Assembly: GCA_028287235.1 (NCBI GenBank)
Contig: JAQBQB010000010.1
Coordinates: 310,001-374,000 of the forward strand
Length of the DNA: 64,000 nucleotides
Reading direction: 5' to 3'
Source: Gemmatimonadota bacterium
Lineage (GTDB): Bacteria; Gemmatimonadota; Gemmatimonadetes; Gemmatimonadales; Gemmatimonadaceae
This document shows, one piece after another, positions 1 through 64,000 of this stretch; positions within the stretch are counted from its first letter, which is position 1, and every line of letters starts with the position of its first letter. The position numbers were made by a program, and so were the translations under genes. The notes beneath the pieces were generated by a model, which made no database searches, had not been told where the DNA came from, and saw only the letters and a program-made list of their open reading frames with translations.

Positions 1-1284
1 CGACTGTCCGCCATGCGGCTGCACGCCGACCCGCAGTGGGTGCTGGTGGCGCTGCTCGTGCTCTTCATCGCGGCGGGCGCGCTGTTCTCGCTCTACATCG
101 ACGTCAACAAGTTCTCGCTGCACGCCATGTACCGCGCGCGGCTCATTCGCGCCTACCTCGGCGCGTCGCGGCGTGCCGGCACGCGCGTGCCGAACCCGTT
201 CACCGGCTTCGATCCGGCGGACAACATGGCGATGCACTGCCTGTGCGACGCCGTGCCGACTGGTCTCGCGAAGCCGCCGATTCACATCCTGAATCTCGCG
301 CTCAACCTCACGGCGGTGAACAATCTTGAGTGGCAGGATCGCAAGGCGCGTTCATTCACCGTGTCGCAGTATCACGCCGGCGCCTGGGGACTTGGCTACC
401 GGCGCACGCATCTCGAGGCGAACGGCACGGCCAACGACTATTACGGCGGAACGGAGCAAGGCATCTCGCTGGGAACGGCCATGGCGATCTCCGGCGCCGC
501 GGCGAGTCCCAACATGGGGTATCACTCCTCGCCCGCCGTCACGTTCCTCATGGCGCTGTTCAACGCGCGGCTCGGATGGTGGCTCGGCAATCCCGGCTGG
601 GCGGGACGCAAAACGTTCAACTCGGCCAACCCGCGGCGGCTCATCTCGCCGATCTTCGCCGAGCTGCTCGGACTCACGACCGACAGCGAGCCGCTCGTGT
701 ATCTGTCCGACGGCGGCCACTTCGAGAATCTCGCGCTGTACGAGATGGTCGTGCGCCGCTGCCGGCTCATCATCGCCGTCGATGCATCGTGCGACGAGCG
801 CTGTACCTTCGACGACCTCGGGAACGCGATCCGAAAGATCCGCGTGGATTTGGGCGTGCCCGTCGCCTTCGACACCGACCCGTTCGACATCAAGCCGCGC
901 AGTGAAGACGGCACCGTGCAAAAGGACGGCGGTCACGTCGCCTTCGGACGCGTGCGGTACAGCGCGGTCGATCCGCTCGCCGAGGATGGGCACATCATCT
1001 ACCTCAAGCCCGCACTCACCGGCGACGAGCCGCGCGACGTGTTGGCGTACGCCGAAGCGAGCAAGAGCTTTCCGCACGAGTCGACGTCGGATCAGTTCTT
1101 CAGCGAGCTGCAACTGGAGAGCTATCGCGCGCTCGGCGAGCACTCGGTGACGAAGGTGCTCAACGCCTTCACGCCGCTTGGCGTGGTGCCGGGACCCGAC
1201 GGGCCGGTCGGAGGCGGTGTGCAAGCAGCCGCCGCGACGTACCTCTCGCCCGTCGTTCCGAGCGAGCGCAGCGAGTCGCGGTGA
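1..1284 (+). CDS. Patatin-like membrane phospholipase, 3' part (5' end outside window)
   Basis: The reading frame is open from the first base, so only about 427 C-terminal residues are visible. There is one clear membrane segment (VLVALLVLFIAAGALFSLY, about residues 15-35), followed by a soluble region. The tract YLSDGGHFENLALYEMVVRRC near base 700 carries the DGG that supplies the catalytic Asp of patatin-type Ser-Asp lipases; the GxSxG nucleophile would lie upstream of the window. Family knowledge: such proteins act as membrane-associated lipid acyl hydrolases. The next frame-compatible gene starts just behind the stop. The substrate is unknown. I am fairly sure of the patatin assignment from the DGG context and the ASPNMGYHSSP-type loop, less sure of the enzyme activity because the nucleophile is not in view. 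Confidence 0.7.
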   Translation, partial: RLSAMRLHADPQWVLVALLVLFIAAGALFSLYIDVNKFSLHAMYRARLIRAYLGASRRAGTRVPNPFTGFDPADNMAMHCLCDAVPTGLAKPPIHILNLALNLTAVNNLEWQDRKARSFTVSQYHAGAWGLGYRRTHLEANGTANDYYGGTEQGISLGTAMAISGAAASPNMGYHSSPAVTFLMALFNARLGWWLGNPGWAGRKTFNSANPRRLISPIFAELLGLTTDSEPLVYLSDGGHFENLALYEMVVRRCRLIIAVDASCDERCTFDDLGNAIRKIRVDLGVPVAFDTDPFDIKPRSEDGTVQKDGGHVAFGRVRYSAVDPLAEDGHIIYLKPALTGDEPRDVLAYAEASKSFPHESTSDQFFSELQLESYRALGEHSVTKVLNAFTPLGVVPGPDGPVGGGVQAAAATYLSPVVPSERSESR

Positions 1285-1350
1285 CAATCGGCGGAGCCAG
1301 GCAAGCAGCTTGCATTTCCCCCGGTTCCGAACTCATCACGGAGCCTCTGC

Positions 1351-2148
1351 ATCCGCGCCCACGACGAAAAGCCCCGCCGCTGGCCTGAACGTCTCTGGAT
1401 CGTCCGCCACGGAGAAAGCGCCGGCAACATCGCGCGCGACGCCGCCACCGCGGCGGGCATTCACGTCATCGACATCGCCGAGCGCGACGTCGACGTTCCA
1501 TTGAGCCCGCTCGGCCACGAACAGTCGGTCGCGCTCGGCAACTGGTTCGCCGGCATGGACCCCGGCTGCCGTCCGACGGCGGTCATCACGTCGACATACC
1601 TGCGTGCGCGCCAGACCGCGGCGCACATCGGCAAGGTCGGCGGCGTCCATCCCGATGCGCGCTTCATCGTCGACGAGCGGCTGCGCGAGCGCGAGTTCGG
1701 CATCCTCGACCGGCTCACGCGCGCCGGCATCGAGCAGCGCTTCCCCGACCAGGCGGCGCTGCGCACGCGCCTCGGCAAGTTCTATCACCGTCCGCCGGGC
1801 GGCGAGAGCTGGTGCGACGTGATCCTTCGCCTGCGCAGCGTGCTCGATACCGTGAGCCTGCACCATAGCCGCCCCGGTTCGCGCGTCCTCATCGTGGCGC
1901 ACCAGGTCGTCGTGCTCTGCCTGCGCTACCTGATCGAGGAGATGACCGAAGAACAGATTCTCGCGATCGACGCCGAAGGCGAGGTCGCGAACTGCGGCGT
2001 GACGGAGTACGTCCTCGAGATGAAGTCGCCCGACACGGCCGCGGAAGACCACGAGCTTCGCCTGATCCGCTTCAACTTCGTCGCGCCCCTCGAGGAAGCG
2101 GGCGCGCCGGTGACCGCGGAGCCCGACGCTCCGGCGGCCGCGCGGTGA
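1351..2148 (+). CDS. Histidine phosphatase family protein (phosphoglycerate mutase-like)
   Basis: The frame encodes WIVRHGESAGN (catalytic RHG, His about residue 20) and a C-terminal IVAHQVVV tract that supplies the second catalytic His; STYLRARQTA is the usual family loop. No ATG, GTG or TTG precedes the RHG motif in frame: the frame is closed by the TGA at 1282 and the first standard start (TTG 1501) would remove the active site. I chose the ATC at 1351 because GGAG at 1340-1343 lies seven bases upstream; a sequencing error or another near-cognate codon is also possible. The stop overlaps the GTG start of the next gene (GTGA), so the two are translationally coupled. The substrate cannot be read from the sequence. 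Confidence 0.82.
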   Translation: MRAHDEKPRRWPERLWIVRHGESAGNIARDAATAAGIHVIDIAERDVDVPLSPLGHEQSVALGNWFAGMDPGCRPTAVITSTYLRARQTAAHIGKVGGVHPDARFIVDERLREREFGILDRLTRAGIEQRFPDQAALRTRLGKFYHRPPGGESWCDVILRLRSVLDTVSLHHSRPGSRVLIVAHQVVVLCLRYLIEEMTEEQILAIDAEGEVANCGVTEYVLEMKSPDTAAEDHELRLIRFNFVAPLEEAGAPVTAEPDAPAAAR

Positions 2149-3044
2149 CGAAGCCGCGCCGCGGTTCCCGGGAGATCACGCGCACCCTCCTCCGGCGAAT
2201 GCCGTTGCCGCCGCTCGACGGCGACGCCGACAAGAACGCGCGCGGCCAGGTGCTCGTCATCGGTGGAAGCATGCGCGTGCCCGGCGCGGTGCTGCTCGCG
2301 GGCGTCGCCGCGCTGCGCGCCGGCGCGGGGAAGCTGCAGGTCGCCACGGTGCGCGACGCCGCGCTGCCGCTCGGCCTCGCCGTACCCGAGGCGCTCGTCG
2401 TCGCGCTGCCGCCGACGCGCGCCGGCGAGATCGCCGGCAGCCGGGCCTGGCCGCTGCTCGAGCCGCACGCGTCCAGCGCCGACGCAGTGCTCGTGGGGCC
2501 GGGAATGATCGGCGGCGAGAGCGTCGCGCCGATCGTCGCGGGCCTGGTCCGCATCCTCGGCGCCGACGCGACGCTCGTGCTCGACTCGGCAAGCATCTTC
2601 GTGCTGCGCGACGATGAGCAAATGCTCATGACACTCGGCGGCCGTGCCGTCGTGACGCCGCACGCCGGCGAGATGGCGACGCTGCTCGGGATCGACAAGC
2701 GAGACGTGGAGGCTGACGCGCCGGCGGCAGCGAAGCACGCGGCCGAGCGATTCGGCGTGGTGGTGGCGCTCAAGGGCGCGGAGAGTTGGATCGCGTCGCC
2801 AAACGGCTCGCTGCTCTGTTACAAGGACGGGTCGGTCGGACTCGCCACGTCGGGCTCGGGCGACACACTCGCCGGTATCGTCGCGGGTCTGGCGGCCCGC
2901 GGCGCGCAAGCGACGATCGCCGCGGCCTGGGCCGTGTGGGCGCACGGTACGGCAGGCCGGCGCCTGGCTCGACGGCTGGGAACGGTGGGATTCCTCGCGC
3001 GAGAGCTTCTCGCCGAGCTCCCGGCGCTCGTGGGCCGGGAGTAG
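2145..3044 (+). CDS. nnrD: ADP-dependent (S)-NAD(P)H-hydrate dehydratase
   Basis: This 299-residue ribokinase-fold protein repairs hydrated NAD(P)H: it dehydrates (S)-NAD(P)HX using ADP (or ATP). Visible signatures are GQVLVIGGSMRVPGA near the N-terminus, LVGPGMIGG, VVTPHAGEMATLLG and the nucleotide/anion-hole tract ATSGSGDTLAGIVAGL. Only the dehydratase half is present; the NnrE epimerase domain often fused in front of it is absent. Translation starts at a GTG inside the stop of the preceding histidine phosphatase (GTGA overlap), so the two proteins are made together; this suggests, but does not prove, a joint metabolite-repair role. Confidence 0.93.
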   Translation: MTKPRRGSREITRTLLRRMPLPPLDGDADKNARGQVLVIGGSMRVPGAVLLAGVAALRAGAGKLQVATVRDAALPLGLAVPEALVVALPPTRAGEIAGSRAWPLLEPHASSADAVLVGPGMIGGESVAPIVAGLVRILGADATLVLDSASIFVLRDDEQMLMTLGGRAVVTPHAGEMATLLGIDKRDVEADAPAAAKHAAERFGVVVALKGAESWIASPNGSLLCYKDGSVGLATSGSGDTLAGIVAGLAARGAQATIAAAWAVWAHGTAGRRLARRLGTVGFLARELLAELPALVGRE

Positions 3045-3157
3045 GACTCGCTCCGGCGAGGATTTCAGACCGAGCATGTCCTACGGCCCGGGTTGTGCCT
3101 GACATAGTTGAAATAGACGTCGGTACGACCACCACTTTCTCGGAACCGTTTCGCACC

Positions 3158-3988
3158 ATGCCCATGCGCCTGCCCTCTCGCACTACTCGAATCGCTTGCG
3201 TCGTTGCCGCCTCTTCGCTCGCCGGCTGCGGCGTGTCGCAGCAGCAGGAAATTCAGCTCGGCCAGCAGGAAGCCCAGCAGGTGAATGCCCAGCTGCCGAT
3301 GCTGAACGACGCGACCGTCAACAGCTACGTCAACAGCCTCGGCAACTCGATCGCGAAGACCACCTCGCGCGCAGACTTGGCGTGGCAGTTCGCGGTGGTG
3401 AACACCGACGTGGTCAACGCGTTCGCGCTGCCGGGCGGATTCATCTATGTGAACCGCGGCGTGCTGTCGCGCGCGGCAAACGAGAGCGAGCTGGGTGCGG
3501 TGATCGGGCACGAGATCGAGCACGTCGTCCGGCGTCACTCCGTGAAGCAGATGGAGCAGGCGCAAGGCGCGAACGTCGGTGTCGGGCTCGCGTGTGCGCT
3601 GACGAACGTATGCACCAATCAGGCGGCGCAGGCGGCGATCCAGGTCGGCGGAACGGCCATCTTCGCGAGGTTCAGCCGCAGCGACGAGCAGCAGGCCGAC
3701 CAAGGCGGCTTCCAGAACGAGATTCATGCCGGCCTGAACCCGCGCGGCATGCTGACCTTCTTTCAGAAGCTGCTCGCCGAAGAGCAACAGAGCGGCGGCG
3801 GCGGCGCGACGAGCTCGTGGTTCGCCGACCACCCCGGCACGCAGGACCGCATTGCAGACGTTCAGCGAATGCTGAATGAGACTCCGCCCAACGTGCTGGC
3901 CAATCTGCGCTCCGACTCGCAGGGGTTCCAGAACATGAAGCGTCGTCTCGCACAGCTTCCGGCGCCCCCGCGCACGGCTGCCAGATAG
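3158..3988 (+). CDS. M48 family zinc metalloprotease lipoprotein (BepA/LoiP-like)
   Basis: A 276-residue periplasmic lipoprotein. The N-terminus has a signal peptide ending in a lipobox LAGC (Cys about residue 24), then FALPGGFIYVNRGVL and the zinc motif HEIEH (residues 118-122); the third ligand is the Glu in SRSDEQQAD (about residue 177). C-terminal text WFADHPGTQDRI is typical for the M48 envelope proteases, which degrade or help assemble misfolded outer-membrane proteins. I chose the ATG at 3158 because the frame upstream lacks family similarity and the signal peptide begins here; ATG 3164 is an alternative. The gene stands alone, with about 110 bases on the 5' side. Confidence 0.9.
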   Translation: MPMRLPSRTTRIACVVAASSLAGCGVSQQQEIQLGQQEAQQVNAQLPMLNDATVNSYVNSLGNSIAKTTSRADLAWQFAVVNTDVVNAFALPGGFIYVNRGVLSRAANESELGAVIGHEIEHVVRRHSVKQMEQAQGANVGVGLACALTNVCTNQAAQAAIQVGGTAIFARFSRSDEQQADQGGFQNEIHAGLNPRGMLTFFQKLLAEEQQSGGGGATSSWFADHPGTQDRIADVQRMLNETPPNVLANLRSDSQGFQNMKRRLAQLPAPPRTAAR

Positions 3989-4022
3989 CCGATATCCAAC
4001 TGTGCCGAGGAAAGGAACGCCC

Positions 4023-4391
4023 GTGAACCCACGCGAAGAGGCGAAGGACGTCCGTCGAGAGCACGAACCGAGAGCCGGATTCGCAGCCGCGCTTGCCCGG
4101 GCACTCGCCGATTGCGTGGCCAATGCCGCCGCGACGTCGGACGTGCTCGACCGGTTCGGCCAGCCGTATCCGACCGACGACGTCAAGATCCGTCTTCGCG
4201 ATTGCGTGCGCGACTACACCGAAACGCTCCGGGCAGCGAACGAGCACCCGGAGGCGGTGCTCAAGAACGTGAAGCAGATCATGCACGAGGCCGCGCCGTC
4301 GGTCGAGAGCTACAGCGCGCTCGCCACCGACGTGTCGCGGTGGTGCATCGAGGCCTACTTCGAGCCGGAAGAGGGCGTCACTCCGCTGTGA
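4023..4391 (+). CDS. Conserved hypothetical protein, 122 aa
   Basis: Not recognised. It begins at GTG 4023, preceded by the purine-rich AGGAAAGGAACG, and encodes a mostly helical, charged soluble protein without signal peptide or membrane segment. Features visible are a conserved-looking YPTDDVKIRLRDCVRDYTETLRAANEHPEAVL stretch in the middle (three Cys in the chain in total) and an acidic tail. It lies 34 bases behind the M48 protease gene and converges on the mutarotase gene, whose 3' end it overlaps by 14 bases. It could be a small regulatory or response protein; no function is proposed. Confidence 0.65.
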   Translation: MNPREEAKDVRREHEPRAGFAAALARALADCVANAAATSDVLDRFGQPYPTDDVKIRLRDCVRDYTETLRAANEHPEAVLKNVKQIMHEAAPSVESYSALATDVSRWCIEAYFEPEEGVTPL

Positions 4392-5175
4392 GCGCCTGCG
4401 TTCCGGTCCAGCGTTCGCCCGGCGCGAGACGTACGGGTGTCCCCACGATGGCCGCTTCGACGCATAGCATTCTCTGATACCCGCGCGGTTCCATGTCCGT
4501 CATGGTTGCATCCGCCGCCGGCCCGGGATTCCAGACGACGACGTCCCGGAATCCCGTCATGTTCGCGCGCGTGACGCGGCCCGGCTCGCGCACCTCGACC
4601 GGATTCACAGCATCGAGATAGATCCGATCCACCTCGCCGGCAATCGCCAGGTCCGCCTCGCGCTGCACACGCTGGATGCCGGCCGCGGTGGAGTCGCGAT
4701 AGCGAAGTCCCTCGAGTCCCCGCACGCGTACCTGCTGCACGTCGGCGACGCGAAGGTAGCTGTGCAGCGCGGCGGTGAACTCGAACGGCGCGTCGCCGGA
4801 ATTGTCGACCGCGAGCTGCACCTCGAGCGACGCGCCACCGACGCGCACCGCCAACTCCGCGATGAACTCGTGCGGCCAAATGGCGAGCGTCGCTGCAGAC
4901 GCGCCGAGCTGAAAGGTGGCGAACCCGGCGCCCGAATCGACGAGGGTCCATTCGCTCGTTCGGGCGAAACCGTGTTTGGGGAGTGGGCCGAGGGTCGAGA
5001 ATTGCGGAAAGACCACCGGGATGCCGCCGCGAATCGCCGCGCCAGGCTCGATGCGCGAACGAGCGCTGAGGAAGAGACGCTCGTCGGCGGGCGTTGGCCG
5101 CCACGACACGACGTGGGCGCCGTGCACGTAGGCTTCCGCACGGGCATCATGCGACGAGATTTCGATCGGTTTCAT
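4378..5175 (-). CDS. D-hexose-6-phosphate mutarotase (aldose 1-epimerase family)
   Basis: A 265-residue YeaD-type epimerase that interconverts anomers of hexose 6-phosphates in the cytoplasm. Family tracts seen: RGGIPVVFPQF, PLPKHGFART (catalytic-type His, residue 68), HSYLRV in the middle, VVWNPGP, and MLCVEAA with the catalytic Glu. The start ATG has an excellent Shine-Dalgarno (GGAGGATAG) seven to eight bases ahead. That ribosome site abuts the presumed start of the opposite-strand gene at 5188, so the promoter must lie inside that gene. No sugar operon surrounds it. Confidence 0.9.
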   Translation of the reverse strand: MKPIEISSHDARAEAYVHGAHVVSWRPTPADERLFLSARSRIEPGAAIRGGIPVVFPQFSTLGPLPKHGFARTSEWTLVDSGAGFATFQLGASAATLAIWPHEFIAELAVRVGGASLEVQLAVDNSGDAPFEFTAALHSYLRVADVQQVRVRGLEGLRYRDSTAAGIQRVQREADLAIAGEVDRIYLDAVNPVEVREPGRVTRANMTGFRDVVVWNPGPAADATMTDMEPRGYQRMLCVEAAIVGTPVRLAPGERWTGTQALTAE

Positions 5176-5187
5176 TAACTATCCTCC

Positions 5188-5907
5188 ATGCGAACCCCGA
5201 CACTACTCTGCATCGCCACAGTCGCGTTCCGCCAGTCCACCGGTCAAGCGCCCCGATGCTTCGACGAACTGCGTGGCGCCGGCGCGATGTCTGCGGCCCA
5301 GCATTCAGCCGTCGTTCGCGGCGAGCCGGCGCTGTTCACGGTGGACCGCCCCGACTACCGCTGGCCGCAGGTCTGTGTCTACCAGTTCATCGCGGCCGCG
5401 CCTGAGGCGAGCGTCGCCGTGCTCACCGACTACCCGCTCCGGCCCTCCTACCTGCCCGACGTGCGTGAATCGAACGTCGTTCCCGCTACGAGCGACAGCG
5501 CCGTCAAGCGGATCGCCTACGTCATCCATGTCATCGCGCGCATGACGGAGGCGGACACGCTGCGCGAAGCGGTGCACTCGCTCGCCGGCCAGTTCGCGGG
5601 CGGCTACCGCCTCGACTGGCACATGATCAACTCGACGATGGCCAGCTCGGTCGACGGCAGCGCGACGTTCATTCCGTGGCGCAACGATGCAACCGGCGTC
5701 GCCGGCACGCTCATGATCTACGATCAATCGGTCGAGCCGAGCTCGCGACTCGCCAGCCTGCCGTTCATCAAGGGGCGCGGCATCGACGCGGTGCGCAACA
5801 CCGCGCGGGCAATCGCGCGACAGGTGGAGAGCGAAACAAGCCGGCAACCGTCGCAGCTGCAGCGACAGATCGCCGACTTGCGGCGCGGCCTCGCTCGCAC
5901 TCCGTGA
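5188..5907 (+). CDS. Hypothetical protein with SRPBCC/START-like domain
   Basis: A 239-residue protein. Residues about 65-100 (YQFIAAAPEASVAVLTDY then LPDVRESNVV) look like the start of an SRPBCC or coenzyme-Q-binding (polyketide cyclase-like) fold, in which a ligand is held in a deep helix-grip cavity; the later SLPFIKGRGIDAVRNTARAIARQVE fits the long C-terminal helix. The ligand is unknown. The N-terminus could be a short signal peptide (LLCIATVAF) but it is unconvincing, and the ATG at 5188 has no ribosome site and sits 12 bases from the start of the divergent mutarotase gene; the ATG at 5287 is a plausible alternative. Confidence 0.7.
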   Translation: MRTPTLLCIATVAFRQSTGQAPRCFDELRGAGAMSAAQHSAVVRGEPALFTVDRPDYRWPQVCVYQFIAAAPEASVAVLTDYPLRPSYLPDVRESNVVPATSDSAVKRIAYVIHVIARMTEADTLREAVHSLAGQFAGGYRLDWHMINSTMASSVDGSATFIPWRNDATGVAGTLMIYDQSVEPSSRLASLPFIKGRGIDAVRNTARAIARQVESETSRQPSQLQRQIADLRRGLARTP

Positions 5908-5926
5908 GCTGCGTGGCGCCGGCGAC

Positions 5927-7744
5927 TTACGGCGTCAACGCCTTGGGCGGCCGCGCAGGCTTGCTGCCGTTCATTCGCGGCCGTGGGCCATTCCCCACCT
6001 CGACCACCAGATCCTTCAGGTAACTCGCGATCCGCGCGTAGTGCGGATAGTCGATGAACTCCGCCTCGTCGCTCAGCTGGTGGTAGTCGCCGTGCAGGCC
6101 CGTGAAGAAGAAGGCGATGGGCACGCCCTGGCGCGCGTAGTTGTAGTGATCGCTGCGCCCGTAGATGTTGTTGTAGCCCGTCCACGTCAGGGTCGTGTCG
6201 TAGCGATAGTCGAAGGCGAGCGGCTTCGCCGCCTTCTTGTTCAGCGCCGCGACTTCGTCACCCAGATCCTTCGAGTCGAAGAACGACCCGACGACGCCGA
6301 CGTAATCCGGCCCGCCACCGGGCAGATCTTCCGCGCGGCCGCGGCCGATCATGTCGATGTTGATCTGCGCCACCACCGAGTCCATCGGCACGGTCGGATT
6401 GTCGGTGAAGTAGCGCGAGCCTACGAGCCCCGCCTCTTCGCCGGTGTGCCAGACGAACAGCGTCGAGCGCTTCGGCTTCACCTTCATCGACTGAATCGCT
6501 TCGGCGATCTCGAGCACGCCCATCGAGCCCGAGCCGTCGTCGTCGGCGCCGTTGCTCACGGAGTCGATGCGCGCCTTGGGATAGATCTTCCGGATGCTGT
6601 CCATGTCGACGTGAATCGTCGCCAACTCGGCCGGCGTCACGGCGATCATGTCCTTGGCGAGCAGAATCTTGTTTCGCGCGTCGTTGAACGCTTTCACAGA
6701 ATCCTTATCGACCGGCGAGCGCATGCCGATGTGGTCGTTGTGCGCGCCGATCGCCACGTACTCGTGCTTGAGCACCGGATCGCTTCCCGGAATGATCGCC
6801 ACCACGTTGCGCGCCCACTCGCTCGGGAGCTCCACGTAGTCGAGCGACGCGCTCACCACTCCGCCCATTCCGCCCGGCGTCAGCCCGTCGATGCTGTTCT
6901 TGTGAAAGAGCCGCGCCGCCGCGTCGCGCGTGAGTCGGATCACCGCGGCGGGCTGCGCCGCCTGGAGCGCCTGCTTGAGAATCGTCAGCGAGTCTGTCGG
7001 GCCGGTGCCGCCACGCCCGCCGCGCGCACCGCCGCTGCTCTGCGACGCCACCGTCGGAACGTTGATCGCCGCACGCGCGGCCGGTGAGAGCGCATCGAGA
7101 TCCACCGTAGCCACGGCCACCGCGTCGGCGAAGCGCGACGGAGCCGCGCCGAAACCGCCGCCACCCCCGCCCCGTCCACCCCGCCCAGCCGCCGCCGCGT
7201 TCGGCGGCGCAGGCAGCAGCACCACGAACTTCCCCGCCGCCTGCGCGGCCGAGATCTGACGCGTCGTGTCGCCCTCGACGCCGCCGAAGATCACCGGCGC
7301 GCCGCTGATCGGTCGCGGCGCACGAAGTCCGGGTACGCCAACGAAGTCTTTCTCCCAGCGCAACGGATTCCCATCGACCGTCATTCGGGAGTGGTTCGTG
7401 AATTCCTTGACGTGATACGGCAGCACCTGGAAGTACGTGCCGTTGTCGCCCGCCGGCACCATCCCGAGACGCTTCGCCTCGGCGGCGATGTACGCCGTGC
7501 CCTTGTAGTTGCCGAGCCGGCCGACCTGACGCCCCATCATCGAATCGTCGGAGAACTGATAGAGACGAATCTGCAGGTCGCGTACGGTGATCGCGGGCGA
7601 CGTGGGTGCCGGCGCGACGCGCTGCGGATTGCCGTACCGATTGAGCTTGCCGCTCGACTGGGCGAGGGCGAAATCGGACAGCACCGACGTCAGCGCGGCG
7701 GCCGACGTGACGGCGAACAATACACGAGAGCGGGACACGGGCAT
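5927..7744 (-). CDS. Exported M28 family zinc aminopeptidase with PA domain
   Basis: A 605-residue secreted di-zinc peptidase. After a signal peptide (ending ALA, about residue 28) there is a protease-associated insert with a Gly-rich, Ala-rich linker (about residues 190-250), then the catalytic domain: IGAHNDHIG, NGADDDGSG, HTGEEAGLVGS, NIDMIGRG and FTGLHGDYHQLSDE hold the metal ligands and the general-base Glu pair. The family removes N-terminal amino acids from peptides outside the cytoplasmic membrane. It is transcribed away from the sensor kinase at 7943, sharing a 198-base intergenic region. Confidence 0.92.
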   Translation of the reverse strand: MPVSRSRVLFAVTSAAALTSVLSDFALAQSSGKLNRYGNPQRVAPAPTSPAITVRDLQIRLYQFSDDSMMGRQVGRLGNYKGTAYIAAEAKRLGMVPAGDNGTYFQVLPYHVKEFTNHSRMTVDGNPLRWEKDFVGVPGLRAPRPISGAPVIFGGVEGDTTRQISAAQAAGKFVVLLPAPPNAAAAGRGGRGGGGGGFGAAPSRFADAVAVATVDLDALSPAARAAINVPTVASQSSGGARGGRGGTGPTDSLTILKQALQAAQPAAVIRLTRDAAARLFHKNSIDGLTPGGMGGVVSASLDYVELPSEWARNVVAIIPGSDPVLKHEYVAIGAHNDHIGMRSPVDKDSVKAFNDARNKILLAKDMIAVTPAELATIHVDMDSIRKIYPKARIDSVSNGADDDGSGSMGVLEIAEAIQSMKVKPKRSTLFVWHTGEEAGLVGSRYFTDNPTVPMDSVVAQINIDMIGRGRAEDLPGGGPDYVGVVGSFFDSKDLGDEVAALNKKAAKPLAFDYRYDTTLTWTGYNNIYGRSDHYNYARQGVPIAFFFTGLHGDYHQLSDEAEFIDYPHYARIASYLKDLVVEVGNGPRPRMNGSKPARPPKALTP

Positions 7745-7942
7745 CGTGCTCCAAGTAGGAAAGGAGGGTTGTGGTGGTATGGGAAGCCGACGGCGAATTG
7801 GCCCCGACAGGGAAGATGCATCGTTGGACGGTCGTCCGCATCACCTCGCTTCAGCGCCGTGTCGCGCTTTCAGACGGGACTTCCGGCCCATACCCGCGCG
7901 TCACGATACTTAGCTCGATCCAAACGTTCATCCGAGAGGATT

Positions 7943-9727
7943 ATGGCGGGAGCTCCGCTCCATCGCGACGACGTGCTGTTCACCGTCGACGGCGAAATGG
8001 TCCGAAGGTGTCGCGAGTTCGATTGGGCTTCGACGGCGTTGGGACCGCCGGCTCGTTGGCCACTGGTGTTGCGCACCACCGTGGGAACGCTGCTCGCCTC
8101 ACGGCAGCCGATGTTCATGTGGTGGGGACCCGATCTCGTGCAGATCTACAATGACGCCTATCGGCCGAGCCTCGGCAGCGACCATCATCCGTCGGCGCTC
8201 GGCGCGAATGGCCGCGGTTTCTTCAGCGAGGTCTGGCCGATCATCGGCCCGCAGATCGAGACCGCGCTCGCCGGAGGCGCAACGTGGAATGAAGATCAGC
8301 TCGTGCCGATCACGCGCGACGGCAAGCGGCTGAATCGGTATTGGACGTACGGTTACACGCCGGTGCGCAACGAGACGGGCGCCGTATGCGGCGTGCTCGT
8401 GACGGCGCTCGAGACCACGAACCAGGTTACGCGACGCACCGAGCGCGAGCGCGAGTTGGAGATCGCCAACCAGCAGCTGCAGGACAACGCCGTCGAGCTG
8501 GAGGCGCAGACGGAAGAGCTCAACGCAACCGCCGCGTCGCTCGAAGAAAAGATGGAAGAGGCGATCAGCACGGCGACGGCGCTCGCCGAGAGCGAGGCGC
8601 GCTTTCGTACCGTGCAGGACGCGTCACCCGACGCGTCGCTTCTCGGCCAGGCGATTCGCGACGCGTCGGGCGCGATCATCGACATTCGCTGGGTCTACGC
8701 CAACTCGGCGGTGCAGCCCGTGCTGCTCGGCAATGCGACGACGAATGCGGAGCTCATTGGACACACGATGCGCGAGATGTTCCCCGAATCCGTAGCGGCG
8801 GGCCGGCTCGAGGTCTATCGCCACATCATCGAGACGGGCGAGCCGTGGCTGCAGGACGTGCACTACACGCGCGGCGACGTGCAGCACGGCCTTCGAGTGA
8901 GCGCGATTCGAGTCGGCGACGGCGTGCACCTCGCGGCAGCCGACCTGACGGAGCGCTTCCGCGTCGCGAGCGAACGCGAGGAGCTCCTGGCGCAGGCCGA
9001 GACGGCGCGCGCCGAAGCGGAAGCGGCCAATCGCGCGAAGAGCGAGTTCCTCGCGATCATGAGCCACGAGCTCCGCACGCCGCTCAACGCGATCGGCGGC
9101 TACGCCGAGCTGTTGGAGCTCGGCATTCGCGGACCGATCAACGACGCCCAGCGTGACGACCTCGGACGCATTCGCCGCAACCAGCGCCACCTGCTCGGCT
9201 TGATCAACGACGTGTTGAACTTCACGAAGCTCGAGACCGGACGCGTGGAGTTCGACATCGACGACGTGCTCCTCTACAACGCGATGGACGAAGCGCGCTC
9301 GTTCGTCGCGCCGCAGGTCGCGGCGAAGGGACTCGTGCTCACCTTCGTCGACTGCTCGCCCAGTCTCGCCGTGCGGGCCGACCGCGAGCGGCTGGGTCAG
9401 ATTCTGGCGAACCTGCTCTCCAACGCGATCAAGTTCACCAACCGTGGCGGCTCGATCACCGTCGAGTGCACCGAAGACGGCTCTCGCGCCACGATTGCCG
9501 TGCGCGACACCGGGGTGGGCGTTCCGCCGGAGAAGCTGGAGTCCATCTTCGAGCCGTTCGTGCAGGTGAATCTCGATCTCACGCGCAAGCACGAAGGCAC
9601 GGGGCTCGGATTGTCGATCAGCCGCAATCTTGCCAGGCGCATGGACGGCGACCTGCGCGTCGAGAGCGTCGCGGGCGAGGGATCGAGCTTTTTCGTCACG
9701 CTGCCGCGCGCGGGCGGAGGCGACTAG
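7943..9727 (+). CDS. PAS-domain sensor histidine kinase (orphan)
   Basis: A 594-residue soluble kinase. In order: a PAS-like domain (about 30-155, with WWGPDLVQIYNDAYRP), a coiled coil rich in Glu and Gln (about 165-215), a second PAS (about 215-325), HisKA with phospho-acceptor His375 (SHELRTPLNAIGGYAELLELG), and an ATPase with N box NLLSNAIKF, G1 DTGVGVP and G2 GTGLGLS. There is no membrane segment, receiver or adjacent response regulator. The start ATG follows GAGAGGA by a few bases. Its core closely resembles the kinases at 21950, 30746 and 43924. The stop codon shares CTAG with the stop of the opposing kinase gene. Confidence 0.92.
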   Translation: MAGAPLHRDDVLFTVDGEMVRRCREFDWASTALGPPARWPLVLRTTVGTLLASRQPMFMWWGPDLVQIYNDAYRPSLGSDHHPSALGANGRGFFSEVWPIIGPQIETALAGGATWNEDQLVPITRDGKRLNRYWTYGYTPVRNETGAVCGVLVTALETTNQVTRRTERERELEIANQQLQDNAVELEAQTEELNATAASLEEKMEEAISTATALAESEARFRTVQDASPDASLLGQAIRDASGAIIDIRWVYANSAVQPVLLGNATTNAELIGHTMREMFPESVAAGRLEVYRHIIETGEPWLQDVHYTRGDVQHGLRVSAIRVGDGVHLAAADLTERFRVASEREELLAQAETARAEAEAANRAKSEFLAIMSHELRTPLNAIGGYAELLELGIRGPINDAQRDDLGRIRRNQRHLLGLINDVLNFTKLETGRVEFDIDDVLLYNAMDEARSFVAPQVAAKGLVLTFVDCSPSLAVRADRERLGQILANLLSNAIKFTNRGGSITVECTEDGSRATIAVRDTGVGVPPEKLESIFEPFVQVNLDLTRKHEGTGLGLSISRNLARRMDGDLRVESVAGEGSSFFVTLPRAGGGD

Positions 9728-11592
9728 CTCTCGAGTCCGCGCAGCTCGTCGGCGGCGTTCAGCACGTAGCCTATCTCCCGCGATAACGCGCGCGCTTCCT
9801 GCGTGGCGTTGTTGATGCCGCCGAGCGCGGAGTCTAGCCCGGACGAGCGGACCTTGAGGAGATCGAGCGCGAGATTCTGAAGCAGCAGTCCGGCGCTCTC
9901 GTACTGCTCGAGGAGCGTGGCGCGGGAGCGTACGAGCTCGGCGAGCATGTCGCGCTGCCGGCGCAGCAGGCCGAGCCGCCGCTCGCGATCGCCGTCGCCG
10001 GGCTGTTGTTCGGCCTGGGCGATGCGTGCGTCGAGCGCCGGACCGCGTTGCGTGCCGACTTGTCCATCGGGACGGTCGAGCGCCGTGGCCAGCGCCACGA
10101 TGCGCTCGTACAGCGCGTTTGCGGTCGACTTGACGTCGGGCAGCATGGCCCGCTCGGCGTCGCTCAGCCGCGCGATCATGTCCTGTACATGGCGGTGGTC
10201 GGTCATCGCCTGGCGCAGCACTTCGCCATGCGGACCGGCGAGCGCCGCTCCGCCCGGCGGCGCCGTGGGAGTGGCGGCCGGCAATTGTCCGTTGATGATT
10301 GCGCGCAGTGGAATTCCGTCTGCCCAGAACCCGCCGAGCTCCTTCACGACGCCGAGTCCCATGGCGAGCATGGGGAACACGCACCACCAATAGCCATGAC
10401 CGCCGGTGGTCGCGTAGTTGATGCCGAACAGCATCGCGCTCGTGCTCGTGTAGCTGACGATCCGCCTTCGCGCGGCGCTCAGGCGATCGGGCAGCGACTT
10501 GGGCGGCCGACGCGCGGCGCGGCGAAGGTCGCGCGCTTCGCGCCGCGCCAGTCTCCCTGTCCGCAAGCCGGTCAACTCGGTCAACTCGGTCAAGCCGGTC
10601 AAGCCGGCCACGTCGAGTTGCCGCTCGGCGATTTTCTCGCGCGCGAAGTCGATCTTTTCGCCGACGGTGAGCGGACGACGGCGTGGCTCGTCTGGCGCAC
10701 GCGAGCGCAGCGGCTCCAGCGGCGCCCCATCGAGCGCCGCCACCAACGCTGCACCGTCGGCGAAGCGATCCGCCGGATCCTTCTCGAGCAAGCGCATCAC
10801 GATCCGCTCGAGGTCCTCGGGCACGTCGCCGCGGCGCCGGCGCACGGGCACCGGCCGCTCCGTCACCTGCTTCATCATCACCGACGGCGCATTGTTGCCG
10901 CTGAACGGCGGCTCGCCGGTGAGCATTTGATAGGCGACCGTGCCGAGCGAGTAGAGATCGGAGCGCCCGTCGATGTCGCGGTCGCCCACACACTGCTCGG
11001 GCGACATGTAGGCCGGCGTGCCGATGGCCGCGCCGGTCGCCGTGAGACGCGACGCCCCGCCCTCCTCCGTCGCCGCGCGCGCGATACCGAAGTCCGTGAC
11101 CATCGCGCGCCCCGAGTCGCTGTCGAGCAGCACGTTGTCGGGCTTGATGTCGCGGTGTACCACGCCGTGCTCATGAGCAAACGCTAATGCATCGGCGACC
11201 TCGCGCAGGATCCGGCGCGCATCGGACACGGCCAGCGCCCCCGCCCGGCGCAGCCGGTCGCCGACGCTCTCGCCCGTGATGAGCGCCATCACGAAATACA
11301 CGAGCCCATCGCGCTCGTCCACGGCGTAGATCGGCACGATGTTCGGATGTCCGAGCCGCGCGGCCGTCTCCGCCTCGCGCAGGAAACGCGTTCGGATGTC
11401 GGCGCGGAACGCGAGATCGGGCGGAAGCAACTTCACGGCGACGCCGCGCTTGAGCCGCGTGTCGCGGCCGCGATACACGATCGCCATGCCGCCGCGCCCA
11501 ATCTCGCTCTCGATCTCACAGGCCGGCGCGAGGGCGCGCCTCAGGCGCATCATGAGCTCGGCGTCCGGGGTCGGCGTGCTCGGACTGGTCAC
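9724..11592 (-). CDS. Membrane Ser/Thr protein kinase (PknB-like)
   Basis: A 622-residue Hanks-type kinase. The kinase domain spans about residues 25-290: Gly loop IGRGGMAIVYRG, Lys54 in VAVKLL, HRDIKPDN (catalytic Asp148), DFGIA (167-169) and YMSPEQC. A linker follows with an LTGLTELTELTGL repeat, then a short two-pass hydrophobic region (about 385-425, including WWCVFPMLAMGLGVV), and a helical, coiled-coil-prone tail of about 150 residues. This kinase plus membrane-tail layout is common in Gemmatimonadota. The GTG start at 11592 lies four bases behind the stop of the alpha/beta hydrolase, so they probably form an operon. Substrates are unknown. Confidence 0.9.
   Translation of the reverse strand: MTSPSTPTPDAELMMRLRRALAPACEIESEIGRGGMAIVYRGRDTRLKRGVAVKLLPPDLAFRADIRTRFLREAETAARLGHPNIVPIYAVDERDGLVYFVMALITGESVGDRLRRAGALAVSDARRILREVADALAFAHEHGVVHRDIKPDNVLLDSDSGRAMVTDFGIARAATEEGGASRLTATGAAIGTPAYMSPEQCVGDRDIDGRSDLYSLGTVAYQMLTGEPPFSGNNAPSVMMKQVTERPVPVRRRRGDVPEDLERIVMRLLEKDPADRFADGAALVAALDGAPLEPLRSRAPDEPRRRPLTVGEKIDFAREKIAERQLDVAGLTGLTELTELTGLRTGRLARREARDLRRAARRPPKSLPDRLSAARRRIVSYTSTSAMLFGINYATTGGHGYWWCVFPMLAMGLGVVKELGGFWADGIPLRAIINGQLPAATPTAPPGGAALAGPHGEVLRQAMTDHRHVQDMIARLSDAERAMLPDVKSTANALYERIVALATALDRPDGQVGTQRGPALDARIAQAEQQPGDGDRERRLGLLRRQRDMLAELVRSRATLLEQYESAGLLLQNLALDLLKVRSSGLDSALGGINNATQEARALSREIGYVLNAADELRGLES
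10115..10562. repeat. See corrected entry at 10562-10606
   Basis: Placeholder superseded by the following entry; coordinates here are reversed and should be ignored. Confidence 0.01.
10562..10606. repeat. 9-bp in-frame tandem repeat inside Ser/Thr kinase linker
   Basis: Five consecutive 9-base units of the form GTCAANNCG (two GTCAACTCG, two GTCAAGCCG and a variant CGCAAGCCG) lie in the coding strand of the kinase gene. They encode an LTE/LTG tripeptide repeat between the kinase domain and the membrane region. Because the unit is a multiple of three, copy-number change would only alter linker length. Confidence 0.8.
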
Positions 11593-11596
11593 GCGA

Positions 11597-12538
11597 TCAC
11601 GGCGTGGACAGGAATTTCTCCACCGCCGGCCAGACCAGCTCGGGCCGTTCCGCGTAGGTGAAGTGCGCCGCACGCGGTACCTCGAGCAGCGTGGCATGCG
11701 GGAGCGACGTCACCCACTCCCTGACGAGATCCATCGGGATGCTCTCGTCCGCACCGTGGACGACCAGCGTCGGCACCTGAAGCGTGCGCAGCGCCGGCCG
11801 CAGATCCCAGTCGCCGTACGATCCCATGATAACCCGGTTGCCGACGCGACTGCCATAGCGAATCCCCTCGGGATCCGTGGCGCACAAATCAGACTTTACT
11901 AATGGAAGCGTTCGGTCCGGCTCGGCGAGCCGCGGCCGCATGCCGATCGCCCAGAGGTCGCGGCAGGCGCGCGTGATCTCGTCCGGCGTCGCCGACGGGC
12001 TCGTCATGCGTCGCGATGCTTGCGCCATGGTCGCGCGCTGCGCGCTGTCCAGCCGCGCGTTGACGCTCTTGCCGAATCGCTGCCAGAAGTCGCCACGGCG
12101 CGGCGGCACGGGGCCGAAGAACACCATCTTCGACACGCTGTTCGGGTGCGCGATCGCGTACGACGCGGCGAGCAGCGGCCCATACGAGTGCGCCACGAGC
12201 GTGACCCTGGCCAGCTTGAAGTGCCGCCGTAGCTCGTCGAGATCCCGTACTTGGCGCGCGGCAACGAGCGTCGACGTGTCCGCCGGCAGCGTCGATTTGC
12301 CGCCGCCACGCTGATCGTAGAAGATCACCGTGTGCCGCTGCGCCAATGGCAGGAAATCCCGATAGATGGACTCGTGGTCCATCCCCGGACCACCGTGGAT
12401 CGCGATGATCGTGTCGGGCCCGGTGCCGGCGACGCGATAGTACAATCGCGCCGAGTCCGACGTGGTGACCCAACCGCTTTGCCCACTCAGCATGGCCGGA
12501 ACCAGGAGAAGCGTTGCGACGATGGACGCGTGTTTCAT
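11597..12538 (-). CDS. Exported alpha/beta hydrolase (proline iminopeptidase-like, S33)
   Basis: A 313-residue alpha/beta hydrolase with a signal peptide (ending LSGQ, about residue 20). The oxyanion tract HGGPGMDH (about 48-55), DQRGGGKS, nucleophile elbow AHSYG (Ser118), Asp264 in HGADESIP and His292 in AAHFTYAE form the expected triad and match the proline iminopeptidase-like subgroup. The true substrate may be a peptide or an ester. I chose the ATG at 12538 because it opens the signal peptide; the frame extends further upstream without it. The Ser/Thr kinase gene follows four bases behind. Confidence 0.88.
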   Translation of the reverse strand: MKHASIVATLLLVPAMLSGQSGWVTTSDSARLYYRVAGTGPDTIIAIHGGPGMDHESIYRDFLPLAQRHTVIFYDQRGGGKSTLPADTSTLVAARQVRDLDELRRHFKLARVTLVAHSYGPLLAASYAIAHPNSVSKMVFFGPVPPRRGDFWQRFGKSVNARLDSAQRATMAQASRRMTSPSATPDEITRACRDLWAIGMRPRLAEPDRTLPLVKSDLCATDPEGIRYGSRVGNRVIMGSYGDWDLRPALRTLQVPTLVVHGADESIPMDLVREWVTSLPHATLLEVPRAAHFTYAERPELVWPAVEKFLSTP

Positions 12539-12639
12539 GCTCGCAAGATGCACCCCGTTCCTGCTCGGCGCCAAGAACAGTTGCTTCCCGCCGTTCATCG
12601 TCCGCGCTAGGTTAGGCCGACCAGTCACCGGACCCGTCT

Positions 12640-13308
12640 CTGAAGATCCTCGTCATCGACATCGGCGGCACGAACGTCAAAGTCTTGGCGTCGGGCCGCC
12701 GCACCGTCCTGAAAATTCCGTCCGGCCCGCGCATGACGCCCCGCGTCATGGTCAACGACGTTCACGAAGCGACCGCCGGCTGGACGTACGACGTCGTCTC
12801 CATCGGCTTTCCCGGCCCGGTCCGCAACGGCCGGCCGGCGCGCGAGCCGTGGAACCTCGGCAAGGGCTGGGTGGGTTTCAATTTCAAGAAGGCCCTCGGA
12901 CGCCCGGTGCGCCTGATCAACGACGCGGCCATGCAAGCACTGGGAAGCTACGCCGGCCGCAACATGCTCTTCCTCGGGCTCGGCACGGGTCTCGGATCGA
13001 CGATGATTCGCAACGGCGCGCTCATTCCACTCGAGCTCGCGCACCTGCCGTACAAGAACGGCAAGAGCTACGAGGAATATCTCGGCAACGCGGGATACGA
13101 GGACGACAAGCACGAGTGGCGGCGCAACGTCGCGGAGGTGACGGCGCTGTTCATCGCCGCGCTCGGAGTCGACTACGTCGTGCTCGGCGGCGGCAACGCG
13201 CGGCACCTCAAGACTCTGCCGCGCCTCGCGCGACTCGGCGACAACGCGAACGCCTTCAAGGGCGGCTATCGATTGTGGCGCTCGACGACGCGAAGCCCCG
13301 TCGAGTAG
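12640..13308 (+). CDS. ROK-family sugar kinase, polyphosphate glucokinase-like
   Basis: A 222-residue kinase. The N-terminal phosphate-1 motif KILVIDIGGTNVKV is encoded directly behind a CTG at 12640, and the in-frame TAG at 12613 leaves no ATG, GTG or TTG before it; the TTG at 12685 would cut off this motif, so CTG is the probable start. Further signatures are SIGFPGPV, LINDAAMQALG (catalytic Asp) and the second phosphate motif FLGLGTGLGSTMI, then VVLGGGNARHL. The pattern fits polyphosphate/ATP glucokinases that phosphorylate glucose. It is shorter than many ppgK proteins (about 250). It converges on the Uma2 gene. Confidence 0.82.
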   Translation: MKILVIDIGGTNVKVLASGRRTVLKIPSGPRMTPRVMVNDVHEATAGWTYDVVSIGFPGPVRNGRPAREPWNLGKGWVGFNFKKALGRPVRLINDAAMQALGSYAGRNMLFLGLGTGLGSTMIRNGALIPLELAHLPYKNGKSYEEYLGNAGYEDDKHEWRRNVAEVTALFIAALGVDYVVLGGGNARHLKTLPRLARLGDNANAFKGGYRLWRSTTRSPVE

Positions 13309-13319
13309 CGGGCCGAGCG

Positions 13320-13901
13320 CTAGGCTTCGTCGTCAGGGTCCGCGAGCTCGGCGAACAACTGCTCGAGATGCACGACGAGCGGAGGGTGCGCGGCTCCAGG
13401 AGTCCACGTCAGCTCGTCGCGCAGGATTTCCGGTCGGGTGTCGCCTGTACGCCACCGCTCCACGAGGCGCGCATCAAGATCGACGATCCAATACTCGGGC
13501 ACCCGTCGTTGGTAGAGGAGCCGTTTCCGCCCACGATCGCCGCGCGCGCTATCCGGCGATAGAACCTCCACGACGAGCGACAGCATCGTGGCCTTGGTCG
13601 CCAAGCGGAGACGCCGGTCCTCCTCCGGCGGCACCACGTACAGGTCCGGCTGCACGTACGTCTCGGGCTCGAGTTCGATGTCTGACGGCGAGAAATACAC
13701 TCGGCCAAGCTTCTGTGCCCGGACGTACTCGCGAAGGGCGGCGTAGAGCTCACCGACGATGACCTGGTGAGGGGGCAGCGGAGAGGGTGTCACAAAGAGC
13801 TCCCCGTCCACCACCTCGTACCGCGGCGTTTGCAGCGGACCGTCGGCGATGAGACGCTCGACTTCCGCCCGCGTCCAACGATCGCGCTTCGCTGCTGGCA
13901 T
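13320..13901 (-). CDS. Uma2 family putative endonuclease (DUF820)
   Basis: A 193-residue PD-(D/E)XK-type protein. Typical Uma2 tracts are YEVVDGELFVTPSP, HQVIVGELYAALREYV, VYFSPSDIELEPETYVQPDLYVV and SLVVEVLSPDSARGDRGRKRLLYQRRVPEYWIVD, in which the Asp, the Glu of VEVLS and the Lys build the nuclease site. The family is very widespread and its biological role is poorly known. The ATG at 13901 is chosen; the frame upstream is not family-like. Confidence 0.92.
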   Translation of the reverse strand: MPAAKRDRWTRAEVERLIADGPLQTPRYEVVDGELFVTPSPLPPHQVIVGELYAALREYVRAQKLGRVYFSPSDIELEPETYVQPDLYVVPPEEDRRLRLATKATMLSLVVEVLSPDSARGDRGRKRLLYQRRVPEYWIVDLDARLVERWRTGDTRPEILRDELTWTPGAAHPPLVVHLEQLFAELADPDDEA

Positions 13902-13958
13902 ACCCACTAGTGTGCTCGGCTCGGCGGAAATCTGGCAAGGGGCCATTGTTCGCCGAGG

Positions 13959-14798
13959 TCAGCGCTGCGGCGACTTCGTCAGCGTGATCGGACATGGGCC
14001 CGCGTCGATCGACATGAACGCGCCGGCGAGCGTGTTGGCGTCGACCAGTACTCCGCTGAACGGGGGCACCCAGATGGCATCGAACCGCATGCCCCCCTGA
14101 ACGTGATCCTTCGCTCGAGCGCCGGCATACGTCACGGTGCCGGTGCCGCGGAGGTTGCCGCCCCCGCAGCCGAGCGCGTTCGATGCGGAAGCGTTGTACG
14201 TCCCCGCGCCCGTGACGGAATCGGCGGTCCAGGTGAGATCGATGCTCATCGACACGCCGCTTGCCGATCCGGTCCATGTGCCGCTGAGGTTGACGGAAGG
14301 CGGATCGATCACCGCGTTCGTCAGCGTGAGCGTGCTCGCCACGACCTCCAGCGGGAGCGGCGGCGTGGTCTCGGCCGTCACCGTCAGCTCGTACGGGCCG
14401 GCGGCGAGCGAGTCGCCGAGGATGGACGCGACGGCAATCGACTGGTGGATGGCCGTCGCCTCGCCCGGGCCAAGGGTTCGCTCCGCAAGCTGCGTCAAAC
14501 AGCCAAGCATCCGCGGAAGGCGGTCCGAATCCCACGCGATCGCCCGCGTCCCGCCGGCAACGCGATACGCGCGAACACGCAGCGCACCGGCGCCGGCACA
14601 GTCGTAACCCCACGACAGCGTCCGCGCCGCGGCCGCGCCGTTGGTGACGGTCAACGTGGCGTAGACGGCTCGAGCATTGCCGGACGCGAGAATCGACGTG
14701 GCCGCCGATTCGCCGAAGGTGGAGAGCGGCACGCCTACGTCGGTGGTGGAGGCGCAGGCGGAGACCGTGGCGGCGAGGGCGAGCAGGCGGAGGTTCAT
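13959..14798 (-). CDS. Hypothetical exported lipoprotein, beta-rich
   Basis: A 279-residue protein with a short signal peptide and lipobox (TVSAC, Cys about residue 15). The first half (AVYATLTVTNGAAAARTLSWGYDC and GPYELTVTAE) resembles an intracellular-proteinase-inhibitor (BsuPI)-like beta sandwich; the second half (LSGTWTGSASGVSMSIDLTWTADSVTGAGTYN) resembles the small beta domains found in many Gemmatimonadota lipoproteins. There are several Cys. Function is unknown. It is divergent from marC, with 66 bases between starts. Confidence 0.72.
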   Translation of the reverse strand: MNLRLLALAATVSACASTTDVGVPLSTFGESAATSILASGNARAVYATLTVTNGAAAARTLSWGYDCAGAGALRVRAYRVAGGTRAIAWDSDRLPRMLGCLTQLAERTLGPGEATAIHQSIAVASILGDSLAAGPYELTVTAETTPPLPLEVVASTLTLTNAVIDPPSVNLSGTWTGSASGVSMSIDLTWTADSVTGAGTYNASASNALGCGGGNLRGTGTVTYAGARAKDHVQGGMRFDAIWVPPFSGVLVDANTLAGAFMSIDAGPCPITLTKSPQR

Positions 14799-14864
14799 GT
14801 CAAGCGCAACCGCGCCAAGCTCGCCGGGGTCACTGGATCGGCCCAGCCCGACTACGATTATCGC

Positions 14865-15500
14865 ATGGGCAATCTCACCCAGTTCGCGCTGGTCACACTG
14901 ACGTCGGTGTTGTTCATCGTCGACCCGATCGCCGTGATCCCGACGTACCTCGTGATCACGCAGGGGCAGACGCGAGACCAACGCGCGGGCACGGCACGTC
15001 GCGCCTGCATTGCCGCGGCCATCATCCTCATCGCGTTTGCGCTGGGCGGCACGCTGATCTTTCAGATGTTCGGCATCACGCTCGAGGCGTTTCGCATCGC
15101 GGGCGGATTGATCCTCTGGGTAGTGGCGATGGACATGCTCCACGGCCAGCGCAGCACGCAGGAGAGTCGGCCCGAGATCGCGGAGGGCCGCGCGAAGGAG
15201 GACGTGGCCGTGACGCCGCTCGCGATGCCGATGCTCGCCGGCCCGGGCGCGATCTCGACGATCATGGTGCTCGCCGGCCAGGCCAAGACCGTGCCCGAGA
15301 AGCTGGCCGTGCACGGCTCGATCGTCCTCACGATGCTGATCTCGTGGATCATCCTCCGCGTCGGCGAGCGCGTGGTGCTGAAGATGGGCCAGACCGGCAT
15401 CCGCGTCATGACGCGCATCATGGGGCTGCTGCTCGCGGCAATCGCGGTGCAGTTCGTGATTACCGGGACGCGAGATGCGTTGAAAGTACTATTTCAATAG
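14865..15500 (+). CDS. MarC family integral membrane protein
   Basis: A 211-residue membrane protein with about six hydrophobic segments. Conserved MarC tracts are FIVDPIAVIPTYLVIT near the N-terminus, AFRIAGGLILWVVAMDML, and TPLAMPMLAGPGAISTIMVL in the centre. The family is of unsettled function; an early link to multiple antibiotic resistance was not supported later. The ATG at 14865 gives the usual length; the frame continues upstream through the antisense of the neighbouring lipoprotein gene and is not real there. Confidence 0.92.
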   Translation: MGNLTQFALVTLTSVLFIVDPIAVIPTYLVITQGQTRDQRAGTARRACIAAAIILIAFALGGTLIFQMFGITLEAFRIAGGLILWVVAMDMLHGQRSTQESRPEIAEGRAKEDVAVTPLAMPMLAGPGAISTIMVLAGQAKTVPEKLAVHGSIVLTMLISWIILRVGERVVLKMGQTGIRVMTRIMGLLLAAIAVQFVITGTRDALKVLFQ

Positions 15501-15534
15501 CGCGCCCATCGTCCTTGGACTCCGGAATGCTCGG

Positions 15535-16914
15535 CTAGTTCCTCGAGAACAGGAACTCCTGCACCTTCCCGTCGGGCGTGCGGTACATCAGCCCCTGCGA
15601 CGCCACGCCGCCCGCGTTGAACTGCACCACCGCGACCGCCATGCCGCCGCGCTCCTGCGTCTTGACGACGCGCACGTTCGAAATGGGTCCGAGCGCGTTG
15701 AGCGCCTTCTGTCCCGCCGCGATCTTGTCCGGCGTGAGGAAGAGACTGAAATCCTCGCCGAGCGTGGAGCGGTCGACACTTCCCTTCTCGAGCTCCGTGA
15801 GAAACTTGCGCGCCGCGTCGAGGGCGCTGGCACCCGCGACGATCGGCACGTCGGCGCCGCGCGGCATCACCTTCGACACCAGCTCCTGATTCAACGCGCC
15901 GATGGGTGAGAAGTCCGTGTTGGACAGCAGCACCACCGCCGACTTGGTCGCCGGGATGACCGTGTTCTGCGCGACGAACCCGCTCACCGCGCCACCGTGC
16001 GACAGCACGATCGCCGGACCGCGGTCGTTCACGCCCTCGCCGCATCCATAGCCGCTCGAGCGTCCATCGGTGAGTCGTTGCGCACTCGCCAGCGTGGCGT
16101 ACGACGCCGGCGAGATGAGCGTGTGGTCGAGCAGCGCGAGGTCCCAGGTCAGCAGGTCGCTCGGCGTCGACCAGATCGCGCCGGCCATACCGGCCCACGA
16201 CGGCGCTTCGGGCACGGCGGGCACGGGATCGGCGAGCGCGAACGACGTGTAGCCGCGCGCCATGTCGCCCGTCCACGCCGGCTCGTACGACGTGCGTGCG
16301 AGCTTGAGCGGCGTGAAGATGCGCTTGGAGATGAACGCGCCGAATGGCTCGCCGCTCACCTTCTCGATCACGCGGCCAAGGATGAGGAAGCCGGTGTTGC
16401 TGTACGAGTAGCGCGACCGCGGCTCGAAGTCGAGCTGCCGCGTGGCGTACTCGTTGATGATCTGGTCGGCCGTCGCCGGCTTCGCCATCTCCTTGTCGAC
16501 GAAGTCCAGCGGGTAGTAGTCGCGGTAGCCCGACAGATGCCCGCCGAGGTCGATGAGCGTGATGTCCTTGGCACGCGTGAGATTGGGGTAGTACTTCGCG
16601 ACCGGATCGCGGAGAGACAATTTTTTCTCTTCCGCCAACATCATCAACGCGCTGCACGTGAACTGCTTCGTCACCGAGCCAATGGCGAACATCGTCTGCG
16701 GCGTGACGGCGGTTTTCGCGCCGAGGTCGCGCACGCCGTAGCCTTTCGAGAGAATCACTTTGCCGTTCTGCATCACGCCCACCGACAGCCCCACGATGTG
16801 CTTGTCGGCAACGGCCTTTCGGATGATGCTGTCGAGCTGCGCGGGATCGGCGGTCTGTGCGGCCGCGGTCGACGCACCGACGAGCGCGGCAAGAACGAAT
16901 GGCGTGAATGACAT
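15535..16914 (-). CDS. Exported class C beta-lactamase-like serine hydrolase
   Basis: A 459-residue protein with a signal peptide (ending AAAQ, residue 20). The penicillin-binding fold motifs are intact: SxxK as SVTK (Ser80, Lys83), YSN within YSYSNTGF (about residue 164) and HGG within LSHGGAVSGF. The C-terminal 120 residues form a lipocalin-like or DUF3471-like tail (VVQFNAGGVASQGLMYRTPDGKVQEFLF). Such proteins are esterases, D-amino-acid peptidases or peptidoglycan hydrolases more often than true beta-lactamases. The ATG at 16914 opens the signal peptide. Confidence 0.9.
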   Translation of the reverse strand: MSFTPFVLAALVGASTAAAQTADPAQLDSIIRKAVADKHIVGLSVGVMQNGKVILSKGYGVRDLGAKTAVTPQTMFAIGSVTKQFTCSALMMLAEEKKLSLRDPVAKYYPNLTRAKDITLIDLGGHLSGYRDYYPLDFVDKEMAKPATADQIINEYATRQLDFEPRSRYSYSNTGFLILGRVIEKVSGEPFGAFISKRIFTPLKLARTSYEPAWTGDMARGYTSFALADPVPAVPEAPSWAGMAGAIWSTPSDLLTWDLALLDHTLISPASYATLASAQRLTDGRSSGYGCGEGVNDRGPAIVLSHGGAVSGFVAQNTVIPATKSAVVLLSNTDFSPIGALNQELVSKVMPRGADVPIVAGASALDAARKFLTELEKGSVDRSTLGEDFSLFLTPDKIAAGQKALNALGPISNVRVVKTQERGGMAVAVVQFNAGGVASQGLMYRTPDGKVQEFLFSRN

Positions 16915-17001
16915 GGGGAGAGAAGGCTGGTGGACGGTGGGAACGAATCGTCGCCTTGTAGTACGGCGCGTTTCGGGCGGGCGCAAGCCAGCATCGGCGA
17001 T

Positions 17002-17034
17002 GCGTCCGCGAGCGTCCGCGAGCGTCCGCGAGCG
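17002..17034. repeat. Short 10-bp tandem repeat
   Basis: About 3.3 copies of a GCGTCCGCGA unit stand between the 5' end of the serine hydrolase gene and the stop codon of the next minus-strand gene. The last copy touches that stop codon, so the repeat lies directly behind one gene and ahead of the other. Confidence 0.8.
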
Positions 17035-17035
17035 C

Positions 17036-18127
17036 CTACAGCAACCGCGTTGGCTCGTCCTTGGTCGCCTTCTTCAGCGCGTCCACCCTGGCCAGCACGC
17101 CGCCCGGCAGCAGCAGGTTGTCCGAGATGCCCGCGATCTCCTCCGCCTCGCGCCATGCCCGCTCCAACTCCGCCAGCTCGCCCTGCAGCGCACGCCGCTC
17201 GCTCTCCTCGTGCAACGCCATCTCCAGCGCGAGCCGCTGCGGCGCCGGCAGCCCGAACAAGCCATGATGGCCGAAGCTCCTGTTGCGACCGCGCTGCTGC
17301 TGCCGTTGCCACCAGTTCCCGCCGCCGAGCTGCCCGATCGGCCGTGTGTAGGCGTGCGCGCTCCGCGACAGCCGGTCGACGAACGCCTCGGCCCCGCCCA
17401 CGGCCTCGATCTCCTGCACCGCCTCCGCCACCGCGGCCTTGCTCCCGCCGTACCGGTTCACCTTCGGCACGACGATGGACGCGATGCGCTCGGCCTCGCG
17501 TCCGACGAACAGCTGATGACCGTTCTTGAATCTGAGATCTATCAATAGACTGCCGTCGCTGTCGCGCGACAGCGTCGTCTCGCCGAGGTGGCGGCGCCGC
17601 ACGTGGAGGAGCTCCCCCTGCGCGGTCCGAATTTTGGCGACGACCGATTCCGGGCTGCCCTGCAAGACCGAGCTGGCCCCGCGGGCCACCAGCCAGCCAA
17701 AGCTGCCGACGCCCACGCCGGCCACCGCCCCGCCGGCCACGAGCACTCCGATCGCCGCCACGCCGCCGCCCGCGATGAGCATCTGCCGCGTACGCCGCCG
17801 GCCGAACTGGTCGCCGTATCGCCAGGCCGCGAACTCCGGACGCATCGGCCGGCCGATGCGCACCAGCTCGGTGCCGTCGCGCAGCTTCGCCAGACCGATC
17901 TCGTCAGTCGAGACACGACGACGCGTGTCGCGATAGAACCGCTCCGCCGTCTCGATCGCTTCCCACCGCTCTTCGAGGGGCGAGAGGTTCCACCGCTCGC
18001 AGTGCTTGCACACGACCCAGAGACGTCCCTTCTCCGGATCGAACGCTAGCCGCGTGCCGATGGGAAAGGTCTCGAGCGACTCGTTGCGGCCGAGGTCGCG
18101 ATTGCAGAACAGACAGCTGGCGTACAT
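17036..18127 (-). CDS. Hypothetical membrane protein with N-terminal zinc ribbon
   Basis: Not recognised as a named family. The 363-residue chain starts with CLFCNRDLG and VVCKHCERW, two CxxC knuckles 38 residues apart that probably bind zinc. A Gly/Ala/Val-rich membrane segment follows (about 140-175, [22 protein letters not shown]), then a soluble domain (about 175-270) and a basic Gln/Arg-rich linker with a helical, Glu/Arg-rich tail. It may sit in the membrane with the zinc ribbon in the cytoplasm. It is divergent from the alcohol dehydrogenase gene. Confidence 0.75.
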
Positions 18128-18158
18128 GCGGTGCGTCGATGTCTCGAGGTATGGTTGC

Positions 18159-18178
18159 TACGGTTGAGCACTACCGTA
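18159..18178. promoter_or_regulatory. Inverted repeat in divergent promoter region
   Basis: TACGGT and ACCGTA form 6-base arms around an 8-base centre, followed by the self-complementary CGTACGTACG. It lies in the 150-base region shared by the zinc-ribbon protein gene and the alcohol dehydrogenase gene and could be an operator. No known regulator motif is recognised. Confidence 0.35.
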
Positions 18179-18277
18179 CGTACGTTGGCCGGCACCGTGT
18201 TTCAGGCGGCGTCGCGCCTCGCTCGTTCGTCGGCACACGCTCTGCAAATTCCTCGGCCTCCCCGAACGAGGAATGTT

Positions 18278-19450
18278 ATGAAAGCGCTGCGCTGGCACGG
18301 TAAGGAAGACGTTCGAGTCGACACCGTTCCCGATCCCACCATTCTGGACGGGCGCGACATCATCATCAAGATCACGTCGACCGCGATCTGCGGCTCGGAT
18401 CTGCATCTCTACGACGGCTACCAACCCGGCATGCAGTCGGGCGACATCCTCGGCCACGAGCCCATGGGGGTGGTCGTCGAGACTGGAAGCGCGATCACCA
18501 ATCTCGAGAAGGGCGATCGCGTCGTCATTCCCTTCACCATCGCGTGCGGGCAGTGCTTCTTCTGCAAGAAGGGACTGTTCGCGGCCTGCGACACGACCAA
18601 CCCGAACAAGAAGATCGCCGAAAAGCTGATGGGCCATTCGCCCGCCGCGTGCTTCGGCTTCTCGCACATCCTCGGCGGAATTCCCGGCGGGCAGGCGGAA
18701 TATCTGCGCGTGCCGTGCGCCGACGTCGGGGCGCTCAAGATCGAGTCCGACCTTCCGGATGAGAAGGTGCTCTTCCTGTCGGACATTTTCCCCACGGGAT
18801 GGATGGCCGCCGAACGCGCCGAGATCGAGCCCGGCGACACCGTCGCCGTCTGGGGCGGTGGACCGGTGGGCCAGATGGCGATTCGCAGCGCGTACATGCA
18901 GGGCGCCGGCCGCGTGATCTCGATCGAGCGCGTCCCCGAGCGCCTCGCCATGGCCGAAGCGGGCAAGGCCGAGACGATCAACTTCGACAAGGAGCATGTG
19001 TACGAACGGCTCCAAGAGATGACGCAGGGCCGCGGTCCCGACCGCTGCATCGATGCCGTGGGCTGCGAGGCGCACTCGCACGGCAGCTTCGACGCCGTCC
19101 TCGACAAGGTGAAGAAGACGATCAAGCTCGGAACCGATCGCGCGCACGTGTTCCGCGAGGCGCTCTACTGCTGCCGCAAGGGCGGCACGGTCTCGGTCCC
19201 CGGCGTGTATGTCGGCATGCTCGACATGGTTCCGTTCGGCGCGGCGATGAACAAGGGCCTATCCATTCGCACCGGCCAAACGCACATGCAGCGCTACACC
19301 AAGCCGCTACTCGCCAAGATCGAAGCGGGCGAGTTCGACCCGTCGTTCGTCATCACTCATCGAGTGCCGCTCGACGACGCGCCCAAGATGTATAAGACGT
19401 TCCGCGACAAACAGGACGGGTGCATCAAGGTCGTGCTCACGCCGTCCTGA
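18278..19450 (+). CDS. Zinc-dependent alcohol dehydrogenase (glutathione-independent formaldehyde dehydrogenase-like)
   Basis: A 390-residue medium-chain dehydrogenase. The catalytic-zinc residues are in [11 protein letters not shown] and GHEPMGVV; the structural-zinc Cys set is [16 protein letters not shown]; the NAD-binding loop is [11 protein letters not shown]. The extended insert after the Cys lobe and the [28 protein letters not shown] tail resemble the threonine dehydrogenase/formaldehyde dismutase-like subgroup. It probably oxidises an alcohol or aldehyde with NAD. The ATG at 18278 follows GAGGA; a second ATG five bases earlier is out of frame. A strong terminator follows. Confidence 0.9.
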
Positions 19451-19468
19451 TCGGCATGCAACGCGACG

Positions 19469-19499
19469 CGAGGCGCCGGCGACTGTCGCCGGCGCCTCG
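19469..19499 (+). terminator. Strong intrinsic terminator-like hairpin
   Basis: A perfect 14-base stem (19469-19482 with 19486-19499) around a 3-base loop, followed on the plus strand by a moderately T-rich TTGGTGTTGTG. It lies between the convergent dehydrogenase and GlsB-like genes and may stop transcription from both sides. Confidence 0.8.
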
Positions 19500-19526
19500 T
19501 TGGTGTTGTGTCCCGCGCGAACGCCG

Positions 19527-19778
19527 CTAGACCGTGGAGCTGCTGTTCCCCTTGATCATGTGGACGAGCCACACGAGGATGACCGCGCCCACCGTGGCGA
19601 CGAGAATCGACCAGATGATGCCGCCGCCGCCGATGCCCAGCATGCCGAACAGCCAGCCGCCGATCACGCCGCCCACGAGCCCGAGAAGCAGGTCCACGAG
19701 GATGCCGTAGCCCGCGCCCTTCATGATCTTGCCGGCCAGGAATCCGGCGACGATGCCAACGCAAATAGTGATGAGCAT
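19527..19778 (-). CDS. GlsB/YeaQ/YmgE family small membrane protein
   Basis: An 83-residue protein made of three hydrophobic, Gly-rich segments. ICVGIVAGFLAGKIMKG, GILVDLLLGLVGGVIGGW and the C-terminal membrane helix are the family pattern (transglycosylase-associated protein). These proteins are stress-associated, of unknown biochemical role. The ATG at 19778 gives the usual length; the frame extends upstream without similarity. Confidence 0.9.
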   Translation of the reverse strand: MLITICVGIVAGFLAGKIMKGAGYGILVDLLLGLVGGVIGGWLFGMLGIGGGGIIWSILVATVGAVILVWLVHMIKGNSSSTV

Positions 19779-19987
19779 TTCGAAGCCCCCGATGATGGTG
19801 GTACAACGGGCGCCCGCTGCTGCCGCGCCGGTCTCGACATAGGCAAAGCCCGTACCGGGCTGTACAACGCGGCCCGACTTGGAGATCACGGATTCACTGT
19901 TCGCTTTGTGTCAGATGTGCTGAACCGAATGGCGAACCGGCGCGTGGGCAGCCAACACTTCGGCTTCTCGCACACCCAGGAGCCATC

Positions 19988-20596
19988 GTGTCCTCTATCA
20001 AGCTCACCCTCGCCGTCGCCGTCGCCTTTGCCGCGCCCCTCGGCGCCCAGGTCCAGGCCTCCGCCGACAACACGCCCGTCATGGACGCCAAGTCGGCGAC
20101 CCATCTGCGCGACACGTACATGAACGATCTCGACACCGTGCACGTGAAGATTCTCGCATTGGCCAAGGCCATGCCCGCCGACAAGTACTCGTGGCGCCCG
20201 GGCGCCGGCGTGCGGTCGATCTCGGAGGCGCTCATGCACGTCGCGTCGGAGTGGTACGTCTTCAGTCCGATGTCCGTGGCCGGCACGCCGCCGGAGGATT
20301 TCCTTCCGAAGACAAGTACGCCGGCCGAACGCCGGACGGCGATGGGCGTGAAGCTGCAGTCGATGGAGAAGACGACCGGCAAGGACGCGGTGATCGCGGA
20401 GCTCGACAAGTCGTGGGCGTACTGCAAGACACAGCTCATGGCCGCCAACCCGTCGGAGCTCACGGGAAAGTACAAACCGTGGGGTCTTCCGCTCGACGAG
20501 GCGGCGTTCGGCATGGCCGGCGACATGCACGAGCATCTTGGCCAGCTCATCGCGTATGCGCGCTCGGTCGGCGTGAAGCCGCCCTGGAGCAAGTAG
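19988..20596 (+). CDS. Exported DinB family protein
   Basis: A 202-residue four-helix protein with a signal peptide (ending LGAQ, about residue 21). DinB-type metal-site His residues are seen in HLRDTYMNDL, LMHVASEWY and DMHEHLGQLIAYARSVG. The fold is shared with bacillithiol and mycothiol transferases; exported copies are common in this phylum and their role is unknown. The GTG at 19988 is chosen because it opens the signal peptide. Confidence 0.87.
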   Translation: MSSIKLTLAVAVAFAAPLGAQVQASADNTPVMDAKSATHLRDTYMNDLDTVHVKILALAKAMPADKYSWRPGAGVRSISEALMHVASEWYVFSPMSVAGTPPEDFLPKTSTPAERRTAMGVKLQSMEKTTGKDAVIAELDKSWAYCKTQLMAANPSELTGKYKPWGLPLDEAAFGMAGDMHEHLGQLIAYARSVGVKPPWSK

Positions 20597-20682
20597 CGAT
20601 GGAGTCGGCCGATCCGGTTACGGATCGAGTCCCATTGGCTGTTTGACGGCACCGCCTTCAGCGGTTTCTCGGAGGGAAACAT

Positions 20683-20700
20683 TTGGCACCCATTGTGCCT
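20683..20700 (+). promoter_or_regulatory. Putative sigma-54 (-24/-12) promoter
   Basis: TTGGCACCCATTGTGCCT has the -24 TTGGCAC element exactly and GG-N10-GC spacing; the -12 element reads GTGC instead of TTGC. It would give a transcript starting near 20710, ahead of the FIST gene. The same bases also contain a small GGCAC/GTGCC dyad, so another reading is possible. Confidence 0.4.
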
Positions 20701-20766
20701 AGCCTCGTAGGCTGACCCGGCACAATGATCCGTCCTGGTGCCGTTCCCCCACCCCGAGTTGACGCG

Positions 20767-21933
20767 ATGACCGACGTGGCGATCACATCCACCGATCTCG
20801 AAAATGCCGCCGCCGGCGAGTTTCTCGGCCGTCAAATCGCGGAGCAGATCTCGGGATCGGCGGACGCGGTCGTGGTATTCGCGTCGCCGGGGAACGACTA
20901 TCCGGCGCTGCTCACCGCGCTGAAGAAGGCATGCAATCCCAAGCTCATCGTCGGCTGTTCGTCGGCGGGAGAGTTCACCAGCGAAACGTCGGGCGCAGGA
21001 CTCACATGCGCCTTCGCGCTCCGTTCGCCCGACATGCATTTCTCGGCGACGATCGGCCGCGACCTCGCGAAGCATCGCGACGCCGCGGTGCGCACCATCG
21101 TGTCCGGATTCAAGGGCACGGCGTCGCCCGAGTTCCGCTATCGCTCGGCGCTGATTCTCGTCGACGCGCTCGCCGGTTACACGGAAGACTTGATCGACAA
21201 GATGACCATGGCCACGGCGGGGACCTATCGCTTCTTCGGCGGCGGCGCCGGCGACAATGCCGCGTTTCAGAAGACGCTCGTCTTTCACGGCACCGAGGCA
21301 TATACCGATGCGGCGGTCGCGCTCGAGATTTTGTCGAACAAGCCGATCGGCATCGGCGCGCGCCACGGCTGGCAGCCGGCCGGCGACGCGCTTCGCGTGA
21401 CGGAGTCGGCCGACGCATGTGTGCTGAGCTTCAACGTCGCGCCCGCGGTCGAGGCGTTCGACGAACACGCGGAGTCGACGAATCAGGTGTTCGATCACGC
21501 GGCGCCCATTCCCTTCTTTCTGCACAACATCGTCGGCGTGGACACGGACTCCGGCTACAAGCTTCGCGTGCCCATCGGCGTGACCGAGCAAGGCGGCATC
21601 GTGGTGGCGGCGGATGTTCCGGCGGGATCGGCGGCGCACATCATGTCCACGGGAGCACGCTCCGCCGCCGACGCGGCCGCCGCTGCCGCACGCGATGCGC
21701 TCGACCAGGTCGAGCGGGAAGGCTTCCAGCCCAAGGCGGCATTGTTCTTCGATTGTGTCGCGACGCGGTTGCGGCTCGGCGCGGAGTTCACCGAGGAGTT
21801 GCGCGCGCTCGGCACGGAGCTTGGTTCCGTTCCGTTCGCCGGTTTCAATTCGCACGGGCAGATCGTTCGGGCAGAAGGGCAGTTCAGCGGCTTTCACAAT
21901 TGCACCGCTGTCGTCTGCGTTTTTCCCGATTGA
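20767..21933 (+). CDS. FIST domain sensory protein
   Basis: A 388-residue soluble protein with FIST_N (about 25-200: VGCSSAGEFTS, GGGAGDNAAFQKTLVFH) and FIST_C (about 210-380: GVDTDSGYKLRVPIG, CVATRLRLGAEFTEEL, VPFAGFNSHGQI). FIST modules are proposed small-ligand sensors that feed histidine kinases and cyclic-di-GMP enzymes. Here the kinase follows 16 bases behind, so the pair probably acts as a split sensor kinase. The ATG at 20767 is chosen; the ATG at 20725 would add 14 proline-rich residues. A possible sigma-54 promoter lies ahead. Confidence 0.9.
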   Translation: MTDVAITSTDLENAAAGEFLGRQIAEQISGSADAVVVFASPGNDYPALLTALKKACNPKLIVGCSSAGEFTSETSGAGLTCAFALRSPDMHFSATIGRDLAKHRDAAVRTIVSGFKGTASPEFRYRSALILVDALAGYTEDLIDKMTMATAGTYRFFGGGAGDNAAFQKTLVFHGTEAYTDAAVALEILSNKPIGIGARHGWQPAGDALRVTESADACVLSFNVAPAVEAFDEHAESTNQVFDHAAPIPFFLHNIVGVDTDSGYKLRVPIGVTEQGGIVVAADVPAGSAAHIMSTGARSAADAAAAAARDALDQVEREGFQPKAALFFDCVATRLRLGAEFTEELRALGTELGSVPFAGFNSHGQIVRAEGQFSGFHNCTAVVCVFPD

Positions 21934-21949
21934 CGGCGGCGTCGCGCCG

Positions 21950-23317
21950 GTGAACGACCTCCTGAGAATGGCGGTGCGGCTCGCCGACCCCGCCGACCGC
22001 GCCGCCGCCGCGACGGACCTCGCGCGCGCGCTGGGGGGTGAGACGCTGATCGTGTTCGTACGCGATCCCGAGGTCGGCGTGATGTTGTCCGCGCCTGGCT
22101 TTCCGCAGACGCTCCCGAATGGCCGCGCGTGGCGCGCGTTCTTGAAGGAGTGCCTCGCACGTGGCACGCACAGAGGCGAGCTGCCCGTGACACTCCGCGC
22201 CGCGCCGCTACCGGCGTTCGGCATTTGCGGCAACGACGACTGCGCCCTCGTGCTCCTCGGCGCCAGCGCGCCCGCGACCGATGTTGCGTGGCTCGGCATG
22301 CTCCTGCCGGCGTTGGCCGCCGCCTTTCGCGGGGAGTACGCGGCGCGCCTCGCCAGCGTTCGGCTCAACGCGGCGCAGGAATCGGCGCATCGCGCCGAGC
22401 AGCTCGCGACGGCGCTCAGCGGCATGCGGCAGGACATCCAGGTGGCGCTGATCGAAGCGCAGATGGTGCGCGCGGAGCTCGAGGAGGCGAACCTGCAGCT
22501 GCAGGATCAAGCGACGGAGATGGAAGCCCAGGCGAGCGAGCTGGAGATGCAGGCGGAGGAGCTCTACAAGACGAACACGGAGCTGGAGCGCGCGCGTCAG
22601 GTTGCCGAAGACGCGAACCGCGCCAAGTCGGAGTTCCTCGCGACGATGAGCCACGAGCTGCGCACACCGCTCAACGCGATCTCCGGACACGTGCAACTCT
22701 TGGAGCTCGGCATCTACGGCCCGCTCAACGAGCAGCAGCTCACGGCGCTCCTCCGAGTGGACCGCAGCCAACGGCACCTACTCGGCCTGATCAACGACAT
22801 TCTCAACCTGGCGCGGATCGAGGCGGGGCGTGTGGACTACCACATCGCGCCCGTCGCCATCGCCGACGCGCTCGCCGACATGGCCCCGATGATCGAGCCG
22901 CAGCTCGCCGCGCGGGATCTTCGCTACACGGTCGCCCTCGCCGATCCCAAGCTGTGCGTCGACGCTGACCGCGAGAAGTTGCAGCAGGTATTGCTCAACC
23001 TCCTGTCGAACGCGGTGAAGTTCACGGCGCCGGGCGGCTCGGTGAGCGTGACCTGTACGCAGGAGGTGTCGTCGGTCGCGGCGATTCACGTGACGGACAC
23101 CGGCCGTGGCATTCCGAGCGAAAAGCTCGAGTCCATCTTCGAGCCGTTCGTTCAGGTGGACTCGAGCCACGGCCGCGAGGGCCAGGGCACGGGCCTCGGC
23201 CTGGCGATCAGCCGCGACTTGGCGCGGGGCATGGGCGGCGATCTCGCCGTCACGAGCACGTTCGGGGTCGGCTCGACGTTCACGCTCTCGTTGCGGACGA
23301 CGGCGTCGACCCCCTAG
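21950..23317 (+). CDS. Sensor histidine kinase paired with FIST protein
   Basis: A 455-residue soluble kinase. The first about 150 residues form a GAF-like or divergent sensor region, then a coiled coil full of Glu and Gln (QLQDQATEMEAQASELEMQAEEL, about 180-215), HisKA with His235 (SHELRTPLNAISGHVQLLELG), and an ATPase (NLLSNAVKF, DTGRGIP, GTGLGLAISRDLARGMGG). No receiver or membrane segment is present. The GTG at 21950 stands 16 bases behind the FIST gene; ATG 21968 is an alternative. Its core is close to the other three kinases of the window. Confidence 0.9.
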   Translation: MNDLLRMAVRLADPADRAAAATDLARALGGETLIVFVRDPEVGVMLSAPGFPQTLPNGRAWRAFLKECLARGTHRGELPVTLRAAPLPAFGICGNDDCALVLLGASAPATDVAWLGMLLPALAAAFRGEYAARLASVRLNAAQESAHRAEQLATALSGMRQDIQVALIEAQMVRAELEEANLQLQDQATEMEAQASELEMQAEELYKTNTELERARQVAEDANRAKSEFLATMSHELRTPLNAISGHVQLLELGIYGPLNEQQLTALLRVDRSQRHLLGLINDILNLARIEAGRVDYHIAPVAIADALADMAPMIEPQLAARDLRYTVALADPKLCVDADREKLQQVLLNLLSNAVKFTAPGGSVSVTCTQEVSSVAAIHVTDTGRGIPSEKLESIFEPFVQVDSSHGREGQGTGLGLAISRDLARGMGGDLAVTSTFGVGSTFTLSLRTTASTP

Positions 23318-23386
23318 CCTGTCCCTCTCAGTCGTTGCAAACTGAACGGTGCACGTTTCCGCGCCGTCCCCACACGGAGCCAATTA

Positions 23387-26300
23387 ATGTTTCGTCGTCT
23401 CACGACGCCGGCACTGGCGCTCGTCCTCGCCGCGCACGCACTCCTCGCGCACGCACTCGCCGCGCAGGACACCGCCCGCAAAGCCACGCCGAAAAAGCCA
23501 GACCTCGAGCTGCAGCCGGCCCGGTCCATCGATCTCGACACCGACGAAGGCACCTGGATCTCGCTCGACGTGAGCCCCGACGGGCGCACGATCGTCTTCG
23601 ACCTGCTCGGCGACCTGTACACGATGCCGATCGCCGGCGGTGCCGCGACGGCGTTGACCAGCGGCATGGCGTTCGACGCGCAGCCGCGCTTCTCCCCCGA
23701 CGGAAAGCTCGTGCTGTTCACGAGCGACCGCGACGGCGGCGACAACGTGTGGACGATCGATCTCGCGACCAAAGCGACGCACGAGATCACGAAGGGCAAG
23801 TCGGCCCGCTATCGCTCGCCCGCCTGGACGCCCGACGGACAGTACGTCGTCGTGTCGCGCGCCGCGGCGGCGATCGGTACGTCGAAGCTCTGGATGTATC
23901 ACAAGGACGGCGGCGGGGGCATCCAGCTCGTTCGCGACCCCACGCCGCTCAACGGCGCGATTCCGGTGAGCACGCTCGGTGCCGCGTTCGGCAAGGACGA
24001 CCGGTACATCTGGTACGCGCAGCGCGGCGCGTCGTGGGAGTACAACGCCGGGCTGCCGCAGTATCAGCTCATGACCTTCGACCGGAAGACCGGCCGGCGC
24101 GAAGCGCGCGCCAACACGTACGGCTCAGCGTTCCGCCCGGCGCCGTCGCCCGACGGAAAGTATCTCGTGTACGGCTCGCGGTACGAGGCGCAGACCGGGC
24201 TTCGCATTAGAGATCTCTCAACGAGCGAAGAGCGCTGGCTCGCCTACCCCGTGCAGCGCGACGAACAGGAATCCGTTGCCCCGCTCGACGTGTATCCCGG
24301 CTACGCGTTCACGCCCGACTCGAAGGCCATCGTCGTCTCCTACGGCGGCAAGATCTGGCGCGTGCCGGTCGACGGCTCCGCGGCGACCAACATTCCCTTC
24401 CGCGTGCAGACGAAGATCGACCTCGGCCCCAAGCTCGCGTTCACGTATCCCATCGCCGACTCCGCCGAGTTCACGGTGCACCAGATCCGCGATGCGGTGC
24501 CGAGCCCGAATGAGAAGCAGCTCGCGTTCATTGCGCTCGATCGGTTGTACATCATGGATTATCCCAGCGGTACGCCGCGCCGAATCGTCGACGTCGACGG
24601 CACCGAGGCCGAGCCCTCGTGGTCGCCCGACGGCAAGTCGGTGGCGTTCGTCACTTGGACGCGCGAGGGCGGGCATCTCTACAAGGTTGCCGCGGCCGGC
24701 GGACGGCCGGTGCAGCTCACGCCGGGCAACGCGCAGTGGTCCACGCCCGCGTGGTCGCCCGACGGCAACCGCGTCGTCGCCGTGCGCAGCCCCGCGCAGC
24801 AGACGCGCGAGCAGTCCGGCTTCATGGGCGGCGCTGAATTGGTGTGGGTGCCCGCGGCCGGTGGTGCGGCAACGTTGATCGCGCCCGCGCAGGGACGCAG
24901 CGGTCCGCACTTCGTCCAGGCCGACACAGGCCGCATCTATCTCTACAGCGGCGGCGAGGGTCTCGTCTCCATTCGCTGGGACGGCACCGACTCGCGCAGC
25001 CACGTGAAGGTCACCGGCTACAGCGGCGCCGAAGCGACGCAGCCCGCGTCGGCGCTCTCGATCCGCATGGCGCCCGTCGGCGACCGCGCGCTCGTACAGG
25101 TGTCGAACGACGTCTACCTGGTCTTCGTCCCGCAGGTCGGCGATGCGCCGACGATCAACCTCGCCAATCCGTCGAACGCGTCGGTGCCGGCGAAAAAGCT
25201 CTCAGAGATCGGCGCGCAGTTCCCCGTGTGGAGCGCCGATGGAAAGCTCGTGCATTGGTCGATCGGCCATTCGCACTTCGTGTACACCGCCGACAGCGCC
25301 TTCGCGAATCCCGATACAACCACGCGCCGCGACTCCACGGCGCGCGACTCGGCGGCGAAGAAGGCGACGTATCACGGCATCGAGACGCCAATCGTCATCA
25401 AGGCCCGCCGCGACGTGCCGCAGAGCAGCGTGCTGCTGCGCGGCGCGCGCATCGTCACGATGAAGGGCAACGACGTGATCGAGCGCGGCGACATCCTCGT
25501 GCGCAACAACCGCATCGCCGCGATCGGCGCGTTTGGCAGCGTCCAGGCCCCGTCTGACGTGCGAGTGATCGACGTGAGCGGCAAGACGATCGTACCGGGC
25601 TTCGTCGATACGCACGCGCACCCCGACGTGGAGCGCGGCGAGCACCAGCAGCCCTGGTCGTACCTCGCCAACCTGGCGTACGGCGTCACGACGATGCGCG
25701 ATCCGCAGACGGGCACCACCGACGTGCTCACGTACGAGGATGCGGTCGCCGCCGGCGCCGCCGTTGGGCCGCGCATCTACTCGACCGGCCCAGGCCTGTT
25801 CGCGTCGACGTACGTGCCCCAACAGGGCGAGGAGATCAACAACCTCGAGGACGCCCGCCGCATCATGCGACGGTATTCACAGTACTATGATACGCATACG
25901 CTAAAAATGTACATGGCTGGCAACCGCCAGCAGCGGCAGTGGATCGTCATGGCGGCCAAGGAGCAGAACATCATGCCCACTACCGAGGGCGCGCTCGACT
26001 TCCGCTACGACATGACGATGGCCATGGACGGCTATCCGGGGCAGGAGCACAACATCCCGATCACGCCGCTCTACAAGGACGTCGTCAGCCTCATGGCGCA
26101 GTCGGGCATCGCTTACACGCCCACGCTCATCGTCGCGTATGGTGCGCCGCACGCCGAGAATTACTGGTACACCCACGAGCCGCCGTACAACGATCCGAAG
26201 ATGCAGCGCTTCACTCCCTACCAGGAGCTCGCCGCCAAGGCGCGCCGCCGCGGCCGCGGCACCACCGGCGGCGGCAACGACGGCGGGTGGTTCATGGATG

Positions 26301-26725
26301 AGGAGTACAACTTTCCGCTCGTCGGCCACGCGATGAACGACATCGTGAAGGCCGGTGGCCACCTCGGCGTCGGCAGCCACGGCCAGCTCAACGGCATCGG
26401 CTACCACTGGGAGCTTTGGTCCTACGCCATGGGCGGCATGAGCCCCATGGACATCCTCCGCTGCGCCACGATCTTCGGCGCCGAGGCGATCGGCCTCCAG
26501 ACCGACCTCGGCTCACTCGAGCCGGGCAAGCTCGCCGACCTCGTCGTGTTGGACGGCAACCCGCTCGAGAACATCCGCAACACCAACACGATTCGTTACG
26601 TGATGATGAACGGGCGAATGTACGACGGGAATACGTTGGATGAGACGTACCCGAGGCAGAAGAAAATGGATCGGGTATTGGGAACTCCTGAAAGGCCGAA
26701 TGTAAAAGCCGGAATTACCCCGTAA
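23387..26725 (+). CDS. Exported propeller-amidohydrolase fusion
   Basis: A 1112-residue secreted protein. After a signal peptide (about 1-27) come two runs of TolB/WD40-like PD40 blades (DVSPDGRTIVFDL, RFSPDGKLVLFTS, AWTPDGQYVVVS, SWSPDGKSVAFVTW), about residues 45-630, then an amidohydrolase domain from about 680: KTIVPGFVDTHAHPD has the metal-binding HxH, and ATIFGAEAIGLQTDLGSLEPGKLADLVVLDGNPLENI is the typical C-terminal composite-beta tail. It probably hydrolyses peptide-like or cyclic amides outside the membrane. The combination is common in Gemmatimonadota and Acidobacteria. Confidence 0.93.
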   Translation: MFRRLTTPALALVLAAHALLAHALAAQDTARKATPKKPDLELQPARSIDLDTDEGTWISLDVSPDGRTIVFDLLGDLYTMPIAGGAATALTSGMAFDAQPRFSPDGKLVLFTSDRDGGDNVWTIDLATKATHEITKGKSARYRSPAWTPDGQYVVVSRAAAAIGTSKLWMYHKDGGGGIQLVRDPTPLNGAIPVSTLGAAFGKDDRYIWYAQRGASWEYNAGLPQYQLMTFDRKTGRREARANTYGSAFRPAPSPDGKYLVYGSRYEAQTGLRIRDLSTSEERWLAYPVQRDEQESVAPLDVYPGYAFTPDSKAIVVSYGGKIWRVPVDGSAATNIPFRVQTKIDLGPKLAFTYPIADSAEFTVHQIRDAVPSPNEKQLAFIALDRLYIMDYPSGTPRRIVDVDGTEAEPSWSPDGKSVAFVTWTREGGHLYKVAAAGGRPVQLTPGNAQWSTPAWSPDGNRVVAVRSPAQQTREQSGFMGGAELVWVPAAGGAATLIAPAQGRSGPHFVQADTGRIYLYSGGEGLVSIRWDGTDSRSHVKVTGYSGAEATQPASALSIRMAPVGDRALVQVSNDVYLVFVPQVGDAPTINLANPSNASVPAKKLSEIGAQFPVWSADGKLVHWSIGHSHFVYTADSAFANPDTTTRRDSTARDSAAKKATYHGIETPIVIKARRDVPQSSVLLRGARIVTMKGNDVIERGDILVRNNRIAAIGAFGSVQAPSDVRVIDVSGKTIVPGFVDTHAHPDVERGEHQQPWSYLANLAYGVTTMRDPQTGTTDVLTYEDAVAAGAAVGPRIYSTGPGLFASTYVPQQGEEINNLEDARRIMRRYSQYYDTHTLKMYMAGNRQQRQWIVMAAKEQNIMPTTEGALDFRYDMTMAMDGYPGQEHNIPITPLYKDVVSLMAQSGIAYTPTLIVAYGAPHAENYWYTHEPPYNDPKMQRFTPYQELAAKARRRGRGTTGGGNDGGWFMDEEYNFPLVGHAMNDIVKAGGHLGVGSHGQLNGIGYHWELWSYAMGGMSPMDILRCATIFGAEAIGLQTDLGSLEPGKLADLVVLDGNPLENIRNTNTIRYVMMNGRMYDGNTLDETYPRQKKMDRVLGTPERPNVKAGITP

Positions 26726-26732
26726 CGTTCTT

Positions 26733-26863
26733 GGCTCATAGCTGGCAGCTCGCTAGCTCACAGCTCGCTGCTGGGGCTCGCTTTCACTATCGCGCGCCCC
26801 ATCAAGCATCGCGACCAGGAACGCGAGCCCCGGCATCGAGCCATGAGCCTGCGAGCTGCCAGC
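26733..26863. repeat. Intergenic cluster of inverted and direct repeats
   Basis: 13-base perfect arms GCTGGCAGCTCGC (26741-26753) and its complement (26851-26863) enclose 9-base arms GGGGCTCGC (26773-26781) and complement (26823-26831). A 7-base pair GGCTCAT/ATGAGCC (26733-26739, 26843-26849) and a direct repeat CAGCTCGC (26746-26753, 26761-26768) overlap them. It may fold as a long imperfect stem behind the amidohydrolase gene, or be a small REP/MITE-like element. Confidence 0.7.
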
Positions 26864-26973
26864 GTCGAGCCGGACGACACGTGCGAAGTCGACGCCCTTC
26901 CTTGCGCGCCGTTCGGCTAGTGCCTATCGTCGGCGAGGAATCGTCGCCACCTCAACGCTCGAGCGTTCGTCCC

Positions 26974-27249
26974 ATGCCGGACCCGCGAAGCTTCGCCGAC
27001 TCGGAGGGGATGCAGTGGGAAGTGCGCGAGATTCACTCGCAGCTCCTGTCCGAGCAGCTCGGCAGATTGCTGGGGAACGAAGAGCGGCGCCGTGGCGGCT
27101 GGCTGGTGTTCGAGGCGGCCGACGGCGAGAAGCGGCGACTGTCGCCCTTTCCTCCCGACTGGCACACGGTCACGCCCTTCGAGCTCGAGCGGTGGTGCAT
27201 GCGCGCCATACGCGTGCCGCCGGCGCCGGCTCGCCGCAAGGAAGACTGA
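26974..27249 (+). CDS. Small conserved hypothetical protein, 91 aa
   Basis: A 91-residue protein with the pattern WEVREI, then GWLVFEAADGEKRRLSPFPPDW and ELERWCMRAIRVPP. I recall similar short proteins as frequent in Gemmatimonadota genomes; no function is known. The likely start is ATG 26974 because the residues before it are Arg/Pro-rich and overlap the repeat cluster. No ribosome site is obvious. Confidence 0.65.
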   Translation: MPDPRSFADSEGMQWEVREIHSQLLSEQLGRLLGNEERRRGGWLVFEAADGEKRRLSPFPPDWHTVTPFELERWCMRAIRVPPAPARRKED

Positions 27250-27256
27250 GCGCCGG

Positions 27257-27997
27257 CTACCGGTTGAACGGCTGTTCCTGAATCCAGTTGAACCGGCGGC
27301 TCATGAGGAGATACTTCTTCTCGTCGATGCGCTTGAAGGTGGCGACGATCGAATCGCCGGCAACGCGTCCCGACAGCACGAGCTGGCCGTTCGACGCGCG
27401 CGTGTAGCTGAGCTTCATTTTCACCGTCGTGTCGAAGCGGCCGGTGAGGAGCACCGTCTTCGCGGTGGTATCCACCTGCACGCTGTACCGCGTGAGCGAG
27501 TCCGTCATCGAGCGCATGCTCGCGCGATCGAACTGGCTGAACACCACGCGCTTCCAGATCGACGCGTCGGTGATCACGAGCGGCACCGCCTGTCCGTTGC
27601 GGGTCATCGACTGCACGTCGTAGATCCCGAAAAGCGGCGGCTTGGGCGCGTCCGGTCCGCTCGACACGAAGCGTGCGTGGCCTGACGCCACGTTGCCGAA
27701 CACCGCGTACGCCACGAGCAGCGAGCGAAAGACGAGCGACGCCCGATGCATGGCCGGTGTCGCGTACAACGGCTTGATCTCGGCCGGCTCCGTGCGCCGG
27801 TGGCGCACCACGAGATTGAAGATCCGCGGCATGTCCGGCGCCGCGAGGAAGATCGCCATCAGCAGCAGGTTCGCCGAGTAGATCTTCACCGGCACGTCGT
27901 ACGTGAAGTTCAAGATGACGACGTTGCCCAGCACGGCCATGAGCAGCAGCGCGCCCGCCGTGGTCGTGCGGCGGAAGCAGAGGAGAAAGCCGCCCAG
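27257..27997 (-). pseudogene. DoxX-like membrane protein, 5'-truncated
   Basis: About 246 C-terminal residues remain of a membrane protein: two or more hydrophobic segments (TTTAGALLLMAVLGNVVILNF, YSANLLLMAIFLAAPDM, SLVFRSLLVAYAVFG) followed by a soluble beta-rich domain (FGIYDVQSM, IWKRVVFSQFDRASMRSMTDSLTRYSVQVD). The recognisable text begins abruptly at GGFLLCFRRTT near 27,992; the bases upstream on this strand are the antisense of a different gene. The N-terminal half and any natural start are missing. It converges on the small protein at 26974. Either a real deletion or a misassembly removed the 5' end. Confidence 0.6.
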
Positions 27998-29044
27998 CGC
28001 ATCGTCGGCACCTGGGGCGGCGACGGCTACGCGATGATCTTCGACATCACCGACGTCAACAACATCATCAAGACCGATTCGGTGAAGGTCGACGCCCGCA
28101 CGATCAACGACGTGACTGTGTCGCCGGGCGCGAAGTACGCGGTGATCGCCCGCGAGGGCGCCTCGAATCGCGTGAACGGCGTCGTGCTGCTCGACATCTC
28201 CACGCCGGCGCACCCGAAGATCGCGTCGTCGTTCGACCAGAACCTCACCGGCGGCGTGCACAACATGTTCGCCACCGACGACTATCTGTACGCCGTGTCG
28301 GGCGGCCAGAAGTACGTGATCATCGACGTGAAGGACATCAAGAATCCGAAGTACGTCAGCGAGTACGAGCATCCCGGCGCGCGCCTGCACGATCTCTGGG
28401 TGCACGACGGCATCGCCTACTCCGCCCAGGGCGGCGCAGGCACGGTGGTCGTCGACGTCGGCAACGGCAAGTACGGCGGCACGCCGCAGAAGCCGAAGCT
28501 GATCACGGTGTACGCGGTGAACTCCGGCCACGAGATCTATCCGTACTTCCAGAAGTCGACGGGCAAGACGTACCTGTTCATCGGCGACGAAGAGATGAAC
28601 CGCGCCGGCCGCGTGTACGAGGGCACGAACTATCAGCTCAGCGGACCGGGCGGCGTGCCGCCGCGCAACGGCGTGCCGCAGACGTCGGGCGGCTTCACGC
28701 ACATCGTGGACTTCACCGACCCCATGCACCCGATCCCCGTGGGCCAGTATCACATGGAGGACTACGGGTCGCACGACATCATCGTCGAGAACGACATCCT
28801 CTACCAGGCCTACTACGACGGCGGCGTCCGCGTCGTGGACGTGTCGGGTGAGCTGATGGGCAACCTCGCCGACCAGAGCCGCGAGATCGCGGTGTTCAAG
28901 TCGTTCGATCCCACCGGCTACACCGCGAACGCGCCGTTCGTGATGAACGCGATGCCGTGGAAGAAGGACTTCGTGCTGTTCACGGACTTCAACAGTGGCC
29001 TGTGGGCCGCGAAGCTGGAGCCGAAGACGCCCGTCGTGCCGTAG
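27998..29044 (+). pseudogene. LVIVD-repeat (choice-of-anchor-like) protein, 5'-truncated
   Basis: About 348 C-terminal residues of a beta-propeller protein remain. Repeats built on MIFDITDVNNI, VVLLDISTPAHPKIAS, YVIIDVKDIKNPKYVSEY, IVDFTDPMHPIPVGQY and VRVVDVSGELMG are clear LVIVD blades of an exported protein. The text begins inside a blade (RIVGTWGGDGYAM) with no signal peptide and no start codon of its own; the same frame upstream is merely the antisense of the DoxX-like fragment. Full proteins of this type are usually about 100 residues longer. It abuts head-to-head with the fragment on the other strand. Confidence 0.65.
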
Positions 29045-29159
29045 TGCTTGCTCCGGCACGGCGGCGCTGATCGAGCGTTGCTTTGGCCGGCATTTGCACG
29101 AGGATCAAGTTCGAACCACTCTTGTCGCATCGCCATCCCGCGCGCGACATCGACGACCG

Positions 29160-30707
29160 TTAGGGCTTCTTTCCGGTGAGCAGTTGCGCGGCAATCTTCT
29201 CCGCCATCCCCTTCGCGTCGGCCGTGTCGTCGTTCGTGAGGATGATGATCGCCGCATGCTTGTCGGGAAAGCGGACGAACGCACTGCGCTTTCCGCCCGC
29301 CGCGCCGTACGCGCTCAGCCGGTTGGCGTTGCGGTAGGTGTCCACCTGCCAGCCCTTCGTGTAATCGATCGCCGTGTCGCGGTTGAACGTGCGGGGGCTC
29401 TGCAGACCGAGCTCGAGGCGATAGAGCTCGTCGACGTCGGACAGCACCTGGCCGTCGGGTGTCGCGGACGTCTTGTGCATGCCGATGGGCGTCGAGACGC
29501 GCCGGGTGATGCAGTTCTGGAACGGCGTGCTCGGCGGCGCCGTGCCGCGACCGCGACCGGCGCCGCGCGCCGCCGGCGCGCTGTCGTTCGCCGGCGCGGC
29601 GGCCGCACCGCCGCGTGCCGGTGCGTCCGGAATCTGCGCGCACAGCGCGTTGAAGACGTCGGTGATGCCGCCCACGTTGAACTGCGGCACCGTGGTCGTG
29701 GGCATGTACTTCGGCTGGTCGGCAATCCCGAACGACTGGTCGATGAACACCTTGCCGTCCTGGGCGACGAGCACCGTGGCGCCGCCGGCCGACGGATCTG
29801 AGTATTTCTTAAAGAGAGAACTGATAAGCTGCGCGGTGACCGGCGAGTCGTCGGCGGCGCGGTGCGTCACGCGGCGGGTCGCCAGGTTGTAGACGTCGCC
29901 CGGATGCAGCGTCAGGAAGGGCTTGCCGCCGTCGGTGGCGTCCTTGCCGCCGTACACGAACGCCTTGTTGCGCCCCACGATCCGCGCGGTGTCGCCGTTC
30001 ACCACCCACGCGGTGCCCTCGTCCTCGGAGATCGCCAACAGATCGGGATACTTCGGCATGATCGAGTCGGCGAGGTCGGCCAGCCGCTCGCGCGCGACGA
30101 CGTGCTGGTCGATGCCCACGCCTTTCAGATAGGCAAACCCCTTTTCATAGCCGGGGGAGTCCATGATGAAATTGTTATTCGACGGCGCGCCGCGCACCAA
30201 GAAGTCGCCGATGATCGAGGCGCCCGCCGACGAGCCGGCGATCACCCCACCGCGCGCCAGCACGTTGCGGAACTCCGTCTCGCTCTTCGTCCCGGCGTAC
30301 GAGTCGACGAGATGAAACTGTCGTCCGCCCTCGAACCAGATGCCGCCGGCCTTCTTCAGGATCGCCACGAACGAATCCGAGTCGGCGAGCTTCCGGTCGT
30401 TGGTGTGGTAGACGTAGATGTTCTTCGCGCCGGCGTTCTTCCAGCCGCGCGTGCCCGGCGCATCCTGCGCATAGACGGTGTCGCCGCCCGCGGTCGGCAC
30501 GTCGATGATCAGCGCATCCGGCCCGCCGGCCGCCTCGATGAACTTGGCGTAGAGGTCGGGGCCCATCGAGCCGCCGCCCACCACGATGACCGTGCCGTGC
30601 GCCGGTCCCACCTTGGGCGTCTGGGCAACCAACGCGGGAGACGCAACGAACAGCGCCACGGCGGGCGCAATGAGCAGCGCGCCGAGCGCGCGAACGACGA
30701 CAGACAT
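29160..30707 (-). CDS. Cyanophycinase-like S51 peptidase fused to inactive beta-lactamase-like domain
   Basis: A 515-residue exported protein (signal peptide ending LVAQ, about residue 29). Residues about 35-300 are an S51 cyanophycinase-type domain: GTVIVVGGGSMGP, GGIWFEGGRQFHLVD, nucleophile Ser160 in GGVIAGSSAGASI, and GIDQHVVARERLADL. Residues about 310-515 look like a class C serine hydrolase (VLVAQDGKVFIDQSFGIAD; C-terminal FPDKHAAIIILTN), but the SxxK position reads GGITD, so Ser and Lys are absent, and an Ala/Pro/Gly-rich insert follows. The second half is probably a binding or structural domain. The family cleaves after Asp or Arg-Asp polymers or small peptides; substrate unknown. 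Confidence 0.85.
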   Translation of the reverse strand: MSVVVRALGALLIAPAVALFVASPALVAQTPKVGPAHGTVIVVGGGSMGPDLYAKFIEAAGGPDALIIDVPTAGGDTVYAQDAPGTRGWKNAGAKNIYVYHTNDRKLADSDSFVAILKKAGGIWFEGGRQFHLVDSYAGTKSETEFRNVLARGGVIAGSSAGASIIGDFLVRGAPSNNNFIMDSPGYEKGFAYLKGVGIDQHVVARERLADLADSIMPKYPDLLAISEDEGTAWVVNGDTARIVGRNKAFVYGGKDATDGGKPFLTLHPGDVYNLATRRVTHRAADDSPVTAQLISSLFKKYSDPSAGGATVLVAQDGKVFIDQSFGIADQPKYMPTTTVPQFNVGGITDVFNALCAQIPDAPARGGAAAAPANDSAPAARGAGRGRGTAPPSTPFQNCITRRVSTPIGMHKTSATPDGQVLSDVDELYRLELGLQSPRTFNRDTAIDYTKGWQVDTYRNANRLSAYGAAGGKRSAFVRFPDKHAAIIILTNDDTADAKGMAEKIAAQLLTGKKP

Positions 30708-30745
30708 GAAGACCTCGACCGGGAAGTGGACCGGCCAAGAAGCTA

Positions 30746-32260
30746 TCAGCCGGAGCGCGGAAGGGCGAGCGTGAAGGTCGATCCGTACCCGATAAAACTT
30801 TCCACCGTGAGGTCGCCCCCCATGGCACGCGCCAGGGCGCGGCTGATCGCCAGCCCCAAACCGATGCCGTCTCTCGTGCGCGTATAGTTGTTGTCCACCT
30901 GGACGAACGGATCGAAGATCGCGTCGACCTTCTCCGGCGGAATCCCGATGCCCGTGTCGCGCACGCCGATGAGCACCTTCGCGCCGCGGCACTCGCATTC
31001 GACCATGATCCGGCCGCCCGGATCGGTGAACTTGGTGGCGTTCGTCAACAGGTTGAGGATCACCTGCTGCAGCTTCTCCTGGTCCGCCCGCACGAGGATC
31101 GACGGGTCGCAGCCCGCGAACGAATAGTGCAGCCCCTTCGACGAGAGCTGCGGCAGCACCAGCGCCTCCGCGCCGCGCAGCGCTTCGCCCACCGGCACGT
31201 CGGCGAGCTCGTACCGCAGTGTGCCCGACTCGACCCGCGCGTAGTTCAGCACCTGGTTGATCAACCCGAGCAGATGGCGCTGGCTGCGCTGAATGCGTTC
31301 GAGCGCCTCCCGCTGGTCGTTCGTCACCGGGCCCTGGATGCCCATGTCGAGCAGCTCGGCGTATCCGCCGATGGCGTTGAGCGGCGTGCGGAGCTCGTGG
31401 CTCATCACCGCGAGAAACTGTCCCTTCGCACGATTCGCCTGTTCCGCGAGCAACCGGGCCTTCTCCGCGTCGGCGGGCGCCGCACGCTCGAGCTCGAGCA
31501 ACCCGTCGCGATTCTCGAGCGCGACGCGAAGCTCCTCTTCACGCGCCCGCAATGCGTCGACGGTGCGCAGCAGCTCGGCCTGCAATCCTTCCCGGCGCGC
31601 CACCTCCGTGGACAGCGACTTGGCGCGCTGCTGCAGCAGCGTGATCTCGACGAGCCGCGCGCCCTCGTCCTGCTCGGCGAACCCCTCCGTCGGGAGGACG
31701 CGCGAGTGCGTTCCACAGATCGCCTGAAAGTCCTCCGAATGCGCGGCGTCGGTGAAATTCCCCATCGCGTACGCGCAGAGCAGCGAAAACTCGTAGTCCG
31801 CGCTCAGCTCGTTCCAGAGACTCTCGAGCCGGATCGCGCCCGCCGGATTGTCGTCCTTCCAGAGCAGATCGACCATCTCGCCGTACGCGAGGATCGCCCC
31901 GCCCGCGGCGAGCGCGCGGCTGCGCTCCACCACGGGAGCGATCGTCGCGCGGAATTTTTCCGCGTCGGGAATGCCGTCGACCATGAATTGGTCGAGCGTC
32001 GCGCGGGCGTCGAGCGCCGTGAGCTGCCCCACCATGCGCGCGCGGTCCACCTTGATCCCGCGGGCTTTCAACGCCTTCGCGAACGCGCGCCGATGCGCCT
32101 CCGTGGCAATGACCACCGCGGCCTGGCCGGCGGTGAGCCCCTGGGCGAGAAAATCGAGTCGCCGCGATCGTCTCGATCGTCTCGCGCCACGCCGGATGTG
32201 TTGATCGCTGTCATGTCCTTTTTTCCATAAGGGCGCGCTGGCCGCATGCCCCCTGTGCAA
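30746..32260 (-). CDS. MEDS-domain sensor histidine kinase (N-terminus uncertain)
   Basis: A kinase of up to 504 residues. From residue about 36 it reads FLAQGLTAGQAAVVIATEAHRRAF, then LAYGEMVDLLWKDDN, ESLWNEL and LLCAYAMGNF: a MEDS domain, a RecA-derived sensory module. A coiled coil follows, then HisKA with His288 (SHELRTPLNAIGGYAELLDMG) and ATPase (NLLTNATKF, DTGIGIP, DGIGLGLAIS). The usual first MEDS strand (HxCxFY) is absent. In this frame the only start is TTG 32260; the well-placed ATG 32214, right behind AAGGAC, is one frame off, and a 9-base duplication lies between. A frameshift at the 5' end is likely. Confidence 0.82.
   Translation of the reverse strand: MHRGHAASAPLWKKGHDSDQHIRRGARRSRRSRRLDFLAQGLTAGQAAVVIATEAHRRAFAKALKARGIKVDRARMVGQLTALDARATLDQFMVDGIPDAEKFRATIAPVVERSRALAAGGAILAYGEMVDLLWKDDNPAGAIRLESLWNELSADYEFSLLCAYAMGNFTDAAHSEDFQAICGTHSRVLPTEGFAEQDEGARLVEITLLQQRAKSLSTEVARREGLQAELLRTVDALRAREEELRVALENRDGLLELERAAPADAEKARLLAEQANRAKGQFLAVMSHELRTPLNAIGGYAELLDMGIQGPVTNDQREALERIQRSQRHLLGLINQVLNYARVESGTLRYELADVPVGEALRGAEALVLPQLSSKGLHYSFAGCDPSILVRADQEKLQQVILNLLTNATKFTDPGGRIMVECECRGAKVLIGVRDTGIGIPPEKVDAIFDPFVQVDNNYTRTRDGIGLGLAISRALARAMGGDLTVESFIGYGSTFTLALPRSG
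32166..32183. repeat. 9-bp tandem duplication at MEDS kinase 5' end
   Basis: GATCGTCTC occurs twice in direct succession (32166-32174, 32175-32183) within the N-terminal coding part of the MEDS kinase gene, exactly where the expected protein sequence is lost. It encodes an Arg/Ser repeat in the annotated frame and Asp/Arg in the frame of ATG 32214. Confidence 0.8.
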
Positions 32261-32313
32261 TTAAATGGCCGCGCGTTCGTGCGCGCGGCGTTCATGGCCG
32301 AGGCCGCCGTTAC

Positions 32314-32333
32314 GTTGGAACGGTTCTTCCAAC
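32314..32333. promoter_or_regulatory. Candidate operator upstream of chemosensory cluster
   Basis: A perfect 7-base inverted repeat, GTTGGAA and TTCCAAC, around CGGTTC, lies 53 bases before the first gene of the chemosensory cluster and 53 bases from the divergent MEDS kinase start. It is well placed to serve as a regulator site for both. No specific regulator is recognised. Confidence 0.45.
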
Positions 32334-32386
32334 ATTATCGGTCCAGCTCGTTTCTTTCCGCCGGCCCACCTTCCGGAGTACGACCC

Positions 32387-33142
32387 GTGCCCATCGATCT
32401 CACCAGATTCGGACTCGGCGAGATGCTGCGCTGCTGCCTGGAGATCCGCCGCGTGGCCCGTAACGAGCCGACGATGGAAGCGACGGCACGCCGCGTCTGC
32501 GGCTTCTTTTACGATGAGCTGACCACCCCGGAAGGAGCCCGCGCCTGCGCGCTCGTCCGCTGCTACAAGACGCACGCCTACGGACACCTGCCCGACGATC
32601 TCCGCCGGTTCGCCAAGCGCGCGCTTCGGTCGAACGAGGCGGAGGTCGAGCTCACCGATTCCATGCGCTGCCTCACCCTGCTCGCAACCGTCGGTGACGA
32701 CCCGAGTTGGAACGAGCGCCATCTGTCCAAGGGGCACCAGGCCGTTCCTCTTCCCAGCCCGCAGATCGTGCAGCGTGCGCCGATGATCGCGCAGCTCATT
32801 CACGAATTCGGACTCGCCCTGAGCGACGTGGTGCAACCCTCCCCCGACGTCATGCGCAAGCTCGAGGGCAAGACGTACGGCGTGTTTCACGTCGCGGAGG
32901 CGAGCGGAAGTCCCTACATCCCGGCGCAGGCCCAATTCGTCGAGCGCCACGCCATTCGGTCCGTGCTCGGCTTCGGCGGCTCGCTCGCGGGCGGCGATCT
33001 CTTCGCCGTCATCCTCTTTACACGCACGCTCATCTCGAACGACATCGCCGACCGCTTTCGTACGGTCGCGCTCGACGTAAAGGGGTGCCTCGTACCATTT
33101 GCCGAGGATGAAGTGTTCGAGCCAGGGCCCACCGCGCGCTAG
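32387..33142 (+). CDS. Unknown sensory module protein, first gene of chemosensory cluster
   Basis: A 251-residue soluble protein. Family text seen: PIDLTRFGLGEMLRCC, ARRVCGFFYDEL, ACALVRCYKTHAYGHL, MRCLTLLATVGDDPSWNERHLSKGHQAVPLPS, VFHVAEASGSPYIPAQAQFVERHAIRSVLGFGG and GDLFAVILFTRTLI. From memory this region occurs fused in front of PAS or GAF domains in histidine kinases, so it is probably a GAF-like input domain; the ligand is unknown. The GTG at 32387 has GGAG nine bases ahead. It is followed by cheY at 33228 on the same strand, and a candidate operator lies upstream. Confidence 0.8.
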   Translation: MPIDLTRFGLGEMLRCCLEIRRVARNEPTMEATARRVCGFFYDELTTPEGARACALVRCYKTHAYGHLPDDLRRFAKRALRSNEAEVELTDSMRCLTLLATVGDDPSWNERHLSKGHQAVPLPSPQIVQRAPMIAQLIHEFGLALSDVVQPSPDVMRKLEGKTYGVFHVAEASGSPYIPAQAQFVERHAIRSVLGFGGSLAGGDLFAVILFTRTLISNDIADRFRTVALDVKGCLVPFAEDEVFEPGPTAR

Positions 33143-33227
33143 ATGACGCAGCCCCTCCCGATTCTCTATCCGGCACCGTTCGCGCCGGATAGATTGCGCC
33201 TTGAATGACTCGCCATCCGTGCCGCCG

Positions 33228-33605
33228 ATGAAAAAGGTACTCGTCGTTGATGACTCCGCTACGATGCGGCGAATGATCATCGCGTCGCTGACCACGATCG
33301 GCGAGGTGAGCTTCGATCAGGCCGTGAGCGGCCTCGAAGCGATCGAGCGTGTCACGCTCGCGCCGGTCGATCTCGTCATGCTCGACCTCAACATGCCCGA
33401 CGTACACGGGCTCGAGGTGCTCCGCTTCATCCGCGGCCACGGCGCGCTGCGCGACCTCCCGGTCGTCGTGCTCACGACCCGCGGCGACGACGACAGCCGC
33501 GCCGCGGCGCTGCGCGAAGGCGCCACGCTGTACCTGACGAAGCCGTTCGCTCCGGCCTCCGTCGTGGCGCAAGTTCGGCCGCTGCTCGCGGCAACACGAA
33601 CGTGA
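33228..33605 (+). CDS. CheY-like response regulator
   Basis: A 125-residue stand-alone receiver. Acidic pair in VLVVDDSATMR, phospho-acceptor Asp53 in VMLDLNMPD, Thr in VVLTTRGDDD and Lys in YLTKPF are all present; no output domain. ATG 33228 gives the ordinary start; TTG 33201 and GTG 33219 are alternatives. Its stop overlaps the GTG start of cheA by four bases (GTGA), so the two are co-translated and it is a likely phospho-acceptor of CheA. Confidence 0.93.
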   Translation: MKKVLVVDDSATMRRMIIASLTTIGEVSFDQAVSGLEAIERVTLAPVDLVMLDLNMPDVHGLEVLRFIRGHGALRDLPVVVLTTRGDDDSRAAALREGATLYLTKPFAPASVVAQVRPLLAATRT

Positions 33606-35635
33606 GCGCCGACGGCGGCGGCGGCGGAAGCCAGTTCTTCGAGGAGTTCATCGACGACTACTTCTCCGAGTGCGACGAGCATCTGGCCACGGTCCGACGA
33701 ATTCTCCTCGCGCTCGAGACCGCGGCCGGCGAGCCGCCCGACGCCACCCGGTTGCAGGAGCTGTCGCGCGCGCTGCACACGCTCAAAGGTCTCTCCGGCA
33801 TGGTGGGGCTCTCCTCCGCGGAAGAGGTCGCGCACGCGATGGAGGACGCCGTCCGCGCACTCCAGGGCGAGACGAGCGCGCCGGCCGAGCTGCTCGAGGC
33901 ACTGTTCAGCGGCGAATCGCTGCTCGAAGCCTGCGTCACCTCGCGCCGCGACGGAACTGCTCCGCCGTCGCCGGGCCCGTACGTCGATCGCGTGCGCGAC
34001 GTGCTCCGTCTCCTCGAGGAGGAATCGACCGAAGCGAGCATGCAAGCCCGTGAATCGGTCGGCCTGCAAGCGGTGGGAACGAGCTCGCACAGCTTCGAGT
34101 TCGTGCCCTCCGCCGAGCTCGCGGCGCGCGGCGTCGGCGTCGAGATGATTCGGCAGCGCCTGCTCTCCCTTGGCGAGATCACCTCCACCATTCCGCGCGT
34201 ACGGCAGACGGGCGGGGTCGTGTTCGAGTTCACCGTCTCGGTCCGCGACGGTGTGGCGCCGATCGACGCTTGGCGTGCCGATGGACTGTCGTGGGAGCCG
34301 TGGCTCCCCGAATCGGCCGGGCCCGTCGGCATGGTCGTTCACGCCTCGCGACCGGCGTCGGCGCCGATCGCCGCCACGGCCTCCAACGTCGTGCGCGTCG
34401 ATCTCGCGCGCCTCGATGACCTCATGCGCATGGTCGGCGAGCTCGTCGTGAGCCGTGCGCGGCTCGGCGAATCGGTGACACGCGCGAGCGGCGGCATGAC
34501 GCCGAACGCCTGGGAAGACTTGAACGAGGCGAACGAGACGATCGAGCGGCAGCTGCGCGCGATTCGCGAAGGAGTGATGCGGATTCGCCTCGTGCCCATC
34601 GGCGAGGTGTTCGAGCGCATGCGCTTCGCGATGCGCGACATCGCGCGCGAAACGGGAAAGGCCATCCATCTCGAGTTCTCGGGACAGGATACCGAGATCG
34701 ACAAGCTCGTCGTCGATCGCATGCTCGAGCCGCTGCTCCACCTCGTTCGCAACTCGGCGAGCCACGGCATCGAATCGCGCGCCGACCGCATCGCCGCCGG
34801 CAAGCCGGGCGAAGGCACCATCTCGCTGCGCGCTCGTGCCGCCGGTGACCGCATCGTGCTCGAGGTCGAAGACGACGGCGCGGGAATCGACGTGCACCGC
34901 GTCGGCCGCCGCGCACGCGAGATGGGCCTCGTCACCACCGCCGAGGCACTCGCTCCCGACGCGCTCCTCGACGTGATCTGCTCGCCCGGCTTCTCCACGC
35001 GCGAGACGGCCGACATGGCGAGCGGCCGCGGCGTCGGCATGACGGTCGTGCGCACCACGATCCGCAGTCTGGGCGGCGAGCTGTTCGTCGACTCCGTCCT
35101 CGGACACGGCACGCGCTTCACGATCGAGCTGCCGCTCACGCTCATGATCACCGACGCGCTGATTCTCGAGATCGGCGATCAGGCCATGGCGATTCCGCAG
35201 ATTGTCCTGCGCGAGATTTTGCCGCTCGACCCCGCGGCCGTCACGCGCTTCGAGAACAACGAGGTGCTCACCTATCGCGGACGCGTGGTGCCGCTCGTGA
35301 ACCTCGGCGCGCTCTTCAACTTTCCGTCGCGGCCCGGCGTGGCGCGGCACGTGTTGATCGTCGGCAGCGACCTGCATCTCGCGGGGCTGGTCGTCGATCG
35401 CGTCCTCGGGCTGCGCGAGATCGTCGTCCACCCGGTGGCCGACCCGCTCATCGCCGTACCCGGCGTGGCCGGCGCCACGGAGTTGGCCGACGGCCGCGTC
35501 AGCCTCATCCTCGATGCGGCGGCGCTCGTGCGCGGCACGCGCGATCGCGGCGCGCGCGCTGCCCTGCGCACCTTGCAGCCGGGCGCGCCGAACGTCGCGG
35601 GCGCGCTGACCACACCGGAGCACTTATGGGCGTAA
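33602..35635 (+). CDS. cheA: Chemotaxis histidine kinase CheA
   Basis: A 677-residue CheA. P1 HPt domain at about 10-130 with His59 in LSRALHTLKGLSGM; a P2-like region (about 165-220, IRQRLLSLGEIT); P3 dimerisation (VRVDLARLDDLMRMVGELVVSRARL); P4 ATPase (HLVRNSASHGIESRADR, EDDGAGID, GRGVGMTVVRTTIRSLGG); P5 CheW-like C-terminus (LILEIGDQAMAIPQIVL, YRGRVVPLVNLG). It autophosphorylates on His59 and passes phosphate to the receivers CheY and CheB. It overlaps cheY (4 bases) and cheW (10 bases) and is the core of the cluster. Confidence 0.96.
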   Translation: MSADGGGGGSQFFEEFIDDYFSECDEHLATVRRILLALETAAGEPPDATRLQELSRALHTLKGLSGMVGLSSAEEVAHAMEDAVRALQGETSAPAELLEALFSGESLLEACVTSRRDGTAPPSPGPYVDRVRDVLRLLEEESTEASMQARESVGLQAVGTSSHSFEFVPSAELAARGVGVEMIRQRLLSLGEITSTIPRVRQTGGVVFEFTVSVRDGVAPIDAWRADGLSWEPWLPESAGPVGMVVHASRPASAPIAATASNVVRVDLARLDDLMRMVGELVVSRARLGESVTRASGGMTPNAWEDLNEANETIERQLRAIREGVMRIRLVPIGEVFERMRFAMRDIARETGKAIHLEFSGQDTEIDKLVVDRMLEPLLHLVRNSASHGIESRADRIAAGKPGEGTISLRARAAGDRIVLEVEDDGAGIDVHRVGRRAREMGLVTTAEALAPDALLDVICSPGFSTRETADMASGRGVGMTVVRTTIRSLGGELFVDSVLGHGTRFTIELPLTLMITDALILEIGDQAMAIPQIVLREILPLDPAAVTRFENNEVLTYRGRVVPLVNLGALFNFPSRPGVARHVLIVGSDLHLAGLVVDRVLGLREIVVHPVADPLIAVPGVAGATELADGRVSLILDAAALVRGTRDRGARAALRTLQPGAPNVAGALTTPEHLWA

Positions 35636-36129
35636 ATGCGAGCGGCGCCGAGTCGTACGTGCTGTGCGAGCTGGCGGGCACGACGTACGCGCTGCGCAGC
35701 GACGACATCGAACAACTCGAAATGGTGGGACAGCTCACTCCCGTGCCGAACGCGCCGGCGTTCGTCGACGGCGTGACGTCGGTGCGCGGCCGCGTGATTC
35801 CCGCCATCAGTCTCCGCGCGCGCTTCGGCTTCGAGCGTCAGCCGCACGATCTCCGCAGCCGACTGGTGATCGTACGCGCCGAGGGGCGCGCCGTAGGCCT
35901 GATCGTCGACAACGCACGTGAGTTCGCGGCCATTCCGGAGGCCACGATTCATCCGCCGCCCGACGGGCTCTCCGAGCTGAGCAGCCGCTATCTCCGCGGC
36001 ATGGCGCAGCTCGGCGAGCGATTGGTGCTCATTCTCGACGTCGCTGAACTGTTGCGCGTCACGGAGGCGCCGTCTCCGTCGCTCGCCGCGGCCGCGCTTT
36101 CCGCCGAAATTCTACCGTCGATCGTATAA
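35626..36129 (+). CDS. cheW: CheW adaptor protein
   Basis: A 167-residue CheW-like SH3-pair protein that docks CheA to receptors. Tracts seen: [52 protein letters not shown] and [21 protein letters not shown]. It begins 10 bases before the end of cheA, giving strict co-translation, and the MCP gene follows 17 bases behind. One adaptor only is seen in the cluster. Confidence 0.94.
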
Positions 36130-36146
36130 CGACTCGAGGATCCAGC

Positions 36147-38192
36147 ATGCGCAACCCATTCGGAAAATCCAACGGCTCGGCGAACGGCAGTGCGGTGATG
36201 CACGCCGACGCCGGACGCATCGCCTCGACCGCCAACACCGTCGCCGATCAATGTGCCGCGATCATGCGCGGCAGCGAAGCGCAGATGTCCGTCATCGAGA
36301 GCGCGATCGTCACGGCGACCGAGGTGTCGCATTCGCTCCGCCAGACGGCCGACCAAGCCGACTCGGTCTCGACGTCGGGCGAAGAGCTCGCGTCGTCGGT
36401 CAACGAGCTCGCCGCGTCGATCGAGCAGATCGCGGCCGGCACGACGAGCCTCGCGACGTCCATCGCCGAAACGGCCGCGTCGGTCGAGGAGTCGAGTCGG
36501 TCGATCAACACAGTCGCCGGCACGGCGCGCACGATGAGCACCGCGGCGAACGAGGTCGCGACGGGCATGGTCGAGATGACGTCGTCGGTCCAGGAGGTGA
36601 CGCGCGAGGGTGAATCGCTCGCCACGTCAGTCGTGCAGGTCGCGTCGGCGGTGGAGCAGATGGCGCGCTCGATCGACGCCGTGCGCGGAAATGCCGACGA
36701 GCTCGCGGCTGCCGCGGAGGAAACGTCGGGCTCGATCAACAGCATGGCGGCGTCGATCGAGCAAGTCGGCGCGAGCGCCGAGAACATGGCGGGGCTCATC
36801 GAGGAGGTTGCCACCTCGATCGAGGAGACCGCGCGCTCGGTCGACAGCGTCGCGCAGAACGCCGAAACGATCACGAAGTCCATCGACAACGCCGCGACCA
36901 CCGCCACCGAGCTCGATCGCTCGATCCGCGGCGCGGCGCTCATCGTCGGCGAAGCGAACGACATCGCCAAGCGCGTGGCGCGCGACGCGGAAGAAGGCGG
37001 CCAGGCCGTCGACCGCTCGATCGAAGGGCTGTCGCGCGTGCGCGAATCCATGGCGCAGTCGGCGGTGGTCGTGAAGGAAGTCGGCAAGCGCGCCGAAGAC
37101 ATCACGACGATCGTCGACACCATCAACCTCATCGCGGAACGGACCAACCTCCTCTCGCTGAATGCGTCGATCGAAGCGGCGCGCGCCGGTGAAGCCGGCC
37201 GCGGCTTCGCCGTCGTCGCCGAGGAGATCCGCAACCTCGCCGACCGCTCGGCCAAGGCGACGGCGGACATCGCCGCGATCATCAAGGCGTTGCAGAACGT
37301 GGTGCAGGAAGCGGTGTCGTCGTCGTCGGAGGGACAGCGCGTCGCCGAGGAGAGCGGCCGGTTGGCTGCCGACGGCGCGGCGGGCCTGCGCCGCATTCTG
37401 GCCGGCATCGCGCAGACGTCGACCAAGGTGGAGCAGATCGCGCGGGCCAGCGACGAGCAGTTGGCGGCGGGGCAGAACGTCGTCACGGTCATCACCGCGG
37501 CGGCGAACCAGGCCAAGCAGGTTTCCGCCGGCACCGCCGAACAGTCGAAGGCGCTGCAGGGATTGGTGCGGACGACCGCACAGATGCGAGCTGTCGCACA
37601 ACAGGTGACCCAGGCGATGAACGACCAGGGCCGGTCCTCGCGCGAGATCATCAAGGCGGGCCAGAACAGCGCGAGCCTCGCCGGCCAGGTGCGCCGCGCG
37701 ATGAACGAGCAGGCCTCGTCGGCGACGCAGATCAGCGGCGCGATCGACTCGGTGCGGCGTGGCTCGTTGGCCACGGCGCGCGCGCTGGCCGAGCAGGCGA
37801 CGGCGGGCGAACAGATCAGCGCCGGCGCGGCGGGACTCACGAAGATGATCGCCACCGTCAGCTCGGCGATGGCCGAGCAGGCCACTGCGATGTCGCAGAT
37901 CTCCGCGGCCACCGACACGATTCGACGGCAGACCGATCAGACGAACAAGGGCATGGCCGAGCAGTCCCGCGCCGCGGGAGACCTGACCACCGCCACGCGC
38001 AACATCGCCACGCAGGTGGTGCTCATCACCCGCGCCAACAAGGAGCAGTCCGAGGCGACGGCCTCGCTCGCGCAGAGCCTCAGCGAAGCGCAGCGGCTGG
38101 GACTGAGCGCTGCACAGGGCGCGCGTGACACGGGGCTACTGACGCAACAGCTGGCGGAGCGCGCACGGTCGCTCGGACAGGGCGCAAGCTGA
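36147..38192 (+). CDS. Cytoplasmic methyl-accepting chemotaxis protein (no ligand domain)
   Basis: A 681-residue receptor that is predicted coiled coil from end to end. The signalling tip [35 protein letters not shown] is at about 330-370, with Gln/Glu-rich methylation-type helices on both sides. There is no membrane helix, no signal peptide and no ligand-binding domain, as in the soluble Frz receptor of Myxococcus (known family analogy). Both flanks are unusually long and Ser/Ala-rich, with many repeated SIEQIA- and SVEES-like heptads. It must receive input through partners; the PAS-HEAT protein immediately downstream is a candidate. Confidence 0.93.
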
Positions 38193-38199
38193 GACGTTC

Positions 38200-40935
38200 G
38201 TGATGCGCCGCCCCCAATCCGTTGGAGTGTTCACCACCGATCGCGCGCTCGTGGTGCAGTCGTGGGACGCGTGGATCGCGCAAGCGACCGGCATCCCCGA
38301 GTCCGCGGCGGCAGGACAGCCGCTGTCGCATCTGTATCCCGAGCTCGCCGAGCGCGGCTTGTTGGCGCGGCTGCGTCGCGTGGCCGAGGGCTCCGGCGTG
38401 GACGTGCTCGCGCCGGCGTTTCACAAGTATCTGCTTCCCTGCCCGCCGCGCGACCGCACGTCCCGCTTCGAGCGGATGCGCCAGCACGTGACCATGGCGC
38501 CGCTGCGGAATCACGACGGCGTCGCCGGCGTGATCGTGACGATCGAGGACGTCACCGAGCGCTTCGACCGCGAGCGCCGGCTCGCCGCCGATCTCGACAG
38601 TCACGACGAAAGCGTTCGCCTGCGCGCCGCGAAGTCGCTCGCCGCGGGTGGCGAATCGCCGGCCCTCCTCGCCAACGCGCTCACCGACGCGAGCTGGCGC
38701 GTGCGCCGCGTCGCGGCCGAGGCCATGGCCGAGGGCGGCGGCCGCGAAGTTACTGAAACGCTCATCGAGGCGCTTCGCGAGCATCACCGCAATCCGGCGC
38801 TGCTCAACGCGGCGCTCACCGCGCTCACGCGGAGCCGCGCGGACGTCGTCTCGATGGTCGTTCCGCTGCTCGACACGCACGACGCCGAAGTTCGCACGTA
38901 CGCCGCCCTGGCGCTCGGGTTGATGGACGACTCGCGCGCCGTGCCCGCGCTGATCGCCCATCTCGGCGACGACGACGTCAATGTGCGTTTCCACGTCATC
39001 GAAGCCCTGGGGCGCATCGGAGACCGCGACGCGGCGGACGCGATCGCGACCGTCGCCGAGTCGGGCGATTTCTTTCTTGCGTTCGCGGCGCTCGACGCGC
39101 TTGCCGCCATCGGCGAGCCGCACGTCGCTGCCCGGCTCCTGCCGCTCCTCGACGACGAGATGCTCCTACCGGCGACTGCCGCCTGCCTCGGCGCGATCGG
39201 CGCGGAAGACGTTGCCATTCCGCTCGCGCGCCTCACGGCGGATGACAGAATCCCGGTCGCGCCCATCGCCCTCGCGCTCGCCGACGTGCACGACCGCATG
39301 GAATCGGAGTTCGGCGAAGGCGCGCTCATTGCCGACTTCGCGCGCAGCGTGATGACGGCCGATTCGGCCCGTTTCATGATCGCGGCGCTGCCGGACGCGA
39401 GCGTCGAAGAGCTGCGCGGGCTGGTGATCGTGCTGTCCTGGTTGCCCTTCGAGGGCATCGATCGCGCGCTCGCGCAGTTGCTCACCCACGATGCCGTGCG
39501 GTCAATCGTGGCCGACCGAATCGCCGGGCGGGGCGTTGCCGCCGCCGCGCACATCGAGGAAGCCGCGCGCGACGCGGCGGACGACGTGCGCAAAGCCGCG
39601 GCCTTCGCGCTCGGCCGCATCGGCTGCAGCGCGTCCGTCCCCACGCTCGTCGCGTGGTTGCACGAACACGAGCCCGACGTCGTCATCGCCGTGGCTGGCG
39701 CACTCGGTGCGATTGGCGACCGCCGCGCGTTTACTCCGCTGCTCGCCGTGCTGGATCATCCCGAAGCGGCGGTGCGCCAAGCTGCCGTCTCGGCGCTCAA
39801 CTCGATCGGCCACCCGCAGATGGAGATGACCGTCGCCGGCCGCTTGAGCGATGACTCGCCGCGCGTACGCGAGTCGGCGGCGCGGATCGCCGGCTACTTC
39901 GGCTATGCCTCGTGTCTCCGTCGGATGGTCGAGCTGTGCGACGATCCCGACCCGGTCGTGCGCCGCGCATGTGTGGAGTCGCTCGCGAACTACGATCAAC
40001 GGCCCGCGTGGTCCAAGATCCACGAGACCGTCACATCCGATTCGGACGCCACCGTGCGCGCCGCCGCGACGCGTGCGCTTGGACAATCGGCGTCGGACGA
40101 TTCGCTGCGCACGCTCGTGACCGCGGCGCGCGACCCCAACCTCTGGGTGCGCTATTTTGCCGCCCGCGCGATGAGCCGCCGCGGCACCGCACATGCCGAT
40201 GTCCTCACCGCGCTGGCCGAGTGCGCCACGCGCGATCAAGCCGTACCCGTGCGCATCGCGGCGATCGAAGCGCTCGGCGCATTGCGCGCGTCCACGATGC
40301 TCTGCGTGCTGCTCCCCCTCGTGCGCGATCCCGAGACCGGCGTCGCGTGCGCGACGATCGCCACGCTCGGCGACTTCGACACCGGGGAAACGCGTGCCGC
40401 GCTCGCCTTTGCCTTGAGTGAAGACGAAGTGGCGCGGCAGCGCGCGGCGCTCGACGCGGTGGGCCGACAGCGCGCCGAGCACGCGGTCGACGCGGTCCAG
40501 GCGATCGCGCGAGCGACGCGTGACTCGGTGTTGCGCGCGCATGCCGTGCAGACGCTCGCGGCGATCGGCAACACGGCAGCCATTCATGCGCTCACCACGT
40601 TGGGCACCGACCGGCGCCTGCGCGAGCTCGTCGTCGCGGCACTCGCCGGCCTGACCGAAGAGCAGGTCCCCGCGCTGCGAGACGAGATGACGACCGCTGT
40701 CGAGACCGTGCGCGAGCTGGTGGTCGAAGCATTTGGCCGAATGAAGCATTCGGCCGCGGGCCGCTGTCTGGCGGGTGCGCTCGACGATCCGTCGGCGGCC
40801 GTTCGTCTCGCCGCCGCGCGCGCCCTCGGCCGGCTCGACCTCCGCGATGCCCGATCGCAGCTCGCCGCGCTGGCGCGCACCGACGAGAGCCCGGCGGTAC
40901 GCCTGGCCGCACGAGACGCTCTGGCGAGAGGCTGA
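38200..40935 (+). CDS. PAS-HEAT repeat protein of chemosensory cluster
   Basis: A 911-residue soluble protein. Residues about 5-125 are a PAS-like domain (GVFTTDRALVVQSWDAWIAQATG; GVIVTIEDVTERFDRERRL). The rest, about 780 residues, is more than twenty HEAT/PBS-lyase-type repeats such as VRLRAAKSLAAGG, VRRVAAEAMAEGG and VRQAAVSALNSIG, forming a superhelical scaffold. The PAS closely resembles that of the histidine kinase at 43924. It starts at GTG 38200 (ATG 38203 is equally possible), 7 bases behind the MCP gene, and overlaps cheR by one base. It is probably a sensory scaffold linking inputs to the MCP; function not established. Confidence 0.88.
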   Translation: MMRRPQSVGVFTTDRALVVQSWDAWIAQATGIPESAAAGQPLSHLYPELAERGLLARLRRVAEGSGVDVLAPAFHKYLLPCPPRDRTSRFERMRQHVTMAPLRNHDGVAGVIVTIEDVTERFDRERRLAADLDSHDESVRLRAAKSLAAGGESPALLANALTDASWRVRRVAAEAMAEGGGREVTETLIEALREHHRNPALLNAALTALTRSRADVVSMVVPLLDTHDAEVRTYAALALGLMDDSRAVPALIAHLGDDDVNVRFHVIEALGRIGDRDAADAIATVAESGDFFLAFAALDALAAIGEPHVAARLLPLLDDEMLLPATAACLGAIGAEDVAIPLARLTADDRIPVAPIALALADVHDRMESEFGEGALIADFARSVMTADSARFMIAALPDASVEELRGLVIVLSWLPFEGIDRALAQLLTHDAVRSIVADRIAGRGVAAAAHIEEAARDAADDVRKAAAFALGRIGCSASVPTLVAWLHEHEPDVVIAVAGALGAIGDRRAFTPLLAVLDHPEAAVRQAAVSALNSIGHPQMEMTVAGRLSDDSPRVRESAARIAGYFGYASCLRRMVELCDDPDPVVRRACVESLANYDQRPAWSKIHETVTSDSDATVRAAATRALGQSASDDSLRTLVTAARDPNLWVRYFAARAMSRRGTAHADVLTALAECATRDQAVPVRIAAIEALGALRASTMLCVLLPLVRDPETGVACATIATLGDFDTGETRAALAFALSEDEVARQRAALDAVGRQRAEHAVDAVQAIARATRDSVLRAHAVQTLAAIGNTAAIHALTTLGTDRRLRELVVAALAGLTEEQVPALRDEMTTAVETVRELVVEAFGRMKHSAAGRCLAGALDDPSAAVRLAAARALGRLDLRDARSQLAALARTDESPAVRLAARDALARG

Positions 40936-41879
40936 TGGCCGGCGGCGGCGGAGACAGGATGCAATCGCTCGGCTATGGCACCGAGCTTTTCTCGCTGGCC
41001 GACGCGCCGTACGCGCTGCTGCGCGATCTCATCGCGCAGCACACTGGTGTGTTGTTCGACGAATCGAAGCGCGGACTCATGGCCGACAAGCTCTCGGAGC
41101 TCGTCACCGCGAACGGCCTGACGTCCTTTCTCGATTACTACTACCTGCTGCGCTACGACGACCAGGCCGACGCGCACTGGTCGGCGCTGATGAATCGCCT
41201 CGCGGTGCCCGAGACATTTTTTTGGCGGCAGCCCGATCAGGTTCATGCGTTGGCCAACGTCGTGGCACCCGCGCATTTCACCAACCATCCGCGCCGGCCC
41301 CTGCGCATCTGGAGCGCCGCATGCTGCACCGGCGAGGAGCCGGTGAGCATCGCGATCGCGCTGGCCGAGGCAGGCCTGCTCAACAAGTATCCGATCGAGA
41401 TCCTCGCGACCGACGGCAGCGCCGCGATGGTCGAGCGCGCCCGGAACGGACTGTATGGCGACCGGTCGTTTCGACAGCTGCCCGAGGCGCTCAAGGCGAG
41501 GTACTTCCAGCCCGACGGCGACCGGTGGCGCCCGATCGAGCGCGTGCATCGCGGCATCCACTGGGGCGTGGTCAATCTCGCGCGCGCCGCGGAGATGGAG
41601 CCCTTCGCCACGGCCGACGTGATTTTCTGCCGGAACGTCTTCATCTACTTCTCCGATGACGCCATTCGCCGTACCGTGCGCGTCTTCTCGGAGCACATGC
41701 CGCACGATGGCTACCTTTTCCTCGGTGCGTCGGAGTCGTTGACGCGGCTGAACGTCGACCTCGAGCTGGCGGAGATCGGCAACGCATTCGCATACGTGAA
41801 AGAAGGACGGCGCCAGATCGCGGAGCAGGCGCGAACGTCGGCATTCCAGGCAACGGTTGCGCGCGACGCAGCCCCTTAG
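40935..41879 (+). CDS. cheR: Chemotaxis methyltransferase CheR
   Basis: A 314-residue CheR: small helical N-domain (LLRDLIAQHTGVLFDESKRGLMADKLSEL), a VPETFFWRQPDQ motif, and a SAM-binding domain (RIWSAACCTGEEPVSIAIALAE; DVIFCRNVFIYFSDDAIRRTV; LFLGASESL). It methylates Glu side chains of the receptor. The ATG at 40935 shares one base with the preceding TGA. No TPR or other extra domain is present. Confidence 0.95.
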   Translation: MAGGGGDRMQSLGYGTELFSLADAPYALLRDLIAQHTGVLFDESKRGLMADKLSELVTANGLTSFLDYYYLLRYDDQADAHWSALMNRLAVPETFFWRQPDQVHALANVVAPAHFTNHPRRPLRIWSAACCTGEEPVSIAIALAEAGLLNKYPIEILATDGSAAMVERARNGLYGDRSFRQLPEALKARYFQPDGDRWRPIERVHRGIHWGVVNLARAAEMEPFATADVIFCRNVFIYFSDDAIRRTVRVFSEHMPHDGYLFLGASESLTRLNVDLELAEIGNAFAYVKEGRRQIAEQARTSAFQATVARDAAP

Positions 41880-41891
41880 CGGCATGACTAC

Positions 41892-42950
41892 ATGACTCGG
41901 TTGATTCGCGTGCTCGTCGTCGACGACTCCGCCTTCGTGCGAAAGATCGTCACGCAAATGTTGTCTCGAAGTCCGTTCATCGAAGTCGTCGGCTCGGCGC
42001 GCGACGGCGGCGAGGCGCTCGAGATGTGCGAGCGGCTCCGCCCCGACGTCGTGACGCTCGACCTGGTGATGCCCGGCATCGACGGCCTCGAGTTCCTGCG
42101 GCGACAGATGGCGACCCACCCCATTCCAGTGGTGGTCTGCAGCATCAGCCACGAATCTGGCGCCGCCGCGCTCGAGGCGTTCGAGCTCGGGGCTGTGGAG
42201 TTCGTGCAGAAGCCGACGGCGCTGGCTACCGATCGCGTGTTCGAGATCGCCGAAGAGCTGCTAGCGAAGGTCAAGGCGGCCGCGGCGGTGAACATGCCCG
42301 CACGCGGGCCCGACGAGACCACGGCGCCGGTCGCCGCGCCGCGCGCCAAAGCGGGCGCCGCCCCGCCCGTCGTCGCCGGCCAGACCGACATCGTGGTCAT
42401 CGGAATCTCCACCGGCGGCCCGCAAGCGCTTCGCCACGTCATCCCCCGCTTTGCCGCCGACTTTCCCGTGCCCATCGCGGTCGTGCTGCACATGCCCGTT
42501 GGCTACACCGAGATGTATGCGCAGCGGTTGAACGACATCTCGGGGCTGGACGTGGTGGAGGCGCACGATGGCGATTTGATCAGGCCCGGGGCTATGTTTC
42601 TCGCTCCGGCGGGCCGCCACTTGGCGTTCGCGCGGGCCGGCGATGGAGCTGTCCATGCACATCTCGATCTACGGCCGTTCGACACGCCGCACCGGCCCGC
42701 GGTCGACGTGCTCTTTCGTTCCGCCGCGGAGGTTTACGGATCCCGCGTGCTCGGCGTCGTGATGACGGGCATGGGAACCGACGGGCTCGTGGGGGCGGCG
42801 CACATCAAGGCAAAGGGAGGACGTATTCTGACGGAAGCCGAATCGTCATGCGTCGTGTACGGCATGCCCCGCGCAGTCGTCGAGGCATGTCTCAGCGATC
42901 GCGTCGCCACGCTCAACGACATGGCGTCGAGCATCATGGAGATGGTCTGA
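41892..42950 (+). CDS. cheB: Chemotaxis methylesterase/glutamine deamidase CheB
   Basis: A 352-residue CheB: receiver domain (VLVVDDSAFVRK, Asp57 in LDLVMPG, EFVQKPT) and C-terminal esterase (VIGISTGGPQALRHVIP with the catalytic Ser, LHMPVGYTEMYAQRLN with His, GVVMTGMGTDG with Asp). Phosphorylation by CheA activates demethylation of the receptor. It lies 12 bases behind cheR and one base ahead of the second cheY. Confidence 0.96.
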   Translation: MTRLIRVLVVDDSAFVRKIVTQMLSRSPFIEVVGSARDGGEALEMCERLRPDVVTLDLVMPGIDGLEFLRRQMATHPIPVVVCSISHESGAAALEAFELGAVEFVQKPTALATDRVFEIAEELLAKVKAAAAVNMPARGPDETTAPVAAPRAKAGAAPPVVAGQTDIVVIGISTGGPQALRHVIPRFAADFPVPIAVVLHMPVGYTEMYAQRLNDISGLDVVEAHDGDLIRPGAMFLAPAGRHLAFARAGDGAVHAHLDLRPFDTPHRPAVDVLFRSAAEVYGSRVLGVVMTGMGTDGLVGAAHIKAKGGRILTEAESSCVVYGMPRAVVEACLSDRVATLNDMASSIMEMV

Positions 42951-42951
42951 C

Positions 42952-43317
42952 ATGGCGAAGATCATGATCGTCGACGACTCGGCCTACGCCCGTCGGGTGC
43001 ATCGCGCCATCCTCGAACGCGCCGGCCACGTCGTCGTCGAAGCTGCGACCGGCACCAGCGCCATCGAGTCGTTCTCGCTCGACCATCCCGACGCCGTGCT
43101 CCTGGACCTGTCGATGGAGGACATCGGCGGGCTCGACGTGCTGCGCACGCTTCGGGAGCTCGACCCGGCGGCGCGGGTGATCGTCGTCAGCGCGGACGTT
43201 CAGCGGAGCACGGAACAGGCGGCGCTCACCGGCGGGGCGCAGCGTTTTCTCGCGAAACCGGCCGGCGCCGACCAGCTCGTGGCCGCGGTGACCCAAGTTC
43301 TGGCACTGGTCCAGTGA
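42952..43317 (+). CDS. Second CheY-like response regulator
   Basis: A 121-residue receiver: IMIVDDSAYARR, phospho-acceptor Asp52 in LLDLSMEDIGG, and a Lys in RFLAKPAG. The Pro that normally follows the acceptor loop (MP) is replaced by Glu (MED), which is unusual and could alter phosphotransfer or dephosphorylation. It overlaps the CheC gene (GTGA). Confidence 0.92.
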   Translation: MAKIMIVDDSAYARRVHRAILERAGHVVVEAATGTSAIESFSLDHPDAVLLDLSMEDIGGLDVLRTLRELDPAARVIVVSADVQRSTEQAALTGGAQRFLAKPAGADQLVAAVTQVLALVQ

Positions 43318-43922
43318 ACCTCGACGAGTTCGAGACCGACGCGCTGGCGGAGCTATTCAACGTCGGACTGCATCGCGCGGCTGCATCGCTGTCGGAGATC
43401 ACCGGCCAGCGCATCGGCGTCGACATGCCGCGGCTGGTGATCTGTCCGATCACCGAGATCGAGGTGGAGCTCACCGGACTCCTCGGGGGTGAGATCGCCA
43501 CCGTGCATCAAATGTTCGGCGGGGCCGTGGCCGGCGACGCCGTGCTCCTGCTCGAACAGGACAAGGCCGCCGCCCTCGCCAAGCTCATGACCGCCGGCGA
43601 AGCGGGCCTCGGCGGACGGCTCGACCAGTCGGCGCGCGAAGTGCTCGCCGAGATCGGCAACATCGTCCTTGGAGCCTGCCTGAGCGGCTTCGGCGACATG
43701 CTGCAAACACCCGTCTCCTTCTCGGTGCCGCGCATTCACATCGAGTCGCTCAAGAACATCCTGCGCTCCCTCCGCATCGATTCCGAGGAAGTGCAGTACG
43801 CAGTCATCGCCGCCACACAGTTCCGGATGAGCGAGCTCGCGGTCGACGGCTATCTCGTCGTCGCCGTCGGCGCCAAATCGCTCGCCCGCATCTCGCAAGT
43901 GCTCGCCGATCGGATTCCTTGA
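43314..43922 (+). CDS. cheC: CheC-like phosphatase
   Basis: A 202-residue CheC. Two active-site stretches with conserved Glu and Asn are seen: ELFNVGLHRAAASLSEIT near the N-terminus and AEIGNIVLGACLSGFGDML in the middle, so both sites look intact. CheC removes phosphate from CheY-P. No CheD gene, its usual activator, occurs in the cluster. The GTG start lies within the stop of the second cheY, so the phosphatase is co-translated with its probable substrate. Confidence 0.93.
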   Translation: MNLDEFETDALAELFNVGLHRAAASLSEITGQRIGVDMPRLVICPITEIEVELTGLLGGEIATVHQMFGGAVAGDAVLLLEQDKAAALAKLMTAGEAGLGGRLDQSAREVLAEIGNIVLGACLSGFGDMLQTPVSFSVPRIHIESLKNILRSLRIDSEEVQYAVIAATQFRMSELAVDGYLVVAVGAKSLARISQVLADRIP

Positions 43923-43923
43923 G

Positions 43924-45075
43924 ATGAGCGAGCGTCGGATCCGCTTCAGCGACGCGCAAGCGCCGATGCTGCGCGAGATCGGCGATGTGCTCGACGTGGG
44001 CGTGCTCAGCGTCGACGAAGCGCTCGTGATCACCGGCTGGAATCGCTGGCTCGAGACGGCCACCGGCAAGCGCGCCGCCGGCGTCATCGGCAAACCGCTG
44101 GCCGTCGTCGAGCCCAATCTTCGGCCGGCGGCTCGCAACGCATTCGAGCAGGCGGTGCACGGCTCGACCGTGGTCCTGTCGCACCGGCTCCATGGCTACC
44201 TGCTCGACATCCCGCCCGCGAGCGGCATCGACGGCTTTCGGCGCATGCAGCAGAGCGTACGGATTCTGCCGCTGCACTCGGATGACGGCGCGACGCGCGG
44301 CGCCGTGGCCATCATCCAGGACGTCACCGAGCGTGTGGTCCGCGAGGAGGAGCTCCGCGTGGCGATGGAGGCCGCGCAGTCGGCCAACCAGGCGAAATCG
44401 AGCTTTCTCGCCGCCATGAGCCACGAGCTCCGAACGCCGATCGGCGCCATGTCGGGCTACGCCGATCTGCTGGGCGACGGTATCTTCGGGCCGGTATCCG
44501 ACACGCAGCGCGCGCAGCTCGTGAGGATCAAGACCGTGGGCCGACACCTCCTCGACATCGTCGAGGAGATTCTCGCCTTCGCGCGCATCGAAGCGGGCCG
44601 CGAGGAAGCGCACCTCGCCGACGCTGACGCGGTCGCCATCGCGCGCGAAGCGCTGGTCGCCGTCGAGCCGCTCGTCGGCAGGAAGGGACTCGGGCTTCGG
44701 GCGGACTTGCCGTCGTCGCCGATCCACATGCGCACCGACGCGGTCAAGGTGCGCCAGATCCTGATCAACCTCCTCGGCAACGCGGTGAAGTTCACCGACG
44801 CGGGGCAAATCTCGGTGCGCGTGTGCGCCGCGCCCGACGGCGCGACGGTCGACTTCGTCATCGCCGACACCGGCCCTGGAATTTCCGAGTCCGACATTCG
44901 GCGAATCTTCGAGCCCTTCGTCCAGGCGAGCGGATCGTTCGCGCGCACGCACGAGGGCACCGGCCTCGGGCTGTCGGTGAGTCGCAAGCTCGCACGGCTG
45001 CTCGGCGGAGACATCTCGGTCACGAGCAAAACGGGCACCGGCTCCGTGTTCACGGCGAGCCTCCCGGCGCGCTGA
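43924..45075 (+). CDS. PAS sensor histidine kinase, last gene of chemosensory cluster
   Basis: A 383-residue kinase: PAS (about 15-135, with VLSVDEALVITGWNRWLETATG and VAIIQDVTERV), HisKA with His167 (SHELRTPIGAMSGYADLLGDG), and ATPase (NLLGNAVKF, DTGPGIS, GTGLGLSVSRKLARLLGG). It starts one base after the CheC stop. Its PAS resembles the one in the PAS-HEAT protein and its core matches the other kinases of the window. It may cross-talk with the cluster's stand-alone receivers. It converges on the PQQ-type gene. Confidence 0.92.
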   Translation: MSERRIRFSDAQAPMLREIGDVLDVGVLSVDEALVITGWNRWLETATGKRAAGVIGKPLAVVEPNLRPAARNAFEQAVHGSTVVLSHRLHGYLLDIPPASGIDGFRRMQQSVRILPLHSDDGATRGAVAIIQDVTERVVREEELRVAMEAAQSANQAKSSFLAAMSHELRTPIGAMSGYADLLGDGIFGPVSDTQRAQLVRIKTVGRHLLDIVEEILAFARIEAGREEAHLADADAVAIAREALVAVEPLVGRKGLGLRADLPSSPIHMRTDAVKVRQILINLLGNAVKFTDAGQISVRVCAAPDGATVDFVIADTGPGISESDIRRIFEPFVQASGSFARTHEGTGLGLSVSRKLARLLGGDISVTSKTGTGSVFTASLPAR

Positions 45076-45093
45076 CGGCAGCCGCCCCGGCGA

Positions 45094-46677
45094 CTATGGC
45101 AGCGCGTACACCACGACGCGTGCCGATTGGTTCGGCACTGGCCAGAGCACGGACTTCATTCCCGCCGCCGCGGCGACATACTGCTTTCCGCCAATGCCGT
45201 AGGAGATCACGCCGCCGCCGATCGCGTTGTTCGTCGGAGCCTTCCAGAGAAGCGCTCCGGTTTTCGCGTCCAGCGCGAGCACGTTGCCGTCCACGTCGCC
45301 GGTGAACACCACGCCGCCGCGCGTCGCCGTCACGCCGGCGAGCATCGGAGTAGGCGAGCGGTACTTCCACTTCACTTGGCCGTCGTCGGGATTCACGGCG
45401 GTGATCCACCCCTGCCACTTCTCCTTCGGGTCCATCCGCCCGAACGCCGCCTGCGGATCGTCCATCCCCGTCCACGGCGTGCCGACCTTGCCCTTGAGCG
45501 TGTCGAGCCGCTGCAGCTTGATCGACGTGCACCAATCGATGGCCGGCACGTAGACCAGATTCTGCCCGGGGTCGTACGCGGCGCCGTTCCACTCCGAACC
45601 GCCCTGGGTTCCGGGACAGAAATGCGTCCACCGCGCCGCGCTGAACGGCTGCGTCACGTTCGACCGAGTGGTGACGGGAGTTTTGTACAGCACGGTCAGC
45701 GCGCCTGGGCGCGACCGATCGATGCCGTACACCATCCCTTCCTTCCCCGATGCGATGAGCAGATGCTTACCGCCCCGCGTATCGATGATCGCCGCCGGCG
45801 CGGCGACGTCCCAGTCGTGAAAGTCGCCGGTGATGGGCTGCACGTAGGCCACGAGATGGCCCGTCCTCGCATCGAGCGCGACGATGGCCGTGGTGTAGAG
45901 GTTCTCCCCCGGATGCAGCGCCGCGACGAAGTCCGGCGCGGGGTTCCCGGTCGACGCGTACAGCACTCCGCGCGTGGTGTCGAGCGCGTACGACGTCCAC
46001 GTTGCGCCGCCCGTGGGTGGATTCTGCGCCGAAGCTTTCGTCCACGTTCTACGCGCCGGACCGGACGTGGGCACCACGTCGAACTTCCAGAGTACGTGAC
46101 CGTCGCCCGCATCGAGCGCGTAGATGCGCCCGGTGACACCGAAGTTGTCGCCCCCCGCGTTGCCGACGAACACCATGTGATTCCACGCCACCGGCGCGAG
46201 CGGCGCCGACTCTCCTTTCGACTGATCACCAACCGACACGTCCCAAACCGTCCGGCCGTTCGACGCGTCGATGGCGTACGCGTGCACGTCGCCGCCCATC
46301 CGGAAGAGCCGCCCGTCCATGTACGTCGCGCCGCGGTTGTTGGCCAGGAACTGAAGCGGCGCATAGGCGCGGGAGTTCCTCCATTTCGGCGCGCAGGTCC
46401 GGGCGTCGAATGCGTACGTCGAGGTGTCGGTCGTGATGTACATCACCCCCGCGACGACCGTGGGCGCTGTCTGGAAGCCGATCGCTTCGTGCGTGTCAAA
46501 GACACACGTCTGCGTCAGACGGGACACGTTCTGCGGCGTGATCTCCGCCAGCGGGGAATACCGGTCGCCGGAATAGCTGCCGTTGTACCCGATCCAGTTG
46601 GTACCGCCCGACTGGCCGGCGACGATCGACGACGCGGCGACGACGAGCGCGAACGCAATTCTCGTTGCTTGTGACAT
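45094..46677 (-). CDS. Exported PQQ-dependent dehydrogenase-like beta-propeller protein
   Basis: A 527-residue protein with a signal peptide (ending VAGQ). Repeated blades such as GRIYALDAGDGHVLWKFD, SYALDTTRGVLYASTGNPAPDF and NVLALDAKTGALLWKAP show an eight-blade PQQ propeller of the quinoprotein alcohol dehydrogenase superfamily; DWDVAAP and RLYSPLAEITPQNV-like text fit. There is no C-terminal cytochrome c domain and no pqq biosynthesis gene nearby, so PQQ binding is not certain. It stands alone and converges on the chemosensory cluster. Confidence 0.88.
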   Translation of the reverse strand: MSQATRIAFALVVAASSIVAGQSGGTNWIGYNGSYSGDRYSPLAEITPQNVSRLTQTCVFDTHEAIGFQTAPTVVAGVMYITTDTSTYAFDARTCAPKWRNSRAYAPLQFLANNRGATYMDGRLFRMGGDVHAYAIDASNGRTVWDVSVGDQSKGESAPLAPVAWNHMVFVGNAGGDNFGVTGRIYALDAGDGHVLWKFDVVPTSGPARRTWTKASAQNPPTGGATWTSYALDTTRGVLYASTGNPAPDFVAALHPGENLYTTAIVALDARTGHLVAYVQPITGDFHDWDVAAPAAIIDTRGGKHLLIASGKEGMVYGIDRSRPGALTVLYKTPVTTRSNVTQPFSAARWTHFCPGTQGGSEWNGAAYDPGQNLVYVPAIDWCTSIKLQRLDTLKGKVGTPWTGMDDPQAAFGRMDPKEKWQGWITAVNPDDGQVKWKYRSPTPMLAGVTATRGGVVFTGDVDGNVLALDAKTGALLWKAPTNNAIGGGVISYGIGGKQYVAAAAGMKSVLWPVPNQSARVVVYALP

Positions 46678-46779
46678 GGTTACCCCGGCGATGGTTTGCG
46701 GTCAGCCGTGCACCGCGGGCCGCCGCATATGCCATACCGGGGGTTTACCGCACCGGTCCTTTCCGTGTTGATTTCAGGG

Positions 46780-47850
46780 ATGACCCGCTACCTCATCTAC
46801 TCCGAAGGCCAGTTCGGAACCCCCGCGTCCAAGACCGGGAACTCCGTCATTCGCTACTCCGCCGAGCATGTCGCCGCCGTTCTCGACAGCCGTCTCGCGG
46901 GCAAAACTGTCGGCGACGTACTCGGGTATGGCGGTGACATTCCCGTCGTCGGCTCGATCGAGGAAGGCATTGCGCGCGGCGCCGACGCCCTCCTCGTTGG
47001 CATCGCCGTGCACGGCGGCGGCTTCGGACCGGAATTGCGAACGGCCATTCACAAGTCGATCGGCCTCGGCCTCGACGTCTGGAACGGTTTGCACGGCTTC
47101 GTCGGCGACGATCCCGAGCTCGCGGCCCTCGCCGCGGCGCGCGGGGTCACACTACACGACTTGCGTCGACCGCCTGCCGATCTCCCCGTGGGCACGGGCC
47201 TCGTGCGCCATCTCGACGCGACCGTCGTGCTCGCCGTGGGCAGCGACGCGAACATCGGCAAGATGACGGTCATGCTGCAGTTGCGCGCCGCGCTACGCGA
47301 CCGCGGCACCCGCGTCGCCTTCGCGCCCACCGGGCAGACCGGAATCTTCATCGACGGCTGGGGTATCTGCGTCGACGCCGTCGTCGCCGATTTCATCGCC
47401 GGCGCCGCGGAGACGCTCACCATCCAAGCGGCGCGCGACGCCGACATCGTGCTCGTCGAAGGCCAGGGCTCCATTCTCCACCCGGGCTACTCCGGCGTCT
47501 CGCTCGGCCTGCTGCATGGCAGCCTGCCGCATGCGCTGATCGCCTGCCACCAGCCCACGCGAAAGACTTTTCGCCACAACGCGTGGCTTCCGGTACCGCC
47601 AATCGCCGACGTCATCGCGCTGCACGAGGCCATCGCCAAGCCGTTGCGCCCCGCGCGCACGATCGGCGTGTCGTTGAATACATCCGAAATGTCCGATCGC
47701 GACGCACGCGCCGAGATCGCGCGCATCGCCGAGGAAACCGGCTTGCCGACGACCGACCCGGTTCGCTTCGACATCACGCCCCTGGCCGAAGCGGTGCAGG
47801 CGTTCGACGCCGAGCGCCGCGGCGCGGCGCCCGCGACGTCGCCGGCGTGA
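46780..47850 (+). CDS. DUF1611 family P-loop protein
   Basis: A 356-residue protein with an N-terminal Rossmann-like half (LIYSEGQFGTPASKTGNSVIRYS, LLVGIAVHGGGFGPELR) and a C-terminal P-loop half (AVGSDANIGKMTVMLQLRAALR, APTGQTGIFIDGWG, LVEGQGSILHPGYSG). Some members of this family act in D-glutamate catabolism (DgcN) as N-acetyltransferases; I cannot tell whether this one does. ATG 46780 is chosen from the family N-terminus. It overlaps the SCO-like gene by one base. Confidence 0.9.
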   Translation: MTRYLIYSEGQFGTPASKTGNSVIRYSAEHVAAVLDSRLAGKTVGDVLGYGGDIPVVGSIEEGIARGADALLVGIAVHGGGFGPELRTAIHKSIGLGLDVWNGLHGFVGDDPELAALAAARGVTLHDLRRPPADLPVGTGLVRHLDATVVLAVGSDANIGKMTVMLQLRAALRDRGTRVAFAPTGQTGIFIDGWGICVDAVVADFIAGAAETLTIQAARDADIVLVEGQGSILHPGYSGVSLGLLHGSLPHALIACHQPTRKTFRHNAWLPVPPIADVIALHEAIAKPLRPARTIGVSLNTSEMSDRDARAEIARIAEETGLPTTDPVRFDITPLAEAVQAFDAERRGAAPATSPA

Positions 47851-48479
47851 TGCTGGCGCGCACCGCCCTGCTCGTCTTCACGCTGCTGCTCGCCGCGGGC
47901 TGCGGCGACGCGCGCACGCGGGCGCTCAAGGAGCTGCACGGCGTGCAGCTCTCTCCAGTGCGAGCCAAGGCCGACTTCACGCTGCAAGATACCGACGGGC
48001 GCCCGTTCGATTTTCGCGACGCAACCCGCGGCACCGTTACGCTGTTGTACTTCGGCTACACCAACTGCCCCGACGTTTGTCCCCAGCATCTGTCGAACAT
48101 CGCGGTGGCGCTCAAGAAGTTGTCCCCCGAGGACCAGGCGAAGGTACGCGTCGTCTTCGTCACCACCGATCCTGCGCGCGACTCCGCCGCGCAACTGCGC
48201 GGCTGGCTGAACAACTTCGACAAACGATTCATCGGCCTGCGGGGTGACATACGCGACGTGAATCAGATTCAGAGCGCGTTCGGCCTGCCGGCGGCGCAGA
48301 TGGAATCGATGCCCGGCATGCAGGCCGGACCGCGCGTCGCGTCGTACGGCGTCGGCCACGCGGCGCAGGTCCTCGCCTTCACGCCCGACGATAGCCTTCG
48401 CGCAGAGTACCCGAGCGGATTCACCGCCGCCGACTGGGCCAACGATCTGCCCAGGCTCCTGCAGATCAAGGCGCCGTAG
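47850..48479 (+). CDS. SCO family copper chaperone lipoprotein
   Basis: A 209-residue lipoprotein (lipobox LAAGC, Cys18) with a thioredoxin fold. The copper site is TNCPDVCP (Cys73, Cys77) plus the distal His in GVGHAAQVLAF. SCO proteins deliver copper to the Cu-A centre of cytochrome oxidase or act as thiol reductants. The ATG at 47850 is coupled to the DUF1611 gene; no oxidase gene is in view. Confidence 0.93.
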   Translation: MLARTALLVFTLLLAAGCGDARTRALKELHGVQLSPVRAKADFTLQDTDGRPFDFRDATRGTVTLLYFGYTNCPDVCPQHLSNIAVALKKLSPEDQAKVRVVFVTTDPARDSAAQLRGWLNNFDKRFIGLRGDIRDVNQIQSAFGLPAAQMESMPGMQAGPRVASYGVGHAAQVLAFTPDDSLRAEYPSGFTAADWANDLPRLLQIKAP

Positions 48480-49491
48480 TCGTCTCCGCCAGCAGCGCGA
48501 GGAGTGCGTACGTCGCCAGCCAATGCTCGCCCGCGTAGTCGCCGGCGACGTGGGGCAAGCTCTTCGCGAGATGCTCGTCCGCCACGCCGAGCGCGAGCGC
48601 GCGACGCGGATCGTTCGTCGCCCAGCTCGACGCGATACTTCGCCAGCACCACGCGCGGCTCAGGTTCAATCCGTCGAGGTGCGCGATCTTCCCGTCGCTG
48701 CGGTCGCTCACGTCGGCCGGAGTGAACAGCGTCGCAGGATCGCGGCCGGCAACCCGCGGCAGAAAGCGGTCCATCCAGACGACCCACCGCTCGCGGTCGA
48801 GCACCCGCCGCATACACTCCGCCTCGACGAGCGCCGGCGATAGAAAGTCGTCGCCTCCCGGCTCCCACGCCTGACATTCCGCGTCCGCGCCATACCATGC
48901 GGATGCCTTCTCGCGAATCAACGTCGCGAAGTCAGCGTCGTTCACAGTTTGCGCATACTCCAACGCTAGCGTCAAGGCAAAGGCCGTATTGAAGTGCGTC
49001 CCGACGCGAATCGGATACGCCGCCTTGGGAAGGAATTCCCGAAAGCGGTTCACGAAAACATCGGCGAGCGGGCGCAGCGCGGCGCTCCACCGCCGGCCTT
49101 CGTGGCTGTCGTGCCGCGCGAGCTCCGCCGCGACCATGAGCAGCCACGCCCACCCGTACGGCCGCTCGAACGTGCCGCGTCCCGGCTGCTGGAGATACGC
49201 CACTTCCACGGCGACCTTCGCCAGCGTGAGCTGCTCGTCGAACAGCTCACGAATTCTCGCACGTTCTTCGAGGGCAGGAACGCGCCGGTACAGCGTGGCC
49301 AACAGCCAATACCCGTGCACGTTCGAGTGCCAGTCGAAGCTGCCGTAGAAGACCGGGTGCAGCTCGCGCGGCGGCCGCAGGTCCGACGGGCCGTTCAGCA
49401 CATGATCGAGCTTGTGCGGGTATTCGCGGCGCACGTGCTCCAGCGCCAAACGCGCGAATCGCGTCGCGTGCGCGGCAGTCAAATCACCCAT
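48466..49491 (-). CDS. DUF2891 family protein
   Basis: A 341-residue soluble protein with an alpha/alpha-toroid look. Family tracts are HPVFYGSFDWHSNVHGYWLLATLYR, RPYGWAWLL, THFNTAFAL and HLDGLNLSRAWCW. Function is unknown. It lies four bases behind the DUF979 gene, and its 3' end overlaps the convergent SCO gene by 14 bases. Such DUF969-DUF979-DUF2891 runs recur in bacteria, so it may process a substrate of the transporter. Confidence 0.9.
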   Translation of the reverse strand: MGDLTAAHATRFARLALEHVRREYPHKLDHVLNGPSDLRPPRELHPVFYGSFDWHSNVHGYWLLATLYRRVPALEERARIRELFDEQLTLAKVAVEVAYLQQPGRGTFERPYGWAWLLMVAAELARHDSHEGRRWSAALRPLADVFVNRFREFLPKAAYPIRVGTHFNTAFALTLALEYAQTVNDADFATLIREKASAWYGADAECQAWEPGGDDFLSPALVEAECMRRVLDRERWVVWMDRFLPRVAGRDPATLFTPADVSDRSDGKIAHLDGLNLSRAWCWRSIASSWATNDPRRALALGVADEHLAKSLPHVAGDYAGEHWLATYALLALLAETTTAP

Positions 49492-49495
49492 GGTG

Positions 49496-50449
49496 TCACC
49501 GGTACACGAAGAAATACATGATCGCGATGTTCGCCACGAGCAAGATCAGGGCGGTCGGCGCCTGCACCTTGATCACCGCGTTCTTGTCCGGCAGCTCCAG
49601 CAACGCCGCCGGCACGATGTTGAAGTTCGCGGCCATCGGCGTCACGAGCGTGCCGCAGTAGCCGGCGAGCATTCCCACCGACGCCATCACCACCACGTCG
49701 CCGCCGAAGCGATGCACGATCAGCGGCAGGCCGATCGCCGCCGTCATCACCGGAAAGGCCGCGAACGCATTGCCCATGATGCTCGTGAACAGCGCCATTC
49801 CCACCGCGTACGCCACCACGACGATGAACGGCGTGTTCAGCGGAATCCATCGTTGCAAGATTCCGGCGATGATTGGTCCGACGCCGGCCAGCGCGAACAT
49901 CGCCCCGAGCGCGGCGAGCATCTGCGGCAGCACCGCCGCCCAGCTCACGGCGTCCATGAGCCGGCGCGCCTCGATCATCGGCGTCGAGATCGGCGGACGC
50001 AGCATCGCCATTCCCACCACGAGCGCCACCACGGTCGCGAATCCCAGCGAGATGAGCGTGATCTGCTTCGGGTCGATCAGCGCCACGCCGCCCACGCGAA
50101 GGTACTTGAACGTCAGCGTTCCAAGCAGGGTCACCGCGGGAATCGTCAGCGCGGGAATGAACAACTTGTTTCCCCACCGCGCCGCGCTCGCCTCACGCTC
50201 GGCGCGCGTCGTCTGCTCCGGCGGAGCGCCGCCCAGCTTTCCGATCGCCATGACGAGCACCATCGAGATCACCAGCAGGCCATTGACGAAGTTCGGCAGG
50301 TACGATCCCGCGAGGAAAGTGATCGCGTAGAGTCCCCAGAACGCCCCGTTCACGTACCGCTTTGCACTCGACCGGTCGCGCCAGTTCACGATGGCCACAC
50401 CGGCCATCATCAGCCCCATCAGAACGTTGACGAATTCGAGCGTGATCAT
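49496..50449 (-). CDS. DUF979 family membrane protein (putative transporter subunit)
   Basis: A 317-residue membrane protein with about nine hydrophobic segments, including FTSIMGNAFAAFPVMTAAIGLPLIV and YCGTLVTPMAANFNIVPAALLELPDKNAVIKVQAP. The family pairs with DUF969; the pair has been proposed as a 5-oxoproline transporter from large-scale mutant fitness data, as I recall. The start ATG 50449 overlaps the DUF969 gene by four bases. Confidence 0.9.
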   Translation of the reverse strand: MITLEFVNVLMGLMMAGVAIVNWRDRSSAKRYVNGAFWGLYAITFLAGSYLPNFVNGLLVISMVLVMAIGKLGGAPPEQTTRAEREASAARWGNKLFIPALTIPAVTLLGTLTFKYLRVGGVALIDPKQITLISLGFATVVALVVGMAMLRPPISTPMIEARRLMDAVSWAAVLPQMLAALGAMFALAGVGPIIAGILQRWIPLNTPFIVVVAYAVGMALFTSIMGNAFAAFPVMTAAIGLPLIVHRFGGDVVVMASVGMLAGYCGTLVTPMAANFNIVPAALLELPDKNAVIKVQAPTALILLVANIAIMYFFVYR

Positions 50450-51132
50450 GGTTCGTCGCCGCGTCCGGCGCCGTTCGAGCGTTTCAGCGATCGGTCGAGC
50501 AGCAACAGACGCGCGCCGTGCACGATGAACGCGCAGATCGCCGTGGGGATCGCCCACAGCGCGAGCTTCGCCGGCTCGACGTGAATGCCGTTCTGATCGA
50601 GGAACCCGCGAATCAGCAGGATCGACCCGATGGCGATGAAGATGTCCTCGCCGAAGAAATATCCGACGTTGTCCGCCGCCGCCGCGTGCGCGCGAATTCG
50701 GTAGCGCGTCTCGTCGCTCAACTCACCCAACCTCGTCTCCGCCGCCGCCTCGGCCATGGGCGCGATGAGCGGACGCACCATCTGCGGATGCCCGCCGAGC
50801 GACGTGAGCCCCAGCGCCGAGGTGATCTGGCGCAGTGCCATGTAGGCGAGCAGCAGCCGGCCCGTCGTCGCGACCTTGATTCCCGAGATCACCGTGCGTG
50901 CCCGCTCCTTGAGGCCCGACCGCTCGAGCAGTCCGATCACGGGAAGCGCGAGCCACACCACGGGAACGGAGCGGCTGTCGACGAACGCCTTGCCGAACGC
51001 CGAGATGACCTCGACGAGCGCATGTCCCGCCGCGAGCCCGGTCGCCACGGCGGCGACGGCGACGACCAACAGCGGGTTCAGTCGCAAGGCAAAGCCCGCG
51101 ACGACGATCAAAATGCCGATGAGTGGGAGCAC
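50446..51132 (-). CDS. DUF969 family membrane protein (putative transporter subunit)
   Basis: A 228-residue membrane protein: LIGILIVVAGFALRLNPLLVV, SVPVVWLALPVIGLLERSGLKERA, TSLGGHPQMVRPLIAPMAEAAAE and AAADNVGYFFGEDIFIA are the family tracts. It begins at GTG 51132 and is the first gene of the DUF969-DUF979-DUF2891 operon. The substrate (possibly 5-oxoproline) is inferred from family literature only; no 5-oxoprolinase or pyrrolidone-carboxylate peptidase gene is nearby. Confidence 0.9.
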   Translation of the reverse strand: MLPLIGILIVVAGFALRLNPLLVVAVAAVATGLAAGHALVEVISAFGKAFVDSRSVPVVWLALPVIGLLERSGLKERARTVISGIKVATTGRLLLAYMALRQITSALGLTSLGGHPQMVRPLIAPMAEAAAETRLGELSDETRYRIRAHAAAADNVGYFFGEDIFIAIGSILLIRGFLDQNGIHVEPAKLALWAIPTAICAFIVHGARLLLLDRSLKRSNGAGRGDEP

Positions 51133-51255
51133 GATGCGGTGTTGAGGACCGCGAAGTATGCGACCGATCGGCTCTCGCGACTAGAACCAATCCGCCCCTT
51201 GGAGAGCAGATGGGCGAATCAGACTCGGAGAATCCGCCTCGCACGCATCGCGGCG

Positions 51256-52959
<1,704 letters not shown>

Positions 52960-53018
52960 GGGGTCGGGATCGGATGTGGCGGCGTGCTCGAAAGATACAC
53001 CACTATCATTCGATCGTA

Positions 53019-53048
53019 TTAGACCCGGTCCGCCGCCGTCGCTAGAAT
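53019..53048 (+). promoter_or_regulatory. Putative sigma-70 promoter, possibly leaderless transcript
   Basis: TTAGAC (53019-53024) and TAGAAT (53043-53048), 18 bases apart, stand five bases before the ATG of the aminotransferase gene, in a locally AT-rich island of the glnS/aminotransferase divergent region. Transcription would begin at or next to the start codon. Match is moderate. Confidence 0.4.
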
Positions 53049-53053
53049 AGGGC

Positions 53054-54253
53054 ATGCCAGAACCCGCACAGCTCCGCCGTTGGCGCGCCGATACACCGGG
53101 CACCGCGCACCGTAACCACCTCAACAACGCCGGCGCGGCGCTCATGCCCACGACCGTGCTCGACGCAATCGCCGAGCACCTCGAGCTCGAAGCGACAACG
53201 GGCGGGTACGAGGCAGCCGACGCGAAGTCGACGGAAATCGAGCACGGCTACGAGCATCTCGCCGAGCTCGTTGGCGCGCGCGCACGCAACATGGCGGTCG
53301 TCGCCAACGCCACCGCGGGCTTCGTTCAAGCCGTGTCGTCGTTCGACTTCGCCCCGGGCGACGTCATCGTCACGACGCGATGCGACTACACGTCGAATCA
53401 GATCCAGTATCTCGCCCTCCACGAACGCCTCGGCGTGGAGGTCGTGCACGCGGAAGATCTGCCCGAAGGCGGAGTCGATCCCGACTCCGTGCGCCACGCC
53501 GTCGCCTCCTCCGGTCCGCGCTGCAAGCTCGTCGCCGTCTCGTGGATCCCCACGAACTCCGGGCTCGTGCAGGACGTCGAAAGCGTAGGTCAAGTGTGCG
53601 AGGATCTCGGCGTCCCCTACCTCGTCGATGCCTGTCAGGCGGTGGGACAAATCCCGATCGACGTCGCAAAGCTGCGCTGCGACTACCTCTCCGCCACCGC
53701 GCGCAAGTTCCTGCGCGGTCCGCGCGGCATCGGCTTCATGTTCGCCTCCGACCGCGCGCTCGCGCGCGGCGACCATCCGCTCTTCGTCGACATGCGCGGG
53801 GCACGATGGATCTCCACCGGCCGCTACGAGGTCGACCCCACCGCGCGCCGCTACGAAGGCTGGGAGCTCCCGTACGCGCTCGTCCTCGGCCAGTCGGCTG
53901 CCGCGGAGTATGCACTCGGTGTCGGCATCGACGTCGCGCACGAGCGCGCGTGGACGCTCGCGGCGCGCCTGCGCACCGGGCTCGCCGCCATCCCGCGCGT
54001 TCGCGTGCTCGACCGCGGCGCCCGGCAATGCGCCATCGTCACCACGGCCATCGACGGCATGGACGCGCGCACGCTGGTGACGCACCTCGCCGGCAAGGGG
54101 ATCAACACCGTGCCGTCGCTGCGCGAGTACGGCCAGTACGACTTCGCCGCCAAGAACGTCGAGAGCGCCATCCGCTATTCACCGCACTACTACAACACCG
54201 AAGCCGAGGTCGACGCCGCCATCGCGGAGACCGCATATTTCCTCGGCAACTGA
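53054..54253 (+). CDS. Class V aminotransferase (cysteine desulfurase-like fold)
   Basis: A 399-residue PLP enzyme. PLP-binding residues are Lys218 (SATARKFLRGPRG), Asp192 (YLVDACQAVGQ) and Asn/Thr in ANATAGF. The LNNAGAALMP N-terminus and GINTVPSL, AIRYSPHYYNTEAEVD tail place it with selenocysteine-lyase/isopenicillin-N-epimerase-like members. The reaction is unknown; there is no iron-sulfur cluster operon nearby. A DinB gene follows 20 bases behind. Confidence 0.9.
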   Translation: MPEPAQLRRWRADTPGTAHRNHLNNAGAALMPTTVLDAIAEHLELEATTGGYEAADAKSTEIEHGYEHLAELVGARARNMAVVANATAGFVQAVSSFDFAPGDVIVTTRCDYTSNQIQYLALHERLGVEVVHAEDLPEGGVDPDSVRHAVASSGPRCKLVAVSWIPTNSGLVQDVESVGQVCEDLGVPYLVDACQAVGQIPIDVAKLRCDYLSATARKFLRGPRGIGFMFASDRALARGDHPLFVDMRGARWISTGRYEVDPTARRYEGWELPYALVLGQSAAAEYALGVGIDVAHERAWTLAARLRTGLAAIPRVRVLDRGARQCAIVTTAIDGMDARTLVTHLAGKGINTVPSLREYGQYDFAAKNVESAIRYSPHYYNTEAEVDAAIAETAYFLGN

Positions 54254-54273
54254 TCACTCAACCCAAAGGACCG

Positions 54274-54774
54274 ATGTCATTCGCCGACGCATTCTTGCCC
54301 GAATTCGACCAGGAGATGAAGACCACCCGTTCGCTGCTCGAGCGCGTGCCGTTCGACAGCCCCGGGTGGAAGCCGCACACTAAATCGACCAGCCTCGCCG
54401 GCCTCGCGTCGCACGTCGCCAACCTCGCTGGTTTTGGTGCGATGATCGCCTCGCAACCGGAGGTCGACATGGGATCCCCCGACGCAGCGGCCCGGTCGCA
54501 GCCGCAATACGCCAACTCGGCGGACTTGCTCGCCGCGTTCGACACCAAGGCGAAAACGGCTCGCGACGCAATCGCCTCCTTGGCCGACGCCGACACCATG
54601 ACGCCGTGGACGCTGCGCATGGGCGACCACGTCATCGTCAGCCTGCCGCGCGCCGCGGCGCTGCGCACGCTGATGATGAATCACATCATTCACCACCGCG
54701 GCCAGCTCAGCGTCTATCTCCGGCTCAACGACGTGCTGCTGCCGTCGATCTACGGACCGACCGCCGACACCTGA
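54274..54774 (+). CDS. DinB family protein
   Basis: A 166-residue four-helix protein with metal-site His residues in LASHVANL and MNHIIHHRGQLSVYLRL. The HHRGQ tract is the hallmark of the family (thiol transferase or damage-inducible type). The ATG 54274 follows AAAGGA at good spacing, 20 bases behind the aminotransferase gene, so they probably share a transcript. Confidence 0.92.
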   Translation: MSFADAFLPEFDQEMKTTRSLLERVPFDSPGWKPHTKSTSLAGLASHVANLAGFGAMIASQPEVDMGSPDAAARSQPQYANSADLLAAFDTKAKTARDAIASLADADTMTPWTLRMGDHVIVSLPRAAALRTLMMNHIIHHRGQLSVYLRLNDVLLPSIYGPTADT

Positions 54775-54863
54775 CCCACCGCAATGGCGAGCGCCGGCGG
54801 GCGATGGCGCCACGTCGTCGTTCGCATCGTTGGTGACGCCCGACTCCGGCTCAGGCCGCATCG

Positions 54864-55316
54864 CTAATGCAGTAACGACTCCGCGTCGGCGAAGCGAAAC
54901 CCTCGAAGGTGTCGCTGGATGGCGGCGAAATCCTTGTGGTTCTCCGTCACCAGCACCACGCCGGTTTCGCGGCACGACGCGGCGAGCACCGCATCGTTGG
55001 TCAGCGATCCGGGTGCGTCCGCGAGCACGACGCGCTCGCGAACGCCCAACGCGGCCAGCACGCGTCCGGCCTGCGAAAAGGCGTCGAACGAGGGCACCAC
55101 GACGCGCTCACGCTCGGCATAGGGCGACAACAGGCGCGCCACCGCGTCGTCGTGCGCGGGCGTACGCGCGCCGGCGCGCAGCTCGAGCGCGACCACGGCA
55201 TGCACGCGCAATCGCGTCCCTGCTCGCATTAGAAATCGCTTCAGTTTCGCGAGCCGGTCCGCGTTGCGGAGGGCGTTGACATAGACGTTCGTGTCGAGCG
55301 CGTAGATGTCGGCCAC
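54864..55316 (-). CDS. vapC: VapC-type PIN domain ribonuclease toxin
   Basis: A 150-residue PIN nuclease. The acidic site is complete: Asp8 (ALDTNVY), Glu45 (ALELRAGA), Asp108 (TNDAVLAAS) and Asp129 (TENHKDF). Such toxins cleave RNA, often tRNA, when the antitoxin is lost. GTG 55316 lies six bases behind the antitoxin stop, so the pair is one operon. Confidence 0.9.
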   Translation of the reverse strand: MADIYALDTNVYVNALRNADRLAKLKRFLMRAGTRLRVHAVVALELRAGARTPAHDDAVARLLSPYAERERVVVPSFDAFSQAGRVLAALGVRERVVLADAPGSLTNDAVLAASCRETGVVLVTENHKDFAAIQRHLRGFRFADAESLLH

Positions 55317-55322
55317 GTGCGC

Positions 55323-55580
55323 CTAGCGCTCGGCCACGCGCCCGCGAGGCGCCCGCCTGCGGTCATATGGCGCCTCGAGGCCCCCGAGGTCGGCGAGGCG
55401 GTCGAGCGCCCCGAACACGTCGCGCTGAAAAAGAACGTAGTCGAGCGCCATGTCCACGGTCTCGGTCTCCGTTCTCGCGCCGAGGAGCTCCTGGGCAGCC
55501 GCGAGCTTGCGCGCGTCCATGTCCATGTTCTTGCGGACGCGCGTCGCAGCCTCACCGAATTTGTCAGAATGCTTTGCCAT
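55323..55580 (-). CDS. vapB: VapB-type antitoxin
   Basis: An 85-residue protein with RVRKNMDMDARKLAAAQELLG followed by TETETVDMALDYVLFQRDV, the arrangement of DUF2191-type VapB antitoxins (a small beta strand/helix DNA-binding part, then a toxin-binding tail). ATG 55580 is chosen, 22 bases after a perfect palindromic operator. It is followed by vapC. Confidence 0.83.
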   Translation of the reverse strand: MAKHSDKFGEAATRVRKNMDMDARKLAAAQELLGARTETETVDMALDYVLFQRDVFGALDRLADLGGLEAPYDRRRAPRGRVAER

Positions 55581-55602
55581 CGAGCAGCCCACGACTGGAG
55601 AC

Positions 55603-55627
55603 ACAGAAGATTACAAAAATCTTCTGT
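55603..55627. promoter_or_regulatory. Palindromic operator of vapBC
   Basis: ACAGAAGATT and AATCTTCTGT are exact 10-base inverted repeats around ACAAA, 23 bases upstream of vapB. The site is strikingly AT-rich in a GC-rich chromosome. A -10-like TAATCT lies inside it on the minus strand, so antitoxin binding would block its own promoter. Confidence 0.8.
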
Positions 55628-55660
55628 ACCCCGCAAGATCCCTCCCCGCCGCACGCACGC

Positions 55661-57925
55661 CTATCGGAACCGCATCCCGTTTGGCGCAATGTCGCCCGGC
55701 TTGGGAGCTTTCGTCGGGGGCGTCGGCGCAGCCGGCCGCCGGGGTGCTTCCGCCGAACGCGGCCCTCGCTCGGCCCTGGGCTGCTGCTCGGTCCCGTCCT
55801 TCTTCATCGACAGCGCAATGCGGTTCCTCTCGAGGTCGATCGACAGCACGCGCACGCGGACCTTCTGGCCCACGCGCACCACGGCGTTTGGATCGGTGAC
55901 GTACCGGTCCGAGAGCTGTGACACGTGTACGAGCCCATCCTGGTGTACGCCTACGTCGACGAAGGCTCCGAACGCCACGATGTTCGTGACGACACCCTCG
56001 AGCTCCATGCCCTGCGACAGATGCTTCGGCTCCGTGATGTCGGCGCGGAACGCCGGCGCCTCGAATGCGTCGCGCGGATCGCGCCCAGGCTTCTTGAGCT
56101 CCGTGAGAATGTCGCGCAGCGTCGGCAGGCCGACGTCCTCCGACACGTACTTGGTCAACTGCACTTGCTCGAGTCGCGTTTCGTTGCCGATCAACTCGGA
56201 GAGCGGTACGGCGAGGTCGCCCGCCATGCGCTCGACGAGCGCGTATCGCTCGGGATGCACCGCCGACGCGTCGAGCGGATGCACGCCGCCGCGCACGCGC
56301 AGAAAGCCCGCCGCCTGCTCGAACGCCTTCGCGCCCAGCCGCGGCACGCCGGCGAGGTCCTTCCGCGAGCGGAAGCCGCCGCTCGCGTCGCGCGCCTTCA
56401 CGATGTTCGCCGCCAACGACGGCCCAATGCCGGCAACGTACGACAACAGCGGAATCGAAGCCGTGTTCACCTCGACGCCGACACGGTTCACGCAGCTCTC
56501 CACCACGTCGTCGAGCCGCTTTTTGAGATGCGGCTGCGACACGTCGTGTTGATACTGCCCCACGCCGATCGATTTGGGATCGATCTTCACCAGCTCGGCC
56601 AGCGGATCCTGCAGCCGCCGCGCGATCGACACCGCGCCGCGCAGCGACACGTCGAGGTCCGGCAGTTCTTCGCGCGCCACGTCCGACGCCGAGTACACCG
56701 ACGCGCCCGACTCGTTGACCACCACGACCTGCGGGCGCTCGAGCTTGCGCTCGGCGAGCGTGTCGCGCACGAGCTGCTCGGTCTCGCGCGACGCGGTGCC
56801 GTTGCCGATCGAGATCAGCTCGGCGTCGAAGCGCGCGATGAACGCGAGCAGCGAGTGCGCGAAGCGTTCGGTCTGGTGAAGGAAGAACGTATCCGTCGCC
56901 AGCACCGCGCCGGTACGCGACACCGCGGCTACCTTCACGCCCGTGCGAAATCCCGGATCGAGTCCGATCACCACACGCTCGCCCGCGGGCGACGCGAGCA
57001 ACAGCTGCTCGAGGTTCCGTCCAAAGATCGCGATCGCCTCTTCGTCGGCGCGGGTCTTCAGCTCCATGCGCAGATCGACTTCCACCGACGGAGCGAGCAG
57101 CCGCTTGTATGCGTCCTGCACGACGAGCCGCATCTGCTCGGCAGCGGCGTGATCCGACGCGAACTCCGTTTCGAGCACGCCCACCAGCCGCTCAGCGGGC
57201 GCGCCGATGCTCCACAATAGAAAGCCTTCCGCTTCGCCGCGGCGGATCGCCAGCATGCGATGCGACGGCAACTGCGCCAACGGCTGGGAGAAATCGTTGT
57301 AGTCGGAGAACTTCGACACTTCCTCCGCCTTCGCCGTCACCACGCGCGACTTGACGACGCCTTCTGCGCGCGTGATGTCGCGAATGCGCCCGCGAAGTGT
57401 CGCGTCTTCGGCAATGCGCTCGGCGAGAATGTCGCGCGCGCCGGCGAGTGCGTGGTCTACGTCGGGGACTTCCTTGGCTAGGTCGACGAACGTGGCGGCG
57501 CGTTGCTGCAGCGTCGCGAGCGTCGTCGTGCGATCCCAGAGCAGCTCGGCCAACGGCTCGAGCCCGCGCTCCTTGGCGATCGTGGCGCGCGTGCGGCGCT
57601 TCGGCTTGAACGGCAGGTAGAGATCCTCGAGCGCCTGCTTCGTCTCGGCGCCCTCGATGCGCGCCTTGAGCATCGCGTCGAGCTTGCCCTGCTCGTCGAT
57701 GCTCTTGAGAATGGCGTCGCGGCGTTCGGTCAGCTCGCGCAGATACAGCGCGCGATCGCGAACGTCGCGCAGCTGCACTTCGTCGAGACCACCGGTTGCT
57801 TCCTTGCGGTACCGGGCGATGAATGGAAGGGTGTTGCCTTCGTCGAAGAGCGCGAGCGCGCCGGCAACTTGTTGGACGGAGAGCGTGAGCTCACGAGCGA
57901 TGATGGGAACGACGTTCAGCGACAT
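55661..57925 (-). CDS. tex: Tex family RNA-binding transcription accessory protein
   Basis: A 754-residue Tex: N-terminal helical part, YqgF-like domain (VIGLDPGFRTGVKVAAV), helix-hairpin-helix regions (SYVAGIGPSLAANIVKARD, FRSRKDLAGVPRLGAKAFEQAAGFLRV) and a C-terminal S1 domain (GMELEGVVTNIVAFGAFVDVGVHQDGLVHVSQLS). It acts on RNA and transcription complexes and is near-universal. A Pro/Arg-rich tail of about 45 residues follows the S1 domain. Confidence 0.96.
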   Translation of the reverse strand: MSLNVVPIIARELTLSVQQVAGALALFDEGNTLPFIARYRKEATGGLDEVQLRDVRDRALYLRELTERRDAILKSIDEQGKLDAMLKARIEGAETKQALEDLYLPFKPKRRTRATIAKERGLEPLAELLWDRTTTLATLQQRAATFVDLAKEVPDVDHALAGARDILAERIAEDATLRGRIRDITRAEGVVKSRVVTAKAEEVSKFSDYNDFSQPLAQLPSHRMLAIRRGEAEGFLLWSIGAPAERLVGVLETEFASDHAAAEQMRLVVQDAYKRLLAPSVEVDLRMELKTRADEEAIAIFGRNLEQLLLASPAGERVVIGLDPGFRTGVKVAAVSRTGAVLATDTFFLHQTERFAHSLLAFIARFDAELISIGNGTASRETEQLVRDTLAERKLERPQVVVVNESGASVYSASDVAREELPDLDVSLRGAVSIARRLQDPLAELVKIDPKSIGVGQYQHDVSQPHLKKRLDDVVESCVNRVGVEVNTASIPLLSYVAGIGPSLAANIVKARDASGGFRSRKDLAGVPRLGAKAFEQAAGFLRVRGGVHPLDASAVHPERYALVERMAGDLAVPLSELIGNETRLEQVQLTKYVSEDVGLPTLRDILTELKKPGRDPRDAFEAPAFRADITEPKHLSQGMELEGVVTNIVAFGAFVDVGVHQDGLVHVSQLSDRYVTDPNAVVRVGQKVRVRVLSIDLERNRIALSMKKDGTEQQPRAERGPRSAEAPRRPAAPTPPTKAPKPGDIAPNGMRFR

Positions 57926-58016
57926 CGATGCTGCGGCACGGAGGAAGAGATCGATCTACTTCGGGAGCCCCGAAGATAGCGAATCTCCTCCCCCGTCTGT
58001 CATCCCGGACAGCCGT

Positions 58017-59237
58017 TCACAGATAGCTGAGCAGCGCCGACCGTTTCTCCGCTCGCACCCTTGCGAACCATCGGCACGGCAGATACAACGCCGCGACGAC
58101 GATCGCCCACACGAGATACAACAACGGCAAGCTCCACATGTATCCGTCGGGCGCGGGCCCGGGATTCATGGGATGGTTCGCGAACAGCCACGGGTTGACG
58201 GCGCCTTCGCGAACGAGCGACACGACGCACGCCGCGAGGTGGATCGCCGGAATGTGCAGCAGGTAATACACGAACGGCACGCGGCCGAACGTCTCGAGCA
58301 CCGAAGCGATGCGTCCCCGCGCGCCGTCTACGAGCCCCAGCAGAACGAACATGGGTCCCAGCGTCATCAGCAGGAAGGAGAGCGACGCGGGATACTTGGT
58401 CGTGGCGAGGAATGACAACGGCTGTCGGCTGCTCCATGGCCGCGGATCGCCGTAGACGTTGAGCCCGCGCACCACGACGAACGCCGCCACCGTCGCGATA
58501 CCGAGGCGGAGACAGATGGTGCGCCGCCGCGCCGGCTCCATGCGCATCACCGGACCGAACGCATAGCCCGCGGCCATCACAGCGATCCACGGCACGAGCA
58601 CGAAGAGGATGAGCAGGGGCGGGCCGTTGTGGCCTAACTGAATGACGCCGCCGAGATAGAGCGTCTTCCACAGCCACGCAGCGCCGCCTTCTTGCAGCGA
58701 CGCCATCGCCGCCGGATAGAAGTTCGTGACGTTGTGTCCGAGGATGACCGCGAGACTGCCGACCGCGATCGCCGTCCGCGGCAGAAACACGATCCCCGCC
58801 AGCAGCACCATGCACCAGCCGATCATCCAGATGACGCCGGCGAGCATGTAGTGCGCGAAGTCGAAGTTGAACGTCCAGGCCACGCGGATCACCGTGAGCT
58901 CGAGCAATACGAGCAACAGGCCGCGCGTCACCAGGTAGCGCGCCAACTTTCGTTTGTCGCCCACGCGCTGCCCGTACAGATACGCGCTCGTGCCGGCGAG
59001 AAAGAGAAATGCCGGCGCCACGAAGTGCGTGATCCATCGGGTGAAGAAGATGCCTGGCGCGGGCCCGCCGGCGGGCTGGCCGGAATACACGCGCACGTGA
59101 TCGATCGCCATGAGCACCATGACGACCCCGCGCACGATGTCGATCGACGTGATGCGTCCGCCCGGCGCGCCGGGCTCGGTCGCCGCGGTGAAGGGCGCGC
59201 CGTACGACGTCGTTTCCCGAAGTTCGGCAGTGGGCAT
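58017..59237 (-). CDS. HGSNAT-like membrane acyltransferase (DUF1624)
   Basis: A 406-residue protein with about ten membrane helices. The opening RITSIDIVRGVVMVLMAIDHVRVYSG carries the family's catalytic-type His; AFLFLAGTSAYLYG and LFILFVLVPWIAVMAAG are further family tracts. Members transfer acyl groups across the membrane to sugars. The gene lies 33 bases behind the Tat-exported aminotransferase gene. Confidence 0.88.
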   Translation of the reverse strand: MPTAELRETTSYGAPFTAATEPGAPGGRITSIDIVRGVVMVLMAIDHVRVYSGQPAGGPAPGIFFTRWITHFVAPAFLFLAGTSAYLYGQRVGDKRKLARYLVTRGLLLVLLELTVIRVAWTFNFDFAHYMLAGVIWMIGWCMVLLAGIVFLPRTAIAVGSLAVILGHNVTNFYPAAMASLQEGGAAWLWKTLYLGGVIQLGHNGPPLLILFVLVPWIAVMAAGYAFGPVMRMEPARRRTICLRLGIATVAAFVVVRGLNVYGDPRPWSSRQPLSFLATTKYPASLSFLLMTLGPMFVLLGLVDGARGRIASVLETFGRVPFVYYLLHIPAIHLAACVVSLVREGAVNPWLFANHPMNPGPAPDGYMWSLPLLYLVWAIVVAALYLPCRWFARVRAEKRSALLSYL

Positions 59238-59270
59238 CGAGAGCGGTCCTCTCGTTAGGGTGAAGGCTCG

Positions 59271-60563
59271 TTAGGCTACGCCCGTCTTGATCGCCTCCGC
59301 CACGCGATCGGCGAACAGATCGATCTCGTCCACCGTCGTGTAGACGTTCGGCGTGATCCGCATTCCCTGGAACTCGTCGTTCACCATGGGCGTGGTCACG
59401 ATGTTGTGCTTCGACAGAAGCCATCCGCCGAGCTTGCCCATGTCGAGTCCGTCGACCCCGAACACGCCAATCGCGCCGCTCATGGTCGGCCCGATCGGCG
59501 TGATCATCTTCACGCGGTCGCTCGCGGCGAGCAAGCGGTTGGCCCACCGGTCGCGCAGGTAGCGCAACCGCGCGATCTTCCGCTCCGCTCCAATGCCGCG
59601 GTTGAACGCGACCGCGACGGCGATCGCGTTGTGATTCGCCGCGGGGTGCGTTCCAATCTCCTCGTACTTCCGAATGTTTCCCTCCTGGTCGACGCCGCCC
59701 GCCATCAGCGGCCAGAGGGATTTGATCTTGTCGCGCCGCACATAGAGGAAGCCTGTGCCGATCGGCGCGTGCATCCACTTGTGCAGACTGGTGCCGTAAT
59801 AGTCCGCTCCCAGCTCGTCGCGCGTGAACGGGAAGTGCGCAAAGGCGTGCGCTCCGTCCACGAACACCCGAATGCCCTTCGGCTTCGCGAGCTCGACGAT
59901 CTCGCGTACGGGGGCGATGTAGCCGGTCATGAAACTGATGTGCATCACCTCGATCACCCGCGTGCGCGGGGTGATCGCCGCGGCAATGTGATCGACGTAC
60001 GACTTCGTGCTCGCTACCGGCGTCTCGATCTTCACGCGCTTGAGCACGATGCCGTCGCGCCGCTCGCGCTGGCGCCAGGCGTTCTGCATGCGCGGGTAGT
60101 TCTGCGTCGTGAAGACGACTTCGTCGCCGGCCTTGAGGTCGAGGCCGAAGATCATCGTCTCGTTCGCCTCCGAGGCGTTGCGCGTGATCGCCATCTCCTC
60201 GGGATCGCAGCCGAAGTCCTTCGCCAGCTCGCGACGCACCGATTCGATCCGCGGCTCGAGCACGCGCCACATGTGTTCCGTCGGCAGCTCGTTCGAGAAT
60301 CTGAGATCTCGAATCATCTGCTCGAGCACGTGCGTCGGGGCCGGACTGCAGCCGCCGTTGTTGAGGTTGATCATCGTGCGATCGAGGTCGAACGCCCGCT
60401 GGATCTCGCGCCAGTAGGTCTCGTCCTCGGCCAGGGCGGCCGCGGGGCGCGCACCGGCGATCGGCTCGGCGTCGAGTAGGCGGCGGAATGCCGTCTCGCG
60501 CATCACGGGAAGCGACACGCCCGCGCCGATCATGGATGAAACGAACGTCCGCCGAGTCGTCAT
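59271..60563 (-). CDS. Exported class V aminotransferase with Tat-like signal
   Basis: A 430-residue PLP enzyme related to isopenicillin-N epimerase and ergothioneine EgtE. The N-terminus MTTRRTFVSSMIGAG is a twin-arginine-type signal. PLP residues: Lys262 (SLHKWMHAPIGTG), Asp236 (VFVDGAHAFAH). MINLNNGGCSPAPTHV and NASEAN are typical. Export of a folded PLP enzyme is plausible through Tat but not proven. A membrane acyltransferase gene follows. Confidence 0.9.
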   Translation of the reverse strand: MTTRRTFVSSMIGAGVSLPVMRETAFRRLLDAEPIAGARPAAALAEDETYWREIQRAFDLDRTMINLNNGGCSPAPTHVLEQMIRDLRFSNELPTEHMWRVLEPRIESVRRELAKDFGCDPEEMAITRNASEANETMIFGLDLKAGDEVVFTTQNYPRMQNAWRQRERRDGIVLKRVKIETPVASTKSYVDHIAAAITPRTRVIEVMHISFMTGYIAPVREIVELAKPKGIRVFVDGAHAFAHFPFTRDELGADYYGTSLHKWMHAPIGTGFLYVRRDKIKSLWPLMAGGVDQEGNIRKYEEIGTHPAANHNAIAVAVAFNRGIGAERKIARLRYLRDRWANRLLAASDRVKMITPIGPTMSGAIGVFGVDGLDMGKLGGWLLSKHNIVTTPMVNDEFQGMRITPNVYTTVDEIDLFADRVAEAIKTGVA

Positions 60564-60652
60564 GCTTGTCCTCACTCCGTGAGTGGACCGCGCCGAGCCA
60601 ACGTGCGATCCAATCTCCGACCCGCGGCGCGATTGCGCAAATCCGCCGTGTG

Positions 60653-61465
60653 TCAGTCGAACCGGGTGAGCAGACACGCGTATTTGAGGAACACCGAAAA
60701 CGCGCTGACCGACGAAACGATGAACCCCGCCCGTCCGTCGCGCCAGCCGCTGTACACGAAGTAGTCGCGGGCGAACCGCCAGGTCGGCCGGCTCAGCAGA
60801 TCCCAGATCGTTGCCCGCCGGCCGCGCGCGTGAAGGTCCTGCGCCGCCCACTGCGCGTACTTCGCGATCTTGGCCACCTGATGGCTCAGATCGCGATACG
60901 GATGGTGCAGCAGCGTTCCGTCGAGCGTGCCGACGTCGTCGAGCGCGTCCAGGTGCTCGTGCACCCGGGCATCGGTGTAGCGACGGTCACGCGAGAAGAC
61001 GCGAACCTTCAAGTCGCGCCCCCACGGACCGAACCGCAGCTCGCGGCCGAGATGCCAATTCCGCGACCGGACACGAAAGGCCGAATGTTCCGCCGGCGAA
61101 TGCGCCGCGAGATCGTCGAGCGAGGCCCGGAGCTCGGGGGTTACTTCTTCGTCCGCGTCGAGCGCGAGAATCCAATGGTTGCGAGCGGCCGTGATACCGG
61201 CATTCCGCTGCGCGCCGATCGTGCGGCCGGCGAGCACGAGCACCCGTGCACCTCCCGCGCGCGCCAGATCGGCGCTCTCATCCGTCGATCCGCCGTCCAC
61301 GACGATGACTTCGTCCGCCCAGTCCAGCTTCGATAGTGCCCGCGGCAGACGGCTCGCCTCGTTCAACGTTGGCATCACGACAGTGATTGGAATCCGGTCT
61401 GCCCGCCGCGCGAGCACTAGCTCGAGCGTCGCAGGGTCGGCGAAGGCGCGGGCATGTCGAGTCAC
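60653..61465 (-). CDS. Family 2 glycosyltransferase (WaaE/KdtX-like)
   Basis: A 270-residue GT-A enzyme: ITVVMPTLNEASRLPRAL, EVIVVDGGSTDESADLA, QRNAGITAARNHWILALDADEEVTPEL (DxD-type) and VFSRDRRYTDARVHEHL. The subgroup adds sugars in lipopolysaccharide core or similar. The GTG 61465 overlaps the methyltransferase stop (GTGA), so the pair is coupled. Confidence 0.9.
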   Translation of the reverse strand: MTRHARAFADPATLELVLARRADRIPITVVMPTLNEASRLPRALSKLDWADEVIVVDGGSTDESADLARAGGARVLVLAGRTIGAQRNAGITAARNHWILALDADEEVTPELRASLDDLAAHSPAEHSAFRVRSRNWHLGRELRFGPWGRDLKVRVFSRDRRYTDARVHEHLDALDDVGTLDGTLLHHPYRDLSHQVAKIAKYAQWAAQDLHARGRRATIWDLLSRPTWRFARDYFVYSGWRDGRAGFIVSSVSAFSVFLKYACLLTRFD

Positions 61466-62130
61466 GCGGATTGAATCCGGCCGGCCCGAGAATCGTTTGC
61501 CCCCGACTTGGCGATGAACACCTCGGTGGTGGTGGGCATCACGCGGGCGTAGCCCAGACCGCGAAACACGTTTCGATCGAACTCGTGCAGCACCTGCTCG
61601 GCGCGCACTCCGGCGTATTCCGGCAAGTCGGTGTTGTCGACGATGATCATTCCGCCCGGCACCACGCATTCCCGTGCGACCGCCACACACTCGCCGCGAA
61701 AAGCACCATCGACGAGAATGACGTCCCACGGCCTCCCGATCCGCGCCTGTGCGGCGTACTCCTGCGCCAGCCGCGGATCGTTCGCCTGGCTGTCGACGAA
61801 CCGGAGCTCGGTACTCTCACCGAAGAGCTTCGTGTGGGCTCGGAGGTCCTCCACCCACTGCGCGTTGCCCTCGACGGTGGTGACCTGACAACCGCGCATC
61901 AGGAAGTAGATGGTCGAGCCGCCGCCGCCGTACTCGAGCACGCGCATGCCGGAACGAATGCGCGGCTCGAGCCAGTCGATGCACGACCAGGAGAGCCACG
62001 GCATCGCTTCGTTCAACGGGCTGCGCGGCCGGCGGATGGTTTGCATCCAATCGGCAACGTGATGCCGGCGCCACCCGGGCATGGTGGAAAGGATTGAGCC
62101 GATCGCGCGAAGCTTTCTGGTCATGACCAC
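61462..62130 (-). CDS. Class I SAM-dependent methyltransferase
   Basis: A 222-residue methyltransferase: VLEYGGGGSTIYFLMRGCQVTTVEGNAQW is the SAM-binding loop, then PWDVILVDGAFRGECV and GGMIIVDNTD. Start GTG 62130 or ATG 62124. Coupled to the glycosyltransferase gene, it probably modifies a surface glycan or its precursor; substrate unknown. Confidence 0.88.
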   Translation of the reverse strand: MVMTRKLRAIGSILSTMPGWRRHHVADWMQTIRRPRSPLNEAMPWLSWSCIDWLEPRIRSGMRVLEYGGGGSTIYFLMRGCQVTTVEGNAQWVEDLRAHTKLFGESTELRFVDSQANDPRLAQEYAAQARIGRPWDVILVDGAFRGECVAVARECVVPGGMIIVDNTDLPEYAGVRAEQVLHEFDRNVFRGLGYARVMPTTTEVFIAKSGANDSRAGRIQSA

Positions 62131-62278
62131 AGCGACACCCCACCGGCGGCGAACCCCGACTCGATCCTAGTATGTCAAAGTCATACGACGCTCCAGGTGG
62201 TTTCGTTGGTCCCGGTCGTCCACGTTCAGGACGCAACTGATGTTTCGGGCGCTCCAGGTCGCTTGCACCGTTACGATA

Positions 62279-62848
62279 TCAGCGGTCCGACCCGATCGGC
62301 TCAGAGCCGTGCACGTACGCCGCCACCTGCGCGAGCACCGCGATGAACGCGCCGGGATCCGCCCAGTTTCCGTCGAACCGCGCGCCGTTGATGAAGAAGG
62401 TCGGCGTGCCGTTCACGCCGCTGCGCACCCCGCCGCGGAAATCGTCGCGCACTTTTCTCGTGTGCACTCCCTCCGCCAGCTCCGTCGCGAATCGCGTCAC
62501 GTCGAGATGGAGCTCGTCCGCGTACACGAGCAGGTACGGCTCGTCGAGCGCGTTCTGATGCTCGAACAACATGTGGTGCATGTCCCAGAACTTGCCCTGC
62601 GTTCCGGCCGCCTCGGACGCTTCGGCGGCGAGTGTGGCGTGCGGATGCACTTCGGCGAGCGGAAAGTGGCGGTAGACGAAACAGAGCTCGTCGCTCAGGT
62701 ACCGCCGTGCAGCTTCGACGATCGGGTACGCGCGCCCACAGTGCGGGCACTCGAAGTCGCCGTATTCCACGAGCACCACAGGCGCCTCGACGGAGCCTGC
62801 GACATGGTCCCGATCGTTCACCGGAACTACCAATTGGCTCATGTTCAT
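62279..62848 (-). CDS. DsbA-like thioredoxin-fold oxidoreductase
   Basis: A 189-residue protein without signal peptide. EYGDFECPHCGRAYPIV carries the CPHC active site (Cys34, Cys37), and GVNGTPTFFINGARFDG has the cis-Pro loop. It resembles FrnE/DsbG-like cytoplasmic members. It overlaps the peroxiredoxin gene by four bases (ATGA), so they may work as a redox couple. Confidence 0.92.
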   Translation of the reverse strand: MNMSQLVVPVNDRDHVAGSVEAPVVLVEYGDFECPHCGRAYPIVEAARRYLSDELCFVYRHFPLAEVHPHATLAAEASEAAGTQGKFWDMHHMLFEHQNALDEPYLLVYADELHLDVTRFATELAEGVHTRKVRDDFRGGVRSGVNGTPTFFINGARFDGNWADPGAFIAVLAQVAAYVHGSEPIGSDR

Positions 62849-63387
62849 GGGTGCACCTGGGCAGGAGTTGAAAACGCGGGCGATCGCGGGGTGAGCGACT
62901 CGAGCGCGTTGAGAATTCCGTCCGCGCCCGGGTTGACGTTGACGGGCGACAGGTAGCTCCAGCGAACGACACCATCCCGGTCGAGCACGAACAGCGCACG
63001 CTCGCTGAAGCCGTCCTGTGTGCGATACGCGCCGTACATCCGGGAGACGGCGCCTTTCGGCTCGAAGTCGCTCAGCAGCGGGAAGTGCAGCCTTCGATCG
63101 CGCGCGAACGCGGCGTGACACCACGCGCCGTCCACCGAGATGCCGAGCAGGTCGGCGCCATACTCGCGAAAATCGGGAAGGATCTCGTTGTACAACGCCA
63201 TCTGGTCGCCGCACACGGGGCTCCAGTCGGCGGGATAGAACGCGAGAATGATCGGACGTCCGCGCTGCTCGCTCAGCCGCATCGTTTTGTCGGGCGCCGA
63301 GCGGAGCGCGAAATCGGGCGCCGTCGTGCCCGCCGCGAGAATCTTCGACTGCTCGACTTGGTTCGATTGGTTCGCTTGAGTCGCCAT
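62845..63387 (-). CDS. Peroxiredoxin (AhpE/AhpC-TSA type)
   Basis: A 180-residue peroxiredoxin. Peroxidatic Cys59 is in FYPADWSPVCGDQ (the usual Thr is Ser56); a second Cys at about residue 90 (DGAWCHAAF) may be resolving. The N-terminus is Gln/Asn-rich (TQANQSNQVEQS), encoded by a 9-base tandem repeat. ATG 63387 has GGAGAAG ahead. It is the first gene of the pair with the DsbA-like protein. Confidence 0.92.
   Translation of the reverse strand: MATQANQSNQVEQSKILAAGTTAPDFALRSAPDKTMRLSEQRGRPIILAFYPADWSPVCGDQMALYNEILPDFREYGADLLGISVDGAWCHAAFARDRRLHFPLLSDFEPKGAVSRMYGAYRTQDGFSERALFVLDRDGVVRWSYLSPVNVNPGADGILNALESLTPRSPAFSTPAQVHP
63352..63378. repeat. 9-bp in-frame tandem repeat in peroxiredoxin N-terminus
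   Basis: Three 9-base units (CTCGACTTG, GTTCGATTG, GTTCGCTTG) follow each other at the 5' end of the gene and encode a Gln/Asn-rich tripeptide repeat ahead of the folded domain. Confidence 0.7.
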
Positions 63388-63400
63388 TGCTTCTCCATGC

Positions 63401-64000
63401 CTAGCGGATTTCCAGCACGATGCGTCCAATCACGTGCCCGCGCTCCAAGCGCGCGTGCGCCTTCGCGGCCTGACCGAGCGGGTACGTCTCGGCAATCGGC
63501 ACCACGAGACGCGCGGCTTCCACGGCGCGCGCGAGGCTCGCCCACGCGCTCGGGCTGGCCTCGGCGTCATAGGGAATTCGCTTCACCTGCGCGCGCTTCT
63601 TCGGTGCCGGCTCCACGCCGTTCGGATACGCGACGCGTCCGCCGCTCACGACGAGGTCCACGCACGCGTCGAGCACTGGGCTCCCGGCGAGCGCGAGAAT
63701 CGCATCGAGCCCGTCGGGGGCCGCGTCCTTGATCCGGTCGACCGCGTCGCGCTTGCGGCCGTCCACCACCGTCTCGGCGCCGAGCTTCTCGAGCAGGACC
63801 TGGGCGTCGGAGCCAGATCCCACGGCGATGACGCGCGCACGCCGGCGCGCGGCGAACTGCACCGCCAGCGTGCCGACGGCGCCGGACGCACCGAAGATCA
63901 ACAGCGTCTCGCCGCTGCGTACGGCCAGATGCTTGTCGATTCCTTGCAAGGCGGTGAGGCCGGTGACTGCCGCCGCACCGCCCTCGCGCAGACTGAGTCG
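63401..64000 (-). CDS. Zinc-binding dehydrogenase/quinone oxidoreductase, 3' part
   Basis: The frame is open to the window end, so only about 199 C-terminal residues are visible. LLIFGASGAVGTLAVQFAARRRARVIAVGSG is the NADPH-binding loop and GQAAKAHARLERGHVIGRIVLEI the family tail of quinone-oxidoreductase-like medium-chain proteins. It ends 13 bases before the peroxiredoxin gene, so they may form an operon. Confidence 0.88.
   Translation of the reverse strand, partial: RLSLREGGAAAVTGLTALQGIDKHLAVRSGETLLIFGASGAVGTLAVQFAARRRARVIAVGSGSDAQVLLEKLGAETVVDGRKRDAVDRIKDAAPDGLDAILALAGSPVLDACVDLVVSGGRVAYPNGVEPAPKKRAQVKRIPYDAEASPSAWASLARAVEAARLVVPIAETYPLGQAAKAHARLERGHVIGRIVLEIR

Follow-up and report, generated by a model that had tools for sequence, protein, structure and literature searches.

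For most chemosensory systems that do not serve motility, the output is unknown. In Myxococcus xanthus, the Che7 system, which has received little study, couples aggregation with sporulation (PMC9040617; PMC11514114) and works with a HEAT protein (PMC9040617), and Cpc7, a binding partner of CheY7, regulates development during stress (PMC11514114). The published Che7 locus tags are 6965 (CheY7), 6964 (CheA7), 6963 (CheW7), 6962 (Mcp7), 6960 (CheR7), and 6959 (CheB7) (PMC3945109). The Che3 cluster of Rhodospirillum centenum (CheA3-CheS3-CheY3) combines a PAS histidine kinase with a stand-alone CheY, as does the cluster described here, and has a non-motility output, cyst formation (PMC3868531). 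A HEAT protein acting beside a Che system is also found in the haloarchaeal che region with the HEAT_PBS protein OE2401F and CheF (PMC2666748), but that system is archaeal, couples to the archaeal flagellum, and has no PAS. A myxobacterial aerotaxis cluster (PMC6194562) was considered and set aside as a different system, concerning a PAS-globin MCP.

The window analyzed here (the whole stretch of 64,000 nucleotides; G000:C23:310001-374000) belongs to a 5.7-Mb genome from the family of Gemmatirosa (Gemmatimonadaceae). Ten genes lie on the + strand between 33228 and 45075 in the order CheY1-CheA-CheW-soluble MCP-PAS-HEAT-CheR-CheB-CheY2-CheC-PAS kinase (Table 1), and the expected Pfam domains were confirmed for all of them. 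From CheY1 to the kinase, the intergenic distances are -4, -10, 17, 7, -1, 12, 1, -4, and 1 bases, so that the overlaps and short gaps noticed originally extend across all ten genes and range from -10 to +17 bases. The run ends at a convergent gene for a PQQ enzyme. No sigma-70-like site was found upstream of CheY1 in a promoter scan, and a cheD was likewise not seen among the cluster genes.

Table 1. The ten genes of the chemosensory cluster, with coordinates in the window and the evidence for each assignment.
Feature	Coordinates	Strand	Evidence and remarks
CheY1, single-domain response regulator	33228..33605	+	Pfam Response_reg; ATG start, TTG at 33201 as alternative
CheA	33602..35635	+	Pfam Hpt/H-kinase_dim/HATPase_c/CheW; motifs; clade of 11 cluster CheAs
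CheW adaptor	35626..36129	+	Pfam; 43-78% identity across all clusters
Soluble MCP, 681 aa	36147..38192	+	Pfam MCPsignal
PAS-HEAT protein	38200..40935	+	Pfam PAS and about a dozen HEAT_2 stretches; AlphaFold2 model; syntenic homologues in three phyla
CheR methyltransferase	40935..41879	+	Pfam CheR, CheR_N
CheB methylesterase with receiver	41892..42950	+	Pfam; above NCBIfam cut-off for NF001965
CheY2, second single-domain response regulator	42952..43317	+	Pfam receiver
CheC-type CheY-P phosphatase (predicted)	43314..43922	+	Pfam CheX above cut-off, CheC slightly below
PAS-HisKA-HATPase soluble histidine kinase	43924..45075	+	Pfam; PAS of the PAS-HEAT subfamily

The original prediction had described an eleven-gene cluster; all eleven genes exist on the + strand at the coordinates given there, ten of them as in Table 1, but the first one (32387-33142) lies outside the system. 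It was rejected as an operon member because its family, present in 20 of 179 Gemmatimonadaceae genomes at 43-65% identity, is unlinked to the cluster in related genomes. In the genome G213, the homologue is on contig C33 and the che cluster on C4, and no homologue stands beside the cluster in the other cluster-bearing genomes. The product (~250 aa) has no Pfam match and is apparently a stand-alone sensory module; the start at 32387 is well chosen, because homologues begin near codon 48.

The first seven genes follow the order of M. xanthus Che7, CheY-CheA-CheW-MCP-[6961]-CheR-CheB, in which 6961 is absent from the published table and falls exactly where the PAS-HEAT gene stands here; from its place, MXAN_6961 is probably the HEAT gene, Cpc7. 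CheY1 is the positional counterpart of CheY7, both CheAs consist of Hpt, dimerisation, HATPase, and CheW domains with no receiver, and neither CheR carries a TPR. At the 3' end, the cluster here has an extra CheY2, CheC, and PAS kinase. No counterpart of the che7 desaturase Des7 was seen in the present cluster. Like the MCP here, Mcp7 has no membrane or HAMP domain (PMC3945109), at a length of 821 aa compared with 681. Both systems have a HEAT-repeat partner, which is encoded within the cluster here (PMC9040617; PMC11514114); however, Cpc7 is described with 27 helices and without mention of a PAS domain (PMC11514114), whereas the PAS-HEAT protein has 50 helices, a solenoid of roughly double the length, and a fused PAS. 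Judged by published gene order and domain content, the cluster thus appears to be Che7-like. The original proposal of the cluster as the best candidate for an undescribed system holds only in part, because Che7 has already been published with the same gene order. What is new relative to Che7 is the fusion of PAS to a HEAT solenoid of ~25 repeats, the matching PAS of the kinase, the CheY2-CheC branch, and the spread across phyla. In the part of the literature that was covered, we found no published description of such a cluster outside Myxococcus.

Each cluster protein was compared by tblastn with the loci retrieved via the PAS-HEAT gene. The same order was sought in Gemmatimonadota and is present in two further Gemmatimonadaceae genera, with all ten genes in identical order in G213 (contig C4) and in Gemmatirosa kalamazoonensis. 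In the latter, the cluster sits on a 1.04-Mb plasmid (NZ_CP007130.1), and it was found in no other member of the plasmid collection. A genome-wide scan with three PAS-HEAT queries recovered a Chloroflexi MAG and two Oscillatoria, and searches by phylum yielded five more Cyanobacteria and two more Chloroflexota. The ten-gene order also occurs in two Chloroflexota genomes, and a third Chloroflexota MAG and Cyanobacteria share the first seven genes (CheY1 to CheB). Rather than being confined to one strain, the order is shared by Gemmatimonadaceae, Chloroflexota, and Cyanobacteria, and since it is kept beyond the source strain, we consider the cluster real. It was detected in at least 3 of 395 Gemmatimonadota, at least 6 of 292 Cyanobacteria, and at least 3 of 400 Chloroflexota, all lower bounds, with few candidates scored per genome. 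Several hosts are MAGs, in which gene absences are soft.

In all loci found in Chloroflexota and Cyanobacteria, the PAS-HEAT gene (HEAT alone in the genome G904) lies between MCP and CheR, and CheY1-CheA-CheW precede MCP-HEAT wherever the contig extends that far. Leaving aside one locus on a short contig (L036), CheB comes after CheR in every case but Oscillatoria PCC 10802, which has the CheY2-CheC-kinase genes between the two. The invariant core is CheY1-CheA-CheW-MCP-HEAT-CheR-CheB, with CheY1 first in every complete cluster (52-74% identity). The CheY2-CheC-PAS kinase segment follows CheB in Gemmatimonadota and two Chloroflexota, shows some rearrangement or duplication in two Cyanobacteria, and lacks part of its genes in the three Cyanobacteria with the longest HEAT protein; CheY2 is kept in the ten-gene clusters and absent from three cyanobacterial ones. 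Because CheY2 and the kinase are dispensable and the core is kept, CheY1 and HEAT form an obligate pair.

Phylogenetic analysis of CheA kinase cores placed those of 11 clusters from three phyla on one side of a branch with support of 100/99, apart from 11 Gemmatimonadota CheA paralogues, among them the separate flagellar CheA of the source genome, which is encoded on contig C1 not far from FlhA. Within the Gemmatimonadota sample, a cluster-type CheA was present only where the HEAT protein was present, plus one contig-end fragment. The MCP, CheR, CheB, and HEAT trees agree in 5-7 of 7 splits; for the CheA tree the figure falls to 1-3 of 7, perhaps partly due to a masked Oscillatoria CheA. A concatenated tree grouped the Gemmatimonadota together and the Cyanobacteria together (100 each), with Chloroflexota scattered. 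The agreement of the trees and the concatenated tree indicate that the cluster travels as a unit, and some horizontal transfer has probably occurred.

The original description of the MCP as having no membrane or ligand domain was borne out, with no hydrophobic segment and nothing besides the coiled coil. Its tip is at residue 331 of 681, flanked by arms of 330 and 334 residues with one proline, and homologues in the other clusters are almost equally symmetrical; two cyanobacterial MCPs begin with one N-terminal hydrophobic (membrane) segment. The nearest solved structure by sequence is the Thermotoga maritima MCP 2ch7, which is also soluble, but the arms of the present MCP are far longer. CheA consists of an Hpt domain with HTLKG at residue 59, a P2-like linker, and the dimerisation, HATPase, and CheW domains.

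The PAS-HEAT protein comprises a PAS domain (residues 8-117) and, in the AlphaFold2 model (pLDDT 89.4), ~25 HEAT repeats forming 50 helices (137-910), with the most conserved solenoid blocks at residues ~190-310 and ~500-570. PDB matches to PAS plus HEAT were only a designed alphaRep, the CpcE lyase, and generic HEAT proteins, and were dismissed; likewise, an NblB/CpcE identity from NCBIfam is weak, below cut-off, and reflects only PBS-type HEAT repeats. A fold search with the PAS domain returned a generic PAS and did not name a ligand, because heme FixL, LOV, and unliganded PAS structures are about equally similar. A profile of this PAS matches, in each cluster kinase tested, the first PAS (1e-16 to 1e-32; E=5e-24 for the kinase in the window), and no other match at E<10 was found in the window or in the two other che loci of the genome. 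The PAS domains of the HEAT protein and the kinase thus form one subfamily in every tested cluster having both. In G904, the HEAT protein lacks PAS, the kinase keeps it, and the remaining cluster is intact, which indicates that PAS input is a property of the whole system and is not obligate in the HEAT protein.

The ten genes, which are inherited together with their order kept, encode a complete MCP-CheW-CheA array core, CheR, CheB, two CheYs, CheC, PAS-HEAT, and a PAS kinase. We interpret them as a Che7-type chemosensory system that is cytoplasmic and self-contained, with a CheY1-HEAT output and a kinase-CheY2-CheC branch, a reading to which we assign a probability of roughly 0.6; the broader statement that this is a non-motility system of the Che7 type is highly probable. 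The soluble coiled-coil receptor would form a cytoplasmic array and set CheA activity, with methylation by CheR and CheB adapting the array. CheA would phosphorylate CheY1, which may bind the HEAT solenoid of PAS-HEAT as CheY7 binds Cpc7, and the PAS-HEAT protein would be an effector or scaffold of the pathway, gated through its PAS by an internal signal, which could be redox, O2, light, or a small molecule.

The original prediction let signals enter through the PAS, HEAT, and GAF-like proteins. Sensing by PAS is indeed likely, but the GAF-like protein is the product of the excluded first gene, and HEAT is likelier to be a CheY target than an input, because CheY7 binds Cpc7 in M. xanthus (PMC11514114). 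The persistence of CheY1 and HEAT where CheY2 and the kinase are missing agrees with HEAT as the CheY1 target, and by analogy we lean slightly towards CheY1-HEAT being the main output. A different role for the PAS-HEAT protein would be that of a soluble input sensor, binding a ligand by its PAS, lying with its solenoid along the coiled coil of the MCP, and so giving the MCP the sensing part it lacks; CheY1 would then act on an unlinked target. The MCP has no sensory domain of its own, in every complete cluster its gene stands immediately before that of PAS-HEAT, PAS domains are classic sensors, and the conserved solenoid blocks could be a docking surface; yet the otherwise intact G904 cluster, with its PAS-less HEAT protein, shows that sensing is not an obligate role of that protein, and we consider the input role a less probable one. 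Far less credible is that the cluster is a mobile, degenerate acquisition without function in its hosts. Its patchy distribution (3 of 395 Gemmatimonadota, with absence from three near-complete congeners) and its megaplasmid location in Gemmatirosa would fit such an origin, but all ten frames are open with intact catalytic motifs in three Gemmatimonadaceae genera, between which the proteins keep 50-73% identity and the order is maintained.

Turning to the output of the proposed CheY1-HEAT pathway, the window contains no flagellar or pilus gene, as had been noted, and FlhA and PilT are encoded elsewhere in the source genome. A flagellar (F-class) system was rejected because FlhA is missing in 11 of 13 host genomes and contig C1 of the source genome carries a separate CheA for the flagellum. 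PilT scored above the curated cut-off in 9 of 12 hosts tested, namely all Gemmatimonadota and cyanobacterial ones, and three Chloroflexota hosts have neither PilT above cut-off nor FlhA. These absences make a swimming output unlikely and indicate that a pilus output is not general, although PilT leaves room for an effect on type IV pili in the nine hosts that have it. An accessory motility pathway that biases type IV pili (or flagella where present), in the manner of cyanobacterial phototaxis or Pil-Chp, would be in keeping with PilT in all tested Gemmatimonadota and Cyanobacteria and with the flagella of the source genome and Gemmatirosa; it is nevertheless improbable given the three cluster-bearing Chloroflexota, the lack of FlhA in G213, and the separate flagellar CheA paralogue. 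The output is thus probably not motility, and our best guess, by analogy, is a stress or developmental response. Conserved flanking genes that might hint at the output were not found, as neighbors differ from genome to genome and include M20 peptidase, MalT-like TPR/LuxR protein, and rhodanese/beta-lactamase genes.

Within the 3' segment, the CheY2 gene overlaps the CheC gene that follows it by four bases. Aligned to T. maritima CheC (2f9z/1xkr), the nearest solved CheC by sequence, the protein retains both E-x2-N active sites; compared with the consensus [D/S]-x3-E-x2-N-x22-P, they read DALAELFN...P and EVLAEIGN...P, the first residue of site 2 being E instead of D/S. On account of the gene overlap and the two active sites, CheC most simply resets CheY2, with CheY1 as the alternative. 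The PAS kinase has an intact H-box (HELRTP, at residue 167), an intact ATP site, and no receiver. With its sister PAS, it might read the same cue as PAS-HEAT and feed CheY2, which CheC would reset. We put forward this kinase-CheY2-CheC branch tentatively, at somewhat less than even odds. The merging of two-component and chemosensory signaling suggested originally is compatible with the linked kinase and the common PAS subfamily. For R. centenum Che3, signaling from a kinase to a stand-alone CheY of the same Che cluster is proven (PMC3868531), which sets a precedent, but CheS3 belongs to the HWE kinases and has two receivers, whereas the window kinase has none; CheA3 carries a receiver, and Che3 has no HEAT protein.

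The CheY-HEAT pair in three phyla (four counting the published M. xanthus order) suggests that HEAT as a CheY target is a general output and not a Myxococcus oddity, and the simple, soluble proteins found here make this idea testable. Through the common PAS, kinase and chemosensory array are linked to a single internal cue. By spanning phyla and pointing to a testable output, the cluster is of more interest than an ordinary che cluster, without being categorically new. More speculatively, and with rather low confidence, it could represent a cross-phylum class in which CheY-P from a soluble array and a PAS-read internal cue converge on a giant PAS-HEAT scaffold as the output. The linked kinase, through its matching PAS, would signal to a second CheY, and the array and the two-component pathway would thereby meet on a common cue.

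Several variants and neighbors were also recorded. Oscillatoria PCC 10802 (L037:2629-3644, 14192-20679) carries two tandem CheY1, two CheC, and three CheY2-like genes in one cluster, and in two Chloroflexota (L035:3420-4196; L057:15622-16398), CheY1 makes up the latter half of a protein with two receivers. Three cyanobacterial HEAT proteins (L049, L050, L051) have ~170 extra solenoid residues beside PAS, which resemble an internal duplication. A congener carries a cluster-type CheY1-CheA pair cut by a contig end (L059, G375:C31:1-4690), and PAS-HEAT was not found in its 79% complete assembly. In the window, an intact DUF1611 gene with both N- and C-terminal domains lies at 46696-47850. On the upstream side, the excluded first gene is divergent from a MEDS-domain histidine kinase gene (30746-32260), and genes for a FIST-domain protein and, after it, a soluble histidine kinase lie at 20725-23317. 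The FIST-linked and MEDS-domain kinases are thus two further soluble sensor kinases ~13 kb or less upstream of the che operon, and their kinase cores resemble that of the cluster kinase.
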